A stretch of DNA of 64,000 nucleotides from Candidatus Kryptoniota bacterium (GTDB taxonomy: Bacteria; Bacteroidota; Ignavibacteria; Kryptoniales; JAKASW01). The DNA lies in NCBI GenBank assembly GCA_024641705.1, contig JAHECO010000009.1:1-64000 (forward strand), given 5' to 3'. The stretch's first letter is position 1, and every line of letters begins with the position of its first letter. Both the position numbers and the translations under genes were made by a program. The notes under the pieces were generated by a model. The model saw only the letters and a list, made by a program, of their open reading frames with translations. It made no database searches and was not told the origin of the DNA. This document shows, in pieces, positions 1-64,000 of this stretch.

Positions 1-558
1 AGCCTCCACGTGGCCGGGCTTGACCGTGACGAGCACGTAGTTCTTCAGACTGCGTTCAAGCCGGTTGACGGCATATTCACTGCACGAATGGTCGAGATCT
101 ACAAACTGTAGATCAAGTCCGCACCGCGTACAAGCATCTCTCAGAGTCACGAGAAGCTGTTTGTCCATCGCCGCATAAAAGACTTCCTTGTAGGGCTCGA
201 CCTGCGCCTTGGTAATTTCATACGCGGGTATGAAGGACTGTCCTGAGAACTTGTTGTGAAAATCTATCTCGGCGCGGAGAAACCTTGAGATTTCGTCAGA
301 CGCCATATCGGAATCAATTTCTATCGTGTCGCGGGCAAGAAGGGTGGTGTCTATCGCTACCGATGCGACACGGCTCATTATCGAATCCTCGTTTATGACT
401 ACTGAAATCGTGCGCACCAGCTCGTCGGCCTCTATCGACTGGAGTGTTTTCTCCGCCACTCTCGAAAGGAAGAAGCTCCCGTCTCTGTGTTCTACCTCGG
501 CCATCCGGAGAAAATCCCTGCCGACTTCAATTCCCAGAACGATCCTGTACTGTTTCAT
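1..558 (-). CDS. PilM-like type IV pilus assembly protein (actin/FtsA-fold), partial, runs off left edge
   Basis: Reverse-strand reading from the ATG complement at 556-558 gives MKQYRIVLGIEVGRDFLRMAEVEHRDGSFFLSRVAEKTLQSIEADELVRTISVVINEDSI..., open to the window edge; looks like a PilM-type N-terminus. Confidence 0.5.
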   Translation of the reverse strand, partial: MKQYRIVLGIEVGRDFLRMAEVEHRDGSFFLSRVAEKTLQSIEADELVRTISVVINEDSIMSRVASVAIDTTLLARDTIEIDSDMASDEISRFLRAEIDFHNKFSGQSFIPAYEITKAQVEPYKEVFYAAMDKQLLVTLRDACTRCGLDLQFVDLDHSCSEYAVNRLERSLKNYVLVTVKPGHVEA

Positions 559-1023
559 TTACTCCACCCTCACGTGCGGCCTCATCTGTTCGAGTTTCTT
601 CTTGCCGATTCCCTTCACATTCAGGAGTTCGTCGGCTGAATTGAATCTCCCGTTCGCGGTCCGATAGTCGATGATCCGGCGTGCAGTGGCTCTGCCGACC
701 CCGGGCAGGGCAGTGAGCTCATCGATCGTTGCGAGATTGATGTTCACCGCGACATCAGCCTCCGGCGTCGCGCCTGCCTTCCTCACTATTGAATTGTCGA
801 GGCTGTCTTCCTCGTAGGCCAATATCGAGTCGATCTTCGCCGATGCGGCGGCAAAGAATTCGTCGGATGCTGTGAAGTCGAAGTCATGGGCGGTCCGGTC
901 GAGGTGAAACATCTTCACGCTTCCTCCCAGGATGAGACTGAGCGAGAGGAAAAGGAGTATCGCCGCCTCACTCTTGGTAAGGCCTAATTTCTCTTGGATT
1001 GTCCTAATTATTCTTGCCAACAT
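559..1023 (-). CDS. ComEA-like helix-hairpin-helix protein with N-terminal membrane segment
   Basis: Tail VNINLATIDELTALPGVGRATARRIIDYRTANGRFNSADELLNVKGIGKKKLEQMRPHV is a ComEA-type HhH region. Confidence 0.85.
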   Translation of the reverse strand: MLARIIRTIQEKLGLTKSEAAILLFLSLSLILGGSVKMFHLDRTAHDFDFTASDEFFAAASAKIDSILAYEEDSLDNSIVRKAGATPEADVAVNINLATIDELTALPGVGRATARRIIDYRTANGRFNSADELLNVKGIGKKKLEQMRPHVRVE

Positions 1024-1104
1024 CTGCCGTCGTCCGCCTCATGGAATATTGGGAAAGTGCCTCGAATATTCAAACGGAAGAGGCTTTTTCTTTGAGAATG
1101 GCTT

Positions 1105-2250
1105 CTAGTTTGAAGATCCGCCGGCGCGGGAAGGGGGCTTGAGATTTGCCGATCGGCCCAGTTCTTTAAGTAATTCCTTGTCCTTGCCGCTCAGCTTCGT
1201 CGGCGTGAATATGGTGATGCTGACCAGTTGGTCACCTCTTCCGTACCCGTTGAGGTGAGGAAGTCCTTTGTCGCGCATCCTGAGTATCTTGCCCGACTGG
1301 ATGCCGGCTTCGATCTTGAGCTTGGCTCTGCCGGTGAGCGTGGGCACTTCTACCTCGGTTCCGAGAGCCGCCTCGGGGAAGCTGAGTTCCAGCTCGTAGA
1401 TTATGTCATCTCCGTTACGTTTGAAGTGCTCATGTCGTGCTTCCTCGATGACGACAATGAGGTCACCGCTTGGACCGCCTCGTCTTCCTGCATTTCCTTC
1501 GCCACGGAGCGTGAGATAATTTCCTTCCGCTACCCCGGCCGGGATCTTGACTTTGATCGTCGACTCTCCGTTTATGCGCCCTCCGCCGCCGCAAGCCGGG
1601 CACGGATCTTTGATGACCCTGCCTGTACCGCCGCACGTGGAGCACTGCACTATGTTGATGAACTGGCCGAACATCGTCCTCGTGGCTCTTCTTATCTCAC
1701 CGCTCCCGCCGCATGTGGCGCAGGTCGAGGCTCCTGAACCAGCCTTCGCACCACTGCCGCCGCAGGTCTGGCACTTCTCCTGTCGTTTGATCTTTATCTT
1801 CTTCTCGACTCCGGCTCCAATTTCCTCTATTGTCAGCTTCACGGAGATTTTCAGGTCGCTGCCGCGCTCGCCCGCAGGCGCTCCCGACCTCGACCTCGCG
1901 CGCGCTCCGCCACCGAAGAAGTCGTCGAAGATGGATCCGCCGAATCCGCCGCCGAAGATGTCGTTGAAAACGCTGAAAATGTCGTTGGGGTTCGTGTTGC
2001 TCCAGTCATGGAAATCGGCGCCCTGCCGTACGCCTTCGTGGCCGAACCGGTCGTAGCGCGAACGCTTGTCCTGATCGCTGAGGACCTCGTACGCCTCGGC
2101 GGCCTCCTTGAATTTTTCCTCAGCATCCTTGTTGCCCGGATTGCGGTCGGGATGATATTGCATCGCTAGCTTGCGATATGCCTTCTTCACGTCTTCAACG
2201 GAAGCGGACTTTGGTACACCTAGTATCTCGTAGTAGTCTCTTTTTGACAT
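1105..2250 (-). CDS. dnaJ: Chaperone protein DnaJ
   Basis: J-domain [34 protein letters not shown]-rich region, four CxxCxGxG zinc-finger repeats. Confidence 0.97.
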
Positions 2251-2268
2251 TTAGTTCCTTGGGCTAGA

Positions 2269-2925
2269 TCAGTCTGCCGATTCCGTTCCGTTTTCTTCCT
2301 TGGCATCGGCGGCGACTATCACCTTGGCGTGTTTGATGACTTTCCCGTGCAGGGTATATCCGCGTTCCACCTCTTCCACGACAGTGTGCGGCGGGGCGTC
2401 CGGCCTGTCGACCTGCATGAGTACGTCGTGGTACATCACATCGAATTCCTTACCCACGGACTCTATCGGCTTCAGGCCCTTCTCTTCAAATATCTTTCTG
2501 AGCTTCTGGTAGATCATCTCAACCCCCTTGAAGAACGAATCGTAGTCCGTGCCTTTTCTTCCGTTGCTCAGCGCCCGCTCGAAGTCATCGAGGACGGGGA
2601 GGAGGTCTCTAATGATTCTCTCGTTTGAGAACTTGATGAAGTCCGCCTTGTCGGACTCCGTCCTTTTTCGAAAGTTGTCAAATTCAGCGGCGAGCCTCAA
2701 GAGCTGGTCTTTGTAAGTGCCGACAGATTTTTCCGACTCGGCTAGCTGCTTCCTGAGCTTCTCCACTTCGCCTTCGATGTCGCCGGTCTCTGCGCTGGTT
2801 CCGGTTGTTCCGGCCTCAGGCGCCGGCGAATCCGAGGGGGACTTGTCCTCTGGTCTTAGCTTATCGTTCATTCGGGGCAATTCTTTCTCGTTCGCGTTGT
2901 CGCGATCTGTTTGTTCGTCTTGCAT
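2269..2925 (-). CDS. grpE: Nucleotide exchange factor GrpE
   Basis: RLAAEFDNFRKRTESDKADFIKF...LLPVLDDFERAL and C-terminal GYTLHGKVIKHAKVIVA; next to dnaJ and hrcA. Confidence 0.95.
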   Translation of the reverse strand: MQDEQTDRDNANEKELPRMNDKLRPEDKSPSDSPAPEAGTTGTSAETGDIEGEVEKLRKQLAESEKSVGTYKDQLLRLAAEFDNFRKRTESDKADFIKFSNERIIRDLLPVLDDFERALSNGRKGTDYDSFFKGVEMIYQKLRKIFEEKGLKPIESVGKEFDVMYHDVLMQVDRPDAPPHTVVEEVERGYTLHGKVIKHAKVIVAADAKEENGTESAD

Positions 2926-2932
2926 TTCCTGT

Positions 2933-3955
2933 TTAGGAGGCTAATTTATTTGATATGACTTTTGCTACGAAATCCACGAGCGGGATCAGTCTGGAGTATT
3001 GCATCCTTCGCGGGCCCACTACACCGACAGTGCCGGTCACTCCTCCAACCTCGTACCGTGCCGTAATCAGGCTGTAGTCTTTCAGCTTTTCCTCTTCGTT
3101 TTCCGATCCGATCTTGACGGTGATCGGCTCCACTTTTTCACTTTTCTCCAGGATATGGAGGATCACATTCTCATCGCCAAGGATTTCCAGAATGCCCTTC
3201 AGGTTTTCGGGGAGCTCGAATTCCGGGTGAGAGAGCAGCCCCTGCGGCATACCGATATGAACCTTGTCGGTCTCCGGCATCGGCGCAAATATTCTTTCCC
3301 TCATGCTTGTAAACTTGCCGATCACCTCTTCATCCGTAAACTCACCGACTCTGTCGAGAATCGTCCCGCGCACCTCCGAGAGTCGCAGACCGGAAAGTCG
3401 TTCGTTCAGCAGCGAATTGACTCTGGCCAGCTTGCTGACGCCGACCTCACCCTCGACTTCCAACACTATGGTCTTTATCAAACCGGTCTCAAGAGAAATC
3501 ACTACCAATATCTTGGATGCGTTGAGAGACACCAATTCAATTCTGGTCAGGACCGCATCTCCAAGATAGGGGGCTGAGACCAGGCTGAGCTGTTTCGAGA
3601 CCTTTCCAAGAAGCTTGGAAGCCTCGCTCAGGAGCTCACCGGAATCGAGGGAAGAACTAAGGCCTGCGGATATCTCCGCCACGTCCTCTTCTGCCAGGCT
3701 GTCGAGAGAGATGAGCGTGTCGAGATAGAACCTGTAGCCCTTGTCGGTAGGAATCCGACCCGCGGACGTATGCGGGTGGTTCAGGAACCCGAACTCTTCG
3801 AGCTGGGCCATGACATGCCTCACCGTTGCGGAGCTCAGCCCGACACTCTTCTTCTCGGCAATGAATTTCGAAGCGACGGGCGTTGCGGTCAGGATGAAAT
3901 CGTGAACGACCTCGCGAAGGACTTCTTTTTCTCTCTGACTAAGTTCTCGTGACAT
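2933..3955 (-). CDS. hrcA: Heat-inducible transcription repressor HrcA (likely start at 3955; longer ORF to 4258 probably over-extended)
   Basis: MSRELSQREKEVLREVVHDFILTATPVASKFIAEKKSVGLSSATVRHVMAQLEEFGFLNHPHTSAGRIPTDKGYRFYLD is typical of HrcA. Confidence 0.93.
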   Translation of the reverse strand: MSRELSQREKEVLREVVHDFILTATPVASKFIAEKKSVGLSSATVRHVMAQLEEFGFLNHPHTSAGRIPTDKGYRFYLDTLISLDSLAEEDVAEISAGLSSSLDSGELLSEASKLLGKVSKQLSLVSAPYLGDAVLTRIELVSLNASKILVVISLETGLIKTIVLEVEGEVGVSKLARVNSLLNERLSGLRLSEVRGTILDRVGEFTDEEVIGKFTSMRERIFAPMPETDKVHIGMPQGLLSHPEFELPENLKGILEILGDENVILHILEKSEKVEPITVKIGSENEEEKLKDYSLITARYEVGGVTGTVGVVGPRRMQYSRLIPLVDFVAKVISNKLAS

Positions 3956-4245
3956 TGCTACCTGGATGCTCCAAATCGCTTGAAATTTAATATTTTTGCG
4001 GCTGCTAATCAAGGATAACGAGCGTCTCGATGAATCGCGACGGCGAAAAGCGTCGGTTTCGGTTTCCGTCGACGCCTTAGAACTGACGTTACTCAAGGGA
4101 CGGCGATGCGTGCGAATGAAATTGGAGGTATCCCTTTTCATCCGCGGGGTCGAGCGCTGACCGTCAGACTTCCGATCAAGTGGAGGTCCGGCACCCGCGC
4201 TCTTTCTCTTGAAAGTCCCGTGGAGCCGGGTTATTATCTTCGAAG

Positions 4246-5463
4246 ATGCCTTCATCAAATCCTTCTTCGGTAAACCTCAAAGTCGGCCTGCTGATTATGG
4301 CAATGATCATAGCGGCCGGCACGCTCCTGTACACTCAATCCATCGTCAGGAAGTTGATAGAGCGCGAGAAGCGGACGGCGCATCTGTATGCCGAGTCCCT
4401 CCAATACCTCGCGAGCGACGAGTCCACCTCGCAAGACTACAGCTTCATATTTGATGACGTCCTTGGCTCCGTTGATTTTCCGATGATTCTCACGGACAGC
4501 CACAACGAGCCGTTCCTTCCGTATTCAAGGAACATTCGGAACATCGAGCTCGATACGACAAAGTCGATAGAGCAACAGCGTGAATTCCTGCTTGGTCTCG
4601 TCAGAAAGATGGACGAGGAGTATCCGCCGATAAAAGTCTCTCTCGGAAGCGTGGTATTGAGTTATGTCCATTACGGCGAATCGAACCTGGTCACGCAGCT
4701 GCGTTATGTCCCGTACGTCGAGTTCGGTATTGCGGGCTTGTTCATTTTGATTGGATATATCGCTTTTAGCTACATCAAGCGAAGCGAGCAGTCGAATATC
4801 TGGGTCGGTATGGCCAGGGAAACGGCCCATCAGCTGGGCACACCGCTTTCAAGCCTCATGGGGTGGATTGAGCTCCTCAAATCGGGCGTTGATGATAACC
4901 GCAGAGATGAAATCGTCGGAGATGTCGAACAAGACCTCAGCAGGTTAAACAAAGTAGCGATGAGGTTCTCAAAGATCGGATCATTGCCGGAATTGCGCAC
5001 GCTAAGTGTGGGCGACGTCGTCCAGAATGTGCTCGAGTATTTCAGCAAACGTATTCCGCAGACGGGCAAGAAAGTGGAACTTACGATCTCTGGCGACAGA
5101 TCACTTTGTGCGGGGATAAATGCCGAGTTGTTCGAGTGGGTGCTCGAAAACCTGATCAAGAATGCTCTCGATGCAATGGAAGACAAGGAAGGGAAGATCA
5201 ACGTCGATATCTCCAGGGAAGACAAGTTTGTCGCAATCGACATAAGTGATTCGGGGAAAGGGATCGATATGAAATTCAGGCGCGACATCTTCCGGCCCGG
5301 GTACTCGACGAAAAAGAGAGGGTGGGGATTGGGCCTGAGCCTCGCGAAACGGATTATCGAAACCTATCACGAAGGTCAGATCTATCTCCGCGACAGCAAG
5401 GCGGGAAAAGGGTCCACATTCAGGATCAGACTGAAACTTGCAGAGTGCAACCCGGAAGCGTGA
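4246..5463 (+). CDS. Membrane sensor histidine kinase
   Basis: N-terminal TM segments, H-box ARETAHQLGTPLSSLMGWIELL, N-box LENLIKNALDAM, G-boxes DSGKGID and GWGLGLSLAKRII. Confidence 0.9.
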   Translation: MPSSNPSSVNLKVGLLIMAMIIAAGTLLYTQSIVRKLIEREKRTAHLYAESLQYLASDESTSQDYSFIFDDVLGSVDFPMILTDSHNEPFLPYSRNIRNIELDTTKSIEQQREFLLGLVRKMDEEYPPIKVSLGSVVLSYVHYGESNLVTQLRYVPYVEFGIAGLFILIGYIAFSYIKRSEQSNIWVGMARETAHQLGTPLSSLMGWIELLKSGVDDNRRDEIVGDVEQDLSRLNKVAMRFSKIGSLPELRTLSVGDVVQNVLEYFSKRIPQTGKKVELTISGDRSLCAGINAELFEWVLENLIKNALDAMEDKEGKINVDISREDKFVAIDISDSGKGIDMKFRRDIFRPGYSTKKRGWGLGLSLAKRIIETYHEGQIYLRDSKAGKGSTFRIRLKLAECNPEA

Positions 5464-5826
5464 TAAGATTGGAGTCCACCTCATCACCAGTCCTCATGCC
5501 ATGACAGGGGATGTATCACCGGCAATGGAAATTGGATAGTCTAAGCTTTCGACGCATCCTCCTCCTCCATAGTTTTAGAAGTTTAAACAGTAACCTTGTT
5601 CCGCATGGATTTTACATGGTTGTTTAGTTATGAAGGCGGAGATGCGGCATCCCCGTGAAGGTTTGATTTAGAGGGCGTTTTTCTGTTATATTTTTAAGCA
5701 GTCACAGTGATTATTGACGAAATAGCCTCTAAAATAGAGAAGCCTCGAAAAATCTAACGAATTGCAATATTACGATTTGAGGGCCGCCGTCTACAACGGG
5801 CCCTCAACAACGCCTGAGGAGATAAT

Positions 5827-7233
5827 ATGGCTGAAACGAAGGAGTATGACCTTGTTGTTCTTGGGGGAGGACCCGGCGGATATGTAGCCGCCATAAGAGC
5901 GGCGCAACTTGGAATGAAGGTCGGTTGTGTTGAGCGTGACAAGCTCGGCGGTATTTGTCTCAACTGGGGGTGCATCCCTTCCAAAGCACTTCTCAAAAGC
6001 GCCGAGGTAATGTGGAACTTCAAGGAGTCGAAGGAGTATGGAATCAGCTACGACAATTTGAAAGTTGATTTCAAGAAGGTAATCAAGAGAAGCCGCGACG
6101 CCGCCAACAGGCTCTCGAACGGCGTTGAGTATCTCTTCAAGAAGAACAAGATCGAGAAGATCAGCGGATCGGGAAAGTTCTTGAGCCCGAACAAGTTATC
6201 TGTCGTCGATAATTACGGAAAAGAGGTAGCACAGGTCGAGGCGAAGAACATTATCATTTCGACGGGTGCCCGACCGCGCGAGCTCCCTGGTGTTAAAATA
6301 GACAGGAAGAAAGTGATCACGAGTTCGGAAGCTATGACGCTTGAGGCTATTCCGAAGGAGATGATTATAATCGGGGCTGGTGCCATAGGAGCAGAGTTCG
6401 CTTACTTCTACAACGCCTTCGGCAGCAAGGTAACGCTCATTGAAATGATGCCGAACATACTTCCGGTTGAGGATGCCGAGGTTACTGCGCAGCTTGAAAG
6501 GGAATTCAAGAAGCAGGGAATAGAGATCCTTACCGAAACGAAAGTAGAATCAGCCGTCGCCGCCGGGGACGGAGTATCCGTGAAGGTATCCAATAAAAAA
6601 GGTTCACAGGAATTGAAAGCCGATGTGGCGCTTGTCGCTATCGGCATTCAAGGTAACTCAGACGGCATCGATCTGGAGAAGATCGGCGTAAAGGTCGAGA
6701 AATCGTGGATCAATGTCGACAGGGCCAATTACAGCACCGGAGTTAAGGGCGTATATGCCATCGGGGATGTAATCGGTGCTCCCTGGCTCGCGCATGTGGC
6801 TTCGGCTGAGGGGATCCGGTGCGTGGAAGGAATAGCCGGAGTCGAAACGGAGGCGCTCGACTATAACAGCATACCTGGCTGCACCTATTGTCAGCCCCAG
6901 GTGGCAAGCATAGGGCTTACGGAAGCCAAAGCGAAAGAGCTCGGTTATGAAACTAAGATCGGCCGGTTTCCGTTCACAGCTAATGGAAAGGCCATTGCGA
7001 CAAACGAGGCAGTTGGCTTTGTAAAGCTGATTTTTGACGCGAAATACGGCGAATTGCTCGGTGCACACATTATTGGACACGGAGCAACTGAACTGATCGC
7101 CGAGTTGGGCGTGGCCAAGAAGCTTGAGACTACGCCGTACGAGATAATTAGAACTGTGCACGCACATCCGACGCTTAGCGAGGCCATCATGGAAGCGGCG
7201 GAAGATGCGCTTGGACATGCAATAGATATTTGA
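5827..7233 (+). CDS. lpdA: Dihydrolipoyl dehydrogenase (E3)
   Basis: GGGPGGYVAAIRAAQLG, redox motif GGICLNWGCIPSKALL, C-terminal VHAHPTLSEAIMEAA. Confidence 0.96.
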   Translation: MAETKEYDLVVLGGGPGGYVAAIRAAQLGMKVGCVERDKLGGICLNWGCIPSKALLKSAEVMWNFKESKEYGISYDNLKVDFKKVIKRSRDAANRLSNGVEYLFKKNKIEKISGSGKFLSPNKLSVVDNYGKEVAQVEAKNIIISTGARPRELPGVKIDRKKVITSSEAMTLEAIPKEMIIIGAGAIGAEFAYFYNAFGSKVTLIEMMPNILPVEDAEVTAQLEREFKKQGIEILTETKVESAVAAGDGVSVKVSNKKGSQELKADVALVAIGIQGNSDGIDLEKIGVKVEKSWINVDRANYSTGVKGVYAIGDVIGAPWLAHVASAEGIRCVEGIAGVETEALDYNSIPGCTYCQPQVASIGLTEAKAKELGYETKIGRFPFTANGKAIATNEAVGFVKLIFDAKYGELLGAHIIGHGATELIAELGVAKKLETTPYEIIRTVHAHPTLSEAIMEAAEDALGHAIDI

Positions 7234-7239
7234 CAGGAA

Positions 7240-7992
7240 TTGAAGAAATCACTCCTCATTGATATAGGCAGAACCGATTACGCTTATGCGTGGGACCTCC
7301 AGAAGACCCTTCACAAGGAAAGGGTTGAAGGGAGGATCCCCGACGTTGTCCTTTTCACTGAACACAACAACACCTATACGATAGGCAAGTCAGGCGGAGA
7401 CGATCATCTCCTCGCCTCCGAAGAAGAGCTGCGGCGGAGGGACGTCGCCGTGTTCAAGATTGACAGGGGCGGCGACATAACCTACCACGGGCCCGGTCAA
7501 ATCGTCTGTTATCCGATAATAGATCTGAACAACCATTACCTCGATGTCCACCGATACCTCCGCGATCTCGAGGAAGTTGTGATCAGGACGCTGAGACACT
7601 ACTCGATCGATTCGCGCCGCGAGCCGGACTACACAGGTGTCTGGGTCGGGGACGAGAAGGTCTGCGCCATAGGCGTTAAGATTAGCCACTGGGTGACGAT
7701 GCACGGCTTCGCATTCAACGTAAACACGGACCTCTCGTATTTCGGGAGGATAATTCCGTGCGGTATTTTCCATAAAGGTGTTACGTCTCTATCGCAGGTC
7801 CTGGGGAAGCCCATTGAATTGTCCGAAGTCAAAAAAATCATCGCAATGGAATTTGCCGAAGTATTTCAAACAGAAATCGAAACGGCAAGTATCGAGCAAT
7901 TCAATGAACGATATCACTTAGAGCCTGCCTGCGCGAAGCCGAAGCTTCGCTTCGGCGAAGGCAGGATGGAGAAAGAACATGCCTCCACTTAA
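7240..7992 (+). CDS. lipB: Octanoyl-[ACP]:protein N-octanoyltransferase; C-terminus carries a palindromic repeat insertion
   Basis: RGGDITYHGPGQIVCYPIIDL and GVWVGDEKVCAIGVKISHWVTMHGFAFNVNTDLSYF...IPCGI are LipB motifs; TTG start. Confidence 0.93.
   Translation: MKKSLLIDIGRTDYAYAWDLQKTLHKERVEGRIPDVVLFTEHNNTYTIGKSGGDDHLLASEEELRRRDVAVFKIDRGGDITYHGPGQIVCYPIIDLNNHYLDVHRYLRDLEEVVIRTLRHYSIDSRREPDYTGVWVGDEKVCAIGVKISHWVTMHGFAFNVNTDLSYFGRIIPCGIFHKGVTSLSQVLGKPIELSEVKKIIAMEFAEVFQTEIETASIEQFNERYHLEPACAKPKLRFGEGRMEKEHAST
7924..7965. repeat. Imperfect palindromic (REP-like) element inside the lipB 3' end
   Basis: CCTGCCTGCGCGAAGCCGAAGC / GCTTCGCTTCGGCGAAGGCAGG; right arm reverse complement is CCTGCCTTCGCCGAAGCGAAGC. 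Confidence 0.7.
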
Positions 7993-10105
7993 GCCCGAAG
8001 ATACCCGGCACCAACCGGGTAAAGAAGTCAAACAGACTGATAAGGCGGGTAAAAACAACCACTCAAATGGAAAAGAGACGCTCACCGTTGAGTCGCCACA
8101 CGGCGTGCTGACGCACGAGCGGCTCGTCGATTCATATAGACTGATGTACCTCGCGCGGAAGCTCGACGAAAAGGAACTCGCTCTCCTGAAGCAGGGGAAG
8201 GCCTTTTTCCACATAGGAGGTTCGGGTCACGAAGCCATTCAAGTCGCGTGCGCGATGAATCTGAAAGCCGGTTACGACTGGGCATACCCTTATTACCGGG
8301 GACTCGGTTTCGCGATAGGAATCGGTTTTACGCCGGAAGAGATCATGCTGGCACAGCTTCATCGTGTCGAAGACGTCATGACGGGCGGGAGACAAATGCC
8401 AGGACACTACGGCAAGCCTGCGTTGAATGTACCGACACAATCGAGCCCGACGGGGACCCAATACCTTCAGGCGGTCGGAACCGCTATCGGTTGCGTCCGG
8501 GACGGAAAGGATCAGGTGGTCTATGTGTCCTCCGGAGAAGGGGCAACGAGCGAAGGCGAATTTACCGAGGCTCTGAACTGGGCTTCGAGAGAGAAACTCC
8601 CGGTAGTCTTCTGTATAGAGGACAACCATTATGCTATCAGCGTTCCCGAATGGCAGCAGACTGCGGGGGGATCGGTTTACGAAATTGTGCAGGGGTATAA
8701 GAACCTCGCGCGTTTCAAGGTCGACGGGACGGATTTCGTGGCAAGCTACGCCGTGGCGAAGGAAGCTGTTGAGCGTGCGCGCCGGGGCGAAGGGCCGAGT
8801 GTTATCGTCGCCGACGTGGTCAGACTCCTTTCGCATTCCTCTTCGGACGACGACAGGAAGTATCGGCCGAAAGACGAAATCGAAAAGGACCATGCGCGTG
8901 ACCCGCTGCGTGTTATGGAAAGTGTGCTCCTTAGTGAGAAGATCCTGACAAGTGCGGACATAGAATCGATTCAGAAAGAAGTGAAGAAGAATGTCGATGA
9001 TGCCGCTGACTGGGCAGAGAGCCGTCCGCTCCCTGATGTCTCCAGCGTCACGGAGAATGTGTACGCCCCCGCCGGGAAATATTCCGGGTTCGCGTTTGAA
9101 AAGAACGCTCCCGCGGGAAAGCCTATCGTCATGGTTGATTCGATCAACCACGCACTCCACGAAGAGATGCAGAACAATCCGAAGATGCTCATCTGGGGAG
9201 AGGACGTCGAGGACGGAAAGGGCGGAGTATTTACCGCCACTAAAGGTCTGTCTACAAAATTCGGCCGCGAAAGAGTGTTCAACTCTCAGCTTGCGGAGGC
9301 GAGTATAATAGGAACAGCCTTTGGGGCAGCGGTCCGCGGTTTCAAGCCTGTCGTTGAGATCCAGTTCGGCGATTATATATTCCCGGCTATGATGCAGCTT
9401 CGAAACGAAGTGGCCATGATGAGATACCGGTCAAATAGCAGCTGGTCGAGTGCCATAGTTGTCCGCGTTCCGGTTGGCGGCTACATCCACGGCGGCCATT
9501 ATCACAGCCAGAGCATCGAGAGTATTTTCGCACACTGCCCGGGACTATACATAGCCTATCCGTCAAATTCTGCGGACGCGAAAGGCCTTCTCAAGACCGC
9601 GATCCGAATGGACGATCCGGTCCTCTTCCTCGAACACAAGGGACTCTATCGTCAGAGTTATGCGATGGCACCTGAACCCGATGCGGACTATCTCGTCCCG
9701 TTCGGCAAGGCCTCGGTGCGTCGGGAAGGTAAAGACATTTCAGTCATAACTTACGGAGCTATGGTATACTTCGCGTTGAACGCGGCCAAGAAGATGGCGG
9801 AGCGTGGCGTCGAAGTGGAGATTGTGGACCTTAGGACGATAGTGCCGCTTGACAAGACGACGGTCCTGGAAAGTGTGAGAAAAACTAACAAGGTCCTCGT
9901 CCTCAGTGAGGATACACGCACGAGCGGTTTTGCGGCGGAGCTTTCCAGCATTATCGCGGAAGAGGCTTTCGAGCATCTTGATGCCCCGATCAGAAGGGTC
10001 ACGGCAAAAGACTCACCCGTTCCATACAGTCCCCCTCTCGAACAGGCGGTGCTTCCGAGCGAAGCGCAGCTCATCAAGATCCTTGAAGAACTTGCCGGGT
10101 ACTAG
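7979..10105 (+). CDS. 2-oxoacid dehydrogenase E1, fused alpha and beta subunits (branched-chain type likely)
   Basis: N half is TPP-dependent E1 alpha (GEGATSEGEFTEALNWAS...VFCIEDNHYAISVP); C half is transketolase-like E1 beta (NSQLAEASIIGTAFGAAVRGFKPVVEIQFGDYIFPAMMQL). Confidence 0.9.
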   Translation: MPPLKPEDTRHQPGKEVKQTDKAGKNNHSNGKETLTVESPHGVLTHERLVDSYRLMYLARKLDEKELALLKQGKAFFHIGGSGHEAIQVACAMNLKAGYDWAYPYYRGLGFAIGIGFTPEEIMLAQLHRVEDVMTGGRQMPGHYGKPALNVPTQSSPTGTQYLQAVGTAIGCVRDGKDQVVYVSSGEGATSEGEFTEALNWASREKLPVVFCIEDNHYAISVPEWQQTAGGSVYEIVQGYKNLARFKVDGTDFVASYAVAKEAVERARRGEGPSVIVADVVRLLSHSSSDDDRKYRPKDEIEKDHARDPLRVMESVLLSEKILTSADIESIQKEVKKNVDDAADWAESRPLPDVSSVTENVYAPAGKYSGFAFEKNAPAGKPIVMVDSINHALHEEMQNNPKMLIWGEDVEDGKGGVFTATKGLSTKFGRERVFNSQLAEASIIGTAFGAAVRGFKPVVEIQFGDYIFPAMMQLRNEVAMMRYRSNSSWSSAIVVRVPVGGYIHGGHYHSQSIESIFAHCPGLYIAYPSNSADAKGLLKTAIRMDDPVLFLEHKGLYRQSYAMAPEPDADYLVPFGKASVRREGKDISVITYGAMVYFALNAAKKMAERGVEVEIVDLRTIVPLDKTTVLESVRKTNKVLVLSEDTRTSGFAAELSSIIAEEAFEHLDAPIRRVTAKDSPVPYSPPLEQAVLPSEAQLIKILEELAGY

Positions 10106-10120
10106 AAGGGAGGAGAGACG

Positions 10121-11404
10121 ATGCAGATAGAAGTCCTGATGCCTAAGATGGGAGAGAGCATAACGGAAGGCAAGATTGTAAAGTGGCACAAGAAACCCGG
10201 CGAGAAGATCGAACGGGACGAGGTGCTCCTCGAGATCAGTACCGACAAGGTCGACACGGAGATTCCATCTTCGGCTTCCGGAGTACTCTCCAAGATAGTA
10301 GTTCAGGAACAGGAGACCGTTTCAGTCGGATCCGTCATAGCATACATAGACACTTCCGGGGGCGCCGGTGCAGCTGTCATGGCTGCAGAATCTCCTGTCG
10401 AAAAGAGTGTTCCGGAGGAAGAATCCGTGGCGACCGCTGAGCCGGCGGTTTCAGGCTCCACCACGAACAAAGTGTCGCACGGCCACAACGGGGACAGGTT
10501 CTACTCGCCGCTTGTCAGAAGCATGGCCAGGGCGGAAGGTATTTCACCAGAAGAGTTGACCACTCTTGCCGGCAGCGGGACCGGCGGAAGAGTCACCAAA
10601 GAGGATATTAGAAAGTACCTGAGGAATAGGTCTCACCACGGGACCGGGCTTCCGAAACATCTGCAGAAACAACAGTTGGAAGTTTCGAAGACCTCCTACG
10701 ATTCCAGAAGGGAAAACGTTATCCCGATGGACAACATGCGGGAGCGGATCATAGAACACATGGTCAGCAGCCGCGACACATCCGTCCACGTCGCCGCCAT
10801 TACCGAAGTCGACATGACGAAGATTGCAGATTATATCGCTCGGCACGCGGACGAGTTTAAAAAGAACGAGGGTTTCAAACTCACGTTCATGCCCTTCATT
10901 GCCCACTCGTGTGTCAGGGCACTGAAGGATTTCCCGCTGGTCAACAGCAGCATCGACGGGAATAAGATTGTGCAGCACAACTATGTGAACCTGGGGATAG
11001 CAGTCGCCATCGAAACGACCGGATTGCTCGTACCAGTGGTCAAGGGAGCGGATGAGAAGAACATCACCGGACTCGCGAGAGCGATCCGCGACCTGGCCCT
11101 CCGGGCCCGCACGAAGAGGCTGACCGGGGACGATATCGTCGACTCGACGTTTTCAATTACGAACTACGGTGTTTTCGGAAACCTGATGGGCACGCCGATA
11201 ATCAATCAGCCGAACGTTGCGATCCTCGGTGTAGGCGCCGTGAAAAAGAGGCCGGTGGTCATACACGACGCGATAGCGATCAGGCAGATGGGATTCCTGA
11301 CGCTTTCCTTCGATCACAGGCTTGTCGACGGCGCTCTCGGAGGGCAATTCCTAGAAAAGATTGTTTACTATTTGGAACACTTCGACACAGAACAGATTTT
11401 TTGA
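10121..11404 (+). CDS. 2-oxoacid dehydrogenase E2 (dihydrolipoamide acyltransferase)
   Basis: Lipoyl domain [15 protein letters not shown], peripheral subunit-binding domain, catalytic [19 protein letters not shown]. Confidence 0.92.
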
Positions 11405-11406
11405 CC

Positions 11407-12291
11407 ATGATAGATATCAGCGACAAGGTAATCGACAAAGAGAAACCGCAGCCGCGAAGGCCGGAATGGATTCGCGCGAAACTCCCGTACGGCGAGAGCT
11501 ACACAAAGTTACTCGGACTAATGAGAGGAAAGCAGCTTCACACGGTCTGTGAAGAGGCTCGCTGTCCAAACCTGGGTGAATGCTGGGGAAGGGGCACAGC
11601 GACTTTCATGATCCTCGGCGATGTTTGTACGAGGAGCTGCGGATTCTGCGCGGTCAAGACAGGCCGGCCGACCGAGCTCGATATCGACGAGCCGAGAAGG
11701 GTCGCCGACGCCGTGGCCTCTATGAAGCTGAACCATGTCGTCATCACCTCGGTCAACCGTGACGAGCTCAAGGACGGCGGCGCATCTATCTTCGCTGAGA
11801 CTATCAGGCAGATAAGAATCCGCCAGCCGAAGTGCAGGATCGAAGTCCTGATCCCCGACTTCAGAGGCGACAGAATGGCCATGGATATCGTTGTGGACGC
11901 GGCGCCCGAAATCCTCAACCATAATCTCGAGACAGTTCCGAGGCTGTACAGCGTCGTGAGACCGCAGGCCAAATATGAGCGGTCACTTGAGGTTCTGAGA
12001 TATTTCAAAGAACGCGGTCTGGTGACGAAGACCGGCGTGATGGTAGGAATCGGTGAAAGACCCGAAGAGGTACTTGATGTTATGAAGGACATGAGAAAGT
12101 CCGATGTCGATATACTGACCGTCGGACAGTACCTTCAACCAACGAAGGAGCACCTCCCGATTGACCGGTACGTCACGCCTGACGAGTTTGCGATGTACAA
12201 GAGTAAGGGATTGGAAATGGGATTCAAATATGTTGAGTCCGGTCCACTGGTTCGAAGCTCGTACCATGCTGACGAACAGATCGTCATTTAA
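11407..12291 (+). CDS. lipA: Lipoyl synthase
   Basis: [39 protein letters not shown]: both cysteine clusters of LipA. Confidence 0.97.
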
Positions 12292-12314
12292 TACACAAAC
12301 GGAGAACGAAATAG

Positions 12315-13334
12315 ATGAGCGACTACGCTGTTGAAGCGAATAAATCAGAAGGATCTCTGAAAGAAGAATACCTCAGCCTCGGCAGAGCAAAACTCGTCGA
12401 GATGTACCGCACCATGGTCTTGATACGGCGGTTCGAAGAGGCCGCTGCAAAGGCGTACAGTATGCAGAAGATCGGAGGATTCCTCCACTTATATATCGGC
12501 CAGGAAGCCGTGGCCGTCGGCTCGGTAGCCGCCATACGTGAGGACGACTACCTCATAACCGCGTACCGGGATCATGGTCACGCGATAGCGCGGGGAACCG
12601 ATCCGAAGATTCTCATGGCTGAGCTTTTCGGGAAGTATACCGGCTCCAGCAAGGGGAAGGGCGGCTCGATGCACTTCTTCGACGTGGTGAGGAACATGCT
12701 CGGCGGACATGCGATTGTCGGCGCCCAGATACCGCTCGGTACCGGAATAGCCTTCAAGTCGAAGTACCGTAAGGAGGACAGGATTTGCCTTACCTATATG
12801 GGCGATGCGGCGATGAACCAGGGTGCTTTTCACGAGGCTCTGAACCTTGCCGCTCTCTGGAAGCTTCCGGTGGTGTATATCGTTGAAAACAATTTGTACG
12901 GAATGGGGACCGCGGTAGACCGCGCGTCGGCTGTGACGGATCTGTACAAGAGAGGATGCTCGTACGGTATCGAAGGCATGGTGGCCGACGGGATGAACGT
13001 CTTTGCAGTGTACGATGCGGTTAAGGAAGCCGCGAAGAAAGCGCGGGAGCTTAGCCTTCCCACACTTCTCGAGATTCGTACCTATCGTTATCGCGGGCAT
13101 TCGATGTCGGATCCCGATTCCGTCTATCGTACCAAGCATGAGGTAGAAGAAGAGAAGAGGCGCGACCCGATAGAGCAAATGAAGAAGTTCCTTCTCAGCG
13201 GTAAGATCGCGACTCAGAAGGAAATCGACGCTGTCGATGAAGATGTGAAGAAACTCGCAGCGGAATGCGTGGAGTTCGCGGAAAATAGTCCTGAGCCTCC
13301 GCTGGAGTCCATGTACGATGATATCTATGTCTGA
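12315..13334 (+). CDS. pdhA: Pyruvate dehydrogenase E1 component alpha subunit
   Basis: GGFLHLYIGQEAVAVG, TPP motif GDAAMNQGAFHEALNLAALWKLPVVYIVENN, RYRGHSMSDPDS. Confidence 0.93.
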   Translation: MSDYAVEANKSEGSLKEEYLSLGRAKLVEMYRTMVLIRRFEEAAAKAYSMQKIGGFLHLYIGQEAVAVGSVAAIREDDYLITAYRDHGHAIARGTDPKILMAELFGKYTGSSKGKGGSMHFFDVVRNMLGGHAIVGAQIPLGTGIAFKSKYRKEDRICLTYMGDAAMNQGAFHEALNLAALWKLPVVYIVENNLYGMGTAVDRASAVTDLYKRGCSYGIEGMVADGMNVFAVYDAVKEAAKKARELSLPTLLEIRTYRYRGHSMSDPDSVYRTKHEVEEEKRRDPIEQMKKFLLSGKIATQKEIDAVDEDVKKLAAECVEFAENSPEPPLESMYDDIYV

Positions 13335-13447
13335 AAAGTCAAACCTGTCCTGATGACAGGTCAGGAAGTCAAATGTCAAAAGTCAAAAGGCAGCCGCTCG
13401 ACGGCTGATCGCCGAAAGCTGAAAGCTATTATCAGGAGTTTCAATTA

Positions 13448-14428
13448 ATGCCGGAAATTACATTTAGAGAAGCCATAAACCAGGCCCTGGCGGAGGAAAT
13501 GGAACGCGACGATTCTATCTTCATCGTCGGTGAAGAGGTCGCGAAATATCAGGGTGCTTATAAGGTGACACAGGGGCTGTTGCAGAGATTTGGTGAAGAT
13601 CGCGTGATCGACGCGCCGATTTCAGAGGGCGGCTTCACGGGCCTCGGCGTCGGCGCTGCCATGGTTGGCCTTCGTCCCATAGTCGAGGTAATGACTTTCA
13701 ATTTCTCGTTAGTGGCGATCGACCAGATCATCAACAACGCGGCGAAGATGCGCCACATGTCGGGTGGACAACTGAAAGTCCCGATGGTCATCCGCGGCCC
13801 GAACGGCCCGGCTCACCAGCTTGCTGCCACCCATTCGCAGGCGCTGGAGAGTATTTACGCGCACATCCCCGGCCTGAAGGTCGTGGTGCCCGGTACGCCG
13901 AAGGACGCGAAAGGGCTACTTAAATCCGCGATCAGAGACGATAACCCCGTAATCTTCATGGAAAGCGAAGTGATGTATGGTTTAAAGGGGGAAGTGCCCG
14001 AAGGTGAATACACGATCCCACTCGGCAGGACCGACGTGAAGCGGGAAGGGAAAGATGTCACGATCATCGCGTACGGGAAGACGGTGAATCTCGCCATGAA
14101 GGCGGCCGAATCTCTGGCGGCCGAGGGAATCGATGCCGAGATTGTCGACCCAATGACGGTCCGCCCGCTCGATGATGGCCCGATAATCAACAGCGTTAAG
14201 AAGACAAATCGGTGCGTTATAGTGTCGGAAGCGTGGCCGTTTGCCAGCGTCGCGAGCGAGATCGGATTCCGTGTCTCTTCAAAGGCCTTCGACTATCTCG
14301 ATGCTCCGGTCGAACTCGTTACGGCGGAGGATGTCCCGATGCCTTACAACAAGAATCTCGAGCACAACGCCTTGCCGACTCTCGAAAAACTCATGAATGC
14401 CGCTCGAAGAGCGCTCTATAAAAAGTGA
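13448..14428 (+). CDS. pdhB: Pyruvate dehydrogenase E1 component beta subunit
   Basis: FREAINQALAEEMERDDSIFIVGEEVAKYQGAYKVTQGLLQRFGEDRVIDAPISEGGFTGLGVGAAM. Confidence 0.94.
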   Translation: MPEITFREAINQALAEEMERDDSIFIVGEEVAKYQGAYKVTQGLLQRFGEDRVIDAPISEGGFTGLGVGAAMVGLRPIVEVMTFNFSLVAIDQIINNAAKMRHMSGGQLKVPMVIRGPNGPAHQLAATHSQALESIYAHIPGLKVVVPGTPKDAKGLLKSAIRDDNPVIFMESEVMYGLKGEVPEGEYTIPLGRTDVKREGKDVTIIAYGKTVNLAMKAAESLAAEGIDAEIVDPMTVRPLDDGPIINSVKKTNRCVIVSEAWPFASVASEIGFRVSSKAFDYLDAPVELVTAEDVPMPYNKNLEHNALPTLEKLMNAARRALYKK

Positions 14429-14438
14429 GGATTGACTG

Positions 14439-15680
14439 ATGGCGATTAAGATTCAAATGCCCAAACTTAGCGACACGATGGATACGGGCAGGATCATCAG
14501 GTGGCTGAAGAAGGAGGGCGATAAAGTATCGCCCGGCGACGTGCTTGCGGAAGTCGAGACCGACAAAGCCAACATGGACATGGAAGCTTACGACGAGGGG
14601 ACTCTCCTCAAGATCTTGGCGAAGGAAGGGGACCGCGTTCCGATAGGCGGTCTGATCGGAGTTCTCGGGAATGCAGGTGAGGACGTCTCTTCTTTGCTGA
14701 GCGAATCGGTCGGAGCGACCTCGAAGAAACCGGCAGCGGAGAGTCCAGCCTCCGGAACCGCAGCCGCGAAAGAGATGGTCGCTGCCGCGACGGCCGCGCC
14801 TCAGCCTTCGGGGCACACGGCTTCCAAGGGCAACGGGCGGCTCAAGGTGTCTCCTCTTGCCAGAACGCTGGCTAAGGACAGAGGCATAGACCTCGGAAGC
14901 GTAAAGGGTACCGGTACCTCCGGGAGGATTGTCAAACGCGATATAGAATCTTTTACACGCCCCGGCGCGAAAAAGTCGACGTTCGTAGTGTCTACCGGCG
15001 AATACCGGGATGAGCCGCTTACGATGATGCGCGAAGCGATCGCAAAGCGTCTTAGCCAGAGCAATGTGGATGCGCCGCATTTCTTCCTCACCGTTGAGGT
15101 AAACATGGCAAACGCTATAGCATTCCGCGAGTCCCTCAACAAATTTGACGAAGACAACAAGATCAGCTTCAACGACATCATCGTAAAAGCTTGCGCCGTG
15201 GCACTCAAGGAACATCCGCAAGTCAATGCCACATTCATGCGTGATAAGATCAGGATGTTCGGCGACGTCCACATCGGCGTTGCAGTAGCTATCGATGACG
15301 GTCTTATCACGCCGGTTGTGCGGGATGTCGACAAGAAGGGTTTGTCGGACATATCCATCGAGTCGAAGGATTTGGCCGCCCGCGCGCGTGCGAGGAAACT
15401 TAAACCGGAAGAATACGGCGGCAGTACCTTCACGGTCAGTAACCTCGGCATGTTCGGAGTTGACGAGTTCACCGCGATAATCAATCCTCCCGAGGCTGCA
15501 ATTCTTGCTGTCGGAAGCATTGTCGATAAACCCGTCGTAGAAGACGGGCAGATCGTGATCGGCAAGCGAATGAGGATGACTCTTTCATCTGATCACCGCG
15601 TGGTGGACGGCGCGATAGCGGCCAGCTTCATGCAGACTCTCAAGAAAGTACTGGAGAGTCCGGCGTCGCTGGCGCTGTGA
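14439..15680 (+). CDS. pdhC: Pyruvate dehydrogenase E2 (dihydrolipoamide acetyltransferase)
   Basis: Lipoyl domain MPKLSDTMDTGRIIRWLKKEGDKVSPGDVLAEVETDKANMDMEA; catalytic LSSDHRVVDGAIAASFMQTLK. Confidence 0.93.
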   Translation: MAIKIQMPKLSDTMDTGRIIRWLKKEGDKVSPGDVLAEVETDKANMDMEAYDEGTLLKILAKEGDRVPIGGLIGVLGNAGEDVSSLLSESVGATSKKPAAESPASGTAAAKEMVAAATAAPQPSGHTASKGNGRLKVSPLARTLAKDRGIDLGSVKGTGTSGRIVKRDIESFTRPGAKKSTFVVSTGEYRDEPLTMMREAIAKRLSQSNVDAPHFFLTVEVNMANAIAFRESLNKFDEDNKISFNDIIVKACAVALKEHPQVNATFMRDKIRMFGDVHIGVAVAIDDGLITPVVRDVDKKGLSDISIESKDLAARARARKLKPEEYGGSTFTVSNLGMFGVDEFTAIINPPEAAILAVGSIVDKPVVEDGQIVIGKRMRMTLSSDHRVVDGAIAASFMQTLKKVLESPASLAL

Positions 15681-15858
15681 GAATGTTGGACACCGGAGAG
15701 TGAAGATATCCTCGCCGATCCGTCTGAACCCCGTACGATTGATTTATCTCCCGACTGACTTTGAATGCATATATCATTGATTCTCGCGAGGGCTAGCTGT
15801 AAGAGCGCAGCACGCGTTGAATAGATTTTTTCCATCGAACCACTGAGAGGGGTACATT

Positions 15859-16719
15859 ATGTTGACTTATGTCCAGGGAATAGTGCTTGGGATTTTGCAG
15901 GGGATATCTGAACTATTTCCAATTTCCAGCCTTGGACACAGCGTGATCCTGCCCCAGCTGCTCGGCTGGACGCTCGATCAGAAGAGCCCCTTCTTTCTCA
16001 TGTTTCTTGTGGCGACCCACACCGCTACTGCTTTGGTGCTTCTTCTGCTTTTCCGGAAGGACTGGGTGCGAATAATCAAGGGATTCTTCCGGTCGGTGAA
16101 GGGACGGGGACTGAGTGAGTCTGATGCAGATGCGAGGCTTGCGTGGCTCCTGATTTTAGGCACCATACCCGCAGGCCTTGTGGGCCTGCTCTTCAAGCAT
16201 TTTATCCGTGTCCAGCTCCTTTCGGGATATTCTGCGGCGGTCTTTCTCACGCTTAACGGCGTACTCCTCTTCGGCGCGGAGATTCTGGGACGGAAGGCGC
16301 CTTTGAGTAATGCGGTCGACAGTGATCAGCGGATCTCCCGAATGTCCTGGTGGCAGGGGTTCAAGGTTGGACTGATGCAGGTGCTGGCTCTTATGCCCGG
16401 GTTTTCCAGAACCGGTTCTACGATAGCAGGATCGCTCCTGGTCGGTCTTTCGCACGAGGATTCGGTCAGATTCTCGTTCCTCCTTTCGACACCGATCATC
16501 GCCGCAGCAGCGGCCCTGGAGCTGCCGCAGCTTGTTGCTTCCGGCAACTTCTCGGCGATGGGAGTGTCTCTCGCAGGCGGGCTCTGCGCGGCACTCTTTT
16601 CTTTTCTTTCGGTGAAGTTCCTGACCGCATACTTCAAGGCTGAAAACAGAAAGCTGACGCCTTTCGCGGTCTACTGCATAGTAGTGGGAGTCGGATCTCT
16701 CCTTTATTTCATTCGTTGA
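15859..16719 (+). CDS. uppP: Undecaprenyl-diphosphate phosphatase family protein
   Basis: Polytopic; GILQGISELFPISSLGHSVILPQLLGW and MPGFSRTGSTIAGSLLVGLSHEDSVRFSFLLSTPII are UppP/BacA motifs. Confidence 0.88.
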   Translation: MLTYVQGIVLGILQGISELFPISSLGHSVILPQLLGWTLDQKSPFFLMFLVATHTATALVLLLLFRKDWVRIIKGFFRSVKGRGLSESDADARLAWLLILGTIPAGLVGLLFKHFIRVQLLSGYSAAVFLTLNGVLLFGAEILGRKAPLSNAVDSDQRISRMSWWQGFKVGLMQVLALMPGFSRTGSTIAGSLLVGLSHEDSVRFSFLLSTPIIAAAAALELPQLVASGNFSAMGVSLAGGLCAALFSFLSVKFLTAYFKAENRKLTPFAVYCIVVGVGSLLYFIR

Positions 16720-16824
16720 TCTGGCGTCGCGCAAGGGGATGGCCTGAGGGAGTGGTCGATTGCCGGATCGGGGGAAAGAATTGAAGATTTACGACCGCGA
16801 GCTTATATTACAGCGTAGCAATCA

Positions 16825-16898
16825 GGGCCCTTAGCTCAGTTGGTTAGAGCAGCTGACTCATAATCAGCGGGTCGGGGGTTCAAGTCCCTCAGGGCCCA
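16825..16898 (+). tRNA. tRNA with CAU anticodon (elongator Met or lysidine-modified Ile2; not resolved)
   Basis: GGGCCCTTAGCTCAGTTGGTTAGAGCAGCTGACTCATAATCAGCGGGTCGGGGGTTCAAGTCCCTCAGGGCCCA: paired acceptor, D, anticodon (ctCATaa) and T arms; no encoded CCA. Confidence 0.96.
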
Positions 16899-17500
16899 CA
16901 AGGAATTTCCGCAAATCAAGTCGACCAGTGGGATTTTTTGTTCCTCCATCTCTCGGGGTCACAACATATAGAATTCCATTCCGATTCATATTCCGACACG
17001 ATTCGATGTTTTGGTGCTTTCACTACAGGTAGACGTGGGAAGTCGAGCGAGGAGAATCAGGCTGGGTACCAGCATGAAGTACTCGGGCTGCGATTAGATC
17101 AGTATACCTTTCGAGGGATTAACGTGTACCATGCTCAAGACTTGGGTTGATTTCAAATGCTCTATTGGTGCAAATGGCTTGCTATTGACTGGTCCTGCTC
17201 GGCAGCTTGCGACGCACCAGTTCCGAATAGGTTTGCCAATGCCTGTGCGGATCACTAACTTTTCGATAGTCACAATTTGGGCAGGTTGCCAGGAAGTATG
17301 AACATACTGGTCATTGTCACCGGCATCTTTTCTTTGTGCGGCGCGCTTTGAAAGATGGAGAGCGCTTCATGACCGAGCCGACAGTCTATCAGCGGCTTAA
17401 GATTTTCACATTTGCCGGGAATGCTGTGAAGCTTCAGTTTGTTCTGATGAAGAACTGACACTGTCCGGAACATGAAGTCACTGAAAGAAAAGGAGCCGAG

Positions 17501-18778
17501 TTGAGAAAATCAAAGGCAGTTGAGGATGCATACGCTCACGCAAGAGAGGCCTACGCTGAGCTGGGAGTTGACACAGACGGGGCATTAAGAAGACTGGATC
17601 AGGTGAAGATCAGCCTTCACTGTTGGCAAGCCGATGATGTCGGGGGATTAGAAACTCCCGGCGCAGCTCAGACGGGCGGTGGTATTCAGGTTACCGGCAA
17701 CTATCCCGGGAAAGCCACGACTCTTGCTGAGATCCGTCAGGACATCGAAATGGTCATGGGTCTCATCCCGGGCAAACAGCGCTTCAACTTGCACGCCATC
17801 TACGGCGACTTCGGAGGAGAAAAAATTGACCGGGACAAGATTGAACTCAGTCACTTTCAAAGTTGGATCGACTGGGCTAAGGGGCTGGGGGTCGGTCTGG
17901 ACTTCAATCCGACATGCTTTACCCATCCGCTTGCCGACGATGGCTTCACGTTATCCAGCTTGAACGAAAGCCGTCGCCGGTTCTGGATAGAGCATGTGAG
18001 GCGAACGAGAAGGATAGCATTGGAGATGGGGCGGCAGCTTGGCACTCCTTGCATCAACAATATCTGGATTCCCGATGGATCTAAAGATACACCGGTCGAT
18101 CGAAACAGGCATAGGACGTTGCTGAAGAGTTCCCTCGACGAAATCTTTGCCGAGGAGTATCCCGCTGAATACATGAGAGACTCTCTGGAAGGTAAGCTGT
18201 TCGGGCTGGGGGTGGAGGCGATGACGGTGGGGTCTCACGAATTCTATTTCGGGTATGCCGTCAAGAACAGGAAAATGATTTGCTATGATACCGGCCACTT
18301 CCACCCGACGGAACAGGTAGGGGATAAGGTATCTTCGGCGCTTCAGTTTCTCGACGAGATTCTTGTGCATGTCTCAAGGGGCGTCCATTGGGACAGCGAT
18401 CATGTGGTAATCTTCAATGACGAAATTCAGTTGCTGGCACAGGAAATTGTCAGAGCCGACGCGCTTCAGCGGGTCCATGTCGCTCTGGACTATTTCGATG
18501 CCAGCATCAACCGTATAGGGGCTTATGTCGCAGGCGCGCGGGCCGCGCAGCTCGCGTTCCTCTACGCACTTGTCGAGCCGACCGCGAGACTGAGAGAGTA
18601 CGAGGAGTCCGGCAGGAATTTCGAGCGTCTGGCCCTTCTCGAGGTCGCAAAGGGGATGCCTTTTGGCGCGGTTTACGATTACTATTGCCTCGTGAACAAT
18701 GTCCCTGTTGGCATAGATTACATCGTTGACGTCACACGGTATGAGCGCGAGGTTCTGGAGAAACGCGATGGACGTTGA
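17501..18778 (+). CDS. rhaA: L-rhamnose isomerase
   Basis: VKISLHCWQADDVGGLE, FNLHAIYGDF, FYFGYAVKNRKMICYDTGHFHPTEQVGDKVSSALQFLDEILVHVSRGVHWDSDHVVIFNDEIQLLAQEIVR match RhaA. Confidence 0.93.
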   Translation: MRKSKAVEDAYAHAREAYAELGVDTDGALRRLDQVKISLHCWQADDVGGLETPGAAQTGGGIQVTGNYPGKATTLAEIRQDIEMVMGLIPGKQRFNLHAIYGDFGGEKIDRDKIELSHFQSWIDWAKGLGVGLDFNPTCFTHPLADDGFTLSSLNESRRRFWIEHVRRTRRIALEMGRQLGTPCINNIWIPDGSKDTPVDRNRHRTLLKSSLDEIFAEEYPAEYMRDSLEGKLFGLGVEAMTVGSHEFYFGYAVKNRKMICYDTGHFHPTEQVGDKVSSALQFLDEILVHVSRGVHWDSDHVVIFNDEIQLLAQEIVRADALQRVHVALDYFDASINRIGAYVAGARAAQLAFLYALVEPTARLREYEESGRNFERLALLEVAKGMPFGAVYDYYCLVNNVPVGIDYIVDVTRYEREVLEKRDGR

Positions 18779-18937
18779 GTCTCCCGCGAAATGTTTCGTG
18801 CGGTCGGTTGTTCCGGGAGACTTCTCTGCTCCGCGCATAAGTTCAGGCTGCCTTGCAAGCGTGATTCCAGGGAGAGGAGAGGCCTGTGCCGGCTTCCATT
18901 ACAAAATCCTTAAGCACAAAAGAGGAGGATTACAATC

Positions 18938-19765
18938 ATGGGAAAGAAACATCTAACTCCGGAACAGGTGAAATTCTACGGGGAAAAAGGTTATTTGATG
19001 GGTCTCCCACCGGTCTTCACGGCCGACGAAGTGAAAGAATTGAACCTGGGACTAGAGGAACTTCTGAAGCTCCTGCATAAAGGTGAGGATTCCAAGGAGA
19101 TCCGCGAATGGCACGAGACAAGCAGGTTTCTCTATGATATATGCATGAACGAGGCGGTGCTTGATTACGTAGAGAGCCTTTTGGGACCGAACTTCTTTAT
19201 GTGGGGATCCAATTTCTTCATCAAAGAACCGCGCACAAATTCAACCGTGGGTTGGCATCAAGATGCTTATTATTGGCCGCTTTCCCCGCAGGATTCAGTT
19301 ACGGCATGGATAGCATTCCTGGACAGTGACGAAGAGAACGGCGCAATGAAGGTTATACCCGGCTCGCACAAGGTGGGGATCCTGAAACACCAGAGGTCTA
19401 CGGCCACAGATTCTGTATTGACCCTGGAATGCGAAGGCGGACAGTTCAGAGAAGATACGGCAGTTTCCCTTGTTTTGAAGGCGGGACAGGTGTCGCTCCA
19501 CAACGACAAGATAGTACATGGATCGCCGGCAAACCGATCGGACAGACGTCGGATTGGTCTGACAGTCCGCTACTCGAGAACAGAGGTGAAGTGTGACCTG
19601 TCAGTGAATCCGTACTTCAAAACTTATATGTGCCGTGGAACCGACATGTACCATCATAATCCATCGGGTGAAATACCGGCAATGCAATTCCGTCGTCTTG
19701 AGCGCCAGCATGTAAGCGTGGAGGAGGCAGGGTATTCTGCGGAAAAGAAACTCTGGCAGAGATAA
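18938..19765 (+). CDS. Phytanoyl-CoA dioxygenase (PhyH)-family Fe(II)/2-oxoglutarate dioxygenase
   Basis: WHQDAYYWPLSPQDSVTAWIAFLDSDEENGAMKVIPGSH with later HNDKIVHGSPANRSDRRRIGLTVRY: HxD...H facial triad and distal Arg. Confidence 0.88.
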   Translation: MGKKHLTPEQVKFYGEKGYLMGLPPVFTADEVKELNLGLEELLKLLHKGEDSKEIREWHETSRFLYDICMNEAVLDYVESLLGPNFFMWGSNFFIKEPRTNSTVGWHQDAYYWPLSPQDSVTAWIAFLDSDEENGAMKVIPGSHKVGILKHQRSTATDSVLTLECEGGQFREDTAVSLVLKAGQVSLHNDKIVHGSPANRSDRRRIGLTVRYSRTEVKCDLSVNPYFKTYMCRGTDMYHHNPSGEIPAMQFRRLERQHVSVEEAGYSAEKKLWQR

Positions 19766-20011
19766 CGAATCTGCAACTCCCCTTGGGTGCCTGTTCTTTA
19801 TTGTTGACAGAGGTAGAGTTACCTGCGGTGATTTCCGGTTAGCTGGATAGAGGCCGGCCCGGTCCGGCGATGCGGATCGGGATTCAACTAAGGAAACATG
19901 TCTTTCTTGCATGAGGGGCATCCCTCCGCAGAGGGAGATAGCGACGATGAACCCGGGATGACTGTCCAACAAAAGACGTGAATATACCGCACCGATTAAG
20001 TCACGGCAGAC

Positions 20012-20040
20012 TTGACAAAAATGTCGACGCATGGTATTAT
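20012..20040 (+). promoter_or_regulatory. Putative sigma70-type promoter (TTGACA-17-TATTAT) at the head of leader copy A
   Basis: TTGACA at 20012-20017, 17-nt spacer, TATTAT at 20035-20040. Confidence 0.6.
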
Positions 20041-20050
20041 ACCAAAGATA

Positions 20051-20370
20051 AAACGCCATTTAATTAGTGAAACCACGAAGTATATCCCTCAGTCTCTCTT
20101 CTCCAGCATTAGACGCCCATGCAAGGAGCTAAGTTGCCGGATTTCTTTGCCTATCTAATCGGATCGGACAAGCAGACTCCCGCCAAAGACAGGTCGGAAT
20201 TTCAATCCGAGTCCAGAGGAGGAGTTTGCCGGCTTGGCTGCAGAAGGAAAGGAATTTCCGAAGGGGAATACCGGATCGTCACCGACCTCAGACCCTAATC
20301 GGGTATCGGGTCGGCACAGAGAACTGCTGTTTCATTAAGTCGCCAAATGTGACTTAGATGGCGAAGCTGT
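20051..20370 (+). other. Leader copy A: AAACGCCATTTAATTAGTGAAAC (20051-20073), ATTTC/ATCTAAT blocks, hairpin 20282-20314, AGATGGCGAAGCTGT (20356-20370)
   Basis: Ordered blocks shared with 30704-31046, upstream of the SDR gene. Confidence 0.5.
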
Positions 20371-20481
20371 GTTAAGGGGGGCTGATGGAATTTTTGACAC
20401 GGATACGATAATTTCGTGCAATCACGAATGGCTAACTGATCCTGATGAATCGCACACGAATATCGGTCGGGAGATCCTCGA

Positions 20482-21276
20482 ATGAATGACATAGCTCCGG
20501 CAGTACTCGTAACGGGAGCAAGCCGAGGAATAGGGAGAGGAATTGCAGTTTCCGCGTCGGAGCTCGGCTGTTCTGTCGTAATAAACTTTGCCTCTGATTC
20601 GGCAGCTGCCCAGGATACCCTTGATAGTTGCCTCCGCGTCCGCCGGAGCACAGCTCAGAAGTTCGTGCTGGTCCGGGAAGATTTGAGCAGTATCGACGGC
20701 ATCGCACGACTTGTCGATGGGACACTCAGGGAACTTGGGAGAATAGATGCACTTGTTAACAACGCGGGGATCGCGCCGAAGGTGCGAACGGACATCACGC
20801 AAATGACCAGAGAGTCATACGAGGAAGTGATGAGACTGAATCTGGAAAGTCCTATGTTTCTGACTCAGAAGGTCGTCAATTATTGGCTTGACTCGAGACC
20901 ACAGGCTCTTCTTACGGCAGGATTCAAGGTGATCTTCATCTCGTCACTCTCTGCCTACGCGGCTTCTCTCGACAGGGCGGAATACTGCGTCTCGAAGGCA
21001 GGTCTTTCGATGGTTTCAAAGCTGTGGGCTCTCAGGCTCGCGTCAGATGGGATACAGGTTTTTGAGGTCAGGCCCGGAATCATAGAGACTGACATGACGC
21101 GTCGGGTTAAAGAGAAGTATGATCGTCTAATCGCGGGTGGTCTTGTCCCGCAGATGCGATGGGGAAAACCGGACGATGTCGGGACCGCGGTCAAGTCAAT
21201 CCTTGCAGGAGGCTTTCCGTTTTCTACGGGAGATGTGATCAATGTGGACGGTGGATTCCATGTACAGAGACTCTAG
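20482..21276 (+). CDS. SDR-family NAD(P)-dependent oxidoreductase
   Basis: VTGASRGIGRGIAVSA, NNAGIAPK, catalytic Ser/Tyr/Lys region ISSLSAYAASLDRAEYCVSKAGLSM, GDVINVDGGFHVQ. Confidence 0.92.
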   Translation: MNDIAPAVLVTGASRGIGRGIAVSASELGCSVVINFASDSAAAQDTLDSCLRVRRSTAQKFVLVREDLSSIDGIARLVDGTLRELGRIDALVNNAGIAPKVRTDITQMTRESYEEVMRLNLESPMFLTQKVVNYWLDSRPQALLTAGFKVIFISSLSAYAASLDRAEYCVSKAGLSMVSKLWALRLASDGIQVFEVRPGIIETDMTRRVKEKYDRLIAGGLVPQMRWGKPDDVGTAVKSILAGGFPFSTGDVINVDGGFHVQRL

Positions 21277-21285
21277 CGGACTGCT

Positions 21286-22662
21286 GTGAAGATTGCCGCG
21301 AATATCCAGCCGGCGGATCTCAGGAATGATATCGATAAGCTGTTCGAGATCTCGGCCGGCAAGATCATGCTGCTGAACAAGAAATGGGATCCCAAAAGTG
21401 GGTCTCCCGTTTTCACCAGGGCCGGCAAGTATACTTCCGTTCGATGGACTGATTGGACACAGGGCTTTCAATTCGGGATGCCCCTGCTGCAATTCGATTC
21501 CACGAACGAGGCTGGATTTCTGGGGCTCGCTACCGCGAATGTCATGAAGTATATGCCTTTGCACCTGACCCATTTCGGCGTCCACGACCACGGCTTCAAT
21601 ATCGTGAGTACGTTCGGCAATCTCCTGCGACTCATCCGTGAAGGAAGGACCGGATATGGCGAATGGAGGGCACGAGTCTGCGAGCAGGCTTTGATGGTAA
21701 GCGGAGCGGTGCAGGCCGCGCGTTGGACCCGGCTGATCGATGAACTCGGGTATATATATTCCTTCAACGGTCGCCATTCTCTATTTGTGGATACAATTCG
21801 GTCGCTGCGATCTCTCGCGCTCGCTCATCAGCTGGGCCAGGTGCTTATGGGGGAGCAAGATGAGAAGATAAGTCTTCTCGAACGTCTCTTGCAGCATGCA
21901 GAAACCACGGCACTTTTCAACGTCTATTTCGGCGATGGACGGGATATTTACGATGTTCGAGGACGAGTTGCGCATGAGACCGTCTTCAATATCGACTCCG
22001 GCTCATTCCGGTGTTCCGCAACCCAGCAGGGCTATTCACCGTTCTCGACCTGGACCCGCGGATTGGCTTGGGTATTGTGCGGTTACGCCGAAGAACTCGA
22101 GTTTATTGACACACTGGGGGAAGGTGAATTGGAGGCTTTTGGAGGCAAGGATAAGATCTTGAAGAGCTTCTTGTCGGTGGCTGAAGCTGTCGCGGACTAT
22201 TATTTCGCGAACACTCCTTCCGACGGAATCCCATACTGGGATACCGCTGCCCCCGGTCTTTGCAGGATGGGGGACTATCTGGATCGCCCGGCGGACCCTT
22301 TTAACGAATATGAACCCGTCGACAGTTCCGCTGCGTCCATAGCCGCCCAGGGCTTCCTGAGATTGGGCCACTATCTCAGCTCAAAGGGGAACACCCAAGA
22401 TGGGATGAAGTATACCCAGTGTGGACTGGGAATTGCACATACGCTTCTGTCTGAACCTTACCTGTCCACGAACCCGGACCACCAGGGAATCATTCTGCAT
22501 TCAGTCTATCATCGGCCTTACGGTTGGGATTATGTGCCGCCCGGAATGAAAATTCCCTCCGGGGAATCTTCAATGTGGGGAGATTATCACGCTCTTGAGC
22601 TTGCGCTCCTTATAAAGCGAATGGCGGATGCCGAGAGATACCTCTGTTTCTTCCTGGACTGA
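21286..22662 (+). CDS. GH88-like unsaturated glucuronyl hydrolase
   Basis: RWTDWTQGFQFGMPLLQFDST, QGYSPFSTWTRGLAWVLCGYAEEL, DSSAASIAAQGFLRLGHYL resemble GH88 (alpha/alpha)6 hydrolases; GTG start. Confidence 0.75.
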   Translation: MKIAANIQPADLRNDIDKLFEISAGKIMLLNKKWDPKSGSPVFTRAGKYTSVRWTDWTQGFQFGMPLLQFDSTNEAGFLGLATANVMKYMPLHLTHFGVHDHGFNIVSTFGNLLRLIREGRTGYGEWRARVCEQALMVSGAVQAARWTRLIDELGYIYSFNGRHSLFVDTIRSLRSLALAHQLGQVLMGEQDEKISLLERLLQHAETTALFNVYFGDGRDIYDVRGRVAHETVFNIDSGSFRCSATQQGYSPFSTWTRGLAWVLCGYAEELEFIDTLGEGELEAFGGKDKILKSFLSVAEAVADYYFANTPSDGIPYWDTAAPGLCRMGDYLDRPADPFNEYEPVDSSAASIAAQGFLRLGHYLSSKGNTQDGMKYTQCGLGIAHTLLSEPYLSTNPDHQGIILHSVYHRPYGWDYVPPGMKIPSGESSMWGDYHALELALLIKRMADAERYLCFFLD

Positions 22663-22837
22663 TTACGTTGATCGGTGGAAGTCATTTCTCTGACGCGCAA
22701 GCTGAAAGCCAACCGCTACCGTTGCACGTGACGTCGCCCATGATTGGGCCGTCATCGATTTGGTTCAGAGGCGGTCGGAAGGTGCACGTGCTTGTCACTG
22801 TCTGACAACGATCCGGCGCAAGGAACAGAACCACTTA

Positions 22838-24637
22838 ATGAAACTGAAGACTAAGACGCGGAGATATATCATGAAGTGTTTGATTTTGCTCGCTTTCTCG
22901 CTTGTTACCTTTTCCGTGCACTCTGGATACAGTGCAAACCGATCGGGCTACGCATCCGATACGAGTTTCACAAACAGGGCGAACTTCTTCTTATCCATCT
23001 ACGATACACTGGAGCACCCTGACTACTATGCCTGTGCCGTGAAATATGCGAGGCACGTGGATATCGCGACAGCGAACAGGAATGCACTCGAGCTCCTGAA
23101 GCATCCGACAGGAGACATGTTCTGGATGATAGCCGTCATGGACATGTACCTCCACGGAAAGGGTGTGATGTCTCCTGACGTGGTTGCGGCCGTTCGACAC
23201 GCGTGGAAAACGTATACTCCTTACAGGGGCGATACCGAGAATCACTGGGTGCAATACCACACCACTTTCTTTCTCGCGACGGAGCAATGGCCGAACCTTC
23301 CGGGGAGCGAATGGTTCAACGGAAGAAGCTCTAAAGTAAACATGCACGATGAAAAGAGTTTTCTTCTTGCCTGGATGAAGACAACCACGACAATCGGCTC
23401 GGGAGAGTTCGATTCACCTGATTACTTCCCGGAGTATTTCAATCCGATGATCCTTCTGGCCGAGTACGCAAAGGATCCGCAGATGAGACAGATGGGGAAG
23501 ATGATGCTGGACTACTTTCTGGCGGAGTTTGCCGTAGAAAGTCTAGACGGACAATTTGTCGGCGGCTACAGCCGGATCTACGAGCCTGCAGTTTATGAAC
23601 CGGAGAGGGCGAATGTAAATGCTTATGCTTACCTGTATTTCGGTCAGGGCAAGCCAATACACTCAGGTTGGGTAACGATAGCCGCCCTGTCTAATTACCG
23701 GCCGCCCAGAATGATATACGATATCGCCCACGACCGCAGTGAACCATATGTCCATACTGAAATGAAGAGAGTCAGGAACGTTATTCGTTACGGAAAAGAG
23801 CGAAACCCAAAGGTGTTTAAGTACGACTATGTCACGAAGGATTACGCCCTGGGATCGATCCAGGGGGGCATACTACAGCCAATCCAACAACATACATGGG
23901 GACTTTTCTTCACTCATGGCCGACCTTACACTACGATGTTCAGCCTCCACCCGTACTGGGCCGGACTAGAGCTGGCGGAATTCTTTCCTGAGGAGAGGAA
24001 GACCATGATTGCCAGCGTCGCTTCTTCAAAAGGGACATACAACAACCCCGACAAATGGACGGGGAGCTCTCCGTTCGAGAGAACATTTCAATACAAGAAT
24101 ACCCTTCTGGTACTTTACGACATCGCTCCCGGCACCAACACTGAGCATATCGACGGGTTCTTTCCAAAGACCATGGACACATTGTACGCGGATAGTTCCG
24201 GATGGATAGTTGCCGAGTCGGGCAACGCATACGTCGGGTGGTATCCGCTCCAGCCTTTCAAGTGGATAGATGAAGGCGCCTACATGAGATTACGAAGTTA
24301 CAAGCTTCAAAACGGGCTTGTACTTGAAGTGAGATCCAAGTCACAGGTGGGATCATTCCGCAAGTTCGTCGCGGAACTGCGCCGCCATAAGCCGAAAGCT
24401 GACCTGAGGCCGGACCACGTGAGTGTGGTGTACAAGAATCTTGATGGAAACAGGTTCGATTTCGTTTTCCCCGGCAAACGCGAGTTGAACGGGAAAGAAG
24501 TGGACATGATGGCCTACAAATATTATAACGGGCCGTTCCTGCACTCCAACCTTAATTCAGGGATCGAGCGCATCACTTATAAGAAGAAGACCATGACTTT
24601 GAATTTTAGAAACCTGACGATAACCGGAGCAGAATGA
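22838..24637 (+). CDS. Exported protein of unknown family, mostly helical; candidate polysaccharide-active enzyme
   Basis: Hydrophobic N-terminal signal (MKCLILLAFSLVTFSVHSGYS), large Trp/Tyr-rich ectodomain; immediately follows the GH88-like gene. Confidence 0.55.
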   Translation: MKLKTKTRRYIMKCLILLAFSLVTFSVHSGYSANRSGYASDTSFTNRANFFLSIYDTLEHPDYYACAVKYARHVDIATANRNALELLKHPTGDMFWMIAVMDMYLHGKGVMSPDVVAAVRHAWKTYTPYRGDTENHWVQYHTTFFLATEQWPNLPGSEWFNGRSSKVNMHDEKSFLLAWMKTTTTIGSGEFDSPDYFPEYFNPMILLAEYAKDPQMRQMGKMMLDYFLAEFAVESLDGQFVGGYSRIYEPAVYEPERANVNAYAYLYFGQGKPIHSGWVTIAALSNYRPPRMIYDIAHDRSEPYVHTEMKRVRNVIRYGKERNPKVFKYDYVTKDYALGSIQGGILQPIQQHTWGLFFTHGRPYTTMFSLHPYWAGLELAEFFPEERKTMIASVASSKGTYNNPDKWTGSSPFERTFQYKNTLLVLYDIAPGTNTEHIDGFFPKTMDTLYADSSGWIVAESGNAYVGWYPLQPFKWIDEGAYMRLRSYKLQNGLVLEVRSKSQVGSFRKFVAELRRHKPKADLRPDHVSVVYKNLDGNRFDFVFPGKRELNGKEVDMMAYKYYNGPFLHSNLNSGIERITYKKKTMTLNFRNLTITGAE

Positions 24638-24646
24638 CGACTCCCG

Positions 24647-25840
24647 GTGTTTCGCCGTCTGGTGGCAGTAAGGATGGATGTTCAGGTGAAATTCATGGAT
24701 TCTAAGCCTCCCAAAACTGATATGACATCCAGAGAACGGATCCTGACCGCGATGCGGCGCGGAATTCCCGATAGAGTTCCGGTGATACCCGACATTTCAA
24801 ACATGGTACCGGCCAGACTTACAGGAAAGCCGTTCTGGGATATCTATCTCCGCGAGGATCCACCGCTCTCCGACGCCTACATCGATGCGGTCAAACACTT
24901 CGGTATGGACGGGTGGTATATATACGACAACCTCACGATGAAGGAAGAACCCAAATGGACTGAGAAGATCACCGAGAGGAAGGCTGACGAGATCATAGTA
25001 CAGAGGTTCGTAGACACGCCCTTCGGGAGGTTGGAGGAAATCATGTCTTATCCCGTCAATGATCCGCCGTGGCGTCTACAAGGAATGATAAAGGATATCG
25101 AGGTCGATTTTCCCAAGCTTAAATGGTACATGGACCAGAAGCCTCTCGAGAACCCGTGCGCCGACATGAAAAAGGTGGGAGACTGGGGTATATTCGGAAT
25201 AGCGATCGAGACGTTTATGGGTTTTTGGGTGACGGTCCGCGACGGGGGATCGATGCAGGCGGTCATGGACTTCAGCGCACAGTCCGAATTGATGGGACGG
25301 ATCCGTGAATATTATCTCGGATACGTCGACAGGGTGACACGCCTGGCTCTGCGCGATCGTCCTGATGAAATACTTATTCAGGGATCTGCGTCGTCGCTGA
25401 GCCTCAGTTCGCCCCGAATTTACCGGAACTACGATCTCCCGGTTATCAAGCTCATTTCCTCACTGTGTAAGGAGGAGGATGTCATCTGTCACCAGCATAC
25501 ATGCGGCAAATCCCGTCTGCTGGTCGAGATCAATTACAACGAGACCGAGATAGACGTCATGGAGCCTCTCGAGCGACCGCCGGGAGGGGATGTCGATCTT
25601 GCGGAGGTAAAGGAAAAATTTGGTGATCGGTTTTGCCTGAAGGGGAATGTAAATACTTTCGAGACGATGCTGAAGGGTTCCGCAAAAGATGTCGAGGCGG
25701 AGGCCAGGTGGTGCATAGACGCTGCGGCTGCCGGAGGAGGTTTCATACTTTCGACCGGAGATCAGTGCGGACGAGATACCCCCGATGAAAACCTGTTCGC
25801 TCTCGTGGAGACGGCGAAGAGTTACGGCAAATATACATGA
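24647..25840 (+). CDS. UroD/MtaA-type methyltransferase-like protein 1
   Basis: MTSRERILTAMRRGIPDRVPVIP start region, CHQHTCGKS, FCLKGNVNTFETMLKGSAKDVEAEAR, FILSTGDQCGRDTPDENLFALVETAK. Confidence 0.85.
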   Translation: MFRRLVAVRMDVQVKFMDSKPPKTDMTSRERILTAMRRGIPDRVPVIPDISNMVPARLTGKPFWDIYLREDPPLSDAYIDAVKHFGMDGWYIYDNLTMKEEPKWTEKITERKADEIIVQRFVDTPFGRLEEIMSYPVNDPPWRLQGMIKDIEVDFPKLKWYMDQKPLENPCADMKKVGDWGIFGIAIETFMGFWVTVRDGGSMQAVMDFSAQSELMGRIREYYLGYVDRVTRLALRDRPDEILIQGSASSLSLSSPRIYRNYDLPVIKLISSLCKEEDVICHQHTCGKSRLLVEINYNETEIDVMEPLERPPGGDVDLAEVKEKFGDRFCLKGNVNTFETMLKGSAKDVEAEARWCIDAAAAGGGFILSTGDQCGRDTPDENLFALVETAKSYGKYT

Positions 25841-26121
25841 AGAAGCGGTCGGAGACGCTAGGAATACAGAATACTGTCTTTCTCGCGGAATCGGCAGTTG
25901 TGGACGTTTGATCCCGGGAGATTTCGGAACACAGTAAGTACCTGGTTTGTAATCGCTAATAGAGCAGGGGGAAGGCGATATCATTTCCTGCGCCTTATGT
26001 GCGGCCATTGGCCCGAGTGGTATGATCCGGGTATGATCAATCCTGCGTTCGCAAATTATAAGATGTTCATCTGAGAATACCATATAGACCTACGGAAAAG
26101 AAAAATTGAAGAGGTTAAACA

Positions 26122-27138
26122 TTGAATAAGATCCGTGTTGGGATCATCGGATGCGGACTTGCAAGTACATGGCATATCGAATATTTGATATCGGATAAGC
26201 GTGTCGAGATCGTTGCATTGACAGATCCGAACCGCGATAATCTGGGGGCCGCTCTCGGAAGAATTTTAGAGAATAAGAAATCAGATATCGCGCAATACGA
26301 GAATTACGAGGCCATGCTCAAGAACAGCAAAATGGATGCTGTGTGTGTCCTCACTCCTCACAAGTATCACTACGAACAGATCAAGGCATCTCTCGAGATG
26401 AATTTGCACGTCCTTACAGAGAAGCCGCTCACTGTGTCTCCACTTGAATCCGCAGAACTTGTCTCGATGGCTTCCGACCGCAAACTTGTATTGTTCGTTG
26501 CGTACCAGTATCCGGGGAGGGGTGCGGTCAAGTATGTGCGTAACGCGGTGAAGTCCGGAGCATTGGGGAAGGTGGTTTACTTCAATGCTATGCTCGGCCT
26601 TCACTGGCACAAATTGACCGATGGCTGGAGACGCGACCCCAGGATTTCTGAAGGGGGCGTACTGGTCGACAGCGGCAGTCACCTGGTCGACCTGGTCCTG
26701 CATCTCACCGGAGCCAAGGTGAAGGAAGTATTTGCGTTCGCAGACCGCGACGGACAGAAAGTCGACGTTTTCAACTCTGCTCTCGTACGGTTTGACGAAG
26801 GTCGTACCGGTGTGATCTCGGCCGTCGGAGGCGGCCCTTTCCTGCTTGATGTTACTATCATCGGTGAGAAGGGCGCTATTACGATGCGCGATCTTGAAGT
26901 GATCACACACGTGGACGAGAAGGATTTCGTCGGGGAGATCGGTACATATCACGAGCACAACCGGTGTACCCGTGCACTAGTCCCGGCAACCACACTTCCG
27001 GCGGAAGAATTCACCGATGCGGTCTGCTCAGGCGATCTATCGGCTTCCAACGGGATAAGGGCTGTAAATGTCGGAAGGTTTACCGAAGCGGTCTATGAAT
27101 CGATCGAGACTAATAAACCGGTAATTGTGAAAGCCTGA
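26122..27138 (+). CDS. Gfo/Idh/MocA-family oxidoreductase
   Basis: RVGIIGCGLASTWHIEYLISDKRVEIVALTDPN and VCVLTPHKYHYEQIKASLEMNLHVLTEKPL. Confidence 0.93.
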   Translation: MNKIRVGIIGCGLASTWHIEYLISDKRVEIVALTDPNRDNLGAALGRILENKKSDIAQYENYEAMLKNSKMDAVCVLTPHKYHYEQIKASLEMNLHVLTEKPLTVSPLESAELVSMASDRKLVLFVAYQYPGRGAVKYVRNAVKSGALGKVVYFNAMLGLHWHKLTDGWRRDPRISEGGVLVDSGSHLVDLVLHLTGAKVKEVFAFADRDGQKVDVFNSALVRFDEGRTGVISAVGGGPFLLDVTIIGEKGAITMRDLEVITHVDEKDFVGEIGTYHEHNRCTRALVPATTLPAEEFTDAVCSGDLSASNGIRAVNVGRFTEAVYESIETNKPVIVKA

Positions 27139-27147
27139 GGAAGACCG

Positions 27148-27978
27148 ATGAGACTGGGAATTTCGATTGAACTGTATAAGATGGACGAACTTGAGGAAAA
27201 AGTCGGAGCGGCCTCGTCTTGCGGTTTTAAGTATTGTCAGATGTTTCTTAGAGAGGTTGAGATTACCGAAAAAACGGTGACCAGAGTTGCGGATGTCTGC
27301 AAGTCTCACGGCTTGAAGATTGGACCTGTTGGGGCATATGCTAATCCGCTTCGTCCGGATGAAGCACCGATGGGATGGACGATGAGCAAGGTGAAAAGGA
27401 TGATCGAGCTTCTGCCCTTGCTGGAGACCAATGAAGTGGTTATTTGGAGCGGAACCGCGAGTAAAGGCCTCCTCTCATACGCCGAGGGCAACTTTGGAAA
27501 AGAAGCTTTTCAGACATTGGCGAGAATATCGGAGGAACTGCTCACGTTACTCCAAGGCGTCAACGGTGTCCTGACTTTCGAGCCGTACTATACACATGTC
27601 CTTCATGACATAACCTCTATCCTAACATTGTCGGATACCGTCCGGTCCGAACGACTGAAAGTAATTATGGATCCTCCTAACTATATCTCGCCTGACGACT
27701 ATGCCAAACGGGACGACAGAATGGTTGAATTGATCGAGCGTCTTCAATCTCATATAGGGGCGGTTCATTTCAAAGACTTCAGGCTGATGCCGGACGGGGC
27801 ATGGGATTATCCCGGACCGGGAGGCGGGACGATGAATTATCCGCTCCTCCTTCAGAAGCTCGCTTCCTGCGGCTATTCTTCCTGGGGAATAATTGAGCAC
27901 GTAAAGCCGGCGGAATACGCGTCGGCCAAAGCATTCATCGAGTCACAACTCAAAACGGCAACGGCAGGACTGCAGTGA
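27148..27978 (+). CDS. Sugar phosphate isomerase/epimerase-type TIM barrel protein
   Basis: GISIELYKMDELEEKVGAASSCGFKYCQMFLREVE, KVIMDPPNYISPDDY, IGAVHFKDFRLMPDGAWDYPGPGGGTMNYPLLLQKLASCGYSSWGIIEHVKP. Confidence 0.85.
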   Translation: MRLGISIELYKMDELEEKVGAASSCGFKYCQMFLREVEITEKTVTRVADVCKSHGLKIGPVGAYANPLRPDEAPMGWTMSKVKRMIELLPLLETNEVVIWSGTASKGLLSYAEGNFGKEAFQTLARISEELLTLLQGVNGVLTFEPYYTHVLHDITSILTLSDTVRSERLKVIMDPPNYISPDDYAKRDDRMVELIERLQSHIGAVHFKDFRLMPDGAWDYPGPGGGTMNYPLLLQKLASCGYSSWGIIEHVKPAEYASAKAFIESQLKTATAGLQ

Positions 27979-30293
27979 ATATACGTGACACCCTGAAGAA
28001 GGCAAGAAGAATCGCGATGGCATCGCCAAATGTCGCGGTCGAACAGACAGTGGTTAATGGACTGATGGTCCTTTTCCCTCAGCTTGAGCGCAGGGAACTC
28101 GGAGAGCTTGACGGTCTCAGCGAGCCCGCTATAAGGGTCGGTGTGATGAGTTCGCTCTCGCTCTCTGCAAGATTCAAAGTCCCTCCGGCAGCAGAGCGTA
28201 ATTGGATGTTTCTGAGAGTCGATGCGGACGGCAACGTTGATATCCTTTCATCCGTGTCGCACTTGCTCTACCTGGCCTTTACGATGGTGACGGAAGAGCT
28301 CAACGACCGCGACGTAAACGAGTACCGCGATGGCAGGTTGATTTATCCGGCTTTTGCCAGCCAGCGTCCCCTGTACGATCTGTTCGCAACCCAGCACGCG
28401 CGTTCCGTCCGAAATTTTGACAGGGTCGATTATTTTCGTTCGCTCGCGAGATCGGGTTTTTCTCATGCAGAGGTGAACGGTCTGGCCTTCCCGGTCGCGC
28501 TTGAAAAAGGACCGAAGGATGAGGTGTATTCGCGATTCTACACGTATTGTCCTTCGTTGGATCAATTTGTGTCCAGCGCGCTCAATACCGGTACTTATGA
28601 TGAAGAGTACCTGCAAGCCAATCTGAATTACCTTAAGACAAACGCCGAGTTAGCTGAAAAGTACGGTCTCACACCTGGAATAGTCTGCTTTGAACCGCGC
28701 TCAGTGCCGGAAAGCCTATTGCGGCGATACCCGATGTTGCGGGGTGCTCGTGTCGACCATCCGATGAGAAGTTTCGAACCGCGATACAATCTCTCGGTAG
28801 CGCACCCGATAGTTAGAGAGCACTACGCGGAAATGCTCGACAAGCTGATGAAGGAAGTCCCGTCCCTGGGATATATGTCAATCTGGTCAAATGACAGTGG
28901 CGCAGGATTCGAATATACGAACTCGCTTTATGTCGGCAGAAATGGCGGGGGGTATCTAGTCCGTGAATGGCTGGGAAGCGGAGAAATCGAAGCGGCTGCA
29001 GCTACGAACCTGGTGCGCTTCATGAAGCTGCTCCGTGACTCCGCCAGGAAGACGAATCCGGAATTCCGGGTGCTTCTGCGAATGGAACCATTTTGGCTTG
29101 AGCACGACCATATTCTGGATCAGCTTGAGGAGGGGCTGGACCTCGAAGTATCTTCATTGAAAGGGAAAGGCTGGGAACTTTCTTACAGGCATCCGACATT
29201 CGGCGAAGATGTCCAGATTCACACGACGGCACTGCACAACAGGTTTGAATCGGAAGAGAAGGTGCACCTTGAAGAGCTGGCGGAGAAAGGGGTGAGCGCC
29301 GACGTAGTCTTCGCACCGGGAATAATATGGAATCATGAACCTCTCATAGGAATTCCATTCCCCCATCTGGTCTACGAGAAGCTCCGCGACATGAAGATGG
29401 CTGGGGTCAAGAACGTTTGCGTTCTGGGTGGGAACACGCCGGAGCGTTTTGCCCCCTTCAATATCAACCAGGAACTTGTTCGTGCGTTCGAGGCTGACAG
29501 AGAATTCGAGGTCGAACCTTTCCTCGAACGTAAATCAGTGGAGTGGGCCGGGCCGTCCGCATCCATCGCCCGAAAGCTTTGGAAGCTGACGGACGATGCT
29601 GTCCGGGCATTTCCCATTCCGATCTGGATATATGCTGCATGGGGAGTGTGGTACAGGCTGGCAGTGAGGCCAGTTGTTCCAAATATCGAAGCTATCCCGG
29701 AGCAAGACCGCGCGTACTATGAGAAATTTTTGTTGGCTACCCCGCACAATCGATGCAGGGTCGATTTTCGGTACGATGTGGGTTTTGACCTGTTGGCCCC
29801 AGACCGGGCGTGGAGGGCCGTTGATTTCATTGACAAGAACTGTCTCCCCCCGTTGGAGCTCGCGGTCGGATTGGCTTATGATGAGCGCCTCGAAAGTAGG
29901 GACGAAAGGAGCCTTCGATTCACGACGGATCAATGGGAAAGGCTGCGGGGGCTGAGGTGTTGGATGAGGACTCAACGCAATGTCACTGGTTGGGTTGCAG
30001 GTGTGCACACGTACCTGCAATCGACGGACGGCGAAAAGAAATTACAGGCCAAGCGTCTGGTGCGGAGTGTTGTGTTAGACGAGATATCAAACACCGTGGA
30101 TTTGTTGGTTCTGTGGGACAAATCCACTTCGAACTGGATGATGGTCTCGGACGTAGGGGAAACGACTTTCATTTACTACAAGAATTTCGGGGAGTTGCTC
30201 AGAAGAAAGATAAACCTGATGACCGGGCACGAAGATGACGAGCCCCATGTTGATCCCGAGTTTCAGTGGCGTCTCTCGTCTTTTCACTTCTAG
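27975..30293 (+). CDS. Large non-exported protein with possible glycosidase architecture (helical/beta N-domain plus TIM-barrel-like core); paralog of 43709..46042
   Basis: Shares IWSNDSGAGFEYTNSLYVGRNGGGYLVREW and RARVDHP/LQANLNYLKTNAELAEKYGLTPGI blocks with 43709..46042; GTG start overlaps upstream stop. Confidence 0.55.
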   Translation: MNIRDTLKKARRIAMASPNVAVEQTVVNGLMVLFPQLERRELGELDGLSEPAIRVGVMSSLSLSARFKVPPAAERNWMFLRVDADGNVDILSSVSHLLYLAFTMVTEELNDRDVNEYRDGRLIYPAFASQRPLYDLFATQHARSVRNFDRVDYFRSLARSGFSHAEVNGLAFPVALEKGPKDEVYSRFYTYCPSLDQFVSSALNTGTYDEEYLQANLNYLKTNAELAEKYGLTPGIVCFEPRSVPESLLRRYPMLRGARVDHPMRSFEPRYNLSVAHPIVREHYAEMLDKLMKEVPSLGYMSIWSNDSGAGFEYTNSLYVGRNGGGYLVREWLGSGEIEAAAATNLVRFMKLLRDSARKTNPEFRVLLRMEPFWLEHDHILDQLEEGLDLEVSSLKGKGWELSYRHPTFGEDVQIHTTALHNRFESEEKVHLEELAEKGVSADVVFAPGIIWNHEPLIGIPFPHLVYEKLRDMKMAGVKNVCVLGGNTPERFAPFNINQELVRAFEADREFEVEPFLERKSVEWAGPSASIARKLWKLTDDAVRAFPIPIWIYAAWGVWYRLAVRPVVPNIEAIPEQDRAYYEKFLLATPHNRCRVDFRYDVGFDLLAPDRAWRAVDFIDKNCLPPLELAVGLAYDERLESRDERSLRFTTDQWERLRGLRCWMRTQRNVTGWVAGVHTYLQSTDGEKKLQAKRLVRSVVLDEISNTVDLLVLWDKSTSNWMMVSDVGETTFIYYKNFGELLRRKINLMTGHEDDEPHVDPEFQWRLSSFHF

Positions 30294-30514
30294 AACATCG
30301 ACAGAAAGGGCGGCAGCATAGCTGATGCGGAGGGGGAGAAACGGAACCTACGGTTCTTAACTCAACAAATATGCATCACCGCGATTATGAACACGCGAGG
30401 CCTGCCATTTTAGTATGTTCTGGAGCTCTTCAAGAGCCATTAAGCGGAATCTTCGCGCCTATCGAAAAGCCACTGGTCATACGCCCGGCATTTTCCCAAA
30501 ATGACCTTAAATGT

Positions 30515-30620
30515 GAATGACACAAGGATTCTCGTTTCTTCAATTCAGGACAAGCGAAGGTACGCAATTCACGGCATGCGTGAATTCTCAAAACCTTTGT
30601 GTGTCATTCGTGGTCACGAA
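30515..30620. repeat. Cluster of inverted repeats upstream of the TonB-receptor promoter
   Basis: AATTCACG-GCATG-CGTGAATT (30566-30586), TTCGTG-GT-CACGAA (30607-30620), and GAATGACACAAGG (30515-30527) versus CCTTTGTGTGTCATTC downstream. Confidence 0.55.
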
Positions 30621-30663
30621 CACCTTGCGTTTTGAGAAATTCCATATTGGTGTCAAATTCCTA

Positions 30664-30692
30664 TTGACACGACGTTCGGAATGTATTAATAT
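30664..30692 (+). promoter_or_regulatory. Putative sigma70-type promoter (TTGACA-17-TAATAT) at the head of leader copy B
   Basis: TTGACA at 30664-30669, 17-nt spacer, TAATAT at 30687-30692. Confidence 0.6.
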
Positions 30693-30703
30693 CCTCAATG
30701 ATG

Positions 30704-31046
30704 AAACGTCATTTTATTAGTGGAACGGCCTTGTGTCTCAGTAGAGGTTGAGGTGGTTCGCCTGAGAATTTAACCGCGATTTCCGGAGTACCAGATTTCA
30801 TGATAAGTAAGCGATCTAATGCGGTCCCCAAAACGGCTTTTGCCGGTTCGTTTATCCCCCCATTCGTTGCACTCATTTCTCAAGAAATATCCAGTCGATC
30901 TCAATTACTGCTCACAGTTGAAATAAGCAAAGTAATAAAGATAGTTCCCGAACTTGTTCTAAGCGCTCGGGATTGATTTCTGTTCCTTTGCCTGCCCATT
31001 GCAGGCAATACCGGTCACAACGTTGTGGCTGAGATGGCGAAGCTGT
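30704..31046 (+). other. Leader copy B: AAACGTCATTTTATTAGTGGAAC (30704-30726), ATTTC/ATCTAAT blocks, hairpin 30988-31008, AGATGGCGAAGCTGT (31032-31046)
   Basis: Ordered blocks shared with 20051-20370, upstream of the TonB-dependent receptor. Confidence 0.5.
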
Positions 31047-31279
31047 AAACATGGCCAGCATACGGGCTGTGGATAGGAACAATGATTATTCGCGCTACGG
31101 GGCACCGTTCTTGCCTCGCAGCGGGGATCAAAGACTGAATCTTCATAATCAGTAAGAGAAGGAGGTAAAAGACGCACAATGAGTGAAGAAAGGGGTAATC
31201 GGTGAAATCACCGAAACAAAGTTCAAGTTGCTCGGAAGATATTGGCAAACATCAAGCTTATCAAATAAGGAGGCCCTTT

Positions 31280-34246
31280 ATGAGGAGCTTTACTCAGGCT
31301 TTGTATCTGTTCGTCGCGATCACAATTTTGTCGACCGCCGCAGCGTTTGCAAGCGGTGGTAAATTGACAGGAAAAGTGGTCGATGCGAAGTCAGGCGAGC
31401 CGATTGTTGGAGCGAGCGTGCGCGTTGACGACACGCAGTTAGGCACCGCAGTTGGTCTTAGCGGCACATACGTTATACTCAATATTCCCCCCAAGACTTA
31501 TAGCGTGACTGTTACGGCAGTAGGCTATACGAAAACGACGGTGCGAGGAATAGTTATTAATTCGGATCTCACGACTTTCCAGGACTTTGAAGTCGAACCG
31601 GCCACGGTCGGACTACCTGAAGTGGTCGTTGAAGCACGGAGAAAAGTGATCGACATTACCCAGACTAGCGGCCGATCGATCATGACGGCAACGCAGATTG
31701 CGTCTCTTCCAGCCGCCAACATGAAGGAGATTCTAGCGACCTCGCCTAGTACATTCAATGGTTATGTTCGCGGCGGCAAACGATTTGAAACTTCCTATGT
31801 GATAGACGGTATAGATCTATCGGATAAGACATACGAAGCGGCCAATAACGGAAACAGCCTTTTCACTACTTACCTGGCTGTCAACCTGAGCTTCAGGCAG
31901 GACAATAACCTCGTCGATGTTGGGTCGGACGCGCTACAGGAGGTTTCGGTAAACACCACTTCTAGCCTTAAGTACTCGCCTGCAACTGCCGGTGTTGTTG
32001 ATATGACCCTGAAGCAGGGGTCAGGTAAAATCACCGGCCAGGCCACCGTAAAATATGCTTCGAGCCTTCAGGCGGGGGGGATGAATGTTTACACTGGTCT
32101 GCTTCCGGACGGGACTACCGCCGAGTCAAAGTACTTGGATGAGAAAGCTTCCCTCGTGGCAGCCGGGAATACCGCCAAGGCTGACAGATACACATGGACT
32201 CCGAATGAATATTGGTATGCAAACAAACCGACGGAAAATGTCCAGATCAATTTGGCAGGCGGAATAACGAATAACCTCGGCTTCATGGTGGACACCAAGT
32301 ACATTAACTCTTACGGCATGTATCCTAATGATTTCAACCGGTCCCTGAATGCCACTGCGACGCTTGACTGGACCATTAAGCCGACCTTGAAGTTGACTGC
32401 TATCGGCATCCTTTCAGACCAGGGCTATTTTCTCGGGTGGAGAAACAGCATGTATAACGAGAACTTCAAGTTCTACCTGCAGGGTGTCCCACGTTATGCT
32501 TTGGGCACTGCAGCCGGGAGTTTGAAACTGGTCAATACACTTTCGGACAAGACATATTATGAAATTCAGGGGACCTACACCGATAGCCCTGATGAAGTAG
32601 GATTCATACAAAGCGGCGGACAGATAAATCCGCTCGGAGTGACAACAGGGAATTTTATTACATTTGCAGATCCGGCTCAAATAAAGCAATATGTGAGCAA
32701 TATCGATTTGACGAAGTACTTCTCGGTAGCTCCTCAGAATGAAACGCCGTCTGCGGCTTCCTTCCCGTCATCCGGTCCTTATAAGCTGTCGAGACCCGGT
32801 GTTTACTATGAGAACCAGGACGTCCAACAATTCAACATACGGGGCGATATAAACAGCCAGATTAACAGCCACCATCTACTCTCGGCAGGTGTGAACCTCC
32901 AGCTCTACAACTATCACAACCTAAGAAGGTTCTCGCCGAGCGGGTATGTCGACGTGGAAGACTATACTGTTCATCCAAAGCAGTACGGGATTTATGCTCA
33001 GGATAGGATGGATTATTCAGGTGTGATAGTCAATGTTGGTTTGCGTGTCGATGGATGGGATGCCGGTGCCAAGGAGATCGGTAATTTCTTCGCACCATAC
33101 ACCCTTGTTCCTGACAGTGAGGTCTTTGGAGGTGTCAACACGAATGGGACACCCGAAGTCGTCCACTTCAATGACATGGTTGTCAACAGGACTAAGACTG
33201 TTCCCGTAAAATGGCTGTTTGAGCCGATGATAGGTATTTCGCACCCGATTTCGGATAGAGCTTCAATGTACTATTCGTTCTCCAGGACGATGCAGCCACT
33301 GCCGTTTTCGGCTCTGTATGGTCTCTCATATCAGAAGTTTCATACGTCCCTGCCCAACGTTTCTCTGGTGAGTCAGGATCCGATGAAGTCAACCAATTAC
33401 GAGATGGGATTGCAGTACGCGATATCGAATTATCTCGGAATCAACGTGAGTGCATATTACAGGACCATTAGTAACTATAACCAGATGGCATTCGGAGTCG
33501 TGCCGAGGAACGGCATTGCGTCCACTTATTACGTTTACTTCTACGGCGGCAACGCGGATGCGCGCGGTATTGAATTGACGATGCGGAGCACCGCTCTGCC
33601 GGTCGGCAGTTTCATGAGGTTGACTGGTGTTTTGACTTACTCCTATAGCTACGTACGCGCACTGGTCGGCGGGACTGCTCTGCGCGGTCAGAACACATCC
33701 ATGTTCTACACTACTACTGGTGACAGCGCGACATATGATGGCGGTCTCCCGTTCGGAAACGTAAGCAATTACGCGGGATACGAACGGTCGATACTTGGCT
33801 CAAACTCCTCCAGCTACGGTGGGTATAACAGGCCCAATCGTCTGACCCTGATACTTAATTTCGATATCCCGAGGCCCATCAGCTCTGTTGCCGCAGACTT
33901 TCGCCTGAACACCTTCACAACGTACCAGAGCGGCTTCCTCTATCCAATCAGTGCTGCTGATCCTCGTTCGAGAGAAATCGGGACAGCTCCTTATAACATG
34001 AGGACCGACTTGAGGCTTGAGGCAGATTTTGCGGTCGATGGGTTAAGGTTCGCGCCGTTTGTAGAAGTGCTGAACGTCTTCAACAGAGTGAATATTATCG
34101 GTTACGACAACAGCACTGCGGGTCAACTTCTTTGGGAACAAAAAGGTGTCCCCACCGGTCTTTATGGACGGGCAGTGCTTCCTGACGGATCGAGCGTTTA
34201 TGACATCGGTAGAGAGGTGTACTTTGGCGTGTCGATCGGTTTCTGA
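31280..34246 (+). CDS. TonB-dependent receptor with N-terminal carboxypeptidase-regulatory-like domain
   Basis: Signal peptide MRSFTQALYLFVAITILSTAAAFA, KLTGKVVDAKSGEPIVGASVRVDDTQLGTAVGLSGTYVILNIPPKTYSVTVTAVGY, then plug and beta-strand-rich barrel; ORF track start 31202 likely too early. Confidence 0.88.
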   Translation: MRSFTQALYLFVAITILSTAAAFASGGKLTGKVVDAKSGEPIVGASVRVDDTQLGTAVGLSGTYVILNIPPKTYSVTVTAVGYTKTTVRGIVINSDLTTFQDFEVEPATVGLPEVVVEARRKVIDITQTSGRSIMTATQIASLPAANMKEILATSPSTFNGYVRGGKRFETSYVIDGIDLSDKTYEAANNGNSLFTTYLAVNLSFRQDNNLVDVGSDALQEVSVNTTSSLKYSPATAGVVDMTLKQGSGKITGQATVKYASSLQAGGMNVYTGLLPDGTTAESKYLDEKASLVAAGNTAKADRYTWTPNEYWYANKPTENVQINLAGGITNNLGFMVDTKYINSYGMYPNDFNRSLNATATLDWTIKPTLKLTAIGILSDQGYFLGWRNSMYNENFKFYLQGVPRYALGTAAGSLKLVNTLSDKTYYEIQGTYTDSPDEVGFIQSGGQINPLGVTTGNFITFADPAQIKQYVSNIDLTKYFSVAPQNETPSAASFPSSGPYKLSRPGVYYENQDVQQFNIRGDINSQINSHHLLSAGVNLQLYNYHNLRRFSPSGYVDVEDYTVHPKQYGIYAQDRMDYSGVIVNVGLRVDGWDAGAKEIGNFFAPYTLVPDSEVFGGVNTNGTPEVVHFNDMVVNRTKTVPVKWLFEPMIGISHPISDRASMYYSFSRTMQPLPFSALYGLSYQKFHTSLPNVSLVSQDPMKSTNYEMGLQYAISNYLGINVSAYYRTISNYNQMAFGVVPRNGIASTYYVYFYGGNADARGIELTMRSTALPVGSFMRLTGVLTYSYSYVRALVGGTALRGQNTSMFYTTTGDSATYDGGLPFGNVSNYAGYERSILGSNSSSYGGYNRPNRLTLILNFDIPRPISSVAADFRLNTFTTYQSGFLYPISAADPRSREIGTAPYNMRTDLRLEADFAVDGLRFAPFVEVLNVFNRVNIIGYDNSTAGQLLWEQKGVPTGLYGRAVLPDGSSVYDIGREVYFGVSIGF

Positions 34247-34285
34247 TATTTCATTCTGCAACGAAAATTTACAGGAGATAAGAAT

Positions 34286-36778
34286 ATGCGAAAGCTTCTA
34301 TTAATAGGTTTGAGTATAAGCTTCGTAGCAGCACTCTCTTATGGACAGGTGAGAATTCGGGACAGGGCTGCTGCCATGGGCGCACGCCCTGTTATACCGA
34401 ACAATATATTCCCGAATACAGGAGAGATGATAGCGGGTAATCTCTGGGACTCGTTCATGCCCATGTCCACCGGAGTCTACTACAGTGAGATAACAAACAA
34501 TCCCAACCGTCTCTGGGACCTTGTCAGAATGGGCAACTTTGACAGACAGTGGAGTGCCCCAACTGCCATGTGGCCGGGAGGTTACCCGTTCAGCTACTTC
34601 TGGAACCAGGATTTGCAAGCAGTCGAGTACAGCCCGAATATCAACCCGACGAAGCAGCTCAGTTCCAGTACAGATTATGCTACGATGATATATACATCGA
34701 CCATAGATTCATTGTGGCAGGCAACACTCGGCATGCATTCCTATACGATCGGTCCCATTTGGGTCAATCCCGACGGGACTCCAGATCCAAACGGTACGAA
34801 CCGCTACGAGCTTTACTACGAAGCCGGTTTTCCGACTAACCTGGGTGTCTGGGTCACATTCCGTGCTATTCAATACACGCAGCCGTGGAACAACATGAAT
34901 GATTTCATACTCATCGGAGTGACATTCAAAAATTACGGCCTGCTGGACGTAGCGGCAGATGGTCATCCGACTTCCACAACAAACAAGATAAACGCCCTGG
35001 CTCTTGCCTGGCATTCGGGTGATATTGGATCGCTCATGGTCAGCACGGCAGGTGGCAGAGGAACGTCGACCTGGGGTTATGCCAGGATGTCCGGCTACAT
35101 CGCCGATAATGATCCAAACGGCAATCCATGGGACACCCAGGTTTCTTATCCTGGTGTTAATCCTGCCAATTATCCTAGTTACCCTGGGCCTAACTCCAGT
35201 GTTCCGGCAGGCAAACACGATATGGGTATCAACTCCTCAGTCTTCAATTACTACACCGATATCTGGATTGGCAAGACTTGGCTCGGTGCGAAGCAAGACA
35301 CACTCGGCCTTTACTCCGATTCTTCGGCGAGCACTATCTTCGGGACTCATCCCGTCGGGATTGGCTCGAAGCGCGGGTGGTACACCTCGTCAGAGGTCGG
35401 TGTGGGCGGTTTAGAGAATGAACTCGACGCATCCTCGATATTTACTATTGCCACAGGCGAGTGGTATCAGGACGGCGGCAAGAGCGGCGACGCCAGTAAA
35501 TTGAATCTTGCTCCTAATTCGAATTTCTTCCAATCAGGTACGGCAGGAGACGTCCTCTCGTTTGTACCGAAGGCATCGCCCGGCAAGCCGGATGGGGACC
35601 TGAAGAGTCAAACTGGTGCGCTTACGAATGTTTGGGAGAATGGCTGGACGAAGGGTTACACAGCGACCACGAACTTTGACGGGGATTCCTTCATAGGGAA
35701 TGGACCGTATTCGCTTAATGTCGGTCAAGCTGTCACAATCGTCGGTGCAGAGTACGCCGGATTCCGCATGGGCGGAATGCTTAATTCCCTCGAGGCGGCG
35801 CGCTATGCATGGGAAAACGGTGGCGTACCGTCTGGTCCCGCCGCACCGGACATGAAGACCACGATAACCGTGCCTGATAACAAAATAATGGTTCAATGGT
35901 CAAAGGTTTCGGATGAGACTTCCGATCCGAATTTCGGCGGTTATAAAATTTATCGTGCAAGCGCATTTCCGCAGTTCAGTTCTCTTAGCCTGGGAATGCG
36001 AACGATGCAACGCTATATGGACCAGATGCACGCCGGTCCTATAGACTCCACGTTTTACGATCCGGTGAATTCCAGTTTCGACGCGACAAGCGAACCGAAT
36101 TTGATGCAAGCCGGTTATTGGGGGCCGTGGCAAATCCAGGCCGTTATTCCGAAGTCCTCACTGGCGAATTATGCTCATAACGACGGCAACTTCGCTTACG
36201 CGTACAAGGACAGTTCTCTGGATGTGCTCCTCGGTTTCTCTTACTGGTACTATGTCGCTGCGTATAACAACTTGTCGACTCCGTTGACTATAAACGGCGC
36301 GACTACGAGTCACCTTGAATCAAGCAGAGTTAACGAAAACGGCGCCTCGGGTACCTGGCAAGGGACGTTCCCTTGGGCAACGCAAAGCAGCTATTATCCG
36401 ACCTCGGTTATCGGCCTGAAAGACATAGGTGCCACGATTGTCGTTCAATCACCGCCAATCAGCACCCAGGCGCTAGCCAACGGGACCGCAAAGATTGGTG
36501 TGAAGCCGAACCCGTACAAGAAACAGGCTTTCTTCGACGTCGGATTGGAACACAAGATCATGTTCTACAATCTGCCCAGCCAGTGCACAATTACCATACT
36601 GGACGTTTCAGGGCAGGTTATTGATCAGATCAATTATGCTGCCCCCACTCCAACTAACGGCACGTTCTTCTGGGACATGTATTCAAAGGACGGCCAGGAG
36701 GTGGCTAGCGGCCTGTACATTTACGTGGTGCAATACAGCACAGGTCAACAGTCCGGCTATTTTGCGATCCTCAGGTAA
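34286..36778 (+). CDS. Large secreted protein with C-terminal FlgD/T9SS-sorting-like Ig domain
   Basis: Signal peptide; C-terminus IGVKPNPYKKQAFFDVGLEHKIMFYNLPSQCTITILDVSGQVIDQINY...GTFFWDMYSKDGQEVASGLYIYVVQYSTGQQSGYFAILR. Confidence 0.7.
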   Translation: MRKLLLIGLSISFVAALSYGQVRIRDRAAAMGARPVIPNNIFPNTGEMIAGNLWDSFMPMSTGVYYSEITNNPNRLWDLVRMGNFDRQWSAPTAMWPGGYPFSYFWNQDLQAVEYSPNINPTKQLSSSTDYATMIYTSTIDSLWQATLGMHSYTIGPIWVNPDGTPDPNGTNRYELYYEAGFPTNLGVWVTFRAIQYTQPWNNMNDFILIGVTFKNYGLLDVAADGHPTSTTNKINALALAWHSGDIGSLMVSTAGGRGTSTWGYARMSGYIADNDPNGNPWDTQVSYPGVNPANYPSYPGPNSSVPAGKHDMGINSSVFNYYTDIWIGKTWLGAKQDTLGLYSDSSASTIFGTHPVGIGSKRGWYTSSEVGVGGLENELDASSIFTIATGEWYQDGGKSGDASKLNLAPNSNFFQSGTAGDVLSFVPKASPGKPDGDLKSQTGALTNVWENGWTKGYTATTNFDGDSFIGNGPYSLNVGQAVTIVGAEYAGFRMGGMLNSLEAARYAWENGGVPSGPAAPDMKTTITVPDNKIMVQWSKVSDETSDPNFGGYKIYRASAFPQFSSLSLGMRTMQRYMDQMHAGPIDSTFYDPVNSSFDATSEPNLMQAGYWGPWQIQAVIPKSSLANYAHNDGNFAYAYKDSSLDVLLGFSYWYYVAAYNNLSTPLTINGATTSHLESSRVNENGASGTWQGTFPWATQSSYYPTSVIGLKDIGATIVVQSPPISTQALANGTAKIGVKPNPYKKQAFFDVGLEHKIMFYNLPSQCTITILDVSGQVIDQINYAAPTPTNGTFFWDMYSKDGQEVASGLYIYVVQYSTGQQSGYFAILR

Positions 36779-36800
36779 CCTAAACACAGGAGTCTAAACC

Positions 36801-37805
36801 ATGAAAAACTTAGCATTAGTAACTCTTATGGCAATGCTTTGTGCCGTGACAGGTTATGGACAGGTCGCGAAGTCCGGCATGAACGCGTTGGCATTCCTTA
36901 AGATAGGAGTCGGCGCGCGCCAGGTCTCACTGGGGTCTGCCGTAACAACTTTGACCGGTGATCCTAATCAGATATTCTGGAATCCGGCAGGTATCGTTGA
37001 CGAACCTTCCACCTTCGCAGCCAGTGTATCGTACAACAGCTGGCTGCTTGGGCTGAAACAAGAGGCAGGTGTCATCACGTACAACATGAACAAGATCGGA
37101 ACGATTGGTGTAGGATTCATGACTTTCGGTGTGACTGGGATACCGGCCGATAGAGATCTCCTTCCGGCGAATCTGTCCTACCTGCAGATTGATCAGCAGA
37201 CGTCGTCGACATACAATTATAACGACATGGCACTGATAGTGTCGTTCGCAAGGCACGTCAGCGAGGCCCTCTCCCTGGGCATCAACGTGAAGTACCTGAA
37301 TGAGACGATCGATGACATGTCTGCAGGTGCATTCGCAATCGATCTCGGTTCGGATTATCGCATAACCGACTTCTGGGATATCGGTGCAAGTATGACCAAC
37401 CTGGGATCCGATATCAAATACTATGATATCGCTGCTCCGATACCGTTGACATTCTCGGTTGGAACGTCTTTCCACCACAACTTCTCGGACCAATTGGGCG
37501 GGACCTTGTACCTGGATGTTATTCAACCGCAGGATCTGTCTCAGCTCTACTATACTGGAATCGACATCAGCGTAGTAAGTATGATCGATTTGAGGGTAGG
37601 TTATAAGTTCAATTACTCAGGTGCCAAGGACGCGGGCACGTCGGTTCGCGGACCTATCAGTACGAGTATCGAAGGAATTTCGGCCGGAATCGGTGCGAAC
37701 GTAAAGCTCGCGGATTTCGGACTGAGATTCGATTACTCGTTTACTCAGATGAGCATACTGAATAACGTCCACAGATTCACACTAAGCTTCAACTGGGGTA
37801 AATAA
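36801..37805 (+). CDS. PorV/PorQ-family outer-membrane protein
   Basis: AKSGMNALAFLKIGVGARQVSLGSAVTTLTGDPNQIFWNPAGI and beta-barrel pattern to the C-terminus FTLSFNWGK. Confidence 0.85.
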   Translation: MKNLALVTLMAMLCAVTGYGQVAKSGMNALAFLKIGVGARQVSLGSAVTTLTGDPNQIFWNPAGIVDEPSTFAASVSYNSWLLGLKQEAGVITYNMNKIGTIGVGFMTFGVTGIPADRDLLPANLSYLQIDQQTSSTYNYNDMALIVSFARHVSEALSLGINVKYLNETIDDMSAGAFAIDLGSDYRITDFWDIGASMTNLGSDIKYYDIAAPIPLTFSVGTSFHHNFSDQLGGTLYLDVIQPQDLSQLYYTGIDISVVSMIDLRVGYKFNYSGAKDAGTSVRGPISTSIEGISAGIGANVKLADFGLRFDYSFTQMSILNNVHRFTLSFNWGK

Positions 37806-37814
37806 ACAGCCAGC

Positions 37815-37858
37815 GAGAGGTCCCGTTGATGCCCGACGGGGCCTCTCTATTTTATTAT
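37815..37858 (+). terminator. Rho-independent terminator after the uptake cassette
   Basis: GAGAGGTCCCGT-tgatgcccg-ACGGGGCCTCTC followed by TATTTTATTATT. Confidence 0.85.
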
Positions 37859-38053
37859 TGGCAGTCAAATCAACTGGGACAGTGAGACCATCGCTCCGGG
37901 AAGCAGTGCTGGTTCCTTCAGTGAGCATGTCCCTCCACAGAACACTTTCCTTTACGATTAATCAGACCGGACCACGTTCATCCGTTTACCGGACACAATG
38001 CATGTTTATAACCTACCGCAAGGTATCGGCTTTTACGTCCACATGTTTGCCGA

Positions 38054-40471
38054 ATGAAGAATGAACGGATTATCTCATTGAAACGAAGGGCATTTGTCCG
38101 TAATGTTGGTCTCTCCGCTGTGGGTCTAGCCGTATACCCTGGTACACGCAGCGGTTGGGACTTCACGACGGGAAGACGAAGAAAGAGAGTAACGTATGAA
38201 GATCCCGGTGACATCATGGGAAGCGGCACTCTTCGCCTTGGCTGCCGGGATGGTAGATCCCCGCAGGTAACGCTCTTCGTGAAGAAGGGAAGCGAGTGGA
38301 AGGGAGCGTGCGCACTGGATCAGTACGGGCTCCAGAACCTGCGGTTGTTTGCAACTCAGAATCCGTTGCACGCTGATGAGCCCATTTGGACAATGACTAA
38401 AGATTCCGATCGTTCCGTGGTTCTCACGACTGATTTGGGCGGACGGAGCCTGAGGCACGCGTTCGAGATCGTTGATAATCCGCCGCGAGTCCGAGTCAAA
38501 TCCAGCCTGTCACTGTTGGGTGACGAGCTCGTCGAGTGGTTCCAGGACTACTGGACATTTCTCTCCCCGCTTCCGCTCGATTTTTGTTTCACACCGAACC
38601 TGCGACCCGATGATGATATGGTAATAGGCGACCATGTCTTCAGAGCTCCGGCAATCATTTTGCAGAAGGACTCGACTTGGGCCGCGCTGATCCCGGATCT
38701 TGATGCACTTGGCTCGACCAAGCATCCGCACACGATGTCGGGGGACCTTGATCTCGCAGCCGGGGACCAGCCGTTTTTTGCATATGGGTTGAAGGCTTAT
38801 CAACCTGTCTCGCACACATACTATAGACATGCTGACTCGATGTTGTTCTCGCTGCCGGAGGGATCGATCGGATATTCATATGAGATACTGGCCGGTGGCG
38901 GCGAAAATCGTTCATCCCTTACCCGGCGAGTGACATCGTTTCATTGGCAGAAATACGGGAAGAAATATATCGGCAGCGTCCTGCCTCAAACTGTTCCTTT
39001 TGCCACGTATGCCGGGTATAGCTATCCGACACTTTTCGAGACGGGGGAGTTCCAGGAGTTTTCGATAGAGGGTAAGAAGGCCGGCGGGTTCAAAGCTCTC
39101 AATGACGGAGGTTATTTCAGGAGGCCTGAGAAGGTCCTCCTGAATCAAGCATGGTACAACAACATGCGCAGCTCGTACGGGCTTTTTCATTTCGGTAGAA
39201 AATTACACAACGAGATCTGGCAGGAACGCGCGGCGACTATAAAGCGCTGGACGCTTTCGGCACCGCAAACAAGCGGCCTCTTTCCTGCAATGTATGATTA
39301 TGACAAGGACGAATGGTGGGGCTCAATCCCTCGTCTTAATGGCGGTCGCGATAGGATAGAGTGCGTTAATGCGGCATGGACATCGGCTTGGTTGCTGTGG
39401 TGGAGCAGGGATTTCGGAAGAGACGATATCTCCATGGGTTACGTCCGGGCGCTTGCCGATTTCTTCATCGCAAATCAGCTTCCTTCGGGAGCCATTCCGG
39501 CCTGGTTTGATCTGTCCGGCTCCAAGGGAACACCACCCAAACCCGTGGAGACCTTGAAGGAGTCTGCCGAGACAGCGGGATCGGCGTTGCTCATCGGGGA
39601 GTTGGCCACGCAGACGAAGGAGCCGCAATATATCAGGGCTCTGACCCGCGCTGCCGATTTTCTGATTCGGGAAATTATACCCGAAATGAAATACTGGGAC
39701 TTCGAGACATTCTGGTCGTGTTCCTGGAAACCGCTCGACATGAGGGACCCTCATACCGGTGTTCTTCCACAGAATACTTTCTCGGCATACTGGACGGTGC
39801 ATACCCTGCTGAGGGCGTATGAGGCCACCGGTCTGCGCAAATATCTTGAGGGTGCGCTTGAATCTCTCGATGTGCTGAATTTCTACCAGCAGGTCTGGAA
39901 TCCCCCATGGCTTGACCTTTACGCATTTGGCGGTTTTGGCGTGATGAACACGGATGGGGAATGGAACGATGCACGACAGGCTGTGTTTGCGCCCGTATAT
40001 TTGGATGCATATAGACTGACAGGAGAAAGTGAATATTTCGAGCGGGGTGTTGCAGCGCTCAAGGCAGCCTTCACCCTGATGGCGATTCCCGAAAACAGAG
40101 AGGTTAGTCCCAGAACCTGGAATGCACTGCCGACCGGGCTGTGCCCCGAAAATTTTGCCCACACCGGATACAACGGCGTGTTTGCGAGGTCAGACTCGGA
40201 CTGGGGCGAGGCAGGTGCTCTTTCTGCAGCAGCACTCGTGGAAAACACGTTTGGCGGCGCGTATCTGGATACTAAGAGAGAAAAAGGTTTTGGTATTGAC
40301 GGTTGTGAAGTAAGATCTCTGGAGAAGTCGGGGACCGGCTTCCGGATCGAGGTGAGCGAGCTCCTTGGATACAGCAGGGAGATCAGCATAGTGACCGACA
40401 AAGGGAGACGCCGGACATTAGCTCTGCGGGCAAACCAGTCAACCTCCGCATTTATCGAGATGGACAACTGA
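38054..40471 (+). CDS. Exported (Tat-like signal) protein of unknown family, probable alpha/alpha-toroid glycan-active enzyme
   Basis: N-terminus KRRAFVRNVGLSAVGLAV; C-terminal half with helical-toroid-like repeats (ADFFIANQLPSGAIPAWFDLSGS, AETAGSALLIGELATQTKEPQYIRALTRAADFLIREI). Confidence 0.55.
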   Translation: MKNERIISLKRRAFVRNVGLSAVGLAVYPGTRSGWDFTTGRRRKRVTYEDPGDIMGSGTLRLGCRDGRSPQVTLFVKKGSEWKGACALDQYGLQNLRLFATQNPLHADEPIWTMTKDSDRSVVLTTDLGGRSLRHAFEIVDNPPRVRVKSSLSLLGDELVEWFQDYWTFLSPLPLDFCFTPNLRPDDDMVIGDHVFRAPAIILQKDSTWAALIPDLDALGSTKHPHTMSGDLDLAAGDQPFFAYGLKAYQPVSHTYYRHADSMLFSLPEGSIGYSYEILAGGGENRSSLTRRVTSFHWQKYGKKYIGSVLPQTVPFATYAGYSYPTLFETGEFQEFSIEGKKAGGFKALNDGGYFRRPEKVLLNQAWYNNMRSSYGLFHFGRKLHNEIWQERAATIKRWTLSAPQTSGLFPAMYDYDKDEWWGSIPRLNGGRDRIECVNAAWTSAWLLWWSRDFGRDDISMGYVRALADFFIANQLPSGAIPAWFDLSGSKGTPPKPVETLKESAETAGSALLIGELATQTKEPQYIRALTRAADFLIREIIPEMKYWDFETFWSCSWKPLDMRDPHTGVLPQNTFSAYWTVHTLLRAYEATGLRKYLEGALESLDVLNFYQQVWNPPWLDLYAFGGFGVMNTDGEWNDARQAVFAPVYLDAYRLTGESEYFERGVAALKAAFTLMAIPENREVSPRTWNALPTGLCPENFAHTGYNGVFARSDSDWGEAGALSAAALVENTFGGAYLDTKREKGFGIDGCEVRSLEKSGTGFRIEVSELLGYSREISIVTDKGRRRTLALRANQSTSAFIEMDN

Positions 40472-40475
40472 TCCG

Positions 40476-41522
40476 ATGAAACCCTCTCGTCTGCAAACTG
40501 TGTTGGACTGCTCACCCGCGGATCGGGTGCCGTTTTTACCCGCCATATACGAGCACAAAGCCTGGTTCGTCAAAGACACCCCTTCAAATGTGGCGAGTGA
40601 CGTGGATTTATTTACAAGGGCGGTGCTTGCCGAGTACGAAGCTCTTCAACCCGACGCCCTCACGATCGGGATCGATGTGTACAACGTTGAGGCGGAAGCG
40701 ATGGGATGCGAAGTCATCTACTACGATGGGGACGACACATCAATACCGGCTATCGGCACAGACGGCGCTGCCTTCACGGAAGAAGACAATTTCTCGACTG
40801 TCGACCTCCCTGATCCGTATAAAGACGGCAGAATGCCTATCAACCTGGAAACGGCCAGAAATGTCAAGAGGGCAATTGCCGATGAGGTTCCGGTTCGCGG
40901 CGCACTTTCAGGACCCTTCTCATTAGCGGCGAATCTGGTCGGGCCGGAGCGCCTTTTTATGCTCACAGTTACGAACCCGGAGTTCGTCAAAGGGCTGCTC
41001 TTCTTTGCCTCGGAGGCCGCAAAAAGATTCGGCGAGGCCTACATAAAGGAGGGATGCGGGGTGGTAGTTTTTGACTCTCAAGCTTCGCCGGAACTGCTGT
41101 CGCCGAAGATGTACAGGGAATTTGTTTTGCAGCCGACCAAGAGCCTAATCGAGCATTTCCACAAACTGGGCGTCAAACATGTGCCGTTGATCATCGGGGG
41201 CAATACTACCAGGATTCTCAGCGCCTATCTTGAGACAGGGGCGAACAACATCCTTTGTGACTTCTCCGCCAACGTGGATGAGTTCCTGAGCGAGTGTTCT
41301 GAAAGGAAGCGTGCCTTCCGGCGGAATATTGACTCCACGGATTTCCTGGCCGCCCCGGCCTCCGTTCTCCATGAGCGGGCAGTCGCGGCCCTCGAGGAAT
41401 CGCGCGGTTACCCGGGCTATGTCCTTGGAACCGGAGTTGTCCCATACGGCACTCCGTTGGAGAGCCTTTTGGCAATACGAGATGCCATGTTCGAGTACGA
41501 CAACAAACTGAGCAGGCAATAA
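40476..41522 (+). CDS. UroD-family protein 2 (apparently lacking MtaA-type zinc ligands)
   Basis: TVLDCSPADRVPFLPAIYEHKAW, GALSGPFSLAANLVGPERLFMLTVTNPEFVKGLLFFASEAAKRFGEAYIKEGCG; UroD-like fold pattern. Confidence 0.8.
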   Translation: MKPSRLQTVLDCSPADRVPFLPAIYEHKAWFVKDTPSNVASDVDLFTRAVLAEYEALQPDALTIGIDVYNVEAEAMGCEVIYYDGDDTSIPAIGTDGAAFTEEDNFSTVDLPDPYKDGRMPINLETARNVKRAIADEVPVRGALSGPFSLAANLVGPERLFMLTVTNPEFVKGLLFFASEAAKRFGEAYIKEGCGVVVFDSQASPELLSPKMYREFVLQPTKSLIEHFHKLGVKHVPLIIGGNTTRILSAYLETGANNILCDFSANVDEFLSECSERKRAFRRNIDSTDFLAAPASVLHERAVAALEESRGYPGYVLGTGVVPYGTPLESLLAIRDAMFEYDNKLSRQ

Positions 41523-41641
41523 TGCCGAATAGTCTCCGCCCAGTTTTACGGGGTAGCTGAGAAGTTCAACGCGCTTCAAAAGTAATGACAGAAATCGATC
41601 CTCTACTGCAACCAATGAATAGGACAATTGAGGGAAGAACC

Positions 41642-42283
41642 ATGAGTGAATTAGAGCACCTAGCACAACTAATGGAAGAAGGAAATGCCGCGACTGTTGC
41701 GGAGGTAACGCAGCAGCTGCTTAATGCGGGAATGGCGCCCCAGACTATATTGAACGACGGACTGATCGTAGGAATGGGAGTGGTCGGCGAAAAAATGCGT
41801 ACCGGGGAGATGTACTTGCCTGAGGTTCTGCAGTCGGCAACCGCGATGCACGCCGCATTAAAGCTGCTGAAACCCCTGCTTGCAAGGGACGGAGTCAAGC
41901 CGCTCGGCAAGATAGTAATGGGCACCGTGAAAGGAGACGTCCATGACATCGGCAAGAACCTGGTCGGTATACTGCTCCAGGGTGCCGGGTTCGAGATAGT
42001 TGATCTCGGCGTGAACGTGTCACCGGCAAAGTTCATCGAGACTATCGAGCAGCAAAAGCCTGCGCTTCTTGCTTTATCAGCTATGCTTACGACCACTATG
42101 TTGAACATGAAGACAACCATCGAGGCGATCAACAATGCGGGGCTTCGTTCAAAAGTGAAGATTATTGTCGGCGGAGCCCCCGTTAGTGAAAAGTTTGCGG
42201 GAGAGATTGGTGCAGATGCATACGCCCGTGATGCCGTAAAGGCGGTCGGCAAAGTTAAAGAATTGCTTGCGGTGGCGGCGTAA
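41642..42283 (+). CDS. MtaC-like corrinoid (B12-binding) protein
   Basis: MtaC-like four-helix N-domain and GKIVMGTVKGDVHDIGKNLVGILLQGAGFEIVDLGVNV (DxHxxG cobalamin-binding motif), VKIIVGGAPVSEKFAGEIGADAYARDA. Confidence 0.93.
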   Translation: MSELEHLAQLMEEGNAATVAEVTQQLLNAGMAPQTILNDGLIVGMGVVGEKMRTGEMYLPEVLQSATAMHAALKLLKPLLARDGVKPLGKIVMGTVKGDVHDIGKNLVGILLQGAGFEIVDLGVNVSPAKFIETIEQQKPALLALSAMLTTTMLNMKTTIEAINNAGLRSKVKIIVGGAPVSEKFAGEIGADAYARDAVKAVGKVKELLAVAA

Positions 42284-42287
42284 AATC

Positions 42288-43676
42288 ATGGAAGCATTGA
42301 AAACACACAAGACATTCAGAAAACTGGCGGTCAGTAACTCATCCGAGCTCATGTTCGGAAGGGCTGCGGCGCCGGCTTCGTGCGGCTTCGGCCTGGAAGT
42401 AGGATCCGGCAAGGTCTATCCGGAAATAAATTTCACTTTACCTACAATGCTTATCGAAGATAAAACCTGGGGGGCCATCGTCTCGCAATATGAGGAGATC
42501 GGCGAGATGATTGCGCGGGCTGCGAAACGCCTTAAGCTTCCCGGATTAATGGTTGAATTCGAGCTGCTCCCCCCAATGACGGAGAACCCTGCATGGGGTG
42601 CGGAGATAACCGGGATTCTTCATAATGCACTGGAACGCGCACATAAAGAGTACGGTTTGCCGTGTGCTTTGCGCGTGACGCCGACGGACATCCGGGACGC
42701 CTACCGACCTCCAGTTCTTCGCAGCGGCAAGGAATGGGACAGGCTTATGGAGTCGTTCGAGCAATGCGCAGTCGCAGGGGCCGATATACTATCTATTGAA
42801 TCGGTGGGAGCCAAGGAAGTCAATGATGAAGCGATGATGCGCGGGGATATTGGCGGGATAATGTTTGCTCTTGGCGTGCTTGCTCCGAATGACATGGAAT
42901 TTCTATGGGATCACATCTTGGCGGTATGTTCTGCCCATGAAGTTGTGCCGGGAGGCGACTCCGCTTGCGGTTTCGCTAACACCGCCATGCAGCTGTCGTC
43001 ACAGGGTATGTTGCCCGAAGTCCTTGCCGCAGTGGTGCGGGCAGCAAGTGTGGTCCGAAGCCTTGTCGCTTACGAACGGGGAGCATACGGCCCGTCCAAG
43101 GACTGTGCATATGAGGGACCTGTCATAAAAGCCATAACGGGGGCCCCCATAGCGATGGAAGGGAAATCTGCGAGCTGCGCGCATTTCAGTCCGGTCGGGA
43201 ACGTCGCGGCTTCGATGTGTGACCTCTGGAGCAACGAGTCGGTTCAAAACATTCGCCTGCTTTCGGGTTCAGCGCCTGAGGCGTTTATGGAGCTCCTGGC
43301 CTACGACTGTCGAATATTCAACAAGGCTCTCGAGGCACGAACGGAAAAAGAATATCAAAGCCTGCTTGTCGAATCGGATATTCACCTGAGTCCGCAGGCA
43401 CTCGTACTCTCCCCCGAATCCACGATGCGAATTGCTTCGGCAATTGTGGCAAAGGAAACGCACTACCGGATGACCATCGCCGCTTCGCGGGAAGCGGTAT
43501 CGATAATTCGCGATGCTTTGGGAAAAGGGAATCTCGAGCTGAGCTCTAAAGAATCATCCTGGCTCGATCGGATCGACCATGCGCTTGACTCCCTCCCGGA
43601 CGATGAGATGGCCTTGGTCGAATCCATGAGCGCATCTTATGGTCATCTGTTCCTGCCTGAAAGTTACGGACTATAA
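42288..43676 (+). CDS. MtaB-like methanol:corrinoid methyltransferase family protein
   Basis: GSGKVYPEINFTLPTMLIED, PGGDSACGFANTAMQLSSQGMLPEVLAAVVRA, GPSKDCAYEGPVIKAITGAPIAMEGKSASCAHFSPVGNVAASMCDLWSNESVQNI match the MtaB family. Confidence 0.88.
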   Translation: MEALKTHKTFRKLAVSNSSELMFGRAAAPASCGFGLEVGSGKVYPEINFTLPTMLIEDKTWGAIVSQYEEIGEMIARAAKRLKLPGLMVEFELLPPMTENPAWGAEITGILHNALERAHKEYGLPCALRVTPTDIRDAYRPPVLRSGKEWDRLMESFEQCAVAGADILSIESVGAKEVNDEAMMRGDIGGIMFALGVLAPNDMEFLWDHILAVCSAHEVVPGGDSACGFANTAMQLSSQGMLPEVLAAVVRAASVVRSLVAYERGAYGPSKDCAYEGPVIKAITGAPIAMEGKSASCAHFSPVGNVAASMCDLWSNESVQNIRLLSGSAPEAFMELLAYDCRIFNKALEARTEKEYQSLLVESDIHLSPQALVLSPESTMRIASAIVAKETHYRMTIAASREAVSIIRDALGKGNLELSSKESSWLDRIDHALDSLPDDEMALVESMSASYGHLFLPESYGL

Positions 43677-43708
43677 TAATACAACCAATAAAATCGTAGG
43701 AGCAATTT

Positions 43709-46042
43709 ATGATGAGAGCGACACTGAAAAGGTGTGTTTTCTTCGCTTTCGTATTGTGTCTTGTCTTTGACCCGATGTCTTTACGGGCTTCCACACTGCG
43801 TGAGGCCATGAAGAACGTGAAAGTCGTGGCCTATCCGGCGGGAGGCAGGGAAGTGGACCTGACTGTGGCGAACGCGGTCCTGCGCGAACTCGCGCCGCAA
43901 GCCAAAGTCGTCAGGATGCAGAAGGGAACATCCTCGAATGAAACGGGAGTATTTCGTATTTCCGTTGCCGACGAAGATTTTGCGCCGCTTCCGGGGAGGA
44001 GTCAACTGAAATCGGACGGACAGGAATGGATGTATTTCAAAATCAGTGCCGCCGGCACAGGTGAGCTTGTTGTTTCCAGTGAACATCTGCTCTACGCAAT
44101 GTATTGCCAGGTGAGGAGATGGAGCGACCGAAACATAGACGAATTTGTCGATGGAAAAGTGATGACGCCCGCTTTCAAGTGGCTGAGAGATTACAGCGAT
44201 TTTCTGGTTGGGACACGCCGATACGCCAAAGGTTTTGATCCGGCCGCGTACGTCAGGCAAGCGGCCAGCGAGGGTTTCACACATATAACGGTTAACGGGC
44301 TCGGCGTTCCGCATCCGTTCGAGGAAGGTCCCCCCGGAGACAAGTACTCGGAGTTTTATGATTATACACCTGACATGGACCAGTTCGTGTCCAGCAAACT
44401 TATTAAGGGCTACTACCCCGCTTATTATCTGCAGGCGAATCTCAATTTCCTGAAGCGCAACGTCGAGCTTGCAAAGGAATATGGCCTGGCGCCGGGACTG
44501 GAAATCTGTTCGCCGCGGACAATGCCGCATGATTTTTGGAATAAATATGGTTTCCTCCGTGGCGCAAGAGTTGACCATCCGAGGGAAAGCTACCTCCCGA
44601 GATACACGCTGACAATCGCCCATCCTGCAGTTCAGGAGCATTATCGCGAGCTGGTGGCCAAATTGATGACGGCGGTCCCCGACCTCAGCTTCATCGAGAT
44701 ATGGTCGGACGACAGCGGGTCCGGATTTGAATTTGTCAACAGGTTGTATGCCGGACGCAATGGGGGTCCATATCTCGTTCGTGAGTGGAAAGACGACGAT
44801 TACGTTGCGAGGAAAGCCGCCAGCAACGTGCTTACTTACTATCATCTTATACTCAATGAGGCCAGGAAATTCAATCCGAAATTCCGGCTGATCGTCGACC
44901 TTGGCTCTTTCACCCCGCTGGAATTGAAGTACATTATCCCCGGCCTGGGGAACGGCATAGACGTGGGCGACTGGTCGGGTCAGTCAAAGGACCAGATTGC
45001 CTTCAACCAGAAGATGCAGAAGGTCTGGGAGAAGTACGGTGCGGAAACGCAGATGACTATCAATGCCACAAACGTCAACTCTATCGGCGAGATCTTTCCG
45101 CGCTTCGTGTACTCACAGTTGGCACAAGCTTACAAGGACCACTACCGCTATGCTTTGTCCGAAACGACGCCGAACTCCCTCGATCCATACGATATAAACG
45201 GTCAGGTGGTAGCCGAATTTCAAATGGACCCGAAGCTGACGCTGAATGATATCCTTTCCGATGTCGCGGACAGATGGGTCGGAAAGAAATATGCTTCGAG
45301 CTTGATGCACATCTGGTCCATCGCAGACTCATCGGCATCGGGTTTCCCGGACGGCGTTCCGTACTCTACGTTCGCATATCCGTGGTACAAGCTCACCACG
45401 AGGCCGTTTGTTCCCAACATCGAGGCGATTCCGGACAGCGAACGCGCATACTACGAGAAATTTATGCTGACTACTTTCAACAACCCGACGCGTATCGACT
45501 TGAATAACGACATGTTGTGGAACTTCCTCACTGTGCAACAGGCGGCCGATAAACGGGAACAATTCGACCGCGATGTCCTGCCGCAGGTAAACCGAGCGAT
45601 CGGGTTGGCGAAAGCGACTCTCGCTTTGGTGTCACCCCGGAGCGAGCAGGCAAAGGTATTCGAGGACGTCCTTATACGATTACAAACATACAAGAACTAC
45701 TCCATGACGTTGCGCGACGTCGTTGCCTGGATCGAAGGCGTTCATGGATACATTGAAGCCAAGACCCCCACTGAGAAGCAGTTGTATCGCTCAAAAGTCA
45801 GGGCGATGGTGGAGTCGGAAATTGCCAACACGAAAGATCTTCTCGACCTGTGGGAACACAGCCCGGTCGAGTTTATGGCGGTGTCGAAGATCGGAGAGAA
45901 CCTGCACGTTTTTGGGGAAGATCTTGGGAACCTGCTGAAGAAGAAGATAGCCCTGATGGAAGAACACGAGAACGACGCGCCGTATATCGATCCTAATTTT
46001 ATGTGGCACATGCCGAAGCATTACCCGCCGACCCTTCAGTGA
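43709..46042 (+). CDS. Exported paralog of 27975..30293; candidate glycosidase
   Basis: Signal peptide RCVFFAFVLCLVFDPMSLRAS; IWSDDSGSGFEFVNRLYAGRNGGPYLVREW and colinear similarity to the C-terminus. Confidence 0.6.
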   Translation: MMRATLKRCVFFAFVLCLVFDPMSLRASTLREAMKNVKVVAYPAGGREVDLTVANAVLRELAPQAKVVRMQKGTSSNETGVFRISVADEDFAPLPGRSQLKSDGQEWMYFKISAAGTGELVVSSEHLLYAMYCQVRRWSDRNIDEFVDGKVMTPAFKWLRDYSDFLVGTRRYAKGFDPAAYVRQAASEGFTHITVNGLGVPHPFEEGPPGDKYSEFYDYTPDMDQFVSSKLIKGYYPAYYLQANLNFLKRNVELAKEYGLAPGLEICSPRTMPHDFWNKYGFLRGARVDHPRESYLPRYTLTIAHPAVQEHYRELVAKLMTAVPDLSFIEIWSDDSGSGFEFVNRLYAGRNGGPYLVREWKDDDYVARKAASNVLTYYHLILNEARKFNPKFRLIVDLGSFTPLELKYIIPGLGNGIDVGDWSGQSKDQIAFNQKMQKVWEKYGAETQMTINATNVNSIGEIFPRFVYSQLAQAYKDHYRYALSETTPNSLDPYDINGQVVAEFQMDPKLTLNDILSDVADRWVGKKYASSLMHIWSIADSSASGFPDGVPYSTFAYPWYKLTTRPFVPNIEAIPDSERAYYEKFMLTTFNNPTRIDLNNDMLWNFLTVQQAADKREQFDRDVLPQVNRAIGLAKATLALVSPRSEQAKVFEDVLIRLQTYKNYSMTLRDVVAWIEGVHGYIEAKTPTEKQLYRSKVRAMVESEIANTKDLLDLWEHSPVEFMAVSKIGENLHVFGEDLGNLLKKKIALMEEHENDAPYIDPNFMWHMPKHYPPTLQ

Positions 46043-46140
46043 CAATCTTTTTGTCGCGGGCCGGGATCGGTTGTTCCGATTTGCGGATGCGGGAGGAGCA
46101 AGTCGAATTTTATAAATAGATCATACAGGAGAAAAGACTT

Positions 46141-47160
46141 ATGAAGTTACCACTGTTGCCGATCACCCTTGTTGGGAGCTATTCTCTGCCGCACTGGCTG
46201 GATGTAGCCCGTGAGGACGCGAGGGAAAAGAAACTCACTGAATCGGAACTTGAAGAGGCCCATGACAATGCCGTCAAATCTTGCATCAAGGACCAGGAGA
46301 TGGCGGGCCTCGATGTTATAACGGATGGCGAGCTGAGACGCGAAACTATGGTCTACTTCTTTTCCAAACGGATCCATGGGTTTGACAACAAAGGTAAGAT
46401 GAAATCTATCGGCAACCTCGATCCCACGATACAGATGCCCGACCCCGTAATCGTCGACAAGGTGCGCCGTTCCGGGAGCATCGGGATGGCAAAACATTTT
46501 GCATTTCTGAAGGAATATGCCTCGGCATATCCCAAAGTGACAATCACCGGTCCTCAGATGCTCGCGAAGCGCGCGACTAACGAGTATTACAAAGAGGAGA
46601 AGCAGTTGGTCTTTGATCTGGCAGACGTCCTTAATGCTGAACTCAAGGAAGTGGTCGATGCGGGTTGCGAGTTCGTCCAGGTGGACGAGCCCGTGTGGGT
46701 CGGTTATCCCCAGGATATGCCATGGCTTGTCGAGGCGTTCAACAGGATGGTGGACGGTGTCAATGCCAAGATTGCGCTTCACGTATGCTATGGGAATTAT
46801 AAGTTAAAGAAGCTCTTTTCGGGCACATACGCTGATTTATTTCCCGAAATACTGAAGGTGGACGCGTCTCAGCTCTGCCTGGAGTTTGCGGTGAGCAACA
46901 TGGAGCCGCTCCAACTTTTCAGGGACTACAAGACGAATATGGAAATTGCGGTGGGAGTTGTGGACGTGAAAGATGAAAAGGTGGAGACTCCGGAGCTTGT
47001 GGCCGATCGGATTCGACAGGCGCTCAAGGTGATACCGAAAGAAAAGGTTTGGATAACCACAGACTGTGGCATGAAATTCATGCCGCGCGACCGGGCATTC
47101 GGAAAGCTGAAAGCTATGGCGGACGGCACGAAAATGGTCCGGAAAGAACTCGGCGCATAG
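46141..47160 (+). CDS. MetE C-terminal-domain-only (core) methyltransferase
   Basis: TLVGSYSLPHW, DVITDGELRRETMVYFF, FVQVDEPVWVG, ALHVCYGNY, VDASQLCLEFAV, VWITTDCGMKFMPRDRAFGKLKAM: cobalamin-independent methionine synthase catalytic barrel without the N-terminal barrel. Confidence 0.85.
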   Translation: MKLPLLPITLVGSYSLPHWLDVAREDAREKKLTESELEEAHDNAVKSCIKDQEMAGLDVITDGELRRETMVYFFSKRIHGFDNKGKMKSIGNLDPTIQMPDPVIVDKVRRSGSIGMAKHFAFLKEYASAYPKVTITGPQMLAKRATNEYYKEEKQLVFDLADVLNAELKEVVDAGCEFVQVDEPVWVGYPQDMPWLVEAFNRMVDGVNAKIALHVCYGNYKLKKLFSGTYADLFPEILKVDASQLCLEFAVSNMEPLQLFRDYKTNMEIAVGVVDVKDEKVETPELVADRIRQALKVIPKEKVWITTDCGMKFMPRDRAFGKLKAMADGTKMVRKELGA

Positions 47161-47187
47161 CGATTCCTAAACCATGATGAGAACTTG

Positions 47188-48771
47188 ATGAGCGATATGT
47201 TTTTGAAATCAGGGAACGCGGCTCTCGACGCACTCTTTCCGAAAGTCAAGGGCTTCTTCGCATTGAATGCAGTGGATTACAACGTGATGGGAAAGAGCAC
47301 GCACGGCTACCGAGATCCTGATGCACCGAGCATCTGGATCCGCGGCGTGGCGGACTCGCTTCGGGCATACAAATATTGGGAGAAGGACCTCAAGAGCATC
47401 GTCGAGGTTTTTGCGGAGACCCAGACTGCCCGCGGATGGCTATATGATTACTTCACGATGACGCCCGAGAAAGTGCCGTGCGAAAAGGAGAACTGGGCAA
47501 AGTTCGTCCGCGTCCCGAACGAAGCCGATGTCGAATTCAGATTCGTGAAAGCCGTATACCAGGTTTGGCAGGCGACGGGAGACGATGCATGGCTGAAGAA
47601 GATGCTTCCCGTGATGGAACGGGCCCTCGAGTATATCCTCACAGATCCATGGCGCTGGGACAAGAAGACCGGGCTGGTCAAGCGTCCGTACACGGTCGAT
47701 ACATGGGATTTCGACTACACGGCCGGGCATCACAGCTGGCTGAATTTCCAAATTGACGATCACACGTTCTGGGGCATCATGCACGGAGACAACTCCGGGT
47801 ATTATGAAGCGTTCGTTCTCATGAGCTTGATGCATGCTCGTTTGCGAAATCCGAAACGTGCACGATATTGGAAAACAGTCGCTTCGAAATTGAGGACCAG
47901 GGCAAACAAAACCTGTTTCAACGGAAAGTTTTATACTCACCGTGTACCGATTGTGCCCTTGAAAATCGACGGAGTGGACGAGAGCCGTCAGCTCAGCCTG
48001 AGTAACCCGATGGATATTAACAGGGGCATGCCGACGCACGACATGGCTGTATCGATAATAAGGGAATATCAGTCGAGGGCTTCAGAGACGAAAGCATTCG
48101 CGGAATGGTTCAGCATTGATCCTCCGTTCCCGGCCGGAATTTTCGGAGACGAAAAGATCGTCGAAGGTGCTTACTGCAACGGCGGGATAATGCCTCTCGT
48201 CGGCGGCGAACTGGCCAAAGCTGCGTTCGATCACGGTTTCGAGAAGTACGGCTTCGATACGCTTCTTCGGTATGCCAGGTTGACCGAGAAGGGTGAATCG
48301 TTTCTCTGGTATTTCCCGGATGGAACGCATGCTACGGTGGAGACAAGCACCAGTCCCGATGCCTCACCGGGTGATACGTGGGGCTCTTCTTCGATGATAT
48401 ACGCGCTCGTGGAAGGGCTGGCAGGAGTGACCGACAGAAGCTGTCTGTTCAGAGAGCTGCGGCTCAGTCCCCGGTGGGAATCGGCGGGCACCGACGAAGC
48501 AGGAGTACGCTGCACATACGAGACTTCGGGAAGTGCGTTCGAATACTCGTTTATGCACGAAAGATCACGAAAGAAGATTGAACTGCGGTTAGCTGGAAAG
48601 TCGAACGTGCAATTGCACCTGCTCCTTCCCGAGAATTCTCGTGCCGTATCCGTGAAAGCGAATCGGAGAAGCGTGCGTTTCATCAACACCGCGGTCGAGC
48701 AGAGCCACTATGTAGACGCCGATCTCAGAGTCGGAGGACACGCAGTGGTAGAGGTGGAGTACCGAAACTGA
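47188..48771 (+). CDS. Six-hairpin (alpha/alpha) glycosidase-like protein
   Basis: DYFTMTPEKVPCEKENW, YTAGHHSWLNFQIDDHTFWGIMHGDNSGYYEAFVLMSLMHARL, GSSSMIYALVEGLAGV and a C-terminal beta domain. Confidence 0.6.
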   Translation: MSDMFLKSGNAALDALFPKVKGFFALNAVDYNVMGKSTHGYRDPDAPSIWIRGVADSLRAYKYWEKDLKSIVEVFAETQTARGWLYDYFTMTPEKVPCEKENWAKFVRVPNEADVEFRFVKAVYQVWQATGDDAWLKKMLPVMERALEYILTDPWRWDKKTGLVKRPYTVDTWDFDYTAGHHSWLNFQIDDHTFWGIMHGDNSGYYEAFVLMSLMHARLRNPKRARYWKTVASKLRTRANKTCFNGKFYTHRVPIVPLKIDGVDESRQLSLSNPMDINRGMPTHDMAVSIIREYQSRASETKAFAEWFSIDPPFPAGIFGDEKIVEGAYCNGGIMPLVGGELAKAAFDHGFEKYGFDTLLRYARLTEKGESFLWYFPDGTHATVETSTSPDASPGDTWGSSSMIYALVEGLAGVTDRSCLFRELRLSPRWESAGTDEAGVRCTYETSGSAFEYSFMHERSRKKIELRLAGKSNVQLHLLLPENSRAVSVKANRRSVRFINTAVEQSHYVDADLRVGGHAVVEVEYRN

Positions 48772-48802
48772 CTGCAAGTTTTCAGGACACCCGGATCCTT
48801 TC

Positions 48803-48922
48803 ATGAAGCGGCGTGCCGCAATAGATTCAGCGAAAGTCGATTTGCAGGATGGAACCCTGACCATACCATACTCAGGTAAATCGGGGTTGAAAGTTGAAAT
48901 CAATCTGCCCATGGAGAAGTAG
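48803..48922 (+). pseudogene. Possible remnant of a glycosidase C-terminal beta domain
   Basis: MKRRAAIDSAKVDLQDGTLTIPYSGKSGLKVEINLPMEK* resembles the end of 48926..51196 (GIGLNDGQLVLPYRRGADLKVNVNIKS). Confidence 0.4.
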
Positions 48923-48925
48923 GCA

Positions 48926-51196
48926 ATGAAGAGACGCGAGTTTATGGTCAAATCGACACTTAGTGCCATCGCATTGGGTGGATTAAAGCCGTCTTTGCCG
49001 GAAATCTTTTCCACTCGCCCAGTGGATGAAAGGGGACGGCAATTGCCGCAGGACAAGAAGTCGTTAGTCTCTGCCTGGGCGGAAGAGGCGCCATCCAACC
49101 AACGCATGAATGCGGATTATATCTCCTATCTACCAGGAGTGGAATACTTCCTGATTGGGAACGGTGACATTCAGGGAGTAGTGCAGCTCTGTAAAGATTC
49201 CACCGGACCGGATCAAGGCTCTTTCTTCGGGTTCACCATTATGAGTGCCGAACACTTCACGCAGAAGTGGACTACGTTTCTATACAGCGCCGGGAGAGGT
49301 TTCGGGAATACACTTGCCTGGCTGGGAGTGGACGAAAACTCCTACGGAATTTCCTCGAAAAGTCTCAAGAATGTGGCCTGGAAGTATATCGACGGTGTGC
49401 CTGTCGTCAGTGTCGTATGGATTGAGAAGAACTGCGAAATGGAGGAACAGTTCTTCGTACCGAAGGATGGACCGATTTTGTTCAGGCGCCTGCATGTAAG
49501 AAACCTGGACGTTGAAAGCCACCGGATATCGGCAGGACTCACCCTTTACCCCAACATTGCGTTCTTCGATGAAGTCTATACGAATGCCGAGGACAGGACA
49601 GCGAATGCAGAGGGTTTTACGAAGCTGAAGATGTATTGCTATGAAAAGAAGATAGAGACTTTGGGCCGTTATACGATAAGAGCTCAGCAGGGTGTGATCG
49701 CACCTGGTTCGGAAACGGAGGCAACATTCGCGTACTACCTTGATGGTGGTGAATCGCTTATCAGGAAGAATGACCTGAAGACTTTTTGGGCTGGAGCGGT
49801 CGACTACTGGAGGGAGAAGAACACTCTTTCTACCGGCAAACCCAGTCTTGACAGCGCCTGGAATCTATCGAGAACTGGTCTCAAAGCTCACGTAGCCAGC
49901 AACGGTAAGCGCGATTCTGGAATCTGGGAATACGGCATGGAATGGGTGAGGGACGATGTCATGATCATGACAGCGTTTCTCCAGAGCGGCTTCTTCACAG
50001 AAGCAAAAACCCTGCTCGAAAGGATGTTCACGAAGTTCGTAACTGAAGACGGCAGGACAGTCGAGTCGAGTCAGGTGTTCGCGTTCAATTTCACGGAGAT
50101 AGATCAAAACGGCGAGCTGCTCTACGGCACCTGGGCATATCTCTGCTGGACCGGAGACTATGCGACGGTACGAAAGTACTGGGAGAAGATCGTTGCACTG
50201 GCAGAGTTGCCGCTGAGGCCTTTCTTCCGTCAGCCGGATTCAGGACTGCTAAGCAACGTCCGCGAATTCTGGGAGAGATCGGACTCGTTCGGAGTGAAGC
50301 CGGGGTATGAACTCGCTTATCAGTTTTGGGTGATACTGGGACTCGAAAAAAGTGCTGAAGTTGCCGACAAGTTGGGCCATGGTCGCTATGCGGCCCGATG
50401 GCGAAAAGCGTCAAAAGAGATCAGGGAAGCGTTTCTGGGTAATCCGAAGTTCAGATTGATAGAAGATGGCCACTTCATTAAGAGGAGGACTCTTAGTGGC
50501 GAGTGGCAAAAGGTGATGATCCCGCCGAACAGAAAGAATATGCCCGCGGGAACGCCTATCGCCGTGGAAGAGACACCTCTGACGGAACCCGATACAAGCG
50601 AAGTCCTTCCGATCATGTTTGAAATGATAGACCCGAAAAGCGAACTTGCCGCCAAAACCTTGAGCTGGGTTGAGTCGCTCTGGAACGAGAGATGGAAGAT
50701 CGGCGGCTACGAGCGGTACAACAGCTCGAGCGAGCCCGAACCCCCGGGGCCGTGGCCGTTCGCATCCCTGTTCGTGGCGCAGGCTAATTGGGAGGCGGGT
50801 AATTTCGAAAAAGGAATGCGAGTAATTGACTGGCTTTCGACAATTAACGGCGGTCTCTCGGGAGGATGGTTCGAGTACTATCCGGATGGGCACCCATCGG
50901 TAGGAATTATCGGATGGAATTGGGCAGAGGTCGTCCGTTTTGTCGTCGATCATATCCTCGGCGTTCGCCCGCAGCTTGACAAATTGGTGATCAGGCCGAG
51001 GTTGGGGGCGGGGATCGACACTGTGAAATCCCGCGTGAAGGTTAGAGAGATGAGGCTCGATTTGACGCTTACTGCTTCCGGCAACGAAAGCGCAGCGACC
51101 GTAAATGGTAAAGGGATTGGCCTGAATGACGGGCAGCTTGTACTTCCTTACCGGCGGGGAGCGGATTTAAAAGTAAACGTGAACATCAAGAGTTGA
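48926..51196 (+). CDS. Exported (Tat-like) six-hairpin glycosidase-like protein
   Basis: N-terminus MKRREFMVKSTLSAIALGG; RDSGIWEYGMEWVRDDVMIMTAFLQSGFFTEAKTLLERMFTKFV and ISWNWAEVVRFVVDHILGVRP-like terminus (IIGWNWAEVVRFVVDHILGVRPQLDKLVIRPRL). Confidence 0.65.
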   Translation: MKRREFMVKSTLSAIALGGLKPSLPEIFSTRPVDERGRQLPQDKKSLVSAWAEEAPSNQRMNADYISYLPGVEYFLIGNGDIQGVVQLCKDSTGPDQGSFFGFTIMSAEHFTQKWTTFLYSAGRGFGNTLAWLGVDENSYGISSKSLKNVAWKYIDGVPVVSVVWIEKNCEMEEQFFVPKDGPILFRRLHVRNLDVESHRISAGLTLYPNIAFFDEVYTNAEDRTANAEGFTKLKMYCYEKKIETLGRYTIRAQQGVIAPGSETEATFAYYLDGGESLIRKNDLKTFWAGAVDYWREKNTLSTGKPSLDSAWNLSRTGLKAHVASNGKRDSGIWEYGMEWVRDDVMIMTAFLQSGFFTEAKTLLERMFTKFVTEDGRTVESSQVFAFNFTEIDQNGELLYGTWAYLCWTGDYATVRKYWEKIVALAELPLRPFFRQPDSGLLSNVREFWERSDSFGVKPGYELAYQFWVILGLEKSAEVADKLGHGRYAARWRKASKEIREAFLGNPKFRLIEDGHFIKRRTLSGEWQKVMIPPNRKNMPAGTPIAVEETPLTEPDTSEVLPIMFEMIDPKSELAAKTLSWVESLWNERWKIGGYERYNSSSEPEPPGPWPFASLFVAQANWEAGNFEKGMRVIDWLSTINGGLSGGWFEYYPDGHPSVGIIGWNWAEVVRFVVDHILGVRPQLDKLVIRPRLGAGIDTVKSRVKVREMRLDLTLTASGNESAATVNGKGIGLNDGQLVLPYRRGADLKVNVNIKS

Positions 51197-51206
51197 GGAA
51201 TACTGC

Positions 51207-51737
51207 GTGAATCGCAGACGCTTCGTAAATTCTACACTCGGCATTGCGGCAGGGTTTGGACTGTCCCGCAAATTGAACCCGCTGTTGGGCGGGGATTCGA
51301 CGACCGGGAATTTGTTAGAACGGACTGTTCAATCCCACAATCCTTTCACACCTTCTGATAGCAGGTTCTGGTCATTCGTGCGGAAACAGTTTCCGCTTTC
51401 AGACGAAAGGACATATCTGAACACGGGTGGCCTCGGCGCTTCTCCGTACCCGGTCATAGATGCCGTTAGGGCGGAGATGAATGAGCTTGAAAGAATAGCC
51501 GAAACCGGTCATACCGATGCATTGTGGAAGGAGATAAAGTCTTCGGCCGGCGAGCTCCTCGGCTGCGACGCCGACGAGCTTGCTTTCGTCCGCAACGCCA
51601 CCGAAGGCATTAACGTCGTAGCAAACGGTCTTCCCTTGAAAAGCGGCGACGAAATCATCACCTCGACGCATATCTATAATAACATAGAAGAGGTGAATCG
51701 GCTTCTTGACAATATCAGGAGACTATCCGTTGCTTAG
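51207..51737 (+). pseudogene. Class V aminotransferase with apparent internal deletion of the catalytic core; Tat-like signal
   Basis: N-part TYLNTGGLGASPYPVIDAVRAEMNELERIAETG...ADELAFVRNATEGINVVANGLPLKSGDEIITS joined directly to a family-typical C-terminal end THIYNNIEEVNRLLDNIRRLS. Confidence 0.65.
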
Positions 51738-51764
51738 TGTCCTGATCCGAAGGGGAAGACTGAA

Positions 51765-52790
51765 ATGAATTCACTCGAGCGAGTAAGAAACGTAATCGCC
51801 GGGAAGCCTGTCGATCATTTGCCGGCGCAGCCGATGTTGATGATGTTTGCGGCGAAGCACGCAGGGATCGAGTTTATCGACTACACAAAAGACGGGCGGC
51901 TCATGGCCGAGTGTCAACTTAGAGTGGCCGAGGACTATGGGATAGATTGCCTCCTAACATGCTCGGATCCTGCCCGCGAGGTGATTGATATTGCCGGAGA
52001 AGGATCCATCGACTGGTTCTCGGACCAGGGTCCCGCGATCAATGAAGAGCGGGCCGCCCTTACCGATAAGTCACTCCTCAAGACCTTCAAGGTCCCGGAC
52101 CCAACGGGGGGCGGTCGAATGCACGACCGCATTAAGGGAATCGAGATTATGTATGAGCATGTACGCGGCGAAATGTCGATCGTCGGATGGATTGAGGGGC
52201 CGCTGGCACTTGCGGCGGAACTGAGGGGAATCAACAACATCATGTTTGACCTGATAAGTGACGCGCCGTTTGTAGACGATCTACTTGATTTTTGTGCCGA
52301 GGCGGCCATAGCATATGCCACCCCGCAGATCGAAGCGGGTGCGGACACCATAGGCATGAGCGATGCAGCTGCGAGCGTAATCGGTCCGAAGTTGTATGAG
52401 CGGTTTCTCCAACCGCGTCAGAAACGGGTTCTGGCCGCGATCAAGGAAAAACATCACGACGCCATCACGCGTCTCCATATGTGTGGGAACACAGACGTTT
52501 TGATACCCAAGATGAGTGAGCTGCCGGTCGATATCTTCGAGCTCGATTTTCCTGCGGATCTCGAGAATGCGCGCGGAAAACTCGGGCCCGACAAAATCAT
52601 CAGTGGTAATGTTTCGACCGTTTACGATCTCCTGGAGGGCCCTCCGGAACGTGTTTACGAATCGGCGAGGCGGTGTCATCTCATAAGCGGAAAGAAACAT
52701 ATAGTGAATTCAGGCTGTGAAGTTTCACCTCTTACACCTCCAGAAAACCTAAGGGCACTAGTGCGTTATTCTCGTGAGAATCAACCGTGA
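51765..52790 (+). CDS. UroD/MtaA-type methyltransferase-like protein 3
   Basis: LERVRNVIAGKPVDHLPAQPMLMMFAAKHAGI, AITRLHMCGNTDVLIPKM, KIISGNVSTVYDLLEGPPERVYESARR, HIVNSGCEVSPLTPPENLRALVRY. Confidence 0.88.
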   Translation: MNSLERVRNVIAGKPVDHLPAQPMLMMFAAKHAGIEFIDYTKDGRLMAECQLRVAEDYGIDCLLTCSDPAREVIDIAGEGSIDWFSDQGPAINEERAALTDKSLLKTFKVPDPTGGGRMHDRIKGIEIMYEHVRGEMSIVGWIEGPLALAAELRGINNIMFDLISDAPFVDDLLDFCAEAAIAYATPQIEAGADTIGMSDAAASVIGPKLYERFLQPRQKRVLAAIKEKHHDAITRLHMCGNTDVLIPKMSELPVDIFELDFPADLENARGKLGPDKIISGNVSTVYDLLEGPPERVYESARRCHLISGKKHIVNSGCEVSPLTPPENLRALVRYSRENQP

Positions 52791-52851
52791 ACTCGATTAA
52801 CAAGCCTGCTGTGCGTTTTCATATATTTATGCCTTGTAAAATCAGGAAAGG

Positions 52852-54768
52852 ATGGGAATGAAATCCATCAACATCCTCGACTATGCTGTCGTAGGTGCAT
52901 ACTTCCTTTTCATGCTTGGAATCGGCTTCTACTTCCGGCGGGTCAATAAGGGTGCGAAGGAGTACTTTGCAGGGGGGAGCATGATACCCTGGTGGGTATC
53001 CGGAATGACGTTATACATGGCCAACTTCAGTGCCTGGACTTTTACCGGCGCGGCCGGATTTGCCTACGGCACGGGGCTTTTTGCAATACTGTATTTCGGG
53101 ACTTGGTCGATTTCATATTTTGTCGGAGCGCAGCTCACGGCGGCAAAGTGGCGACGGACCCGCTCGATCTCTCCCGTCGAATATACATATACAAGGTTCA
53201 ATGTCGCGACTCAGCAGTTCCTGGGCTGGGTCATGTCCGCCAACTATGTCCTGGCGGCCGGAGTACAGCTCGCCGCGACGTGCGAACTCCTTGCTCCCGT
53301 AATGCGACTCAATATAATGATGGTCATACTCGTCACCGGCGTCGTTATATTGCTGTACACTTTCATGGGCGGGCTGTGGGCGGTATCCATCACCGATGTC
53401 GTACAGGGAGTCATCCTGTTGAGCATAACTTTCATCGTCATGCCGTTGAGCCTGAACCTGGTCGGCGGGATAAAACCTCTTTTGAACGCCCTTCCGTCGT
53501 TCAGTATGCATCACCTTTATAACGGCTTGAACTATGACGGGAATTGGCTGGTGGGCATATTCGTGATTATGTCTCTCGGGACTGCAGCGGGGCAGGCACA
53601 GCGGTTCTACAGTGTCAAGAGCGAAAAAGATGCGAAGCGGGTCGGCCGGCTCGCGGGGTTTCTTTTCCTGACTGTCCCGTTTGTGTTCGGAGTACCACCG
53701 CTCGTCGCGCGCGTGATCTGGCCTAATCTCTCTCAGATTCCCTTCTTCCAGCCGTACATCGGGCATAACCCGCAGGATCTGGTATTCGTCGGACTCTGTC
53801 TGAAGCTCCTCCCGAACGGGCTCATCGGGGTCTTCCTTGCCGCCATGCTCGCTGCCACAATGAGCACCCTCAGCACGGTTTACAATCTTGTCTCGTCTAT
53901 CCTTGCCCGGGATGTGTACCAGGGGCTTATCAACACCTCTGCTTCCGACCTGCAGTTGCTCAAAGTCGGGCGCTGGTCGTCGGTGTCCATAGGGATCGTG
54001 GTTATAGGGCTTGCTCTTCTGTTCGAACACAGCAAGTTGGGAATATTTAACATGATGCAGGTGTTTTTCACACTCCTGAATATTCCAGTCGTGCTCCCCA
54101 TAGCCTGCGGCCTTTTGCTCAGGAAGGCGTCGAGGTGGGCCGCAATCGCCGTCATTGTTTGGGGACTCATCATCGGTCTGACTGCAAGATATGCGCTTGG
54201 CTGGACCATGGGTTACCAGATTTACGCTCAGGCCTCACTGACCTTCGTCCTATTCCTCGTATCCGGTTGGCTTGGCAGACAGTATGTGAAAAACAGAAGT
54301 GCTATCATAGCCAGTGCTGTCGTCTTCACAGGACTCTGCTTTTATCTTGCTCTGGCAACAGCGGCGCATCCTTTGTCCGGGCCGTTGGTGATTATCACTG
54401 CGCTTGCTATCGCGGCACTCGGGGTAAGCCTGGTAATTTTCGCGAAACTGTTTTCGTCGGAAACCGAGGCTCAGAAGAAGGTGCTGGAAGAGTTTTTCAA
54501 AAAGCTCGATACGCCTGTTGATGTCGCCCGCGAAGTCTTTGGCGCAGGGAAGAAGCAAATATCTACCTTTCCACTGGTTGGAGGCACGACGATTGTGATG
54601 GGGCTCCTGATGAGTCTGATATTCTTTACGGGTGTCCCGGCAAACGAGCAACCCATCCTCGGAATCATGGTTGCAATAATGATAGTGTTCGGGGTGCTGA
54701 TGTGGTACTTCGGGAAGAAATCTGAAATCAGGAACGGTACGTCGACGGCAGAGAGCGAGGGCAAGTGA
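52852..54768 (+). CDS. Sodium:solute symporter (SSS) family transporter
   Basis: KGAKEYFAGGSMIPWWVSGMTLYMANFSAWTFTGAAGFAYGTG, RTRSISPVEYTYTRFN, FLAAMLAATMSTLSTVYNLVSSILARDVY. Confidence 0.93.
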   Translation: MGMKSINILDYAVVGAYFLFMLGIGFYFRRVNKGAKEYFAGGSMIPWWVSGMTLYMANFSAWTFTGAAGFAYGTGLFAILYFGTWSISYFVGAQLTAAKWRRTRSISPVEYTYTRFNVATQQFLGWVMSANYVLAAGVQLAATCELLAPVMRLNIMMVILVTGVVILLYTFMGGLWAVSITDVVQGVILLSITFIVMPLSLNLVGGIKPLLNALPSFSMHHLYNGLNYDGNWLVGIFVIMSLGTAAGQAQRFYSVKSEKDAKRVGRLAGFLFLTVPFVFGVPPLVARVIWPNLSQIPFFQPYIGHNPQDLVFVGLCLKLLPNGLIGVFLAAMLAATMSTLSTVYNLVSSILARDVYQGLINTSASDLQLLKVGRWSSVSIGIVVIGLALLFEHSKLGIFNMMQVFFTLLNIPVVLPIACGLLLRKASRWAAIAVIVWGLIIGLTARYALGWTMGYQIYAQASLTFVLFLVSGWLGRQYVKNRSAIIASAVVFTGLCFYLALATAAHPLSGPLVIITALAIAALGVSLVIFAKLFSSETEAQKKVLEEFFKKLDTPVDVAREVFGAGKKQISTFPLVGGTTIVMGLLMSLIFFTGVPANEQPILGIMVAIMIVFGVLMWYFGKKSEIRNGTSTAESEGK

Positions 54769-54807
54769 AATCACACATTCGGCGATTACAGATGAAGGTG
54801 CAGTAAT

Positions 54808-55710
54808 ATGAGGCTGGCTCAGTTCCAAAATAAATCAGGGTTTGCGATCGGCCTTTGGCAGAAGAATCGCTGGCTGAATTTCAGCCTAGGGATGAAGATC
54901 TATGGTGAATTAGTTGAAGGACACGATGAACGGCCGGTCGGAACGATCCAACAGCTTCTGTGCGAGGCGAAATTCGACCTCCAGAGGTGGAAGAAAGTTG
55001 AATCTTTCATTCAGATGCACAGTCTGTCTCAGCGTTTGGGAATTGCGAAAGACGCGGTGCTGAGGGCTCCGGTACTCCGCCCGCCGAAGATAATTGCACT
55101 CGGGCGTAACTATGTCCTGCACGCAAAGGAGGCCAATTTGTCGGTTCCCGAGGAGCCTATCATATTTGCGAAAGCAGGTTCATGCGTTGTCGGTCCAACG
55201 GATGTCATCACCATACCGAGGGAATACGGGAGGATCGATCATGAAGCGGAACTCGCCCTGGTGATCGGGCGTACTGCGACGCGGGTGAAGAGGAGCGAGG
55301 CATTCGGGTACGTTGCAGGGTACACGGTTGCGCAAGACATCACGGCGCGCGACCTGCAGAACGCCGACCTCGCCATGACCAATCCATGGTTTCGTTCCAA
55401 GAGCTTCGACACATTCATGCCGATGGGGCCGTGGCTCGTACTCCGCGACGAGATCAGACCGCCCGTCCATCTGAAGCTCGAATGCAGAGTGAACGGCCAC
55501 ATTCGCCAGAAGGCCAGCACACGGGACATGGTATTCGATATACCCACGGTCATCGAATTCATAACCCGGCATATCACGCTCGAGCCCGGTGATGTTATCT
55601 CGACCGGAACTCCCGAAGGTATCAGCGAAATAAAGGGCGGCGATGAAATCGTTACCAGAATCGAGAAGGTAGGTGAAATGAGGAACAGGGTTCGGTTCGA
55701 ATCAAGATGA
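54808..55710 (+). CDS. Fumarylacetoacetate hydrolase (FAH) family protein
   Basis: PPKIIALGRNYVLHAKEAN, IDHEAELALVIGRTATRV, GYTVAQDITARDLQ, KSFDTFMPMGPWLV, LEPGDVISTGTPEGI. Confidence 0.93.
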   Translation: MRLAQFQNKSGFAIGLWQKNRWLNFSLGMKIYGELVEGHDERPVGTIQQLLCEAKFDLQRWKKVESFIQMHSLSQRLGIAKDAVLRAPVLRPPKIIALGRNYVLHAKEANLSVPEEPIIFAKAGSCVVGPTDVITIPREYGRIDHEAELALVIGRTATRVKRSEAFGYVAGYTVAQDITARDLQNADLAMTNPWFRSKSFDTFMPMGPWLVLRDEIRPPVHLKLECRVNGHIRQKASTRDMVFDIPTVIEFITRHITLEPGDVISTGTPEGISEIKGGDEIVTRIEKVGEMRNRVRFESR

Positions 55711-56810
55711 AGATTGAGAAGATCGTCCTGACCCACGTGAGAATTCCGCTCCGCGACCCGTTCAGGATCAGCAGCGGTTCGGTCTCGGAGAAGGATTCCA
55801 TAATAGTTGCCATGCACTCCGAGGGGTTCATCGGCTACGGGGAAGCATCGCCAATGTCGGGTTCGTTTTATTCGGACGATACACCGGACTCAGTTTGGGC
55901 GCAGCTCGTTTCCGTGATCGGGCCGGCGATCCTGGCAGCCAGGCCCGACACTCTGGAGGATGTTGATGACCTGCTGAATGATTTCGGAGGCAGCGGGTTC
56001 GCCCGCGCCGGGGCAGAAACAGCTGCCTGGGATCTGGATTCGAGGATATCCGGCCGACCGCTGCATTCCATGCTCGGCGGCATGAGGCCCGATGTTGCAT
56101 CGGGCCTGGCCGTAGGGATTTATCAGTCAGTTGAAATACTCCTGAGAAGAATAGGGGAATATCTCTGCGAAGGATACAAGCGCATCAAGATAAAGATCGA
56201 GAAGGGCTGGGATGCTGAACCTTTGACGGCGATCAGAAAACATTTCGGCGATATCCCGTTGATGGTCGATGCAAATTGCGCATACGATCGGAAGGACATA
56301 GAATACCTCAGAAGACTCGATGAGTTCGGGCTGATGATGATAGAACAACCGCTCAAGAAGGATGACCTTGAAGGTCATGCCCAGCTTCAGAGTCTTCTCA
56401 ACACCCCCGTTTGTCTGGATGAGTCTGCCGAAGATATTTCTCAGGTAAGAAATGCCATAACCTTAGGAAGCTGTAGAATTGTGAACATAAAGATTCAGCG
56501 TGTCGGCGGTTTTGGCAACGCAAAGGCTATCCATGATCTGTGCTACGGTTCAGGTTTGGGAGTATGGGCTGGAACAATGCCGGAGCTGGGGATAGGAGGG
56601 ATTCACGCGCTCCTGTTGTCGACCCTTCCCGGGTTCACGTATCCGACCGACGTCGAATCGTCGGAACGATGGTTCCTCGACGATATTGTTGTCCCCAGGT
56701 TGAAAGTGTGTAACGGCACATTCAAAGTCTCAGATTACTCCTCATACGACATTGATACAACTGTCTTGCAAAAATACAAAGTAAAAGAAACCGCCCTGAC
56801 GCTTAACTGA
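55707..56810 (+). CDS. Enolase-superfamily (muconate-lactonizing/OSBS-NSAR-like) enzyme
   Basis: YKRIKIKIEKGWD, LMVDANCAYDRKDIEYLRRLDEFGLMMIEQPLKKDDLEGHAQLQSLLNTPVCLDESAED, VNIKIQRVGGFGNAKAIHDLCYGSGLGVWAGTMPELGIGGIHALL. Confidence 0.88.
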   Translation: MKIEKIVLTHVRIPLRDPFRISSGSVSEKDSIIVAMHSEGFIGYGEASPMSGSFYSDDTPDSVWAQLVSVIGPAILAARPDTLEDVDDLLNDFGGSGFARAGAETAAWDLDSRISGRPLHSMLGGMRPDVASGLAVGIYQSVEILLRRIGEYLCEGYKRIKIKIEKGWDAEPLTAIRKHFGDIPLMVDANCAYDRKDIEYLRRLDEFGLMMIEQPLKKDDLEGHAQLQSLLNTPVCLDESAEDISQVRNAITLGSCRIVNIKIQRVGGFGNAKAIHDLCYGSGLGVWAGTMPELGIGGIHALLLSTLPGFTYPTDVESSERWFLDDIVVPRLKVCNGTFKVSDYSSYDIDTTVLQKYKVKETALTLN

Positions 56811-56899
56811 CCGAGCATGAAGTATATGTGTCGCTGTCTCACGTTTTGCCTGCGGGGCGGGCAATGATCGCATAGTGAATGGAGAGTGAATCATAATCG

Positions 56900-57925
56900 A
56901 TGTCCACTAAAGACGCAGCACGACTTCACACTTCGTTTATTGGGTTTGATCTGAAGAGTCCTTTGATCGTCGCTTCGGGTACTGCGAGCCATGATGTGAA
57001 GCAGGTCCAGATAGCTGAGGAAAAGGGATTCGGCGCCGTCGTATTGAAGACCGTTTGCTCGGAGAAGTACGATCACATGCGCTATTGGCCGCGCCCCCGG
57101 TACAAATTGCTGGACTGGGACAAGCAAATCGGCGGCAGGTCCAAACAGTTCACCCTTTATTCTTACGAGCAAGGTTACAGCGGGACTCTCGACGACTACT
57201 GGGAATTCATAAGCGTTTCCAAGGCAAAGGCGAAAATCCCGATCGTTGGAAGCGCGTTTGCGGATGTACCGGAAGACTGGGTCGATCTGGCACGTCGTAT
57301 TGAGCAGAGCGGGGCGGATGCGGTGGAGCTCGATATATCTTCCCCCCACCGGCCGGGAAGCCTCGGGTTTCAGGAAACATTCGTAGCTGCCATCAAATCG
57401 GTGGTGGAGGCCGTGAGCATTCCGGTACTGGTGAAGCTTGCACCCGGATCTGACGTGCTGGGCGAAAGCATAGTCGCTGAACAGTGCGGGGCGGCCGCGG
57501 TTACCCTCTGCAACCGTCTGAGAGGAATCGACGTCGACATCGAGAGCCAGCGCCCGATCCTGCACGGGTCCTATGCAGGAGTCGGCGGACCGTGGACCAA
57601 GTACTACAACTTCAGACACGTCGCCGAAGCAGCGGGGAGCCTCAAGATCCCGATCAGTGCGAGCGGCGGAGTAATGACCGCCGAAGATGCCATCAAATAT
57701 GTCCTCCTCGGCGCAAACACGGTACAGATTCTCTCGGTAATTATGGTGAACGGGTGGGATACCGCGGCGCAGATAAATTCCGGAATTCTTTCGTATCTGG
57801 AAAGAAAAGGACTGAACTCCCTCGAGGATATTCGCGGCAAAGCGCTGAGACAACTGACTCCCCCCGACAAGATCGTGCGGTGGAGCGGTGAGCCGAAGAA
57901 GGGACCACGCAATGACTGGGACTGA
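56900..57925 (+). CDS. Dihydroorotate dehydrogenase-like / PreA-like flavoprotein
   Basis: LKSPLIVASGTASHDVKQVQIAEEKGFGAVVLKTV, ADAVELDISSPH, IPVLVKLAPG, IPISASGGVMTAEDAIKYVLLGANTVQI. Confidence 0.85.
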   Translation: MSTKDAARLHTSFIGFDLKSPLIVASGTASHDVKQVQIAEEKGFGAVVLKTVCSEKYDHMRYWPRPRYKLLDWDKQIGGRSKQFTLYSYEQGYSGTLDDYWEFISVSKAKAKIPIVGSAFADVPEDWVDLARRIEQSGADAVELDISSPHRPGSLGFQETFVAAIKSVVEAVSIPVLVKLAPGSDVLGESIVAEQCGAAAVTLCNRLRGIDVDIESQRPILHGSYAGVGGPWTKYYNFRHVAEAAGSLKIPISASGGVMTAEDAIKYVLLGANTVQILSVIMVNGWDTAAQINSGILSYLERKGLNSLEDIRGKALRQLTPPDKIVRWSGEPKKGPRNDWD

Positions 57926-58238
57926 GAAGAAATATGCAGGCCTGAACCCGATCCCCCCTGAGTTCGCAAAAGCACAACCGCCTCTGGCACTCGTGGTGGA
58001 AGACGATTGCATCGGCTGTGATCGGTGTATACCGCTTTGCTTTTTCAATGCGATCGTGATGATAGATAAACCTGAACATAAATATAAGAGAGTAGCAGTG
58101 GTCGATCCCGACAATTGTACAGCCTGCGGGCTCTGTTTCGAGGCATGTCCGACTGATGCGTTTGTGTGGGTGCCGGATTACTCAAACGGACGTCATGTCC
58201 CCAGGAACAAAACCGACTTGGAAGACAGAGATTTATGA
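57912..58238 (+). CDS. 2x[4Fe-4S] ferredoxin-type protein
   Basis: CIGCDRCIPLCFF and CTACGLCFEACPTDAF. Confidence 0.9.
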   Translation: MTGTEKKYAGLNPIPPEFAKAQPPLALVVEDDCIGCDRCIPLCFFNAIVMIDKPEHKYKRVAVVDPDNCTACGLCFEACPTDAFVWVPDYSNGRHVPRNKTDLEDRDL

Positions 58239-58855
58239 GGATTGTAGACCTGACACATCCGATTACCGAAACGATCCCGGTCTACTTTCCATGGCATCCC
58301 CCGACCGTTATCGAACAAACGGCCGACTATCACGAGAATCAATGTGTCGTTCACCGGCTCACGATCGGCACTCACACCGGTACACATGTCGACGCACCCC
58401 GGCACATTTTTGAGGGTATGCACTCCATCGACGAGTATGATTTAGATCTCTGGTACGCAGACGCCCAGGTCCTGGACTTCACCCCGCGTCAGAAGGGACA
58501 GGTGATCACGCCGGAGGAACTTCACGGGAAGGATTTAGCGGACGGAATCGGAGTGATAATCAAGACCGGATGGGACGCATTTTTCGGCTTGCCCGACTAT
58601 TACAGAACCTATCCGCCACTGAGTAGGGAAGCTGCGGAATATCTCGCCGAAAAAAGAATAAGATTCCTTGCCTCCGATACGCCGTACACTCTGGATGTCC
58701 ACAAGGTCCTTTTGAAACGAGGCATACCGCTCATCACGAATCTCAATAATACGTCGGTCCTGCGCTCCGGAATACTCAAGCTGATTACGGCGCCTCTTCC
58801 GATCAAGGGAGCCGACGGTTCTCCCGCCCGTGTCATGGCGTTGATAGACTACTGA
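58235..58855 (+). CDS. Cyclase (KynB-like) family hydrolase
   Basis: MRIVDLTHPITETIPVYFPWHPP, LTIGTHTGTHVDAPRHIFEGMHSIDEYDLD; ATGA overlap with the ferredoxin stop. Confidence 0.88.
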   Translation: MRIVDLTHPITETIPVYFPWHPPTVIEQTADYHENQCVVHRLTIGTHTGTHVDAPRHIFEGMHSIDEYDLDLWYADAQVLDFTPRQKGQVITPEELHGKDLADGIGVIIKTGWDAFFGLPDYYRTYPPLSREAAEYLAEKRIRFLASDTPYTLDVHKVLLKRGIPLITNLNNTSVLRSGILKLITAPLPIKGADGSPARVMALIDY

Positions 58856-58922
58856 CGCAGGCGCGGAAGCCATTTTGCATCAACGTCTCAACATAGAAGC
58901 TGGAAAAAGACAGGAGTAAAAC

Positions 58923-60551
58923 ATGAAGTCAGTTACGTCATTCATGGGAAGAATTATCACATTCTCTCTCCTTGCGGCGATCGGATTGCTGATATCGGGC
59001 AGCCAGGTTTCTGCCAAGTACAAGGAGAAAACCATTCATTGCACTGCTATGAGTGTGGAAGGAAACTGGGAGATAAACGGGGACCTCCCGCGTGAGGCTC
59101 TCCTCATCAGTCTACAGGGACTTGTCAACAGGACGGGCCCCAGGCTCTACCTGCTGTACGGGAGCGATTACGATTATGGCAACGTGCAGGCCCTTCTGGA
59201 TTATTACCACGCGGACCATCACGTAGAGTACACCATGATCAAATCGATTCCTGATGCCCTTGCGAAGTTCCGTAAGTATGTAAAAGGGTACATCGTATAT
59301 GATCAGAAGATAAGGGACTCAATTGTGCTCTCCTTCACTGCCGCAGGAATAATGGACGGTGTCGTTGTGGCTCCCGATCAAGTCCCGATGATGAAGAAGC
59401 TCGGCTTCAAGGAGCTTGCCAATTATGATGGCAAGTTCGAAAGCATGGACACCACGCAGATATACCAGTGGGCGTATGACCACTTCTGGAATAAGTGCTC
59501 TCACAAGGAGCTGATTTACATGGGTGGTGTAGAGGGCAAATACATGAAACCTGGCATTGCGGACCTGGGAATTGCCAATCGCGCATTCTTCTTTGATCTT
59601 TCCACGGACCCCAGGGGCGGCACACAGTACAAGCTTGCCTCAATGCTCTACAGCAAGATGAAACCATTTTCTTTTATTTTCGGCTGGCACTCCTATATGA
59701 AGGACACAGAGCATTCATCCGTGACATTGGCTTCCCACTACGCTCTTCGTGTAGAGGGGCTGAATACAAATCCCAACATGAGCTTCCATCGCTGGATCAA
59801 ACTGCCCCCGGGATACAAATTCCGTTCTCATCACGGCGACTTGAAAAATCTGAAGGTTGAGAATAAGATATATGTGTCGTTCATTCAGAGCGACGGTCTG
59901 GGCATCGGTGCATGGCTGAGGCCGGGAAGAGGGCAGATTCCTTACGCTTGGGAAGTCAACATGTATTGGTACAACTACGCACCGGCCATACTGCAGTACT
60001 ACTATTCGCAGGCGACGCCGAACGATGAGTTCATCGGGACGCTCGGCGGACCGAGCTATATGTACCCGAAGGCGATTCCTGACAAGTACAGGCCTACTGC
60101 GTTCAAGATGGCTGCTAGGCTGATCAAAGACCTTGACATCAACATGTTCGAGATTTTCGACGCTTCCGATTCTCTGACCAGGGACCTGCCGAAAAAAGTA
60201 GTTGATGAATACCTGAAATATATGCCGAACGAGATCGGATTTGTTAACGGCTACGGCCCTGCCCATACTTTTGCAATCGAGGATGGAAGACCGTTTATGT
60301 CATTCGACTATTATCTCCCCCCGACGAGGACGATCAAAGAGGCGGACGCTGATCTCGAAGAGTTGGCGAAAATGAATCCGAAGCGGCCGTATTTCATCTG
60401 CTTCCACGTGCGCGAATACACAGACGTAAAGGGCGTAATGGATATCATGAAGGGTGTCGGTCCGGAATTCAAGATCGTGCCTTTGGACGTGTTTCTTAAA
60501 CTCGCAGGGATGGCACCGACATTCAAAACACAATATCAATTCACGCGATAA
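58923..60551 (+). CDS. GxGYxYP-domain exported protein (putative glycan-active)
   Basis: Signal peptide; EALLISLQGLVNRTGPRLYLLYG, YVSFIQSDGLGIGAWLRP, IGTLGGPSYMYPKAIPDKY. Confidence 0.7.
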   Translation: MKSVTSFMGRIITFSLLAAIGLLISGSQVSAKYKEKTIHCTAMSVEGNWEINGDLPREALLISLQGLVNRTGPRLYLLYGSDYDYGNVQALLDYYHADHHVEYTMIKSIPDALAKFRKYVKGYIVYDQKIRDSIVLSFTAAGIMDGVVVAPDQVPMMKKLGFKELANYDGKFESMDTTQIYQWAYDHFWNKCSHKELIYMGGVEGKYMKPGIADLGIANRAFFFDLSTDPRGGTQYKLASMLYSKMKPFSFIFGWHSYMKDTEHSSVTLASHYALRVEGLNTNPNMSFHRWIKLPPGYKFRSHHGDLKNLKVENKIYVSFIQSDGLGIGAWLRPGRGQIPYAWEVNMYWYNYAPAILQYYYSQATPNDEFIGTLGGPSYMYPKAIPDKYRPTAFKMAARLIKDLDINMFEIFDASDSLTRDLPKKVVDEYLKYMPNEIGFVNGYGPAHTFAIEDGRPFMSFDYYLPPTRTIKEADADLEELAKMNPKRPYFICFHVREYTDVKGVMDIMKGVGPEFKIVPLDVFLKLAGMAPTFKTQYQFTR

Positions 60552-60562
60552 ACTCTCAAGGT

Positions 60563-61132
60563 TTGAAAATGAAAAAGTATGTAGTTCATAGTTGGACAAT
60601 TGCGGCGGTTCTGCTCATCTCGGCTACACTGCTGAGTTGTAGCGCGAACGCCCAGAGTTTTGCAGGCACATGGAAGTATGACAACAAAGCCAGCAAGAAC
60701 GTCGGAGCTTTCTTCGAGTCAGGTGAAATACGCTATATGCTCAAGATCGCTTCCGATGGAAACGGGAAAATGAAGATCGACCACCTGACTACTACCGAAG
60801 CAGGCTGGAAGACGAAGACACTCAACATAGACCTCAATGGCCCCGAAACCAGTTCGACATATCCGAGGGGCGACTTCTACCTGTTCAGTTTTGAAGCGGT
60901 CGCAATCGGGCCGGACCAGACTATCACGGCAAAGGCCGTACAAGGCAGCAATAAGTCTGAATTCGATGTTAACCTGCACTACACGGTACTGGTTTCTCAA
61001 GGTACTTACGACATCGTGGAGCACGATCACTACCAGCTCTCTCCCGACGGCAATACGCTCACGGTTACGTCGACCCGGAATTCTCGTGTCGAGGACGAGC
61101 CGGCGGTCTACGTTTTCCAACGAGGAAACTGA
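60563..61132 (+). CDS. Small secreted lipoprotein-like protein (tandem paralog 1)
   Basis: Signal with lipobox-like LLSC; QSFAGTWKYDNKASKN...DLNGPETSSTYPRGDFYLFSFEAVAIGPDQTITAKAVQGSNKSEF. Confidence 0.7.
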   Translation: MKMKKYVVHSWTIAAVLLISATLLSCSANAQSFAGTWKYDNKASKNVGAFFESGEIRYMLKIASDGNGKMKIDHLTTTEAGWKTKTLNIDLNGPETSSTYPRGDFYLFSFEAVAIGPDQTITAKAVQGSNKSEFDVNLHYTVLVSQGTYDIVEHDHYQLSPDGNTLTVTSTRNSRVEDEPAVYVFQRGN

Positions 61133-61152
61133 GTGTCGGAACACGATTCACA

Positions 61153-61190
61153 TTCATTCACCCGGGGGAGATGTTCCCCGGGCGAATGAA
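61153..61190. terminator. Strong GC-rich hairpin after tandem paralog 1 (no clear T-tract)
   Basis: TTCATTCACCCGGGG-gagatgtt-CCCCGGGCGAATGAA. Confidence 0.5.
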
Positions 61191-61400
61191 TTCTTGAACG
61201 GCCTGGCATCTCACCTTCACGGGCAGGGTTAGGTCCTCGCAAAGGATCAGAAGGATCATAGCCGGCTGTCAATGGTAGATTCATGAAATGGTTGTTCTTG
61301 TCGGCATCACTTTTTCAATGCAAGTTTCGGGCTATTCTCTTTCACAATTGTGATGTCAATTATAGCTGTCACGTAACACGCTAAACTCAGAGGCTGTAAA

Positions 61401-61952
61401 ATGAAACAGAGGATTACTTACACTTGGATGATCATGGTTTCTGCATTCCTCGTTCTCTCGCTGTCCAAATTAAGCAGCGCCCAGGACTTCTCAGGCCTCT
61501 GGGAACTCGATTTTGGACAGAGCAAGCAAGCCGATTTCTTTGATCAGAGAAGTATCGTCCTGAAGATCTCCCCGATGGACGGAAACAAGATGACAATAGA
61601 ACAGACCACCACGACTGAGTACACTACATCGGTGGGGACAACGATCATCGATTTGAACGGCCCCGAGACTACTTCTACCTGGGCGCAAGGGGACCTGCCT
61701 TATTACGGCTATGAAGCCGTTGCCATCGGAAAAGATCAATCTGTCGAAACGAAAGCCGTTCAGGGTGCCGACAAATCGTCGTTTGAAGCGACATTTACCT
61801 TTCATGCTGTCGTGTCTCAGGGCACGTATACAGTGGTAATGCACAGCCTGTACAGGCTATCTCCCGATGGGAAGACACTGACAGTAACCACGACAAGGAA
61901 CACAAGGGAGAATGGAAGTCCGGTTGTCTACATCTTCCGGAAGGTAGATTGA
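61401..61952 (+). CDS. Small secreted protein (tandem paralog 2)
   Basis: QDFSGLWELDFGQSKQ...DLNGPETTSTWAQGDLPYYGYEAVAIGKDQSVETKAVQGADKSSF; colinear with 60563..61132, signal peptide without lipobox Cys. Confidence 0.7.
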   Translation: MKQRITYTWMIMVSAFLVLSLSKLSSAQDFSGLWELDFGQSKQADFFDQRSIVLKISPMDGNKMTIEQTTTTEYTTSVGTTIIDLNGPETTSTWAQGDLPYYGYEAVAIGKDQSVETKAVQGADKSSFEATFTFHAVVSQGTYTVVMHSLYRLSPDGKTLTVTTTRNTRENGSPVVYIFRKVD

Positions 61953-61977
61953 CCCGGAATATTTGATCCGATTTGAT

Positions 61978-63102
61978 ATGATTAATATCGTTAAACTTCT
62001 CGAAGAGCTCGTTGCGATCCCAAGCATGAACCCGATGGGAAGCGACCGAACCGGACCAGAATATTCTGAAGGCGCTGTTGCAGATTTTCTGGCGTCGTTT
62101 CTTTCCAGAAATGGAATTGACTGCGAGACTTATGAGGTCATGCCGGGCCGCAAGAACCTTGTCGGATTCGTGGACGCCGGAGCGAAGAAGACAATAATGT
62201 TGGAGGCGCACCTCGATACGGTCCCAGCAGACAACATGGAGATCGATCCATTCAATCCAGCTCTGAAAGACGGGCGCATCTACGGCCGCGGATCGTGTGA
62301 CACGAAGGCATCGCTTGCGGTTTTTTTCGGTACCGCCGCCAACGTGTCCGTGCGTCGGCGGGACATGAAGTACAACATACAGCTGCTGGCCACGTGCGAT
62401 GAAGAACACGGTTTCAGCGGCGCGCGAGCCGCGGCTGAACGCGGACTCAGGGCGGACTTCGCTGTGGCGGGAGAGCCGACGGGCCTGCGGATCGTTCGGG
62501 CGCATAAAGGTGTTATGAGGTGGAAAATCAAGGCGACGGGGAAAGCATCCCATTCGGCGTACCCTGAGCTCGGGCAGAACGCGATCTACGCGATGGCCAA
62601 GGCCGTCAATCGGATCGCATCGTATGCGTCGCGCCTGCGGAACGGGCGTAAGCATGAACTTCTTGGATCTCCATCGCTGAGTGTGGGCATCATCAACGGC
62701 GGTCATACCGTGAATATTGTGCCGGACAAATGCACAATTGAAATAGATCGTAGATTGATACCCGGGGAAACAAAAGAATCTGTGTTGGAAGCAGTCACTT
62801 CGCTTCTGAACGGGCTCCCTTCTCTGGAAGTTGAAGAGCCTTATCTTATCGCACCGTCTGTCAACGTCGATCCATCATCGGAAATAGTTGTCGCGCTTTC
62901 ACGGGCCGTGGAGGACACTCTGGGCGAAGTGGTTGTGGAAGGGGCAAACTATGCCACGGATGCTGGAGTGTTCAATGAGGCAGGGACGCCCTCCGTCGTT
63001 TTCGGTCCCGGTGATATCAAAGACGCCCATACTTCGACGGAATCTGTCGATCTTTCGCAGGTCGAATCCGCAACAAACATTCTGGAGAGACTCCTATTTT
63101 GA
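61978..63102 (+). CDS. M20-family deacylase/peptidase (ArgE/DapE-like)
   Basis: MLEAHLDTVPADNMEIDPFNPALKDGRIYGRGSCDTKASLAVFF, TCDEEHGFSGARAA, VEGANYATDAGVFNEAGTPSVVFGPGD. Confidence 0.92.
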   Translation: MINIVKLLEELVAIPSMNPMGSDRTGPEYSEGAVADFLASFLSRNGIDCETYEVMPGRKNLVGFVDAGAKKTIMLEAHLDTVPADNMEIDPFNPALKDGRIYGRGSCDTKASLAVFFGTAANVSVRRRDMKYNIQLLATCDEEHGFSGARAAAERGLRADFAVAGEPTGLRIVRAHKGVMRWKIKATGKASHSAYPELGQNAIYAMAKAVNRIASYASRLRNGRKHELLGSPSLSVGIINGGHTVNIVPDKCTIEIDRRLIPGETKESVLEAVTSLLNGLPSLEVEEPYLIAPSVNVDPSSEIVVALSRAVEDTLGEVVVEGANYATDAGVFNEAGTPSVVFGPGDIKDAHTSTESVDLSQVESATNILERLLF

Positions 63103-64000
63103 GAGCTGTCTCCATAGCTGCGTTTCTCATTCTCACGGAAACGTTCGTTTGTTTTGCCAAGCAACCGGCCGGGCTGAACGTGAGCGATCTCGCACATCTG
63201 GAATGGCTCATGTACAGACAGCCGGGTCGCACGCTGGAAATTTCCAGTTACGACAGAACGGGCGGGAATAAAGACGGCAACACTGGTAAGTATTCGTACA
63301 CACGCATAGACAAGAACGGCGAGTACGTTGTCATGGAATCGCATAAGCCGGGCGCGATTGTGCAAATCTGGTTTACCAATCTCTCGACAGCCGGGCATCT
63401 GCACTTCTATTTTGACGGCTCTGCTCGACCGCAGATAGACATGGACATACACGACTTCTTCAGCGGGAACCGATATCCGTTCGTGAGACCGTTCGTGGAA
63501 AATGACACCCTATCGTCCGGCGGCTTCGTATGCTTTCTCCCAATGCCCTTTCATAGGTCCTGCAAGATTACTACGACGGGTATTGCCAGATATTATCACA
63601 TCATCTATCGGGAGTTTTCATCGGGGGATAACGTGACCACATTTGCGCTCCCCTTGGATGCTGATGCAAAGGAAGAGCTCGAGTTGGTGCGCCGCGATCT
63701 CGAGGAGGTCGGTGACTCTATTCCAACCGGCGGCGAAAACACGACGATTCCCGCCGGACAAACGAAGACGGTATGGTCGGCCAACGGTCGCGAATACATC
63801 ACCGGGTTGTTTATTCGGCCAGACACAAGAGCGGCGGATGTACTCAAGAAACTCATAGTCAGGATTTATTGGGATGGAGCGCAACAGCCGTCAGTAGAGT
63901 CTCCACTCCTTGACTTTTTCGGCGATGGCTTTCGCGCAGCCTCATACAGATCGTTGCCGACGGGCTACACGAGAGGTGAGTTCTACTCCCACTTCCCGAT
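63099..64000 (+). CDS. DUF2961/GH172-like exported protein, partial, runs off right edge (TTG start)
   Basis: Open frame from 63099 (not in ORF track): NVSDLAHLEWLMYRQPGRTLEISSYDRTGGNKDGNTGKYSYTRIDKNGEYVVMESHKPGAIVQIWFTNLSTAGHLHFYFDGSARPQIDMDIHDFFSGNRYPFVRPF. Confidence 0.8.
   Translation, partial: MRAVSIAAFLILTETFVCFAKQPAGLNVSDLAHLEWLMYRQPGRTLEISSYDRTGGNKDGNTGKYSYTRIDKNGEYVVMESHKPGAIVQIWFTNLSTAGHLHFYFDGSARPQIDMDIHDFFSGNRYPFVRPFVENDTLSSGGFVCFLPMPFHRSCKITTTGIARYYHIIYREFSSGDNVTTFALPLDADAKEELELVRRDLEEVGDSIPTGGENTTIPAGQTKTVWSANGREYITGLFIRPDTRAADVLKKLIVRIYWDGAQQPSVESPLLDFFGDGFRAASYRSLPTGYTRGEFYSHFP

Follow-up and report, generated by a model that had tools for sequence, protein, structure and literature searches.

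The DNA analysed here comes from Candidatus Kryptoniota bacterium (GTDB lineage Bacteria; Bacteroidota; Ignavibacteria; Kryptoniales; JAKASW01; assembly GCA_024641705.1, contig JAHECO010000009.1, positions 1 to 64,000 of the forward strand), and this whole stretch of 64,000 nucleotides is referred to as the window. Between positions 40476 and 47160, profile searches place five consecutive genes on the plus strand, for a UroD-fold protein, MtaC, MtaB, an exported 777-aa protein and a core MetE (Table 1), with intergenic gaps of about 120, 4, 32 and 98 nt. An earlier note had described such a run on one strand, and both the run and its families (UroD, MtaC of the B12-binding type, MtaB and Meth_synt_2) are borne out. 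The order of the five genes is more than chance: two other genomes of the genus show the same synteny, and the block of UroD, MtaC, MtaB and C5 (the family of the 777-aa protein) is found again in other genera.

Table 1. Genes of the window discussed in the text, with the evidence for each assignment
Feature	Position	Strand	Evidence or remark
UroD-superfamily methyltransferase, H-C-D zinc triad	24647-25840	+	Carboxylate variant, as reported for O-demethylases
Gfo/Idh/MocA oxidoreductase	26122-27138	+	Profile match
Xylose-isomerase-like TIM barrel (AP_endonuc_2)	27148-27978	+	Profile match
C5 family, cytoplasmic-type paralogue	27975-30293	+	No visible signal peptide
Outer-membrane-type protein, SusC-like place in block	31202-34246	+	CarboxypepD_reg N-terminus
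Secreted protein	34286-36778	+	FlgD-Ig-like end
PorV-like outer-membrane protein	36801-37805	+	Just below Pfam cut-off
Exported 805-aa protein, probable alpha/alpha toroid	38054-40471	+	Weak likeness to glucuronyl C5-epimerase C-terminus, E 0.0019, below cut-off
UroD-fold protein without zinc ligands	40476-41522	+	PF01208, 1e-44
MtaC-like corrinoid protein	41643-42283	+	B12-binding_2 and B12-binding, DVHDIGKN motif
MtaB	42288-43676	+	ATG start; PF12176, 2e-158
C5 family, exported paralogue, 777 aa	43709-46042	+	Predicted GH89/GH67/GH20-like three-part fold
Core methionine synthase (MetE catalytic domain alone)	46141-47160	+	PF01717, 3e-46
GH116/GH127-like toroid protein, kept in block	47185-48771	+	Weak match
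Exported GH15-like toroid protein	48926-51196	+	TIGR01577, 3e-12, below cut-off
MtaA/CmuA-like methyltransferase, intact H-C-C zinc triad (thiol-type)	51765-52790	+
SSF sodium:solute symporter	52852-54768	+	Profile match
FAA-hydrolase, then MR/MLE-type enolase	54808-56810	+	54808-55710 and 55707-56810

To judge from its predicted gene content the locus resembles a polysaccharide utilization locus (PUL) but is not a proven one. SusD gave no match in the window and the SusC/SusD pair is not found there; among the candidates, the gene at 31202 carries only CarboxypepD_reg and that at 34286 only FlgD-Ig. Several glycosidase assignments in the locus fall below Pfam cut-offs, and many of the neighbours (M20, MLE, DHO_dh, cyclase) are diagnostic of no sugar. 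The gene for the exported 805-aa protein is syntenic in L008 and L009, and in L167 the FAA-hydrolase and the MR/MLE-type enolase are again found close to the cytoplasmic C5 gene. Some other features of the window can be mentioned. A 176-aa N-terminal part of a class-V aminotransferase lies at 51207-51737 and looks truncated, the same block in L168 having a full 420-aa gene (5896-7158). An L-rhamnose isomerase and a PhyH-type dioxygenase are found upstream of the block (17501-18778 and 18938-19765), and PhyH-like genes recur in exported-C5 blocks of relatives (L165, L168). Positions 5827-15680 hold two sets of 2-oxoacid dehydrogenase genes, the first for E3, a fused E1, and E2, the second for E1 alpha, E1 beta and E2, interspersed with genes for lipoate ligase and lipoyl synthase.

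The reading frame of MtaC opens at 41585, with the likely ATG at 41643. Both of its B12-binding domains are present and the DxHxxG motif is intact; it scores 199.1 bits against TIGR02370, below the cut-off of 215.3, and the nearest model is MtgC with 220.4 bits against a cut-off of 370. MtaB covers its Pfam profile in full length (2-459 of 460) and aligns along its length with the MtaB of M. barkeri (PDB 2I2X), to which it is 38% identical, the identity to a Firmicutes MtaB being 46%. Its score against the methanol-specific equivalog NF040651 is 429.7 bits, below the cut-off of 720. The zinc ligands E170, C226 and C272 (numbering of window:42291-43673) are invariant in 80 of 80 MtaB sequences; in the M. 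barkeri enzyme we take the ligands to be Glu164, Cys220 and Cys269. Only four positions in the alignment set the MtaB clade of the window apart from four methanol-type references, and the conserved site favours methanol as the substrate. The clade consists of 16 Ignavibacteriota/Bacteroidota sequences (SH-aLRT 99) and groups with Acidobacteriota sequences (support 98); two Bacillota sequences and M. barkeri fall elsewhere in this quick tree, in which the M. barkeri branch is long. The phylogeny that had been proposed as a check thus places the MtaB of the window outside the acetogen and methanogen clades. A search for viral relatives of MtaB found none. A second MtaB copy in the same genus (G011, contig C40, L016 522-896) is broken, with one TGA and one TAG in the matched stretch, and lies next to a pair of large proteins of which one is exported.

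The genome has seven UroD genes, and the three of them that lie in the window are, by their putative zinc-site residues, three different kinds, one without any zinc ligands. The earlier note had placed additional UroD/MtaA-type genes at 24.6 and 51.8 kb; both are present, but the MtaA-type H-C-C site is found only in the gene at 51765, while that at 24647 has H-C-D. The protein from 51765 scores 123.8 bits against the MtaA equivalog, below the cut-off of 400, though its His-x-Cys...Cys site is complete. The protein from 40476 has I-G-V at the places of the MtaA His-Cys-Cys, as I-G-V or I-G-I is found in 9 of 9 proteins of its type in the alignment, and it was rejected as an MtaA-type protein since the entire zinc site is lost. 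In the UroD superfamily the thiol enzymes have His-Cys-Cys triads and the O-methyltransferases carboxylate or non-coordinating residues (PMC10418091), and CdmB is zinc-free (PMC13222342). By the rule of PMC10418091 the proteins from 24647 and 40476 would look oxygen-side and that from 51765 thiol-side. A PDB search for a solved structural relative of the UroD proteins gave no matches. An orthologue of 24647 adjoins MtaC/MtaB in L018, L020, L046 and L010. A second corrinoid cluster in the genome of the window (contig C2, L175 1440-4918) has a UroD protein, a homocysteine S-methyltransferase and an MtaC-like protein, with MtaB absent. Other MtaB loci (L050, L051, L054, L056, L061, L068, L083, L089) have homocysteine S-methyltransferase, DUF1638 and/or RACo. 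Their UroD proteins, of which there are several, have H-D-H, D-D-H or H-C-N sites, and the arrangement as a whole is different and diverse. Cluster C15 was rejected as a UroD group and is a PocR/AraC regulator.

The exported 777-aa protein had been called a putative exported glycosidase, and of this description the predicted glycosidase-like fold holds, but the identity comes from fold comparison only, as Pfam gives no match even at E<1. The C5 family has no PDB sequence matches either. A single-sequence AlphaFold model (pLDDT 34) was discarded for one built from a 37-member alignment, which reached pLDDT 85.8 and pTM 0.89. The best Foldseek matches of this model are human NAGLU (GH89), GH67 alpha-glucuronidases, GH20, GH115 and GH84, with a best E of 4e-13 (to 1e-12), a TM of about 0.5 and an identity of about 10%; viral fold matches are weak. 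Aspartate D335, following barrel strand 4, is invariant. C5 thus agrees with GH67 and GH89 in fold and lacks a match to them as sequence families, and we read it as a predicted glycosidase of the GH89/GH67/GH20-type fold group. The two paralogues of the window, 43709 and 27975, are 36% identical, and 27975 is 56-58% identical to the proteins encoded immediately after MtaB in other genera.

The core MetE at 46141 is the sole PF01717 gene of the genome in a profile search, and its residues are intact when compared with the list in PMC7857596 (zinc H214, C216, E248 and C309; homocysteine S13, E64 and D182). It was rejected as the only methionine synthase, as a split MetH with an activation domain is found elsewhere in the genome, together with MTHFR. 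Core MetE enzymes are described as using the methyl group of methylcobalamin, and probably that of corrinoid proteins (PMC7857596, PMC7005905). Core MetE adjoins an exported C5 in 10 genomes, all 10 of them MtaB-positive; in other genera core MetE and MtaB stand at separate loci and the link is one of co-occurrence. CODH/ACS (PF03598) was looked for in 19 genomes of the group and is missing from every one, and an acetogenic use of the methyl group was rejected on this ground. The Wood-Ljungdahl pathway, which is the host setting of MesB and MesC, is by the same measure not found. Because the residues of core MetE are intact, the gene adjoins exported C5 in MtaB-positive genomes and CODH/ACS is missing, a methyl flow to homocysteine fits better than acetogenesis, and homocysteine, reached via core MetE, is the likely sink.

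A scan of GTDB species genomes gave 80 MtaB loci. About 10 of the Ignavibacteriota/Bacteroidota loci have UroD and MtaC ahead of MtaB and a C5 gene after it, which outside the genus of the window is of the cytoplasmic type. The MtaB-C5 neighbours in relatives are Hepar_II_III-like (PL-like), GH3, ROK, PfkB, LacD-type aldolase, glycerate kinase, GHMP kinase and SSF proteins; they hint at uronate-, deoxysugar- or galactose-type steps, differing by locus. Within the genus of the window the MtaB set is part of a second block, which also comprises an outer-membrane protein, a PorV-like protein, exported C5, core MetE and toroid proteins. In other genera this second block, with core MetE beside exported C5, has no MtaB, and those genomes have MtaB elsewhere. 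Among 398 sampled genomes of the phylum, MtaB is found in 5, from five genera and four families, and C5 in 10; C5 is present in 5 of 5 MtaB-positive and 5 of 393 MtaB-negative genomes (Fisher p 3e-9, uncorrected for phylogeny). The two co-occur even when on different contigs, and C5 was found in 6 of 6 further genomes of close relatives. Beyond the phylum, C5 is found together with MtaB in three Opitutales genomes and one KSB1 genome; among MtaB-bearing Armatimonadota, Sumerlaeota and Acidobacteriota no C5 was found, bar weak matches in two Acidobacteriota genomes. PocR-type AraC regulators adjoin MtaC/MtaB in an acetogen and in Opitutales (L063, L065, L072, L076, L090, L093, L096). The gene-neighbourhood check suggested in the earlier note shows MtaB/MtaC to be repeatedly and specifically tied to glycan-type genes. 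The linkage of the corrinoid methyl-transfer genes with glycan genes is real, it recurs, and it is a new arrangement of known parts.

RACo/RamA (PF14574) was searched for in the window and in the genome and none was found, so that the absence of a RamA-like activator, remarked on before for the window, extends to the genome. Among six genomes tested it is missing in four (G000, G002, G011, G021) and present in two (G031, G033), a point that weighs against the C1-salvage reading set out below. Methanol from a uronate methyl ester had also been suggested; for pectin this is not an obvious source, and as a general one it was rejected, as of 19 genomes only 8 have a full-length pectinesterase and 6 gave no match to one at all, and the genome of the window has one partial match.

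We hypothesize that the set serves anaerobic C1 salvage as a module within a glycan-catabolic locus, and we judge the chances of this to be about even. Exported C5 and toroid-type glycosidases would break open a methylated glycan on the outer side of the cytoplasmic membrane, and the cell would take up the products. MtaB would move the methyl group, taken either from methanol that the glycan has released or from a methoxy sugar, to the Co(I) of MtaC, and the UroD-fold partners from 24647 and 40476 would assist or serve as alternative methoxy demethylases. Methyl-MtaC would then pass the group to homocysteine via core MetE, and possibly also to a thiol via the H-C-C protein from 51765, so that it would feed methionine/SAM rather than acetogenesis. 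The reading is based on gene content, residue conservation, recurrence and co-occurrence; from these we infer in which direction the methyl group flows, what the substrate is and that MetE uses methyl-MtaC. That methyl capture is tied to glycan catabolism, as the earlier note proposed, gains from the recurrent linkage. An O-methyl sugar as substrate of MtaB does not, given the fully conserved zinc site only four positions away from methanol-type references, and since the site is nearly identical to that of methanol enzymes a bulky sugar ether may not fit. The site of MtaB favours methanol as the donor, and the UroD triads leave room for direct ether demethylation.

This last point leads to a reading that overlaps with C1 salvage and does not exclude it, namely that the UroD proteins from 24647 and 40476 are the true ether demethylases and share MtaC, with MtaB handling methanol separately. 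Their H-C-D and zinc-free sites agree with O-demethylases of the superfamily, in which the zinc ligands are substituted by carboxylates or absent, as opposed to the H-C-C thiol enzymes (PMC10418091; zinc-free CdmB, PMC13222342), and the 40476-type gene keeps its place beside C5 in L167 despite MtaB being elsewhere. Yet the UroD fold is functionally broad, a PDB match for a relative is absent and the 24647-type gene adjoins MtaB in only a part of the clade, and we find this account possible but doubtful. We are inclined against plain scavenging, in which free environmental methanol enters C1 metabolism through MtaB and MtaC and the glycan genes are neighbours only through shared plant- or alga-derived matter. 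It would explain the methanol-type site and the patchy occurrence of MtaB in the genus (3 of 13 genomes), but not that C5 co-occurs completely with MtaB in four families of the class, also where the two are unlinked, nor that the MtaB-negative congeners tested (G001, G006, G008) are also C5-negative. The MtaB clade is moreover separate from that of acetogens, and the PocR regulator of acetogen and Opitutales loci is absent from it. Very improbable is a reverse flow, where methyl-MtaC loaded from methanol methylates a metabolite or thiol for biosynthesis: the acceptor-side enzymes are there (the H-C-C thiol-type methyltransferase and core MetE), but the chemistry of MtaB is donor-side and the neighbours are mainly catabolic.

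The polysaccharides of plants, algae and bacteria often carry methyl ethers. If the C1-salvage reading is true, a glycan-linked corrinoid route would explain how methylated sugars can be used free of oxygen, which the described P450 route needs. It would also mean that core methionine synthases occur beyond the Wood-Ljungdahl setting known for MesB and MesC, and the linkage to C5, a glycosidase-like family undescribed before, would be a marker for finding such loci. The most specific form of the proposal, an oxygen-independent corrinoid route that takes the methyl group of an O-methyl sugar via MtaB or the UroD partners to MtaC and on to homocysteine by core MetE, in non-acetogens and together with a new family of GH67/GH89 fold, is tentative and rather unlikely.

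With the MtaBC(A) systems of Methanosarcina and acetogens the window has in common the fold and zinc ligands of MtaB, a cognate corrinoid protein and the adjacency of the genes. It differs in its MtaB, which with 38% and 46% identity stays below the NCBIfam equivalog cut-off, in the absence of CODH/ACS, in the RamA-type activator missing from 4 of 6 genomes, and in the glycosidase-like C5 that is always present in its clade. The corrinoid O-demethylases of methoxylated aromatics and the system for chloromethane (Odm/Vdm/Mtv/Mto, Cdm) share with it a corrinoid protein and UroD-superfamily sites other than H-C-C, but the window has sugar-polymer neighbours and MtaB, and no PF00809-type H4F methyltransferase is seen in the locus. 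The core methionine synthases MesA-MesD/core-MetE resemble 46141 in the lone catalytic domain with its zinc and homocysteine residues kept; they are described with corrinoid methyl donors (PMC7857596, PMC7005905), and the likely donor here is MtaC. MesB and MesC have been found only with the Wood-Ljungdahl pathway, whereas CODH/ACS is absent here. GH67 alpha-glucuronidase and GH89 alpha-N-acetylglucosaminidase share with the predicted C5 an N-terminal alpha/beta domain, a TIM barrel and a helical C-terminus, but in sequence C5 matches no family of Pfam or PDB, and the identity in the fold comparison is only about 10%. For a corrinoid demethylation route in a polysaccharide locus the earlier note knew of no precedent, and our non-exhaustive search of open-access full-text literature likewise found none described. 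The nearest case is the P450-dependent demethylation of 6-O-methyl-D-galactose in porphyran degradation, which has the handling of a methoxy sugar built into polysaccharide catabolism (PMC10033563) as the window would have. The porphyran route is oxygen-dependent and releases formaldehyde, whereas the corrinoid transfer proposed for the window would need no oxygen.
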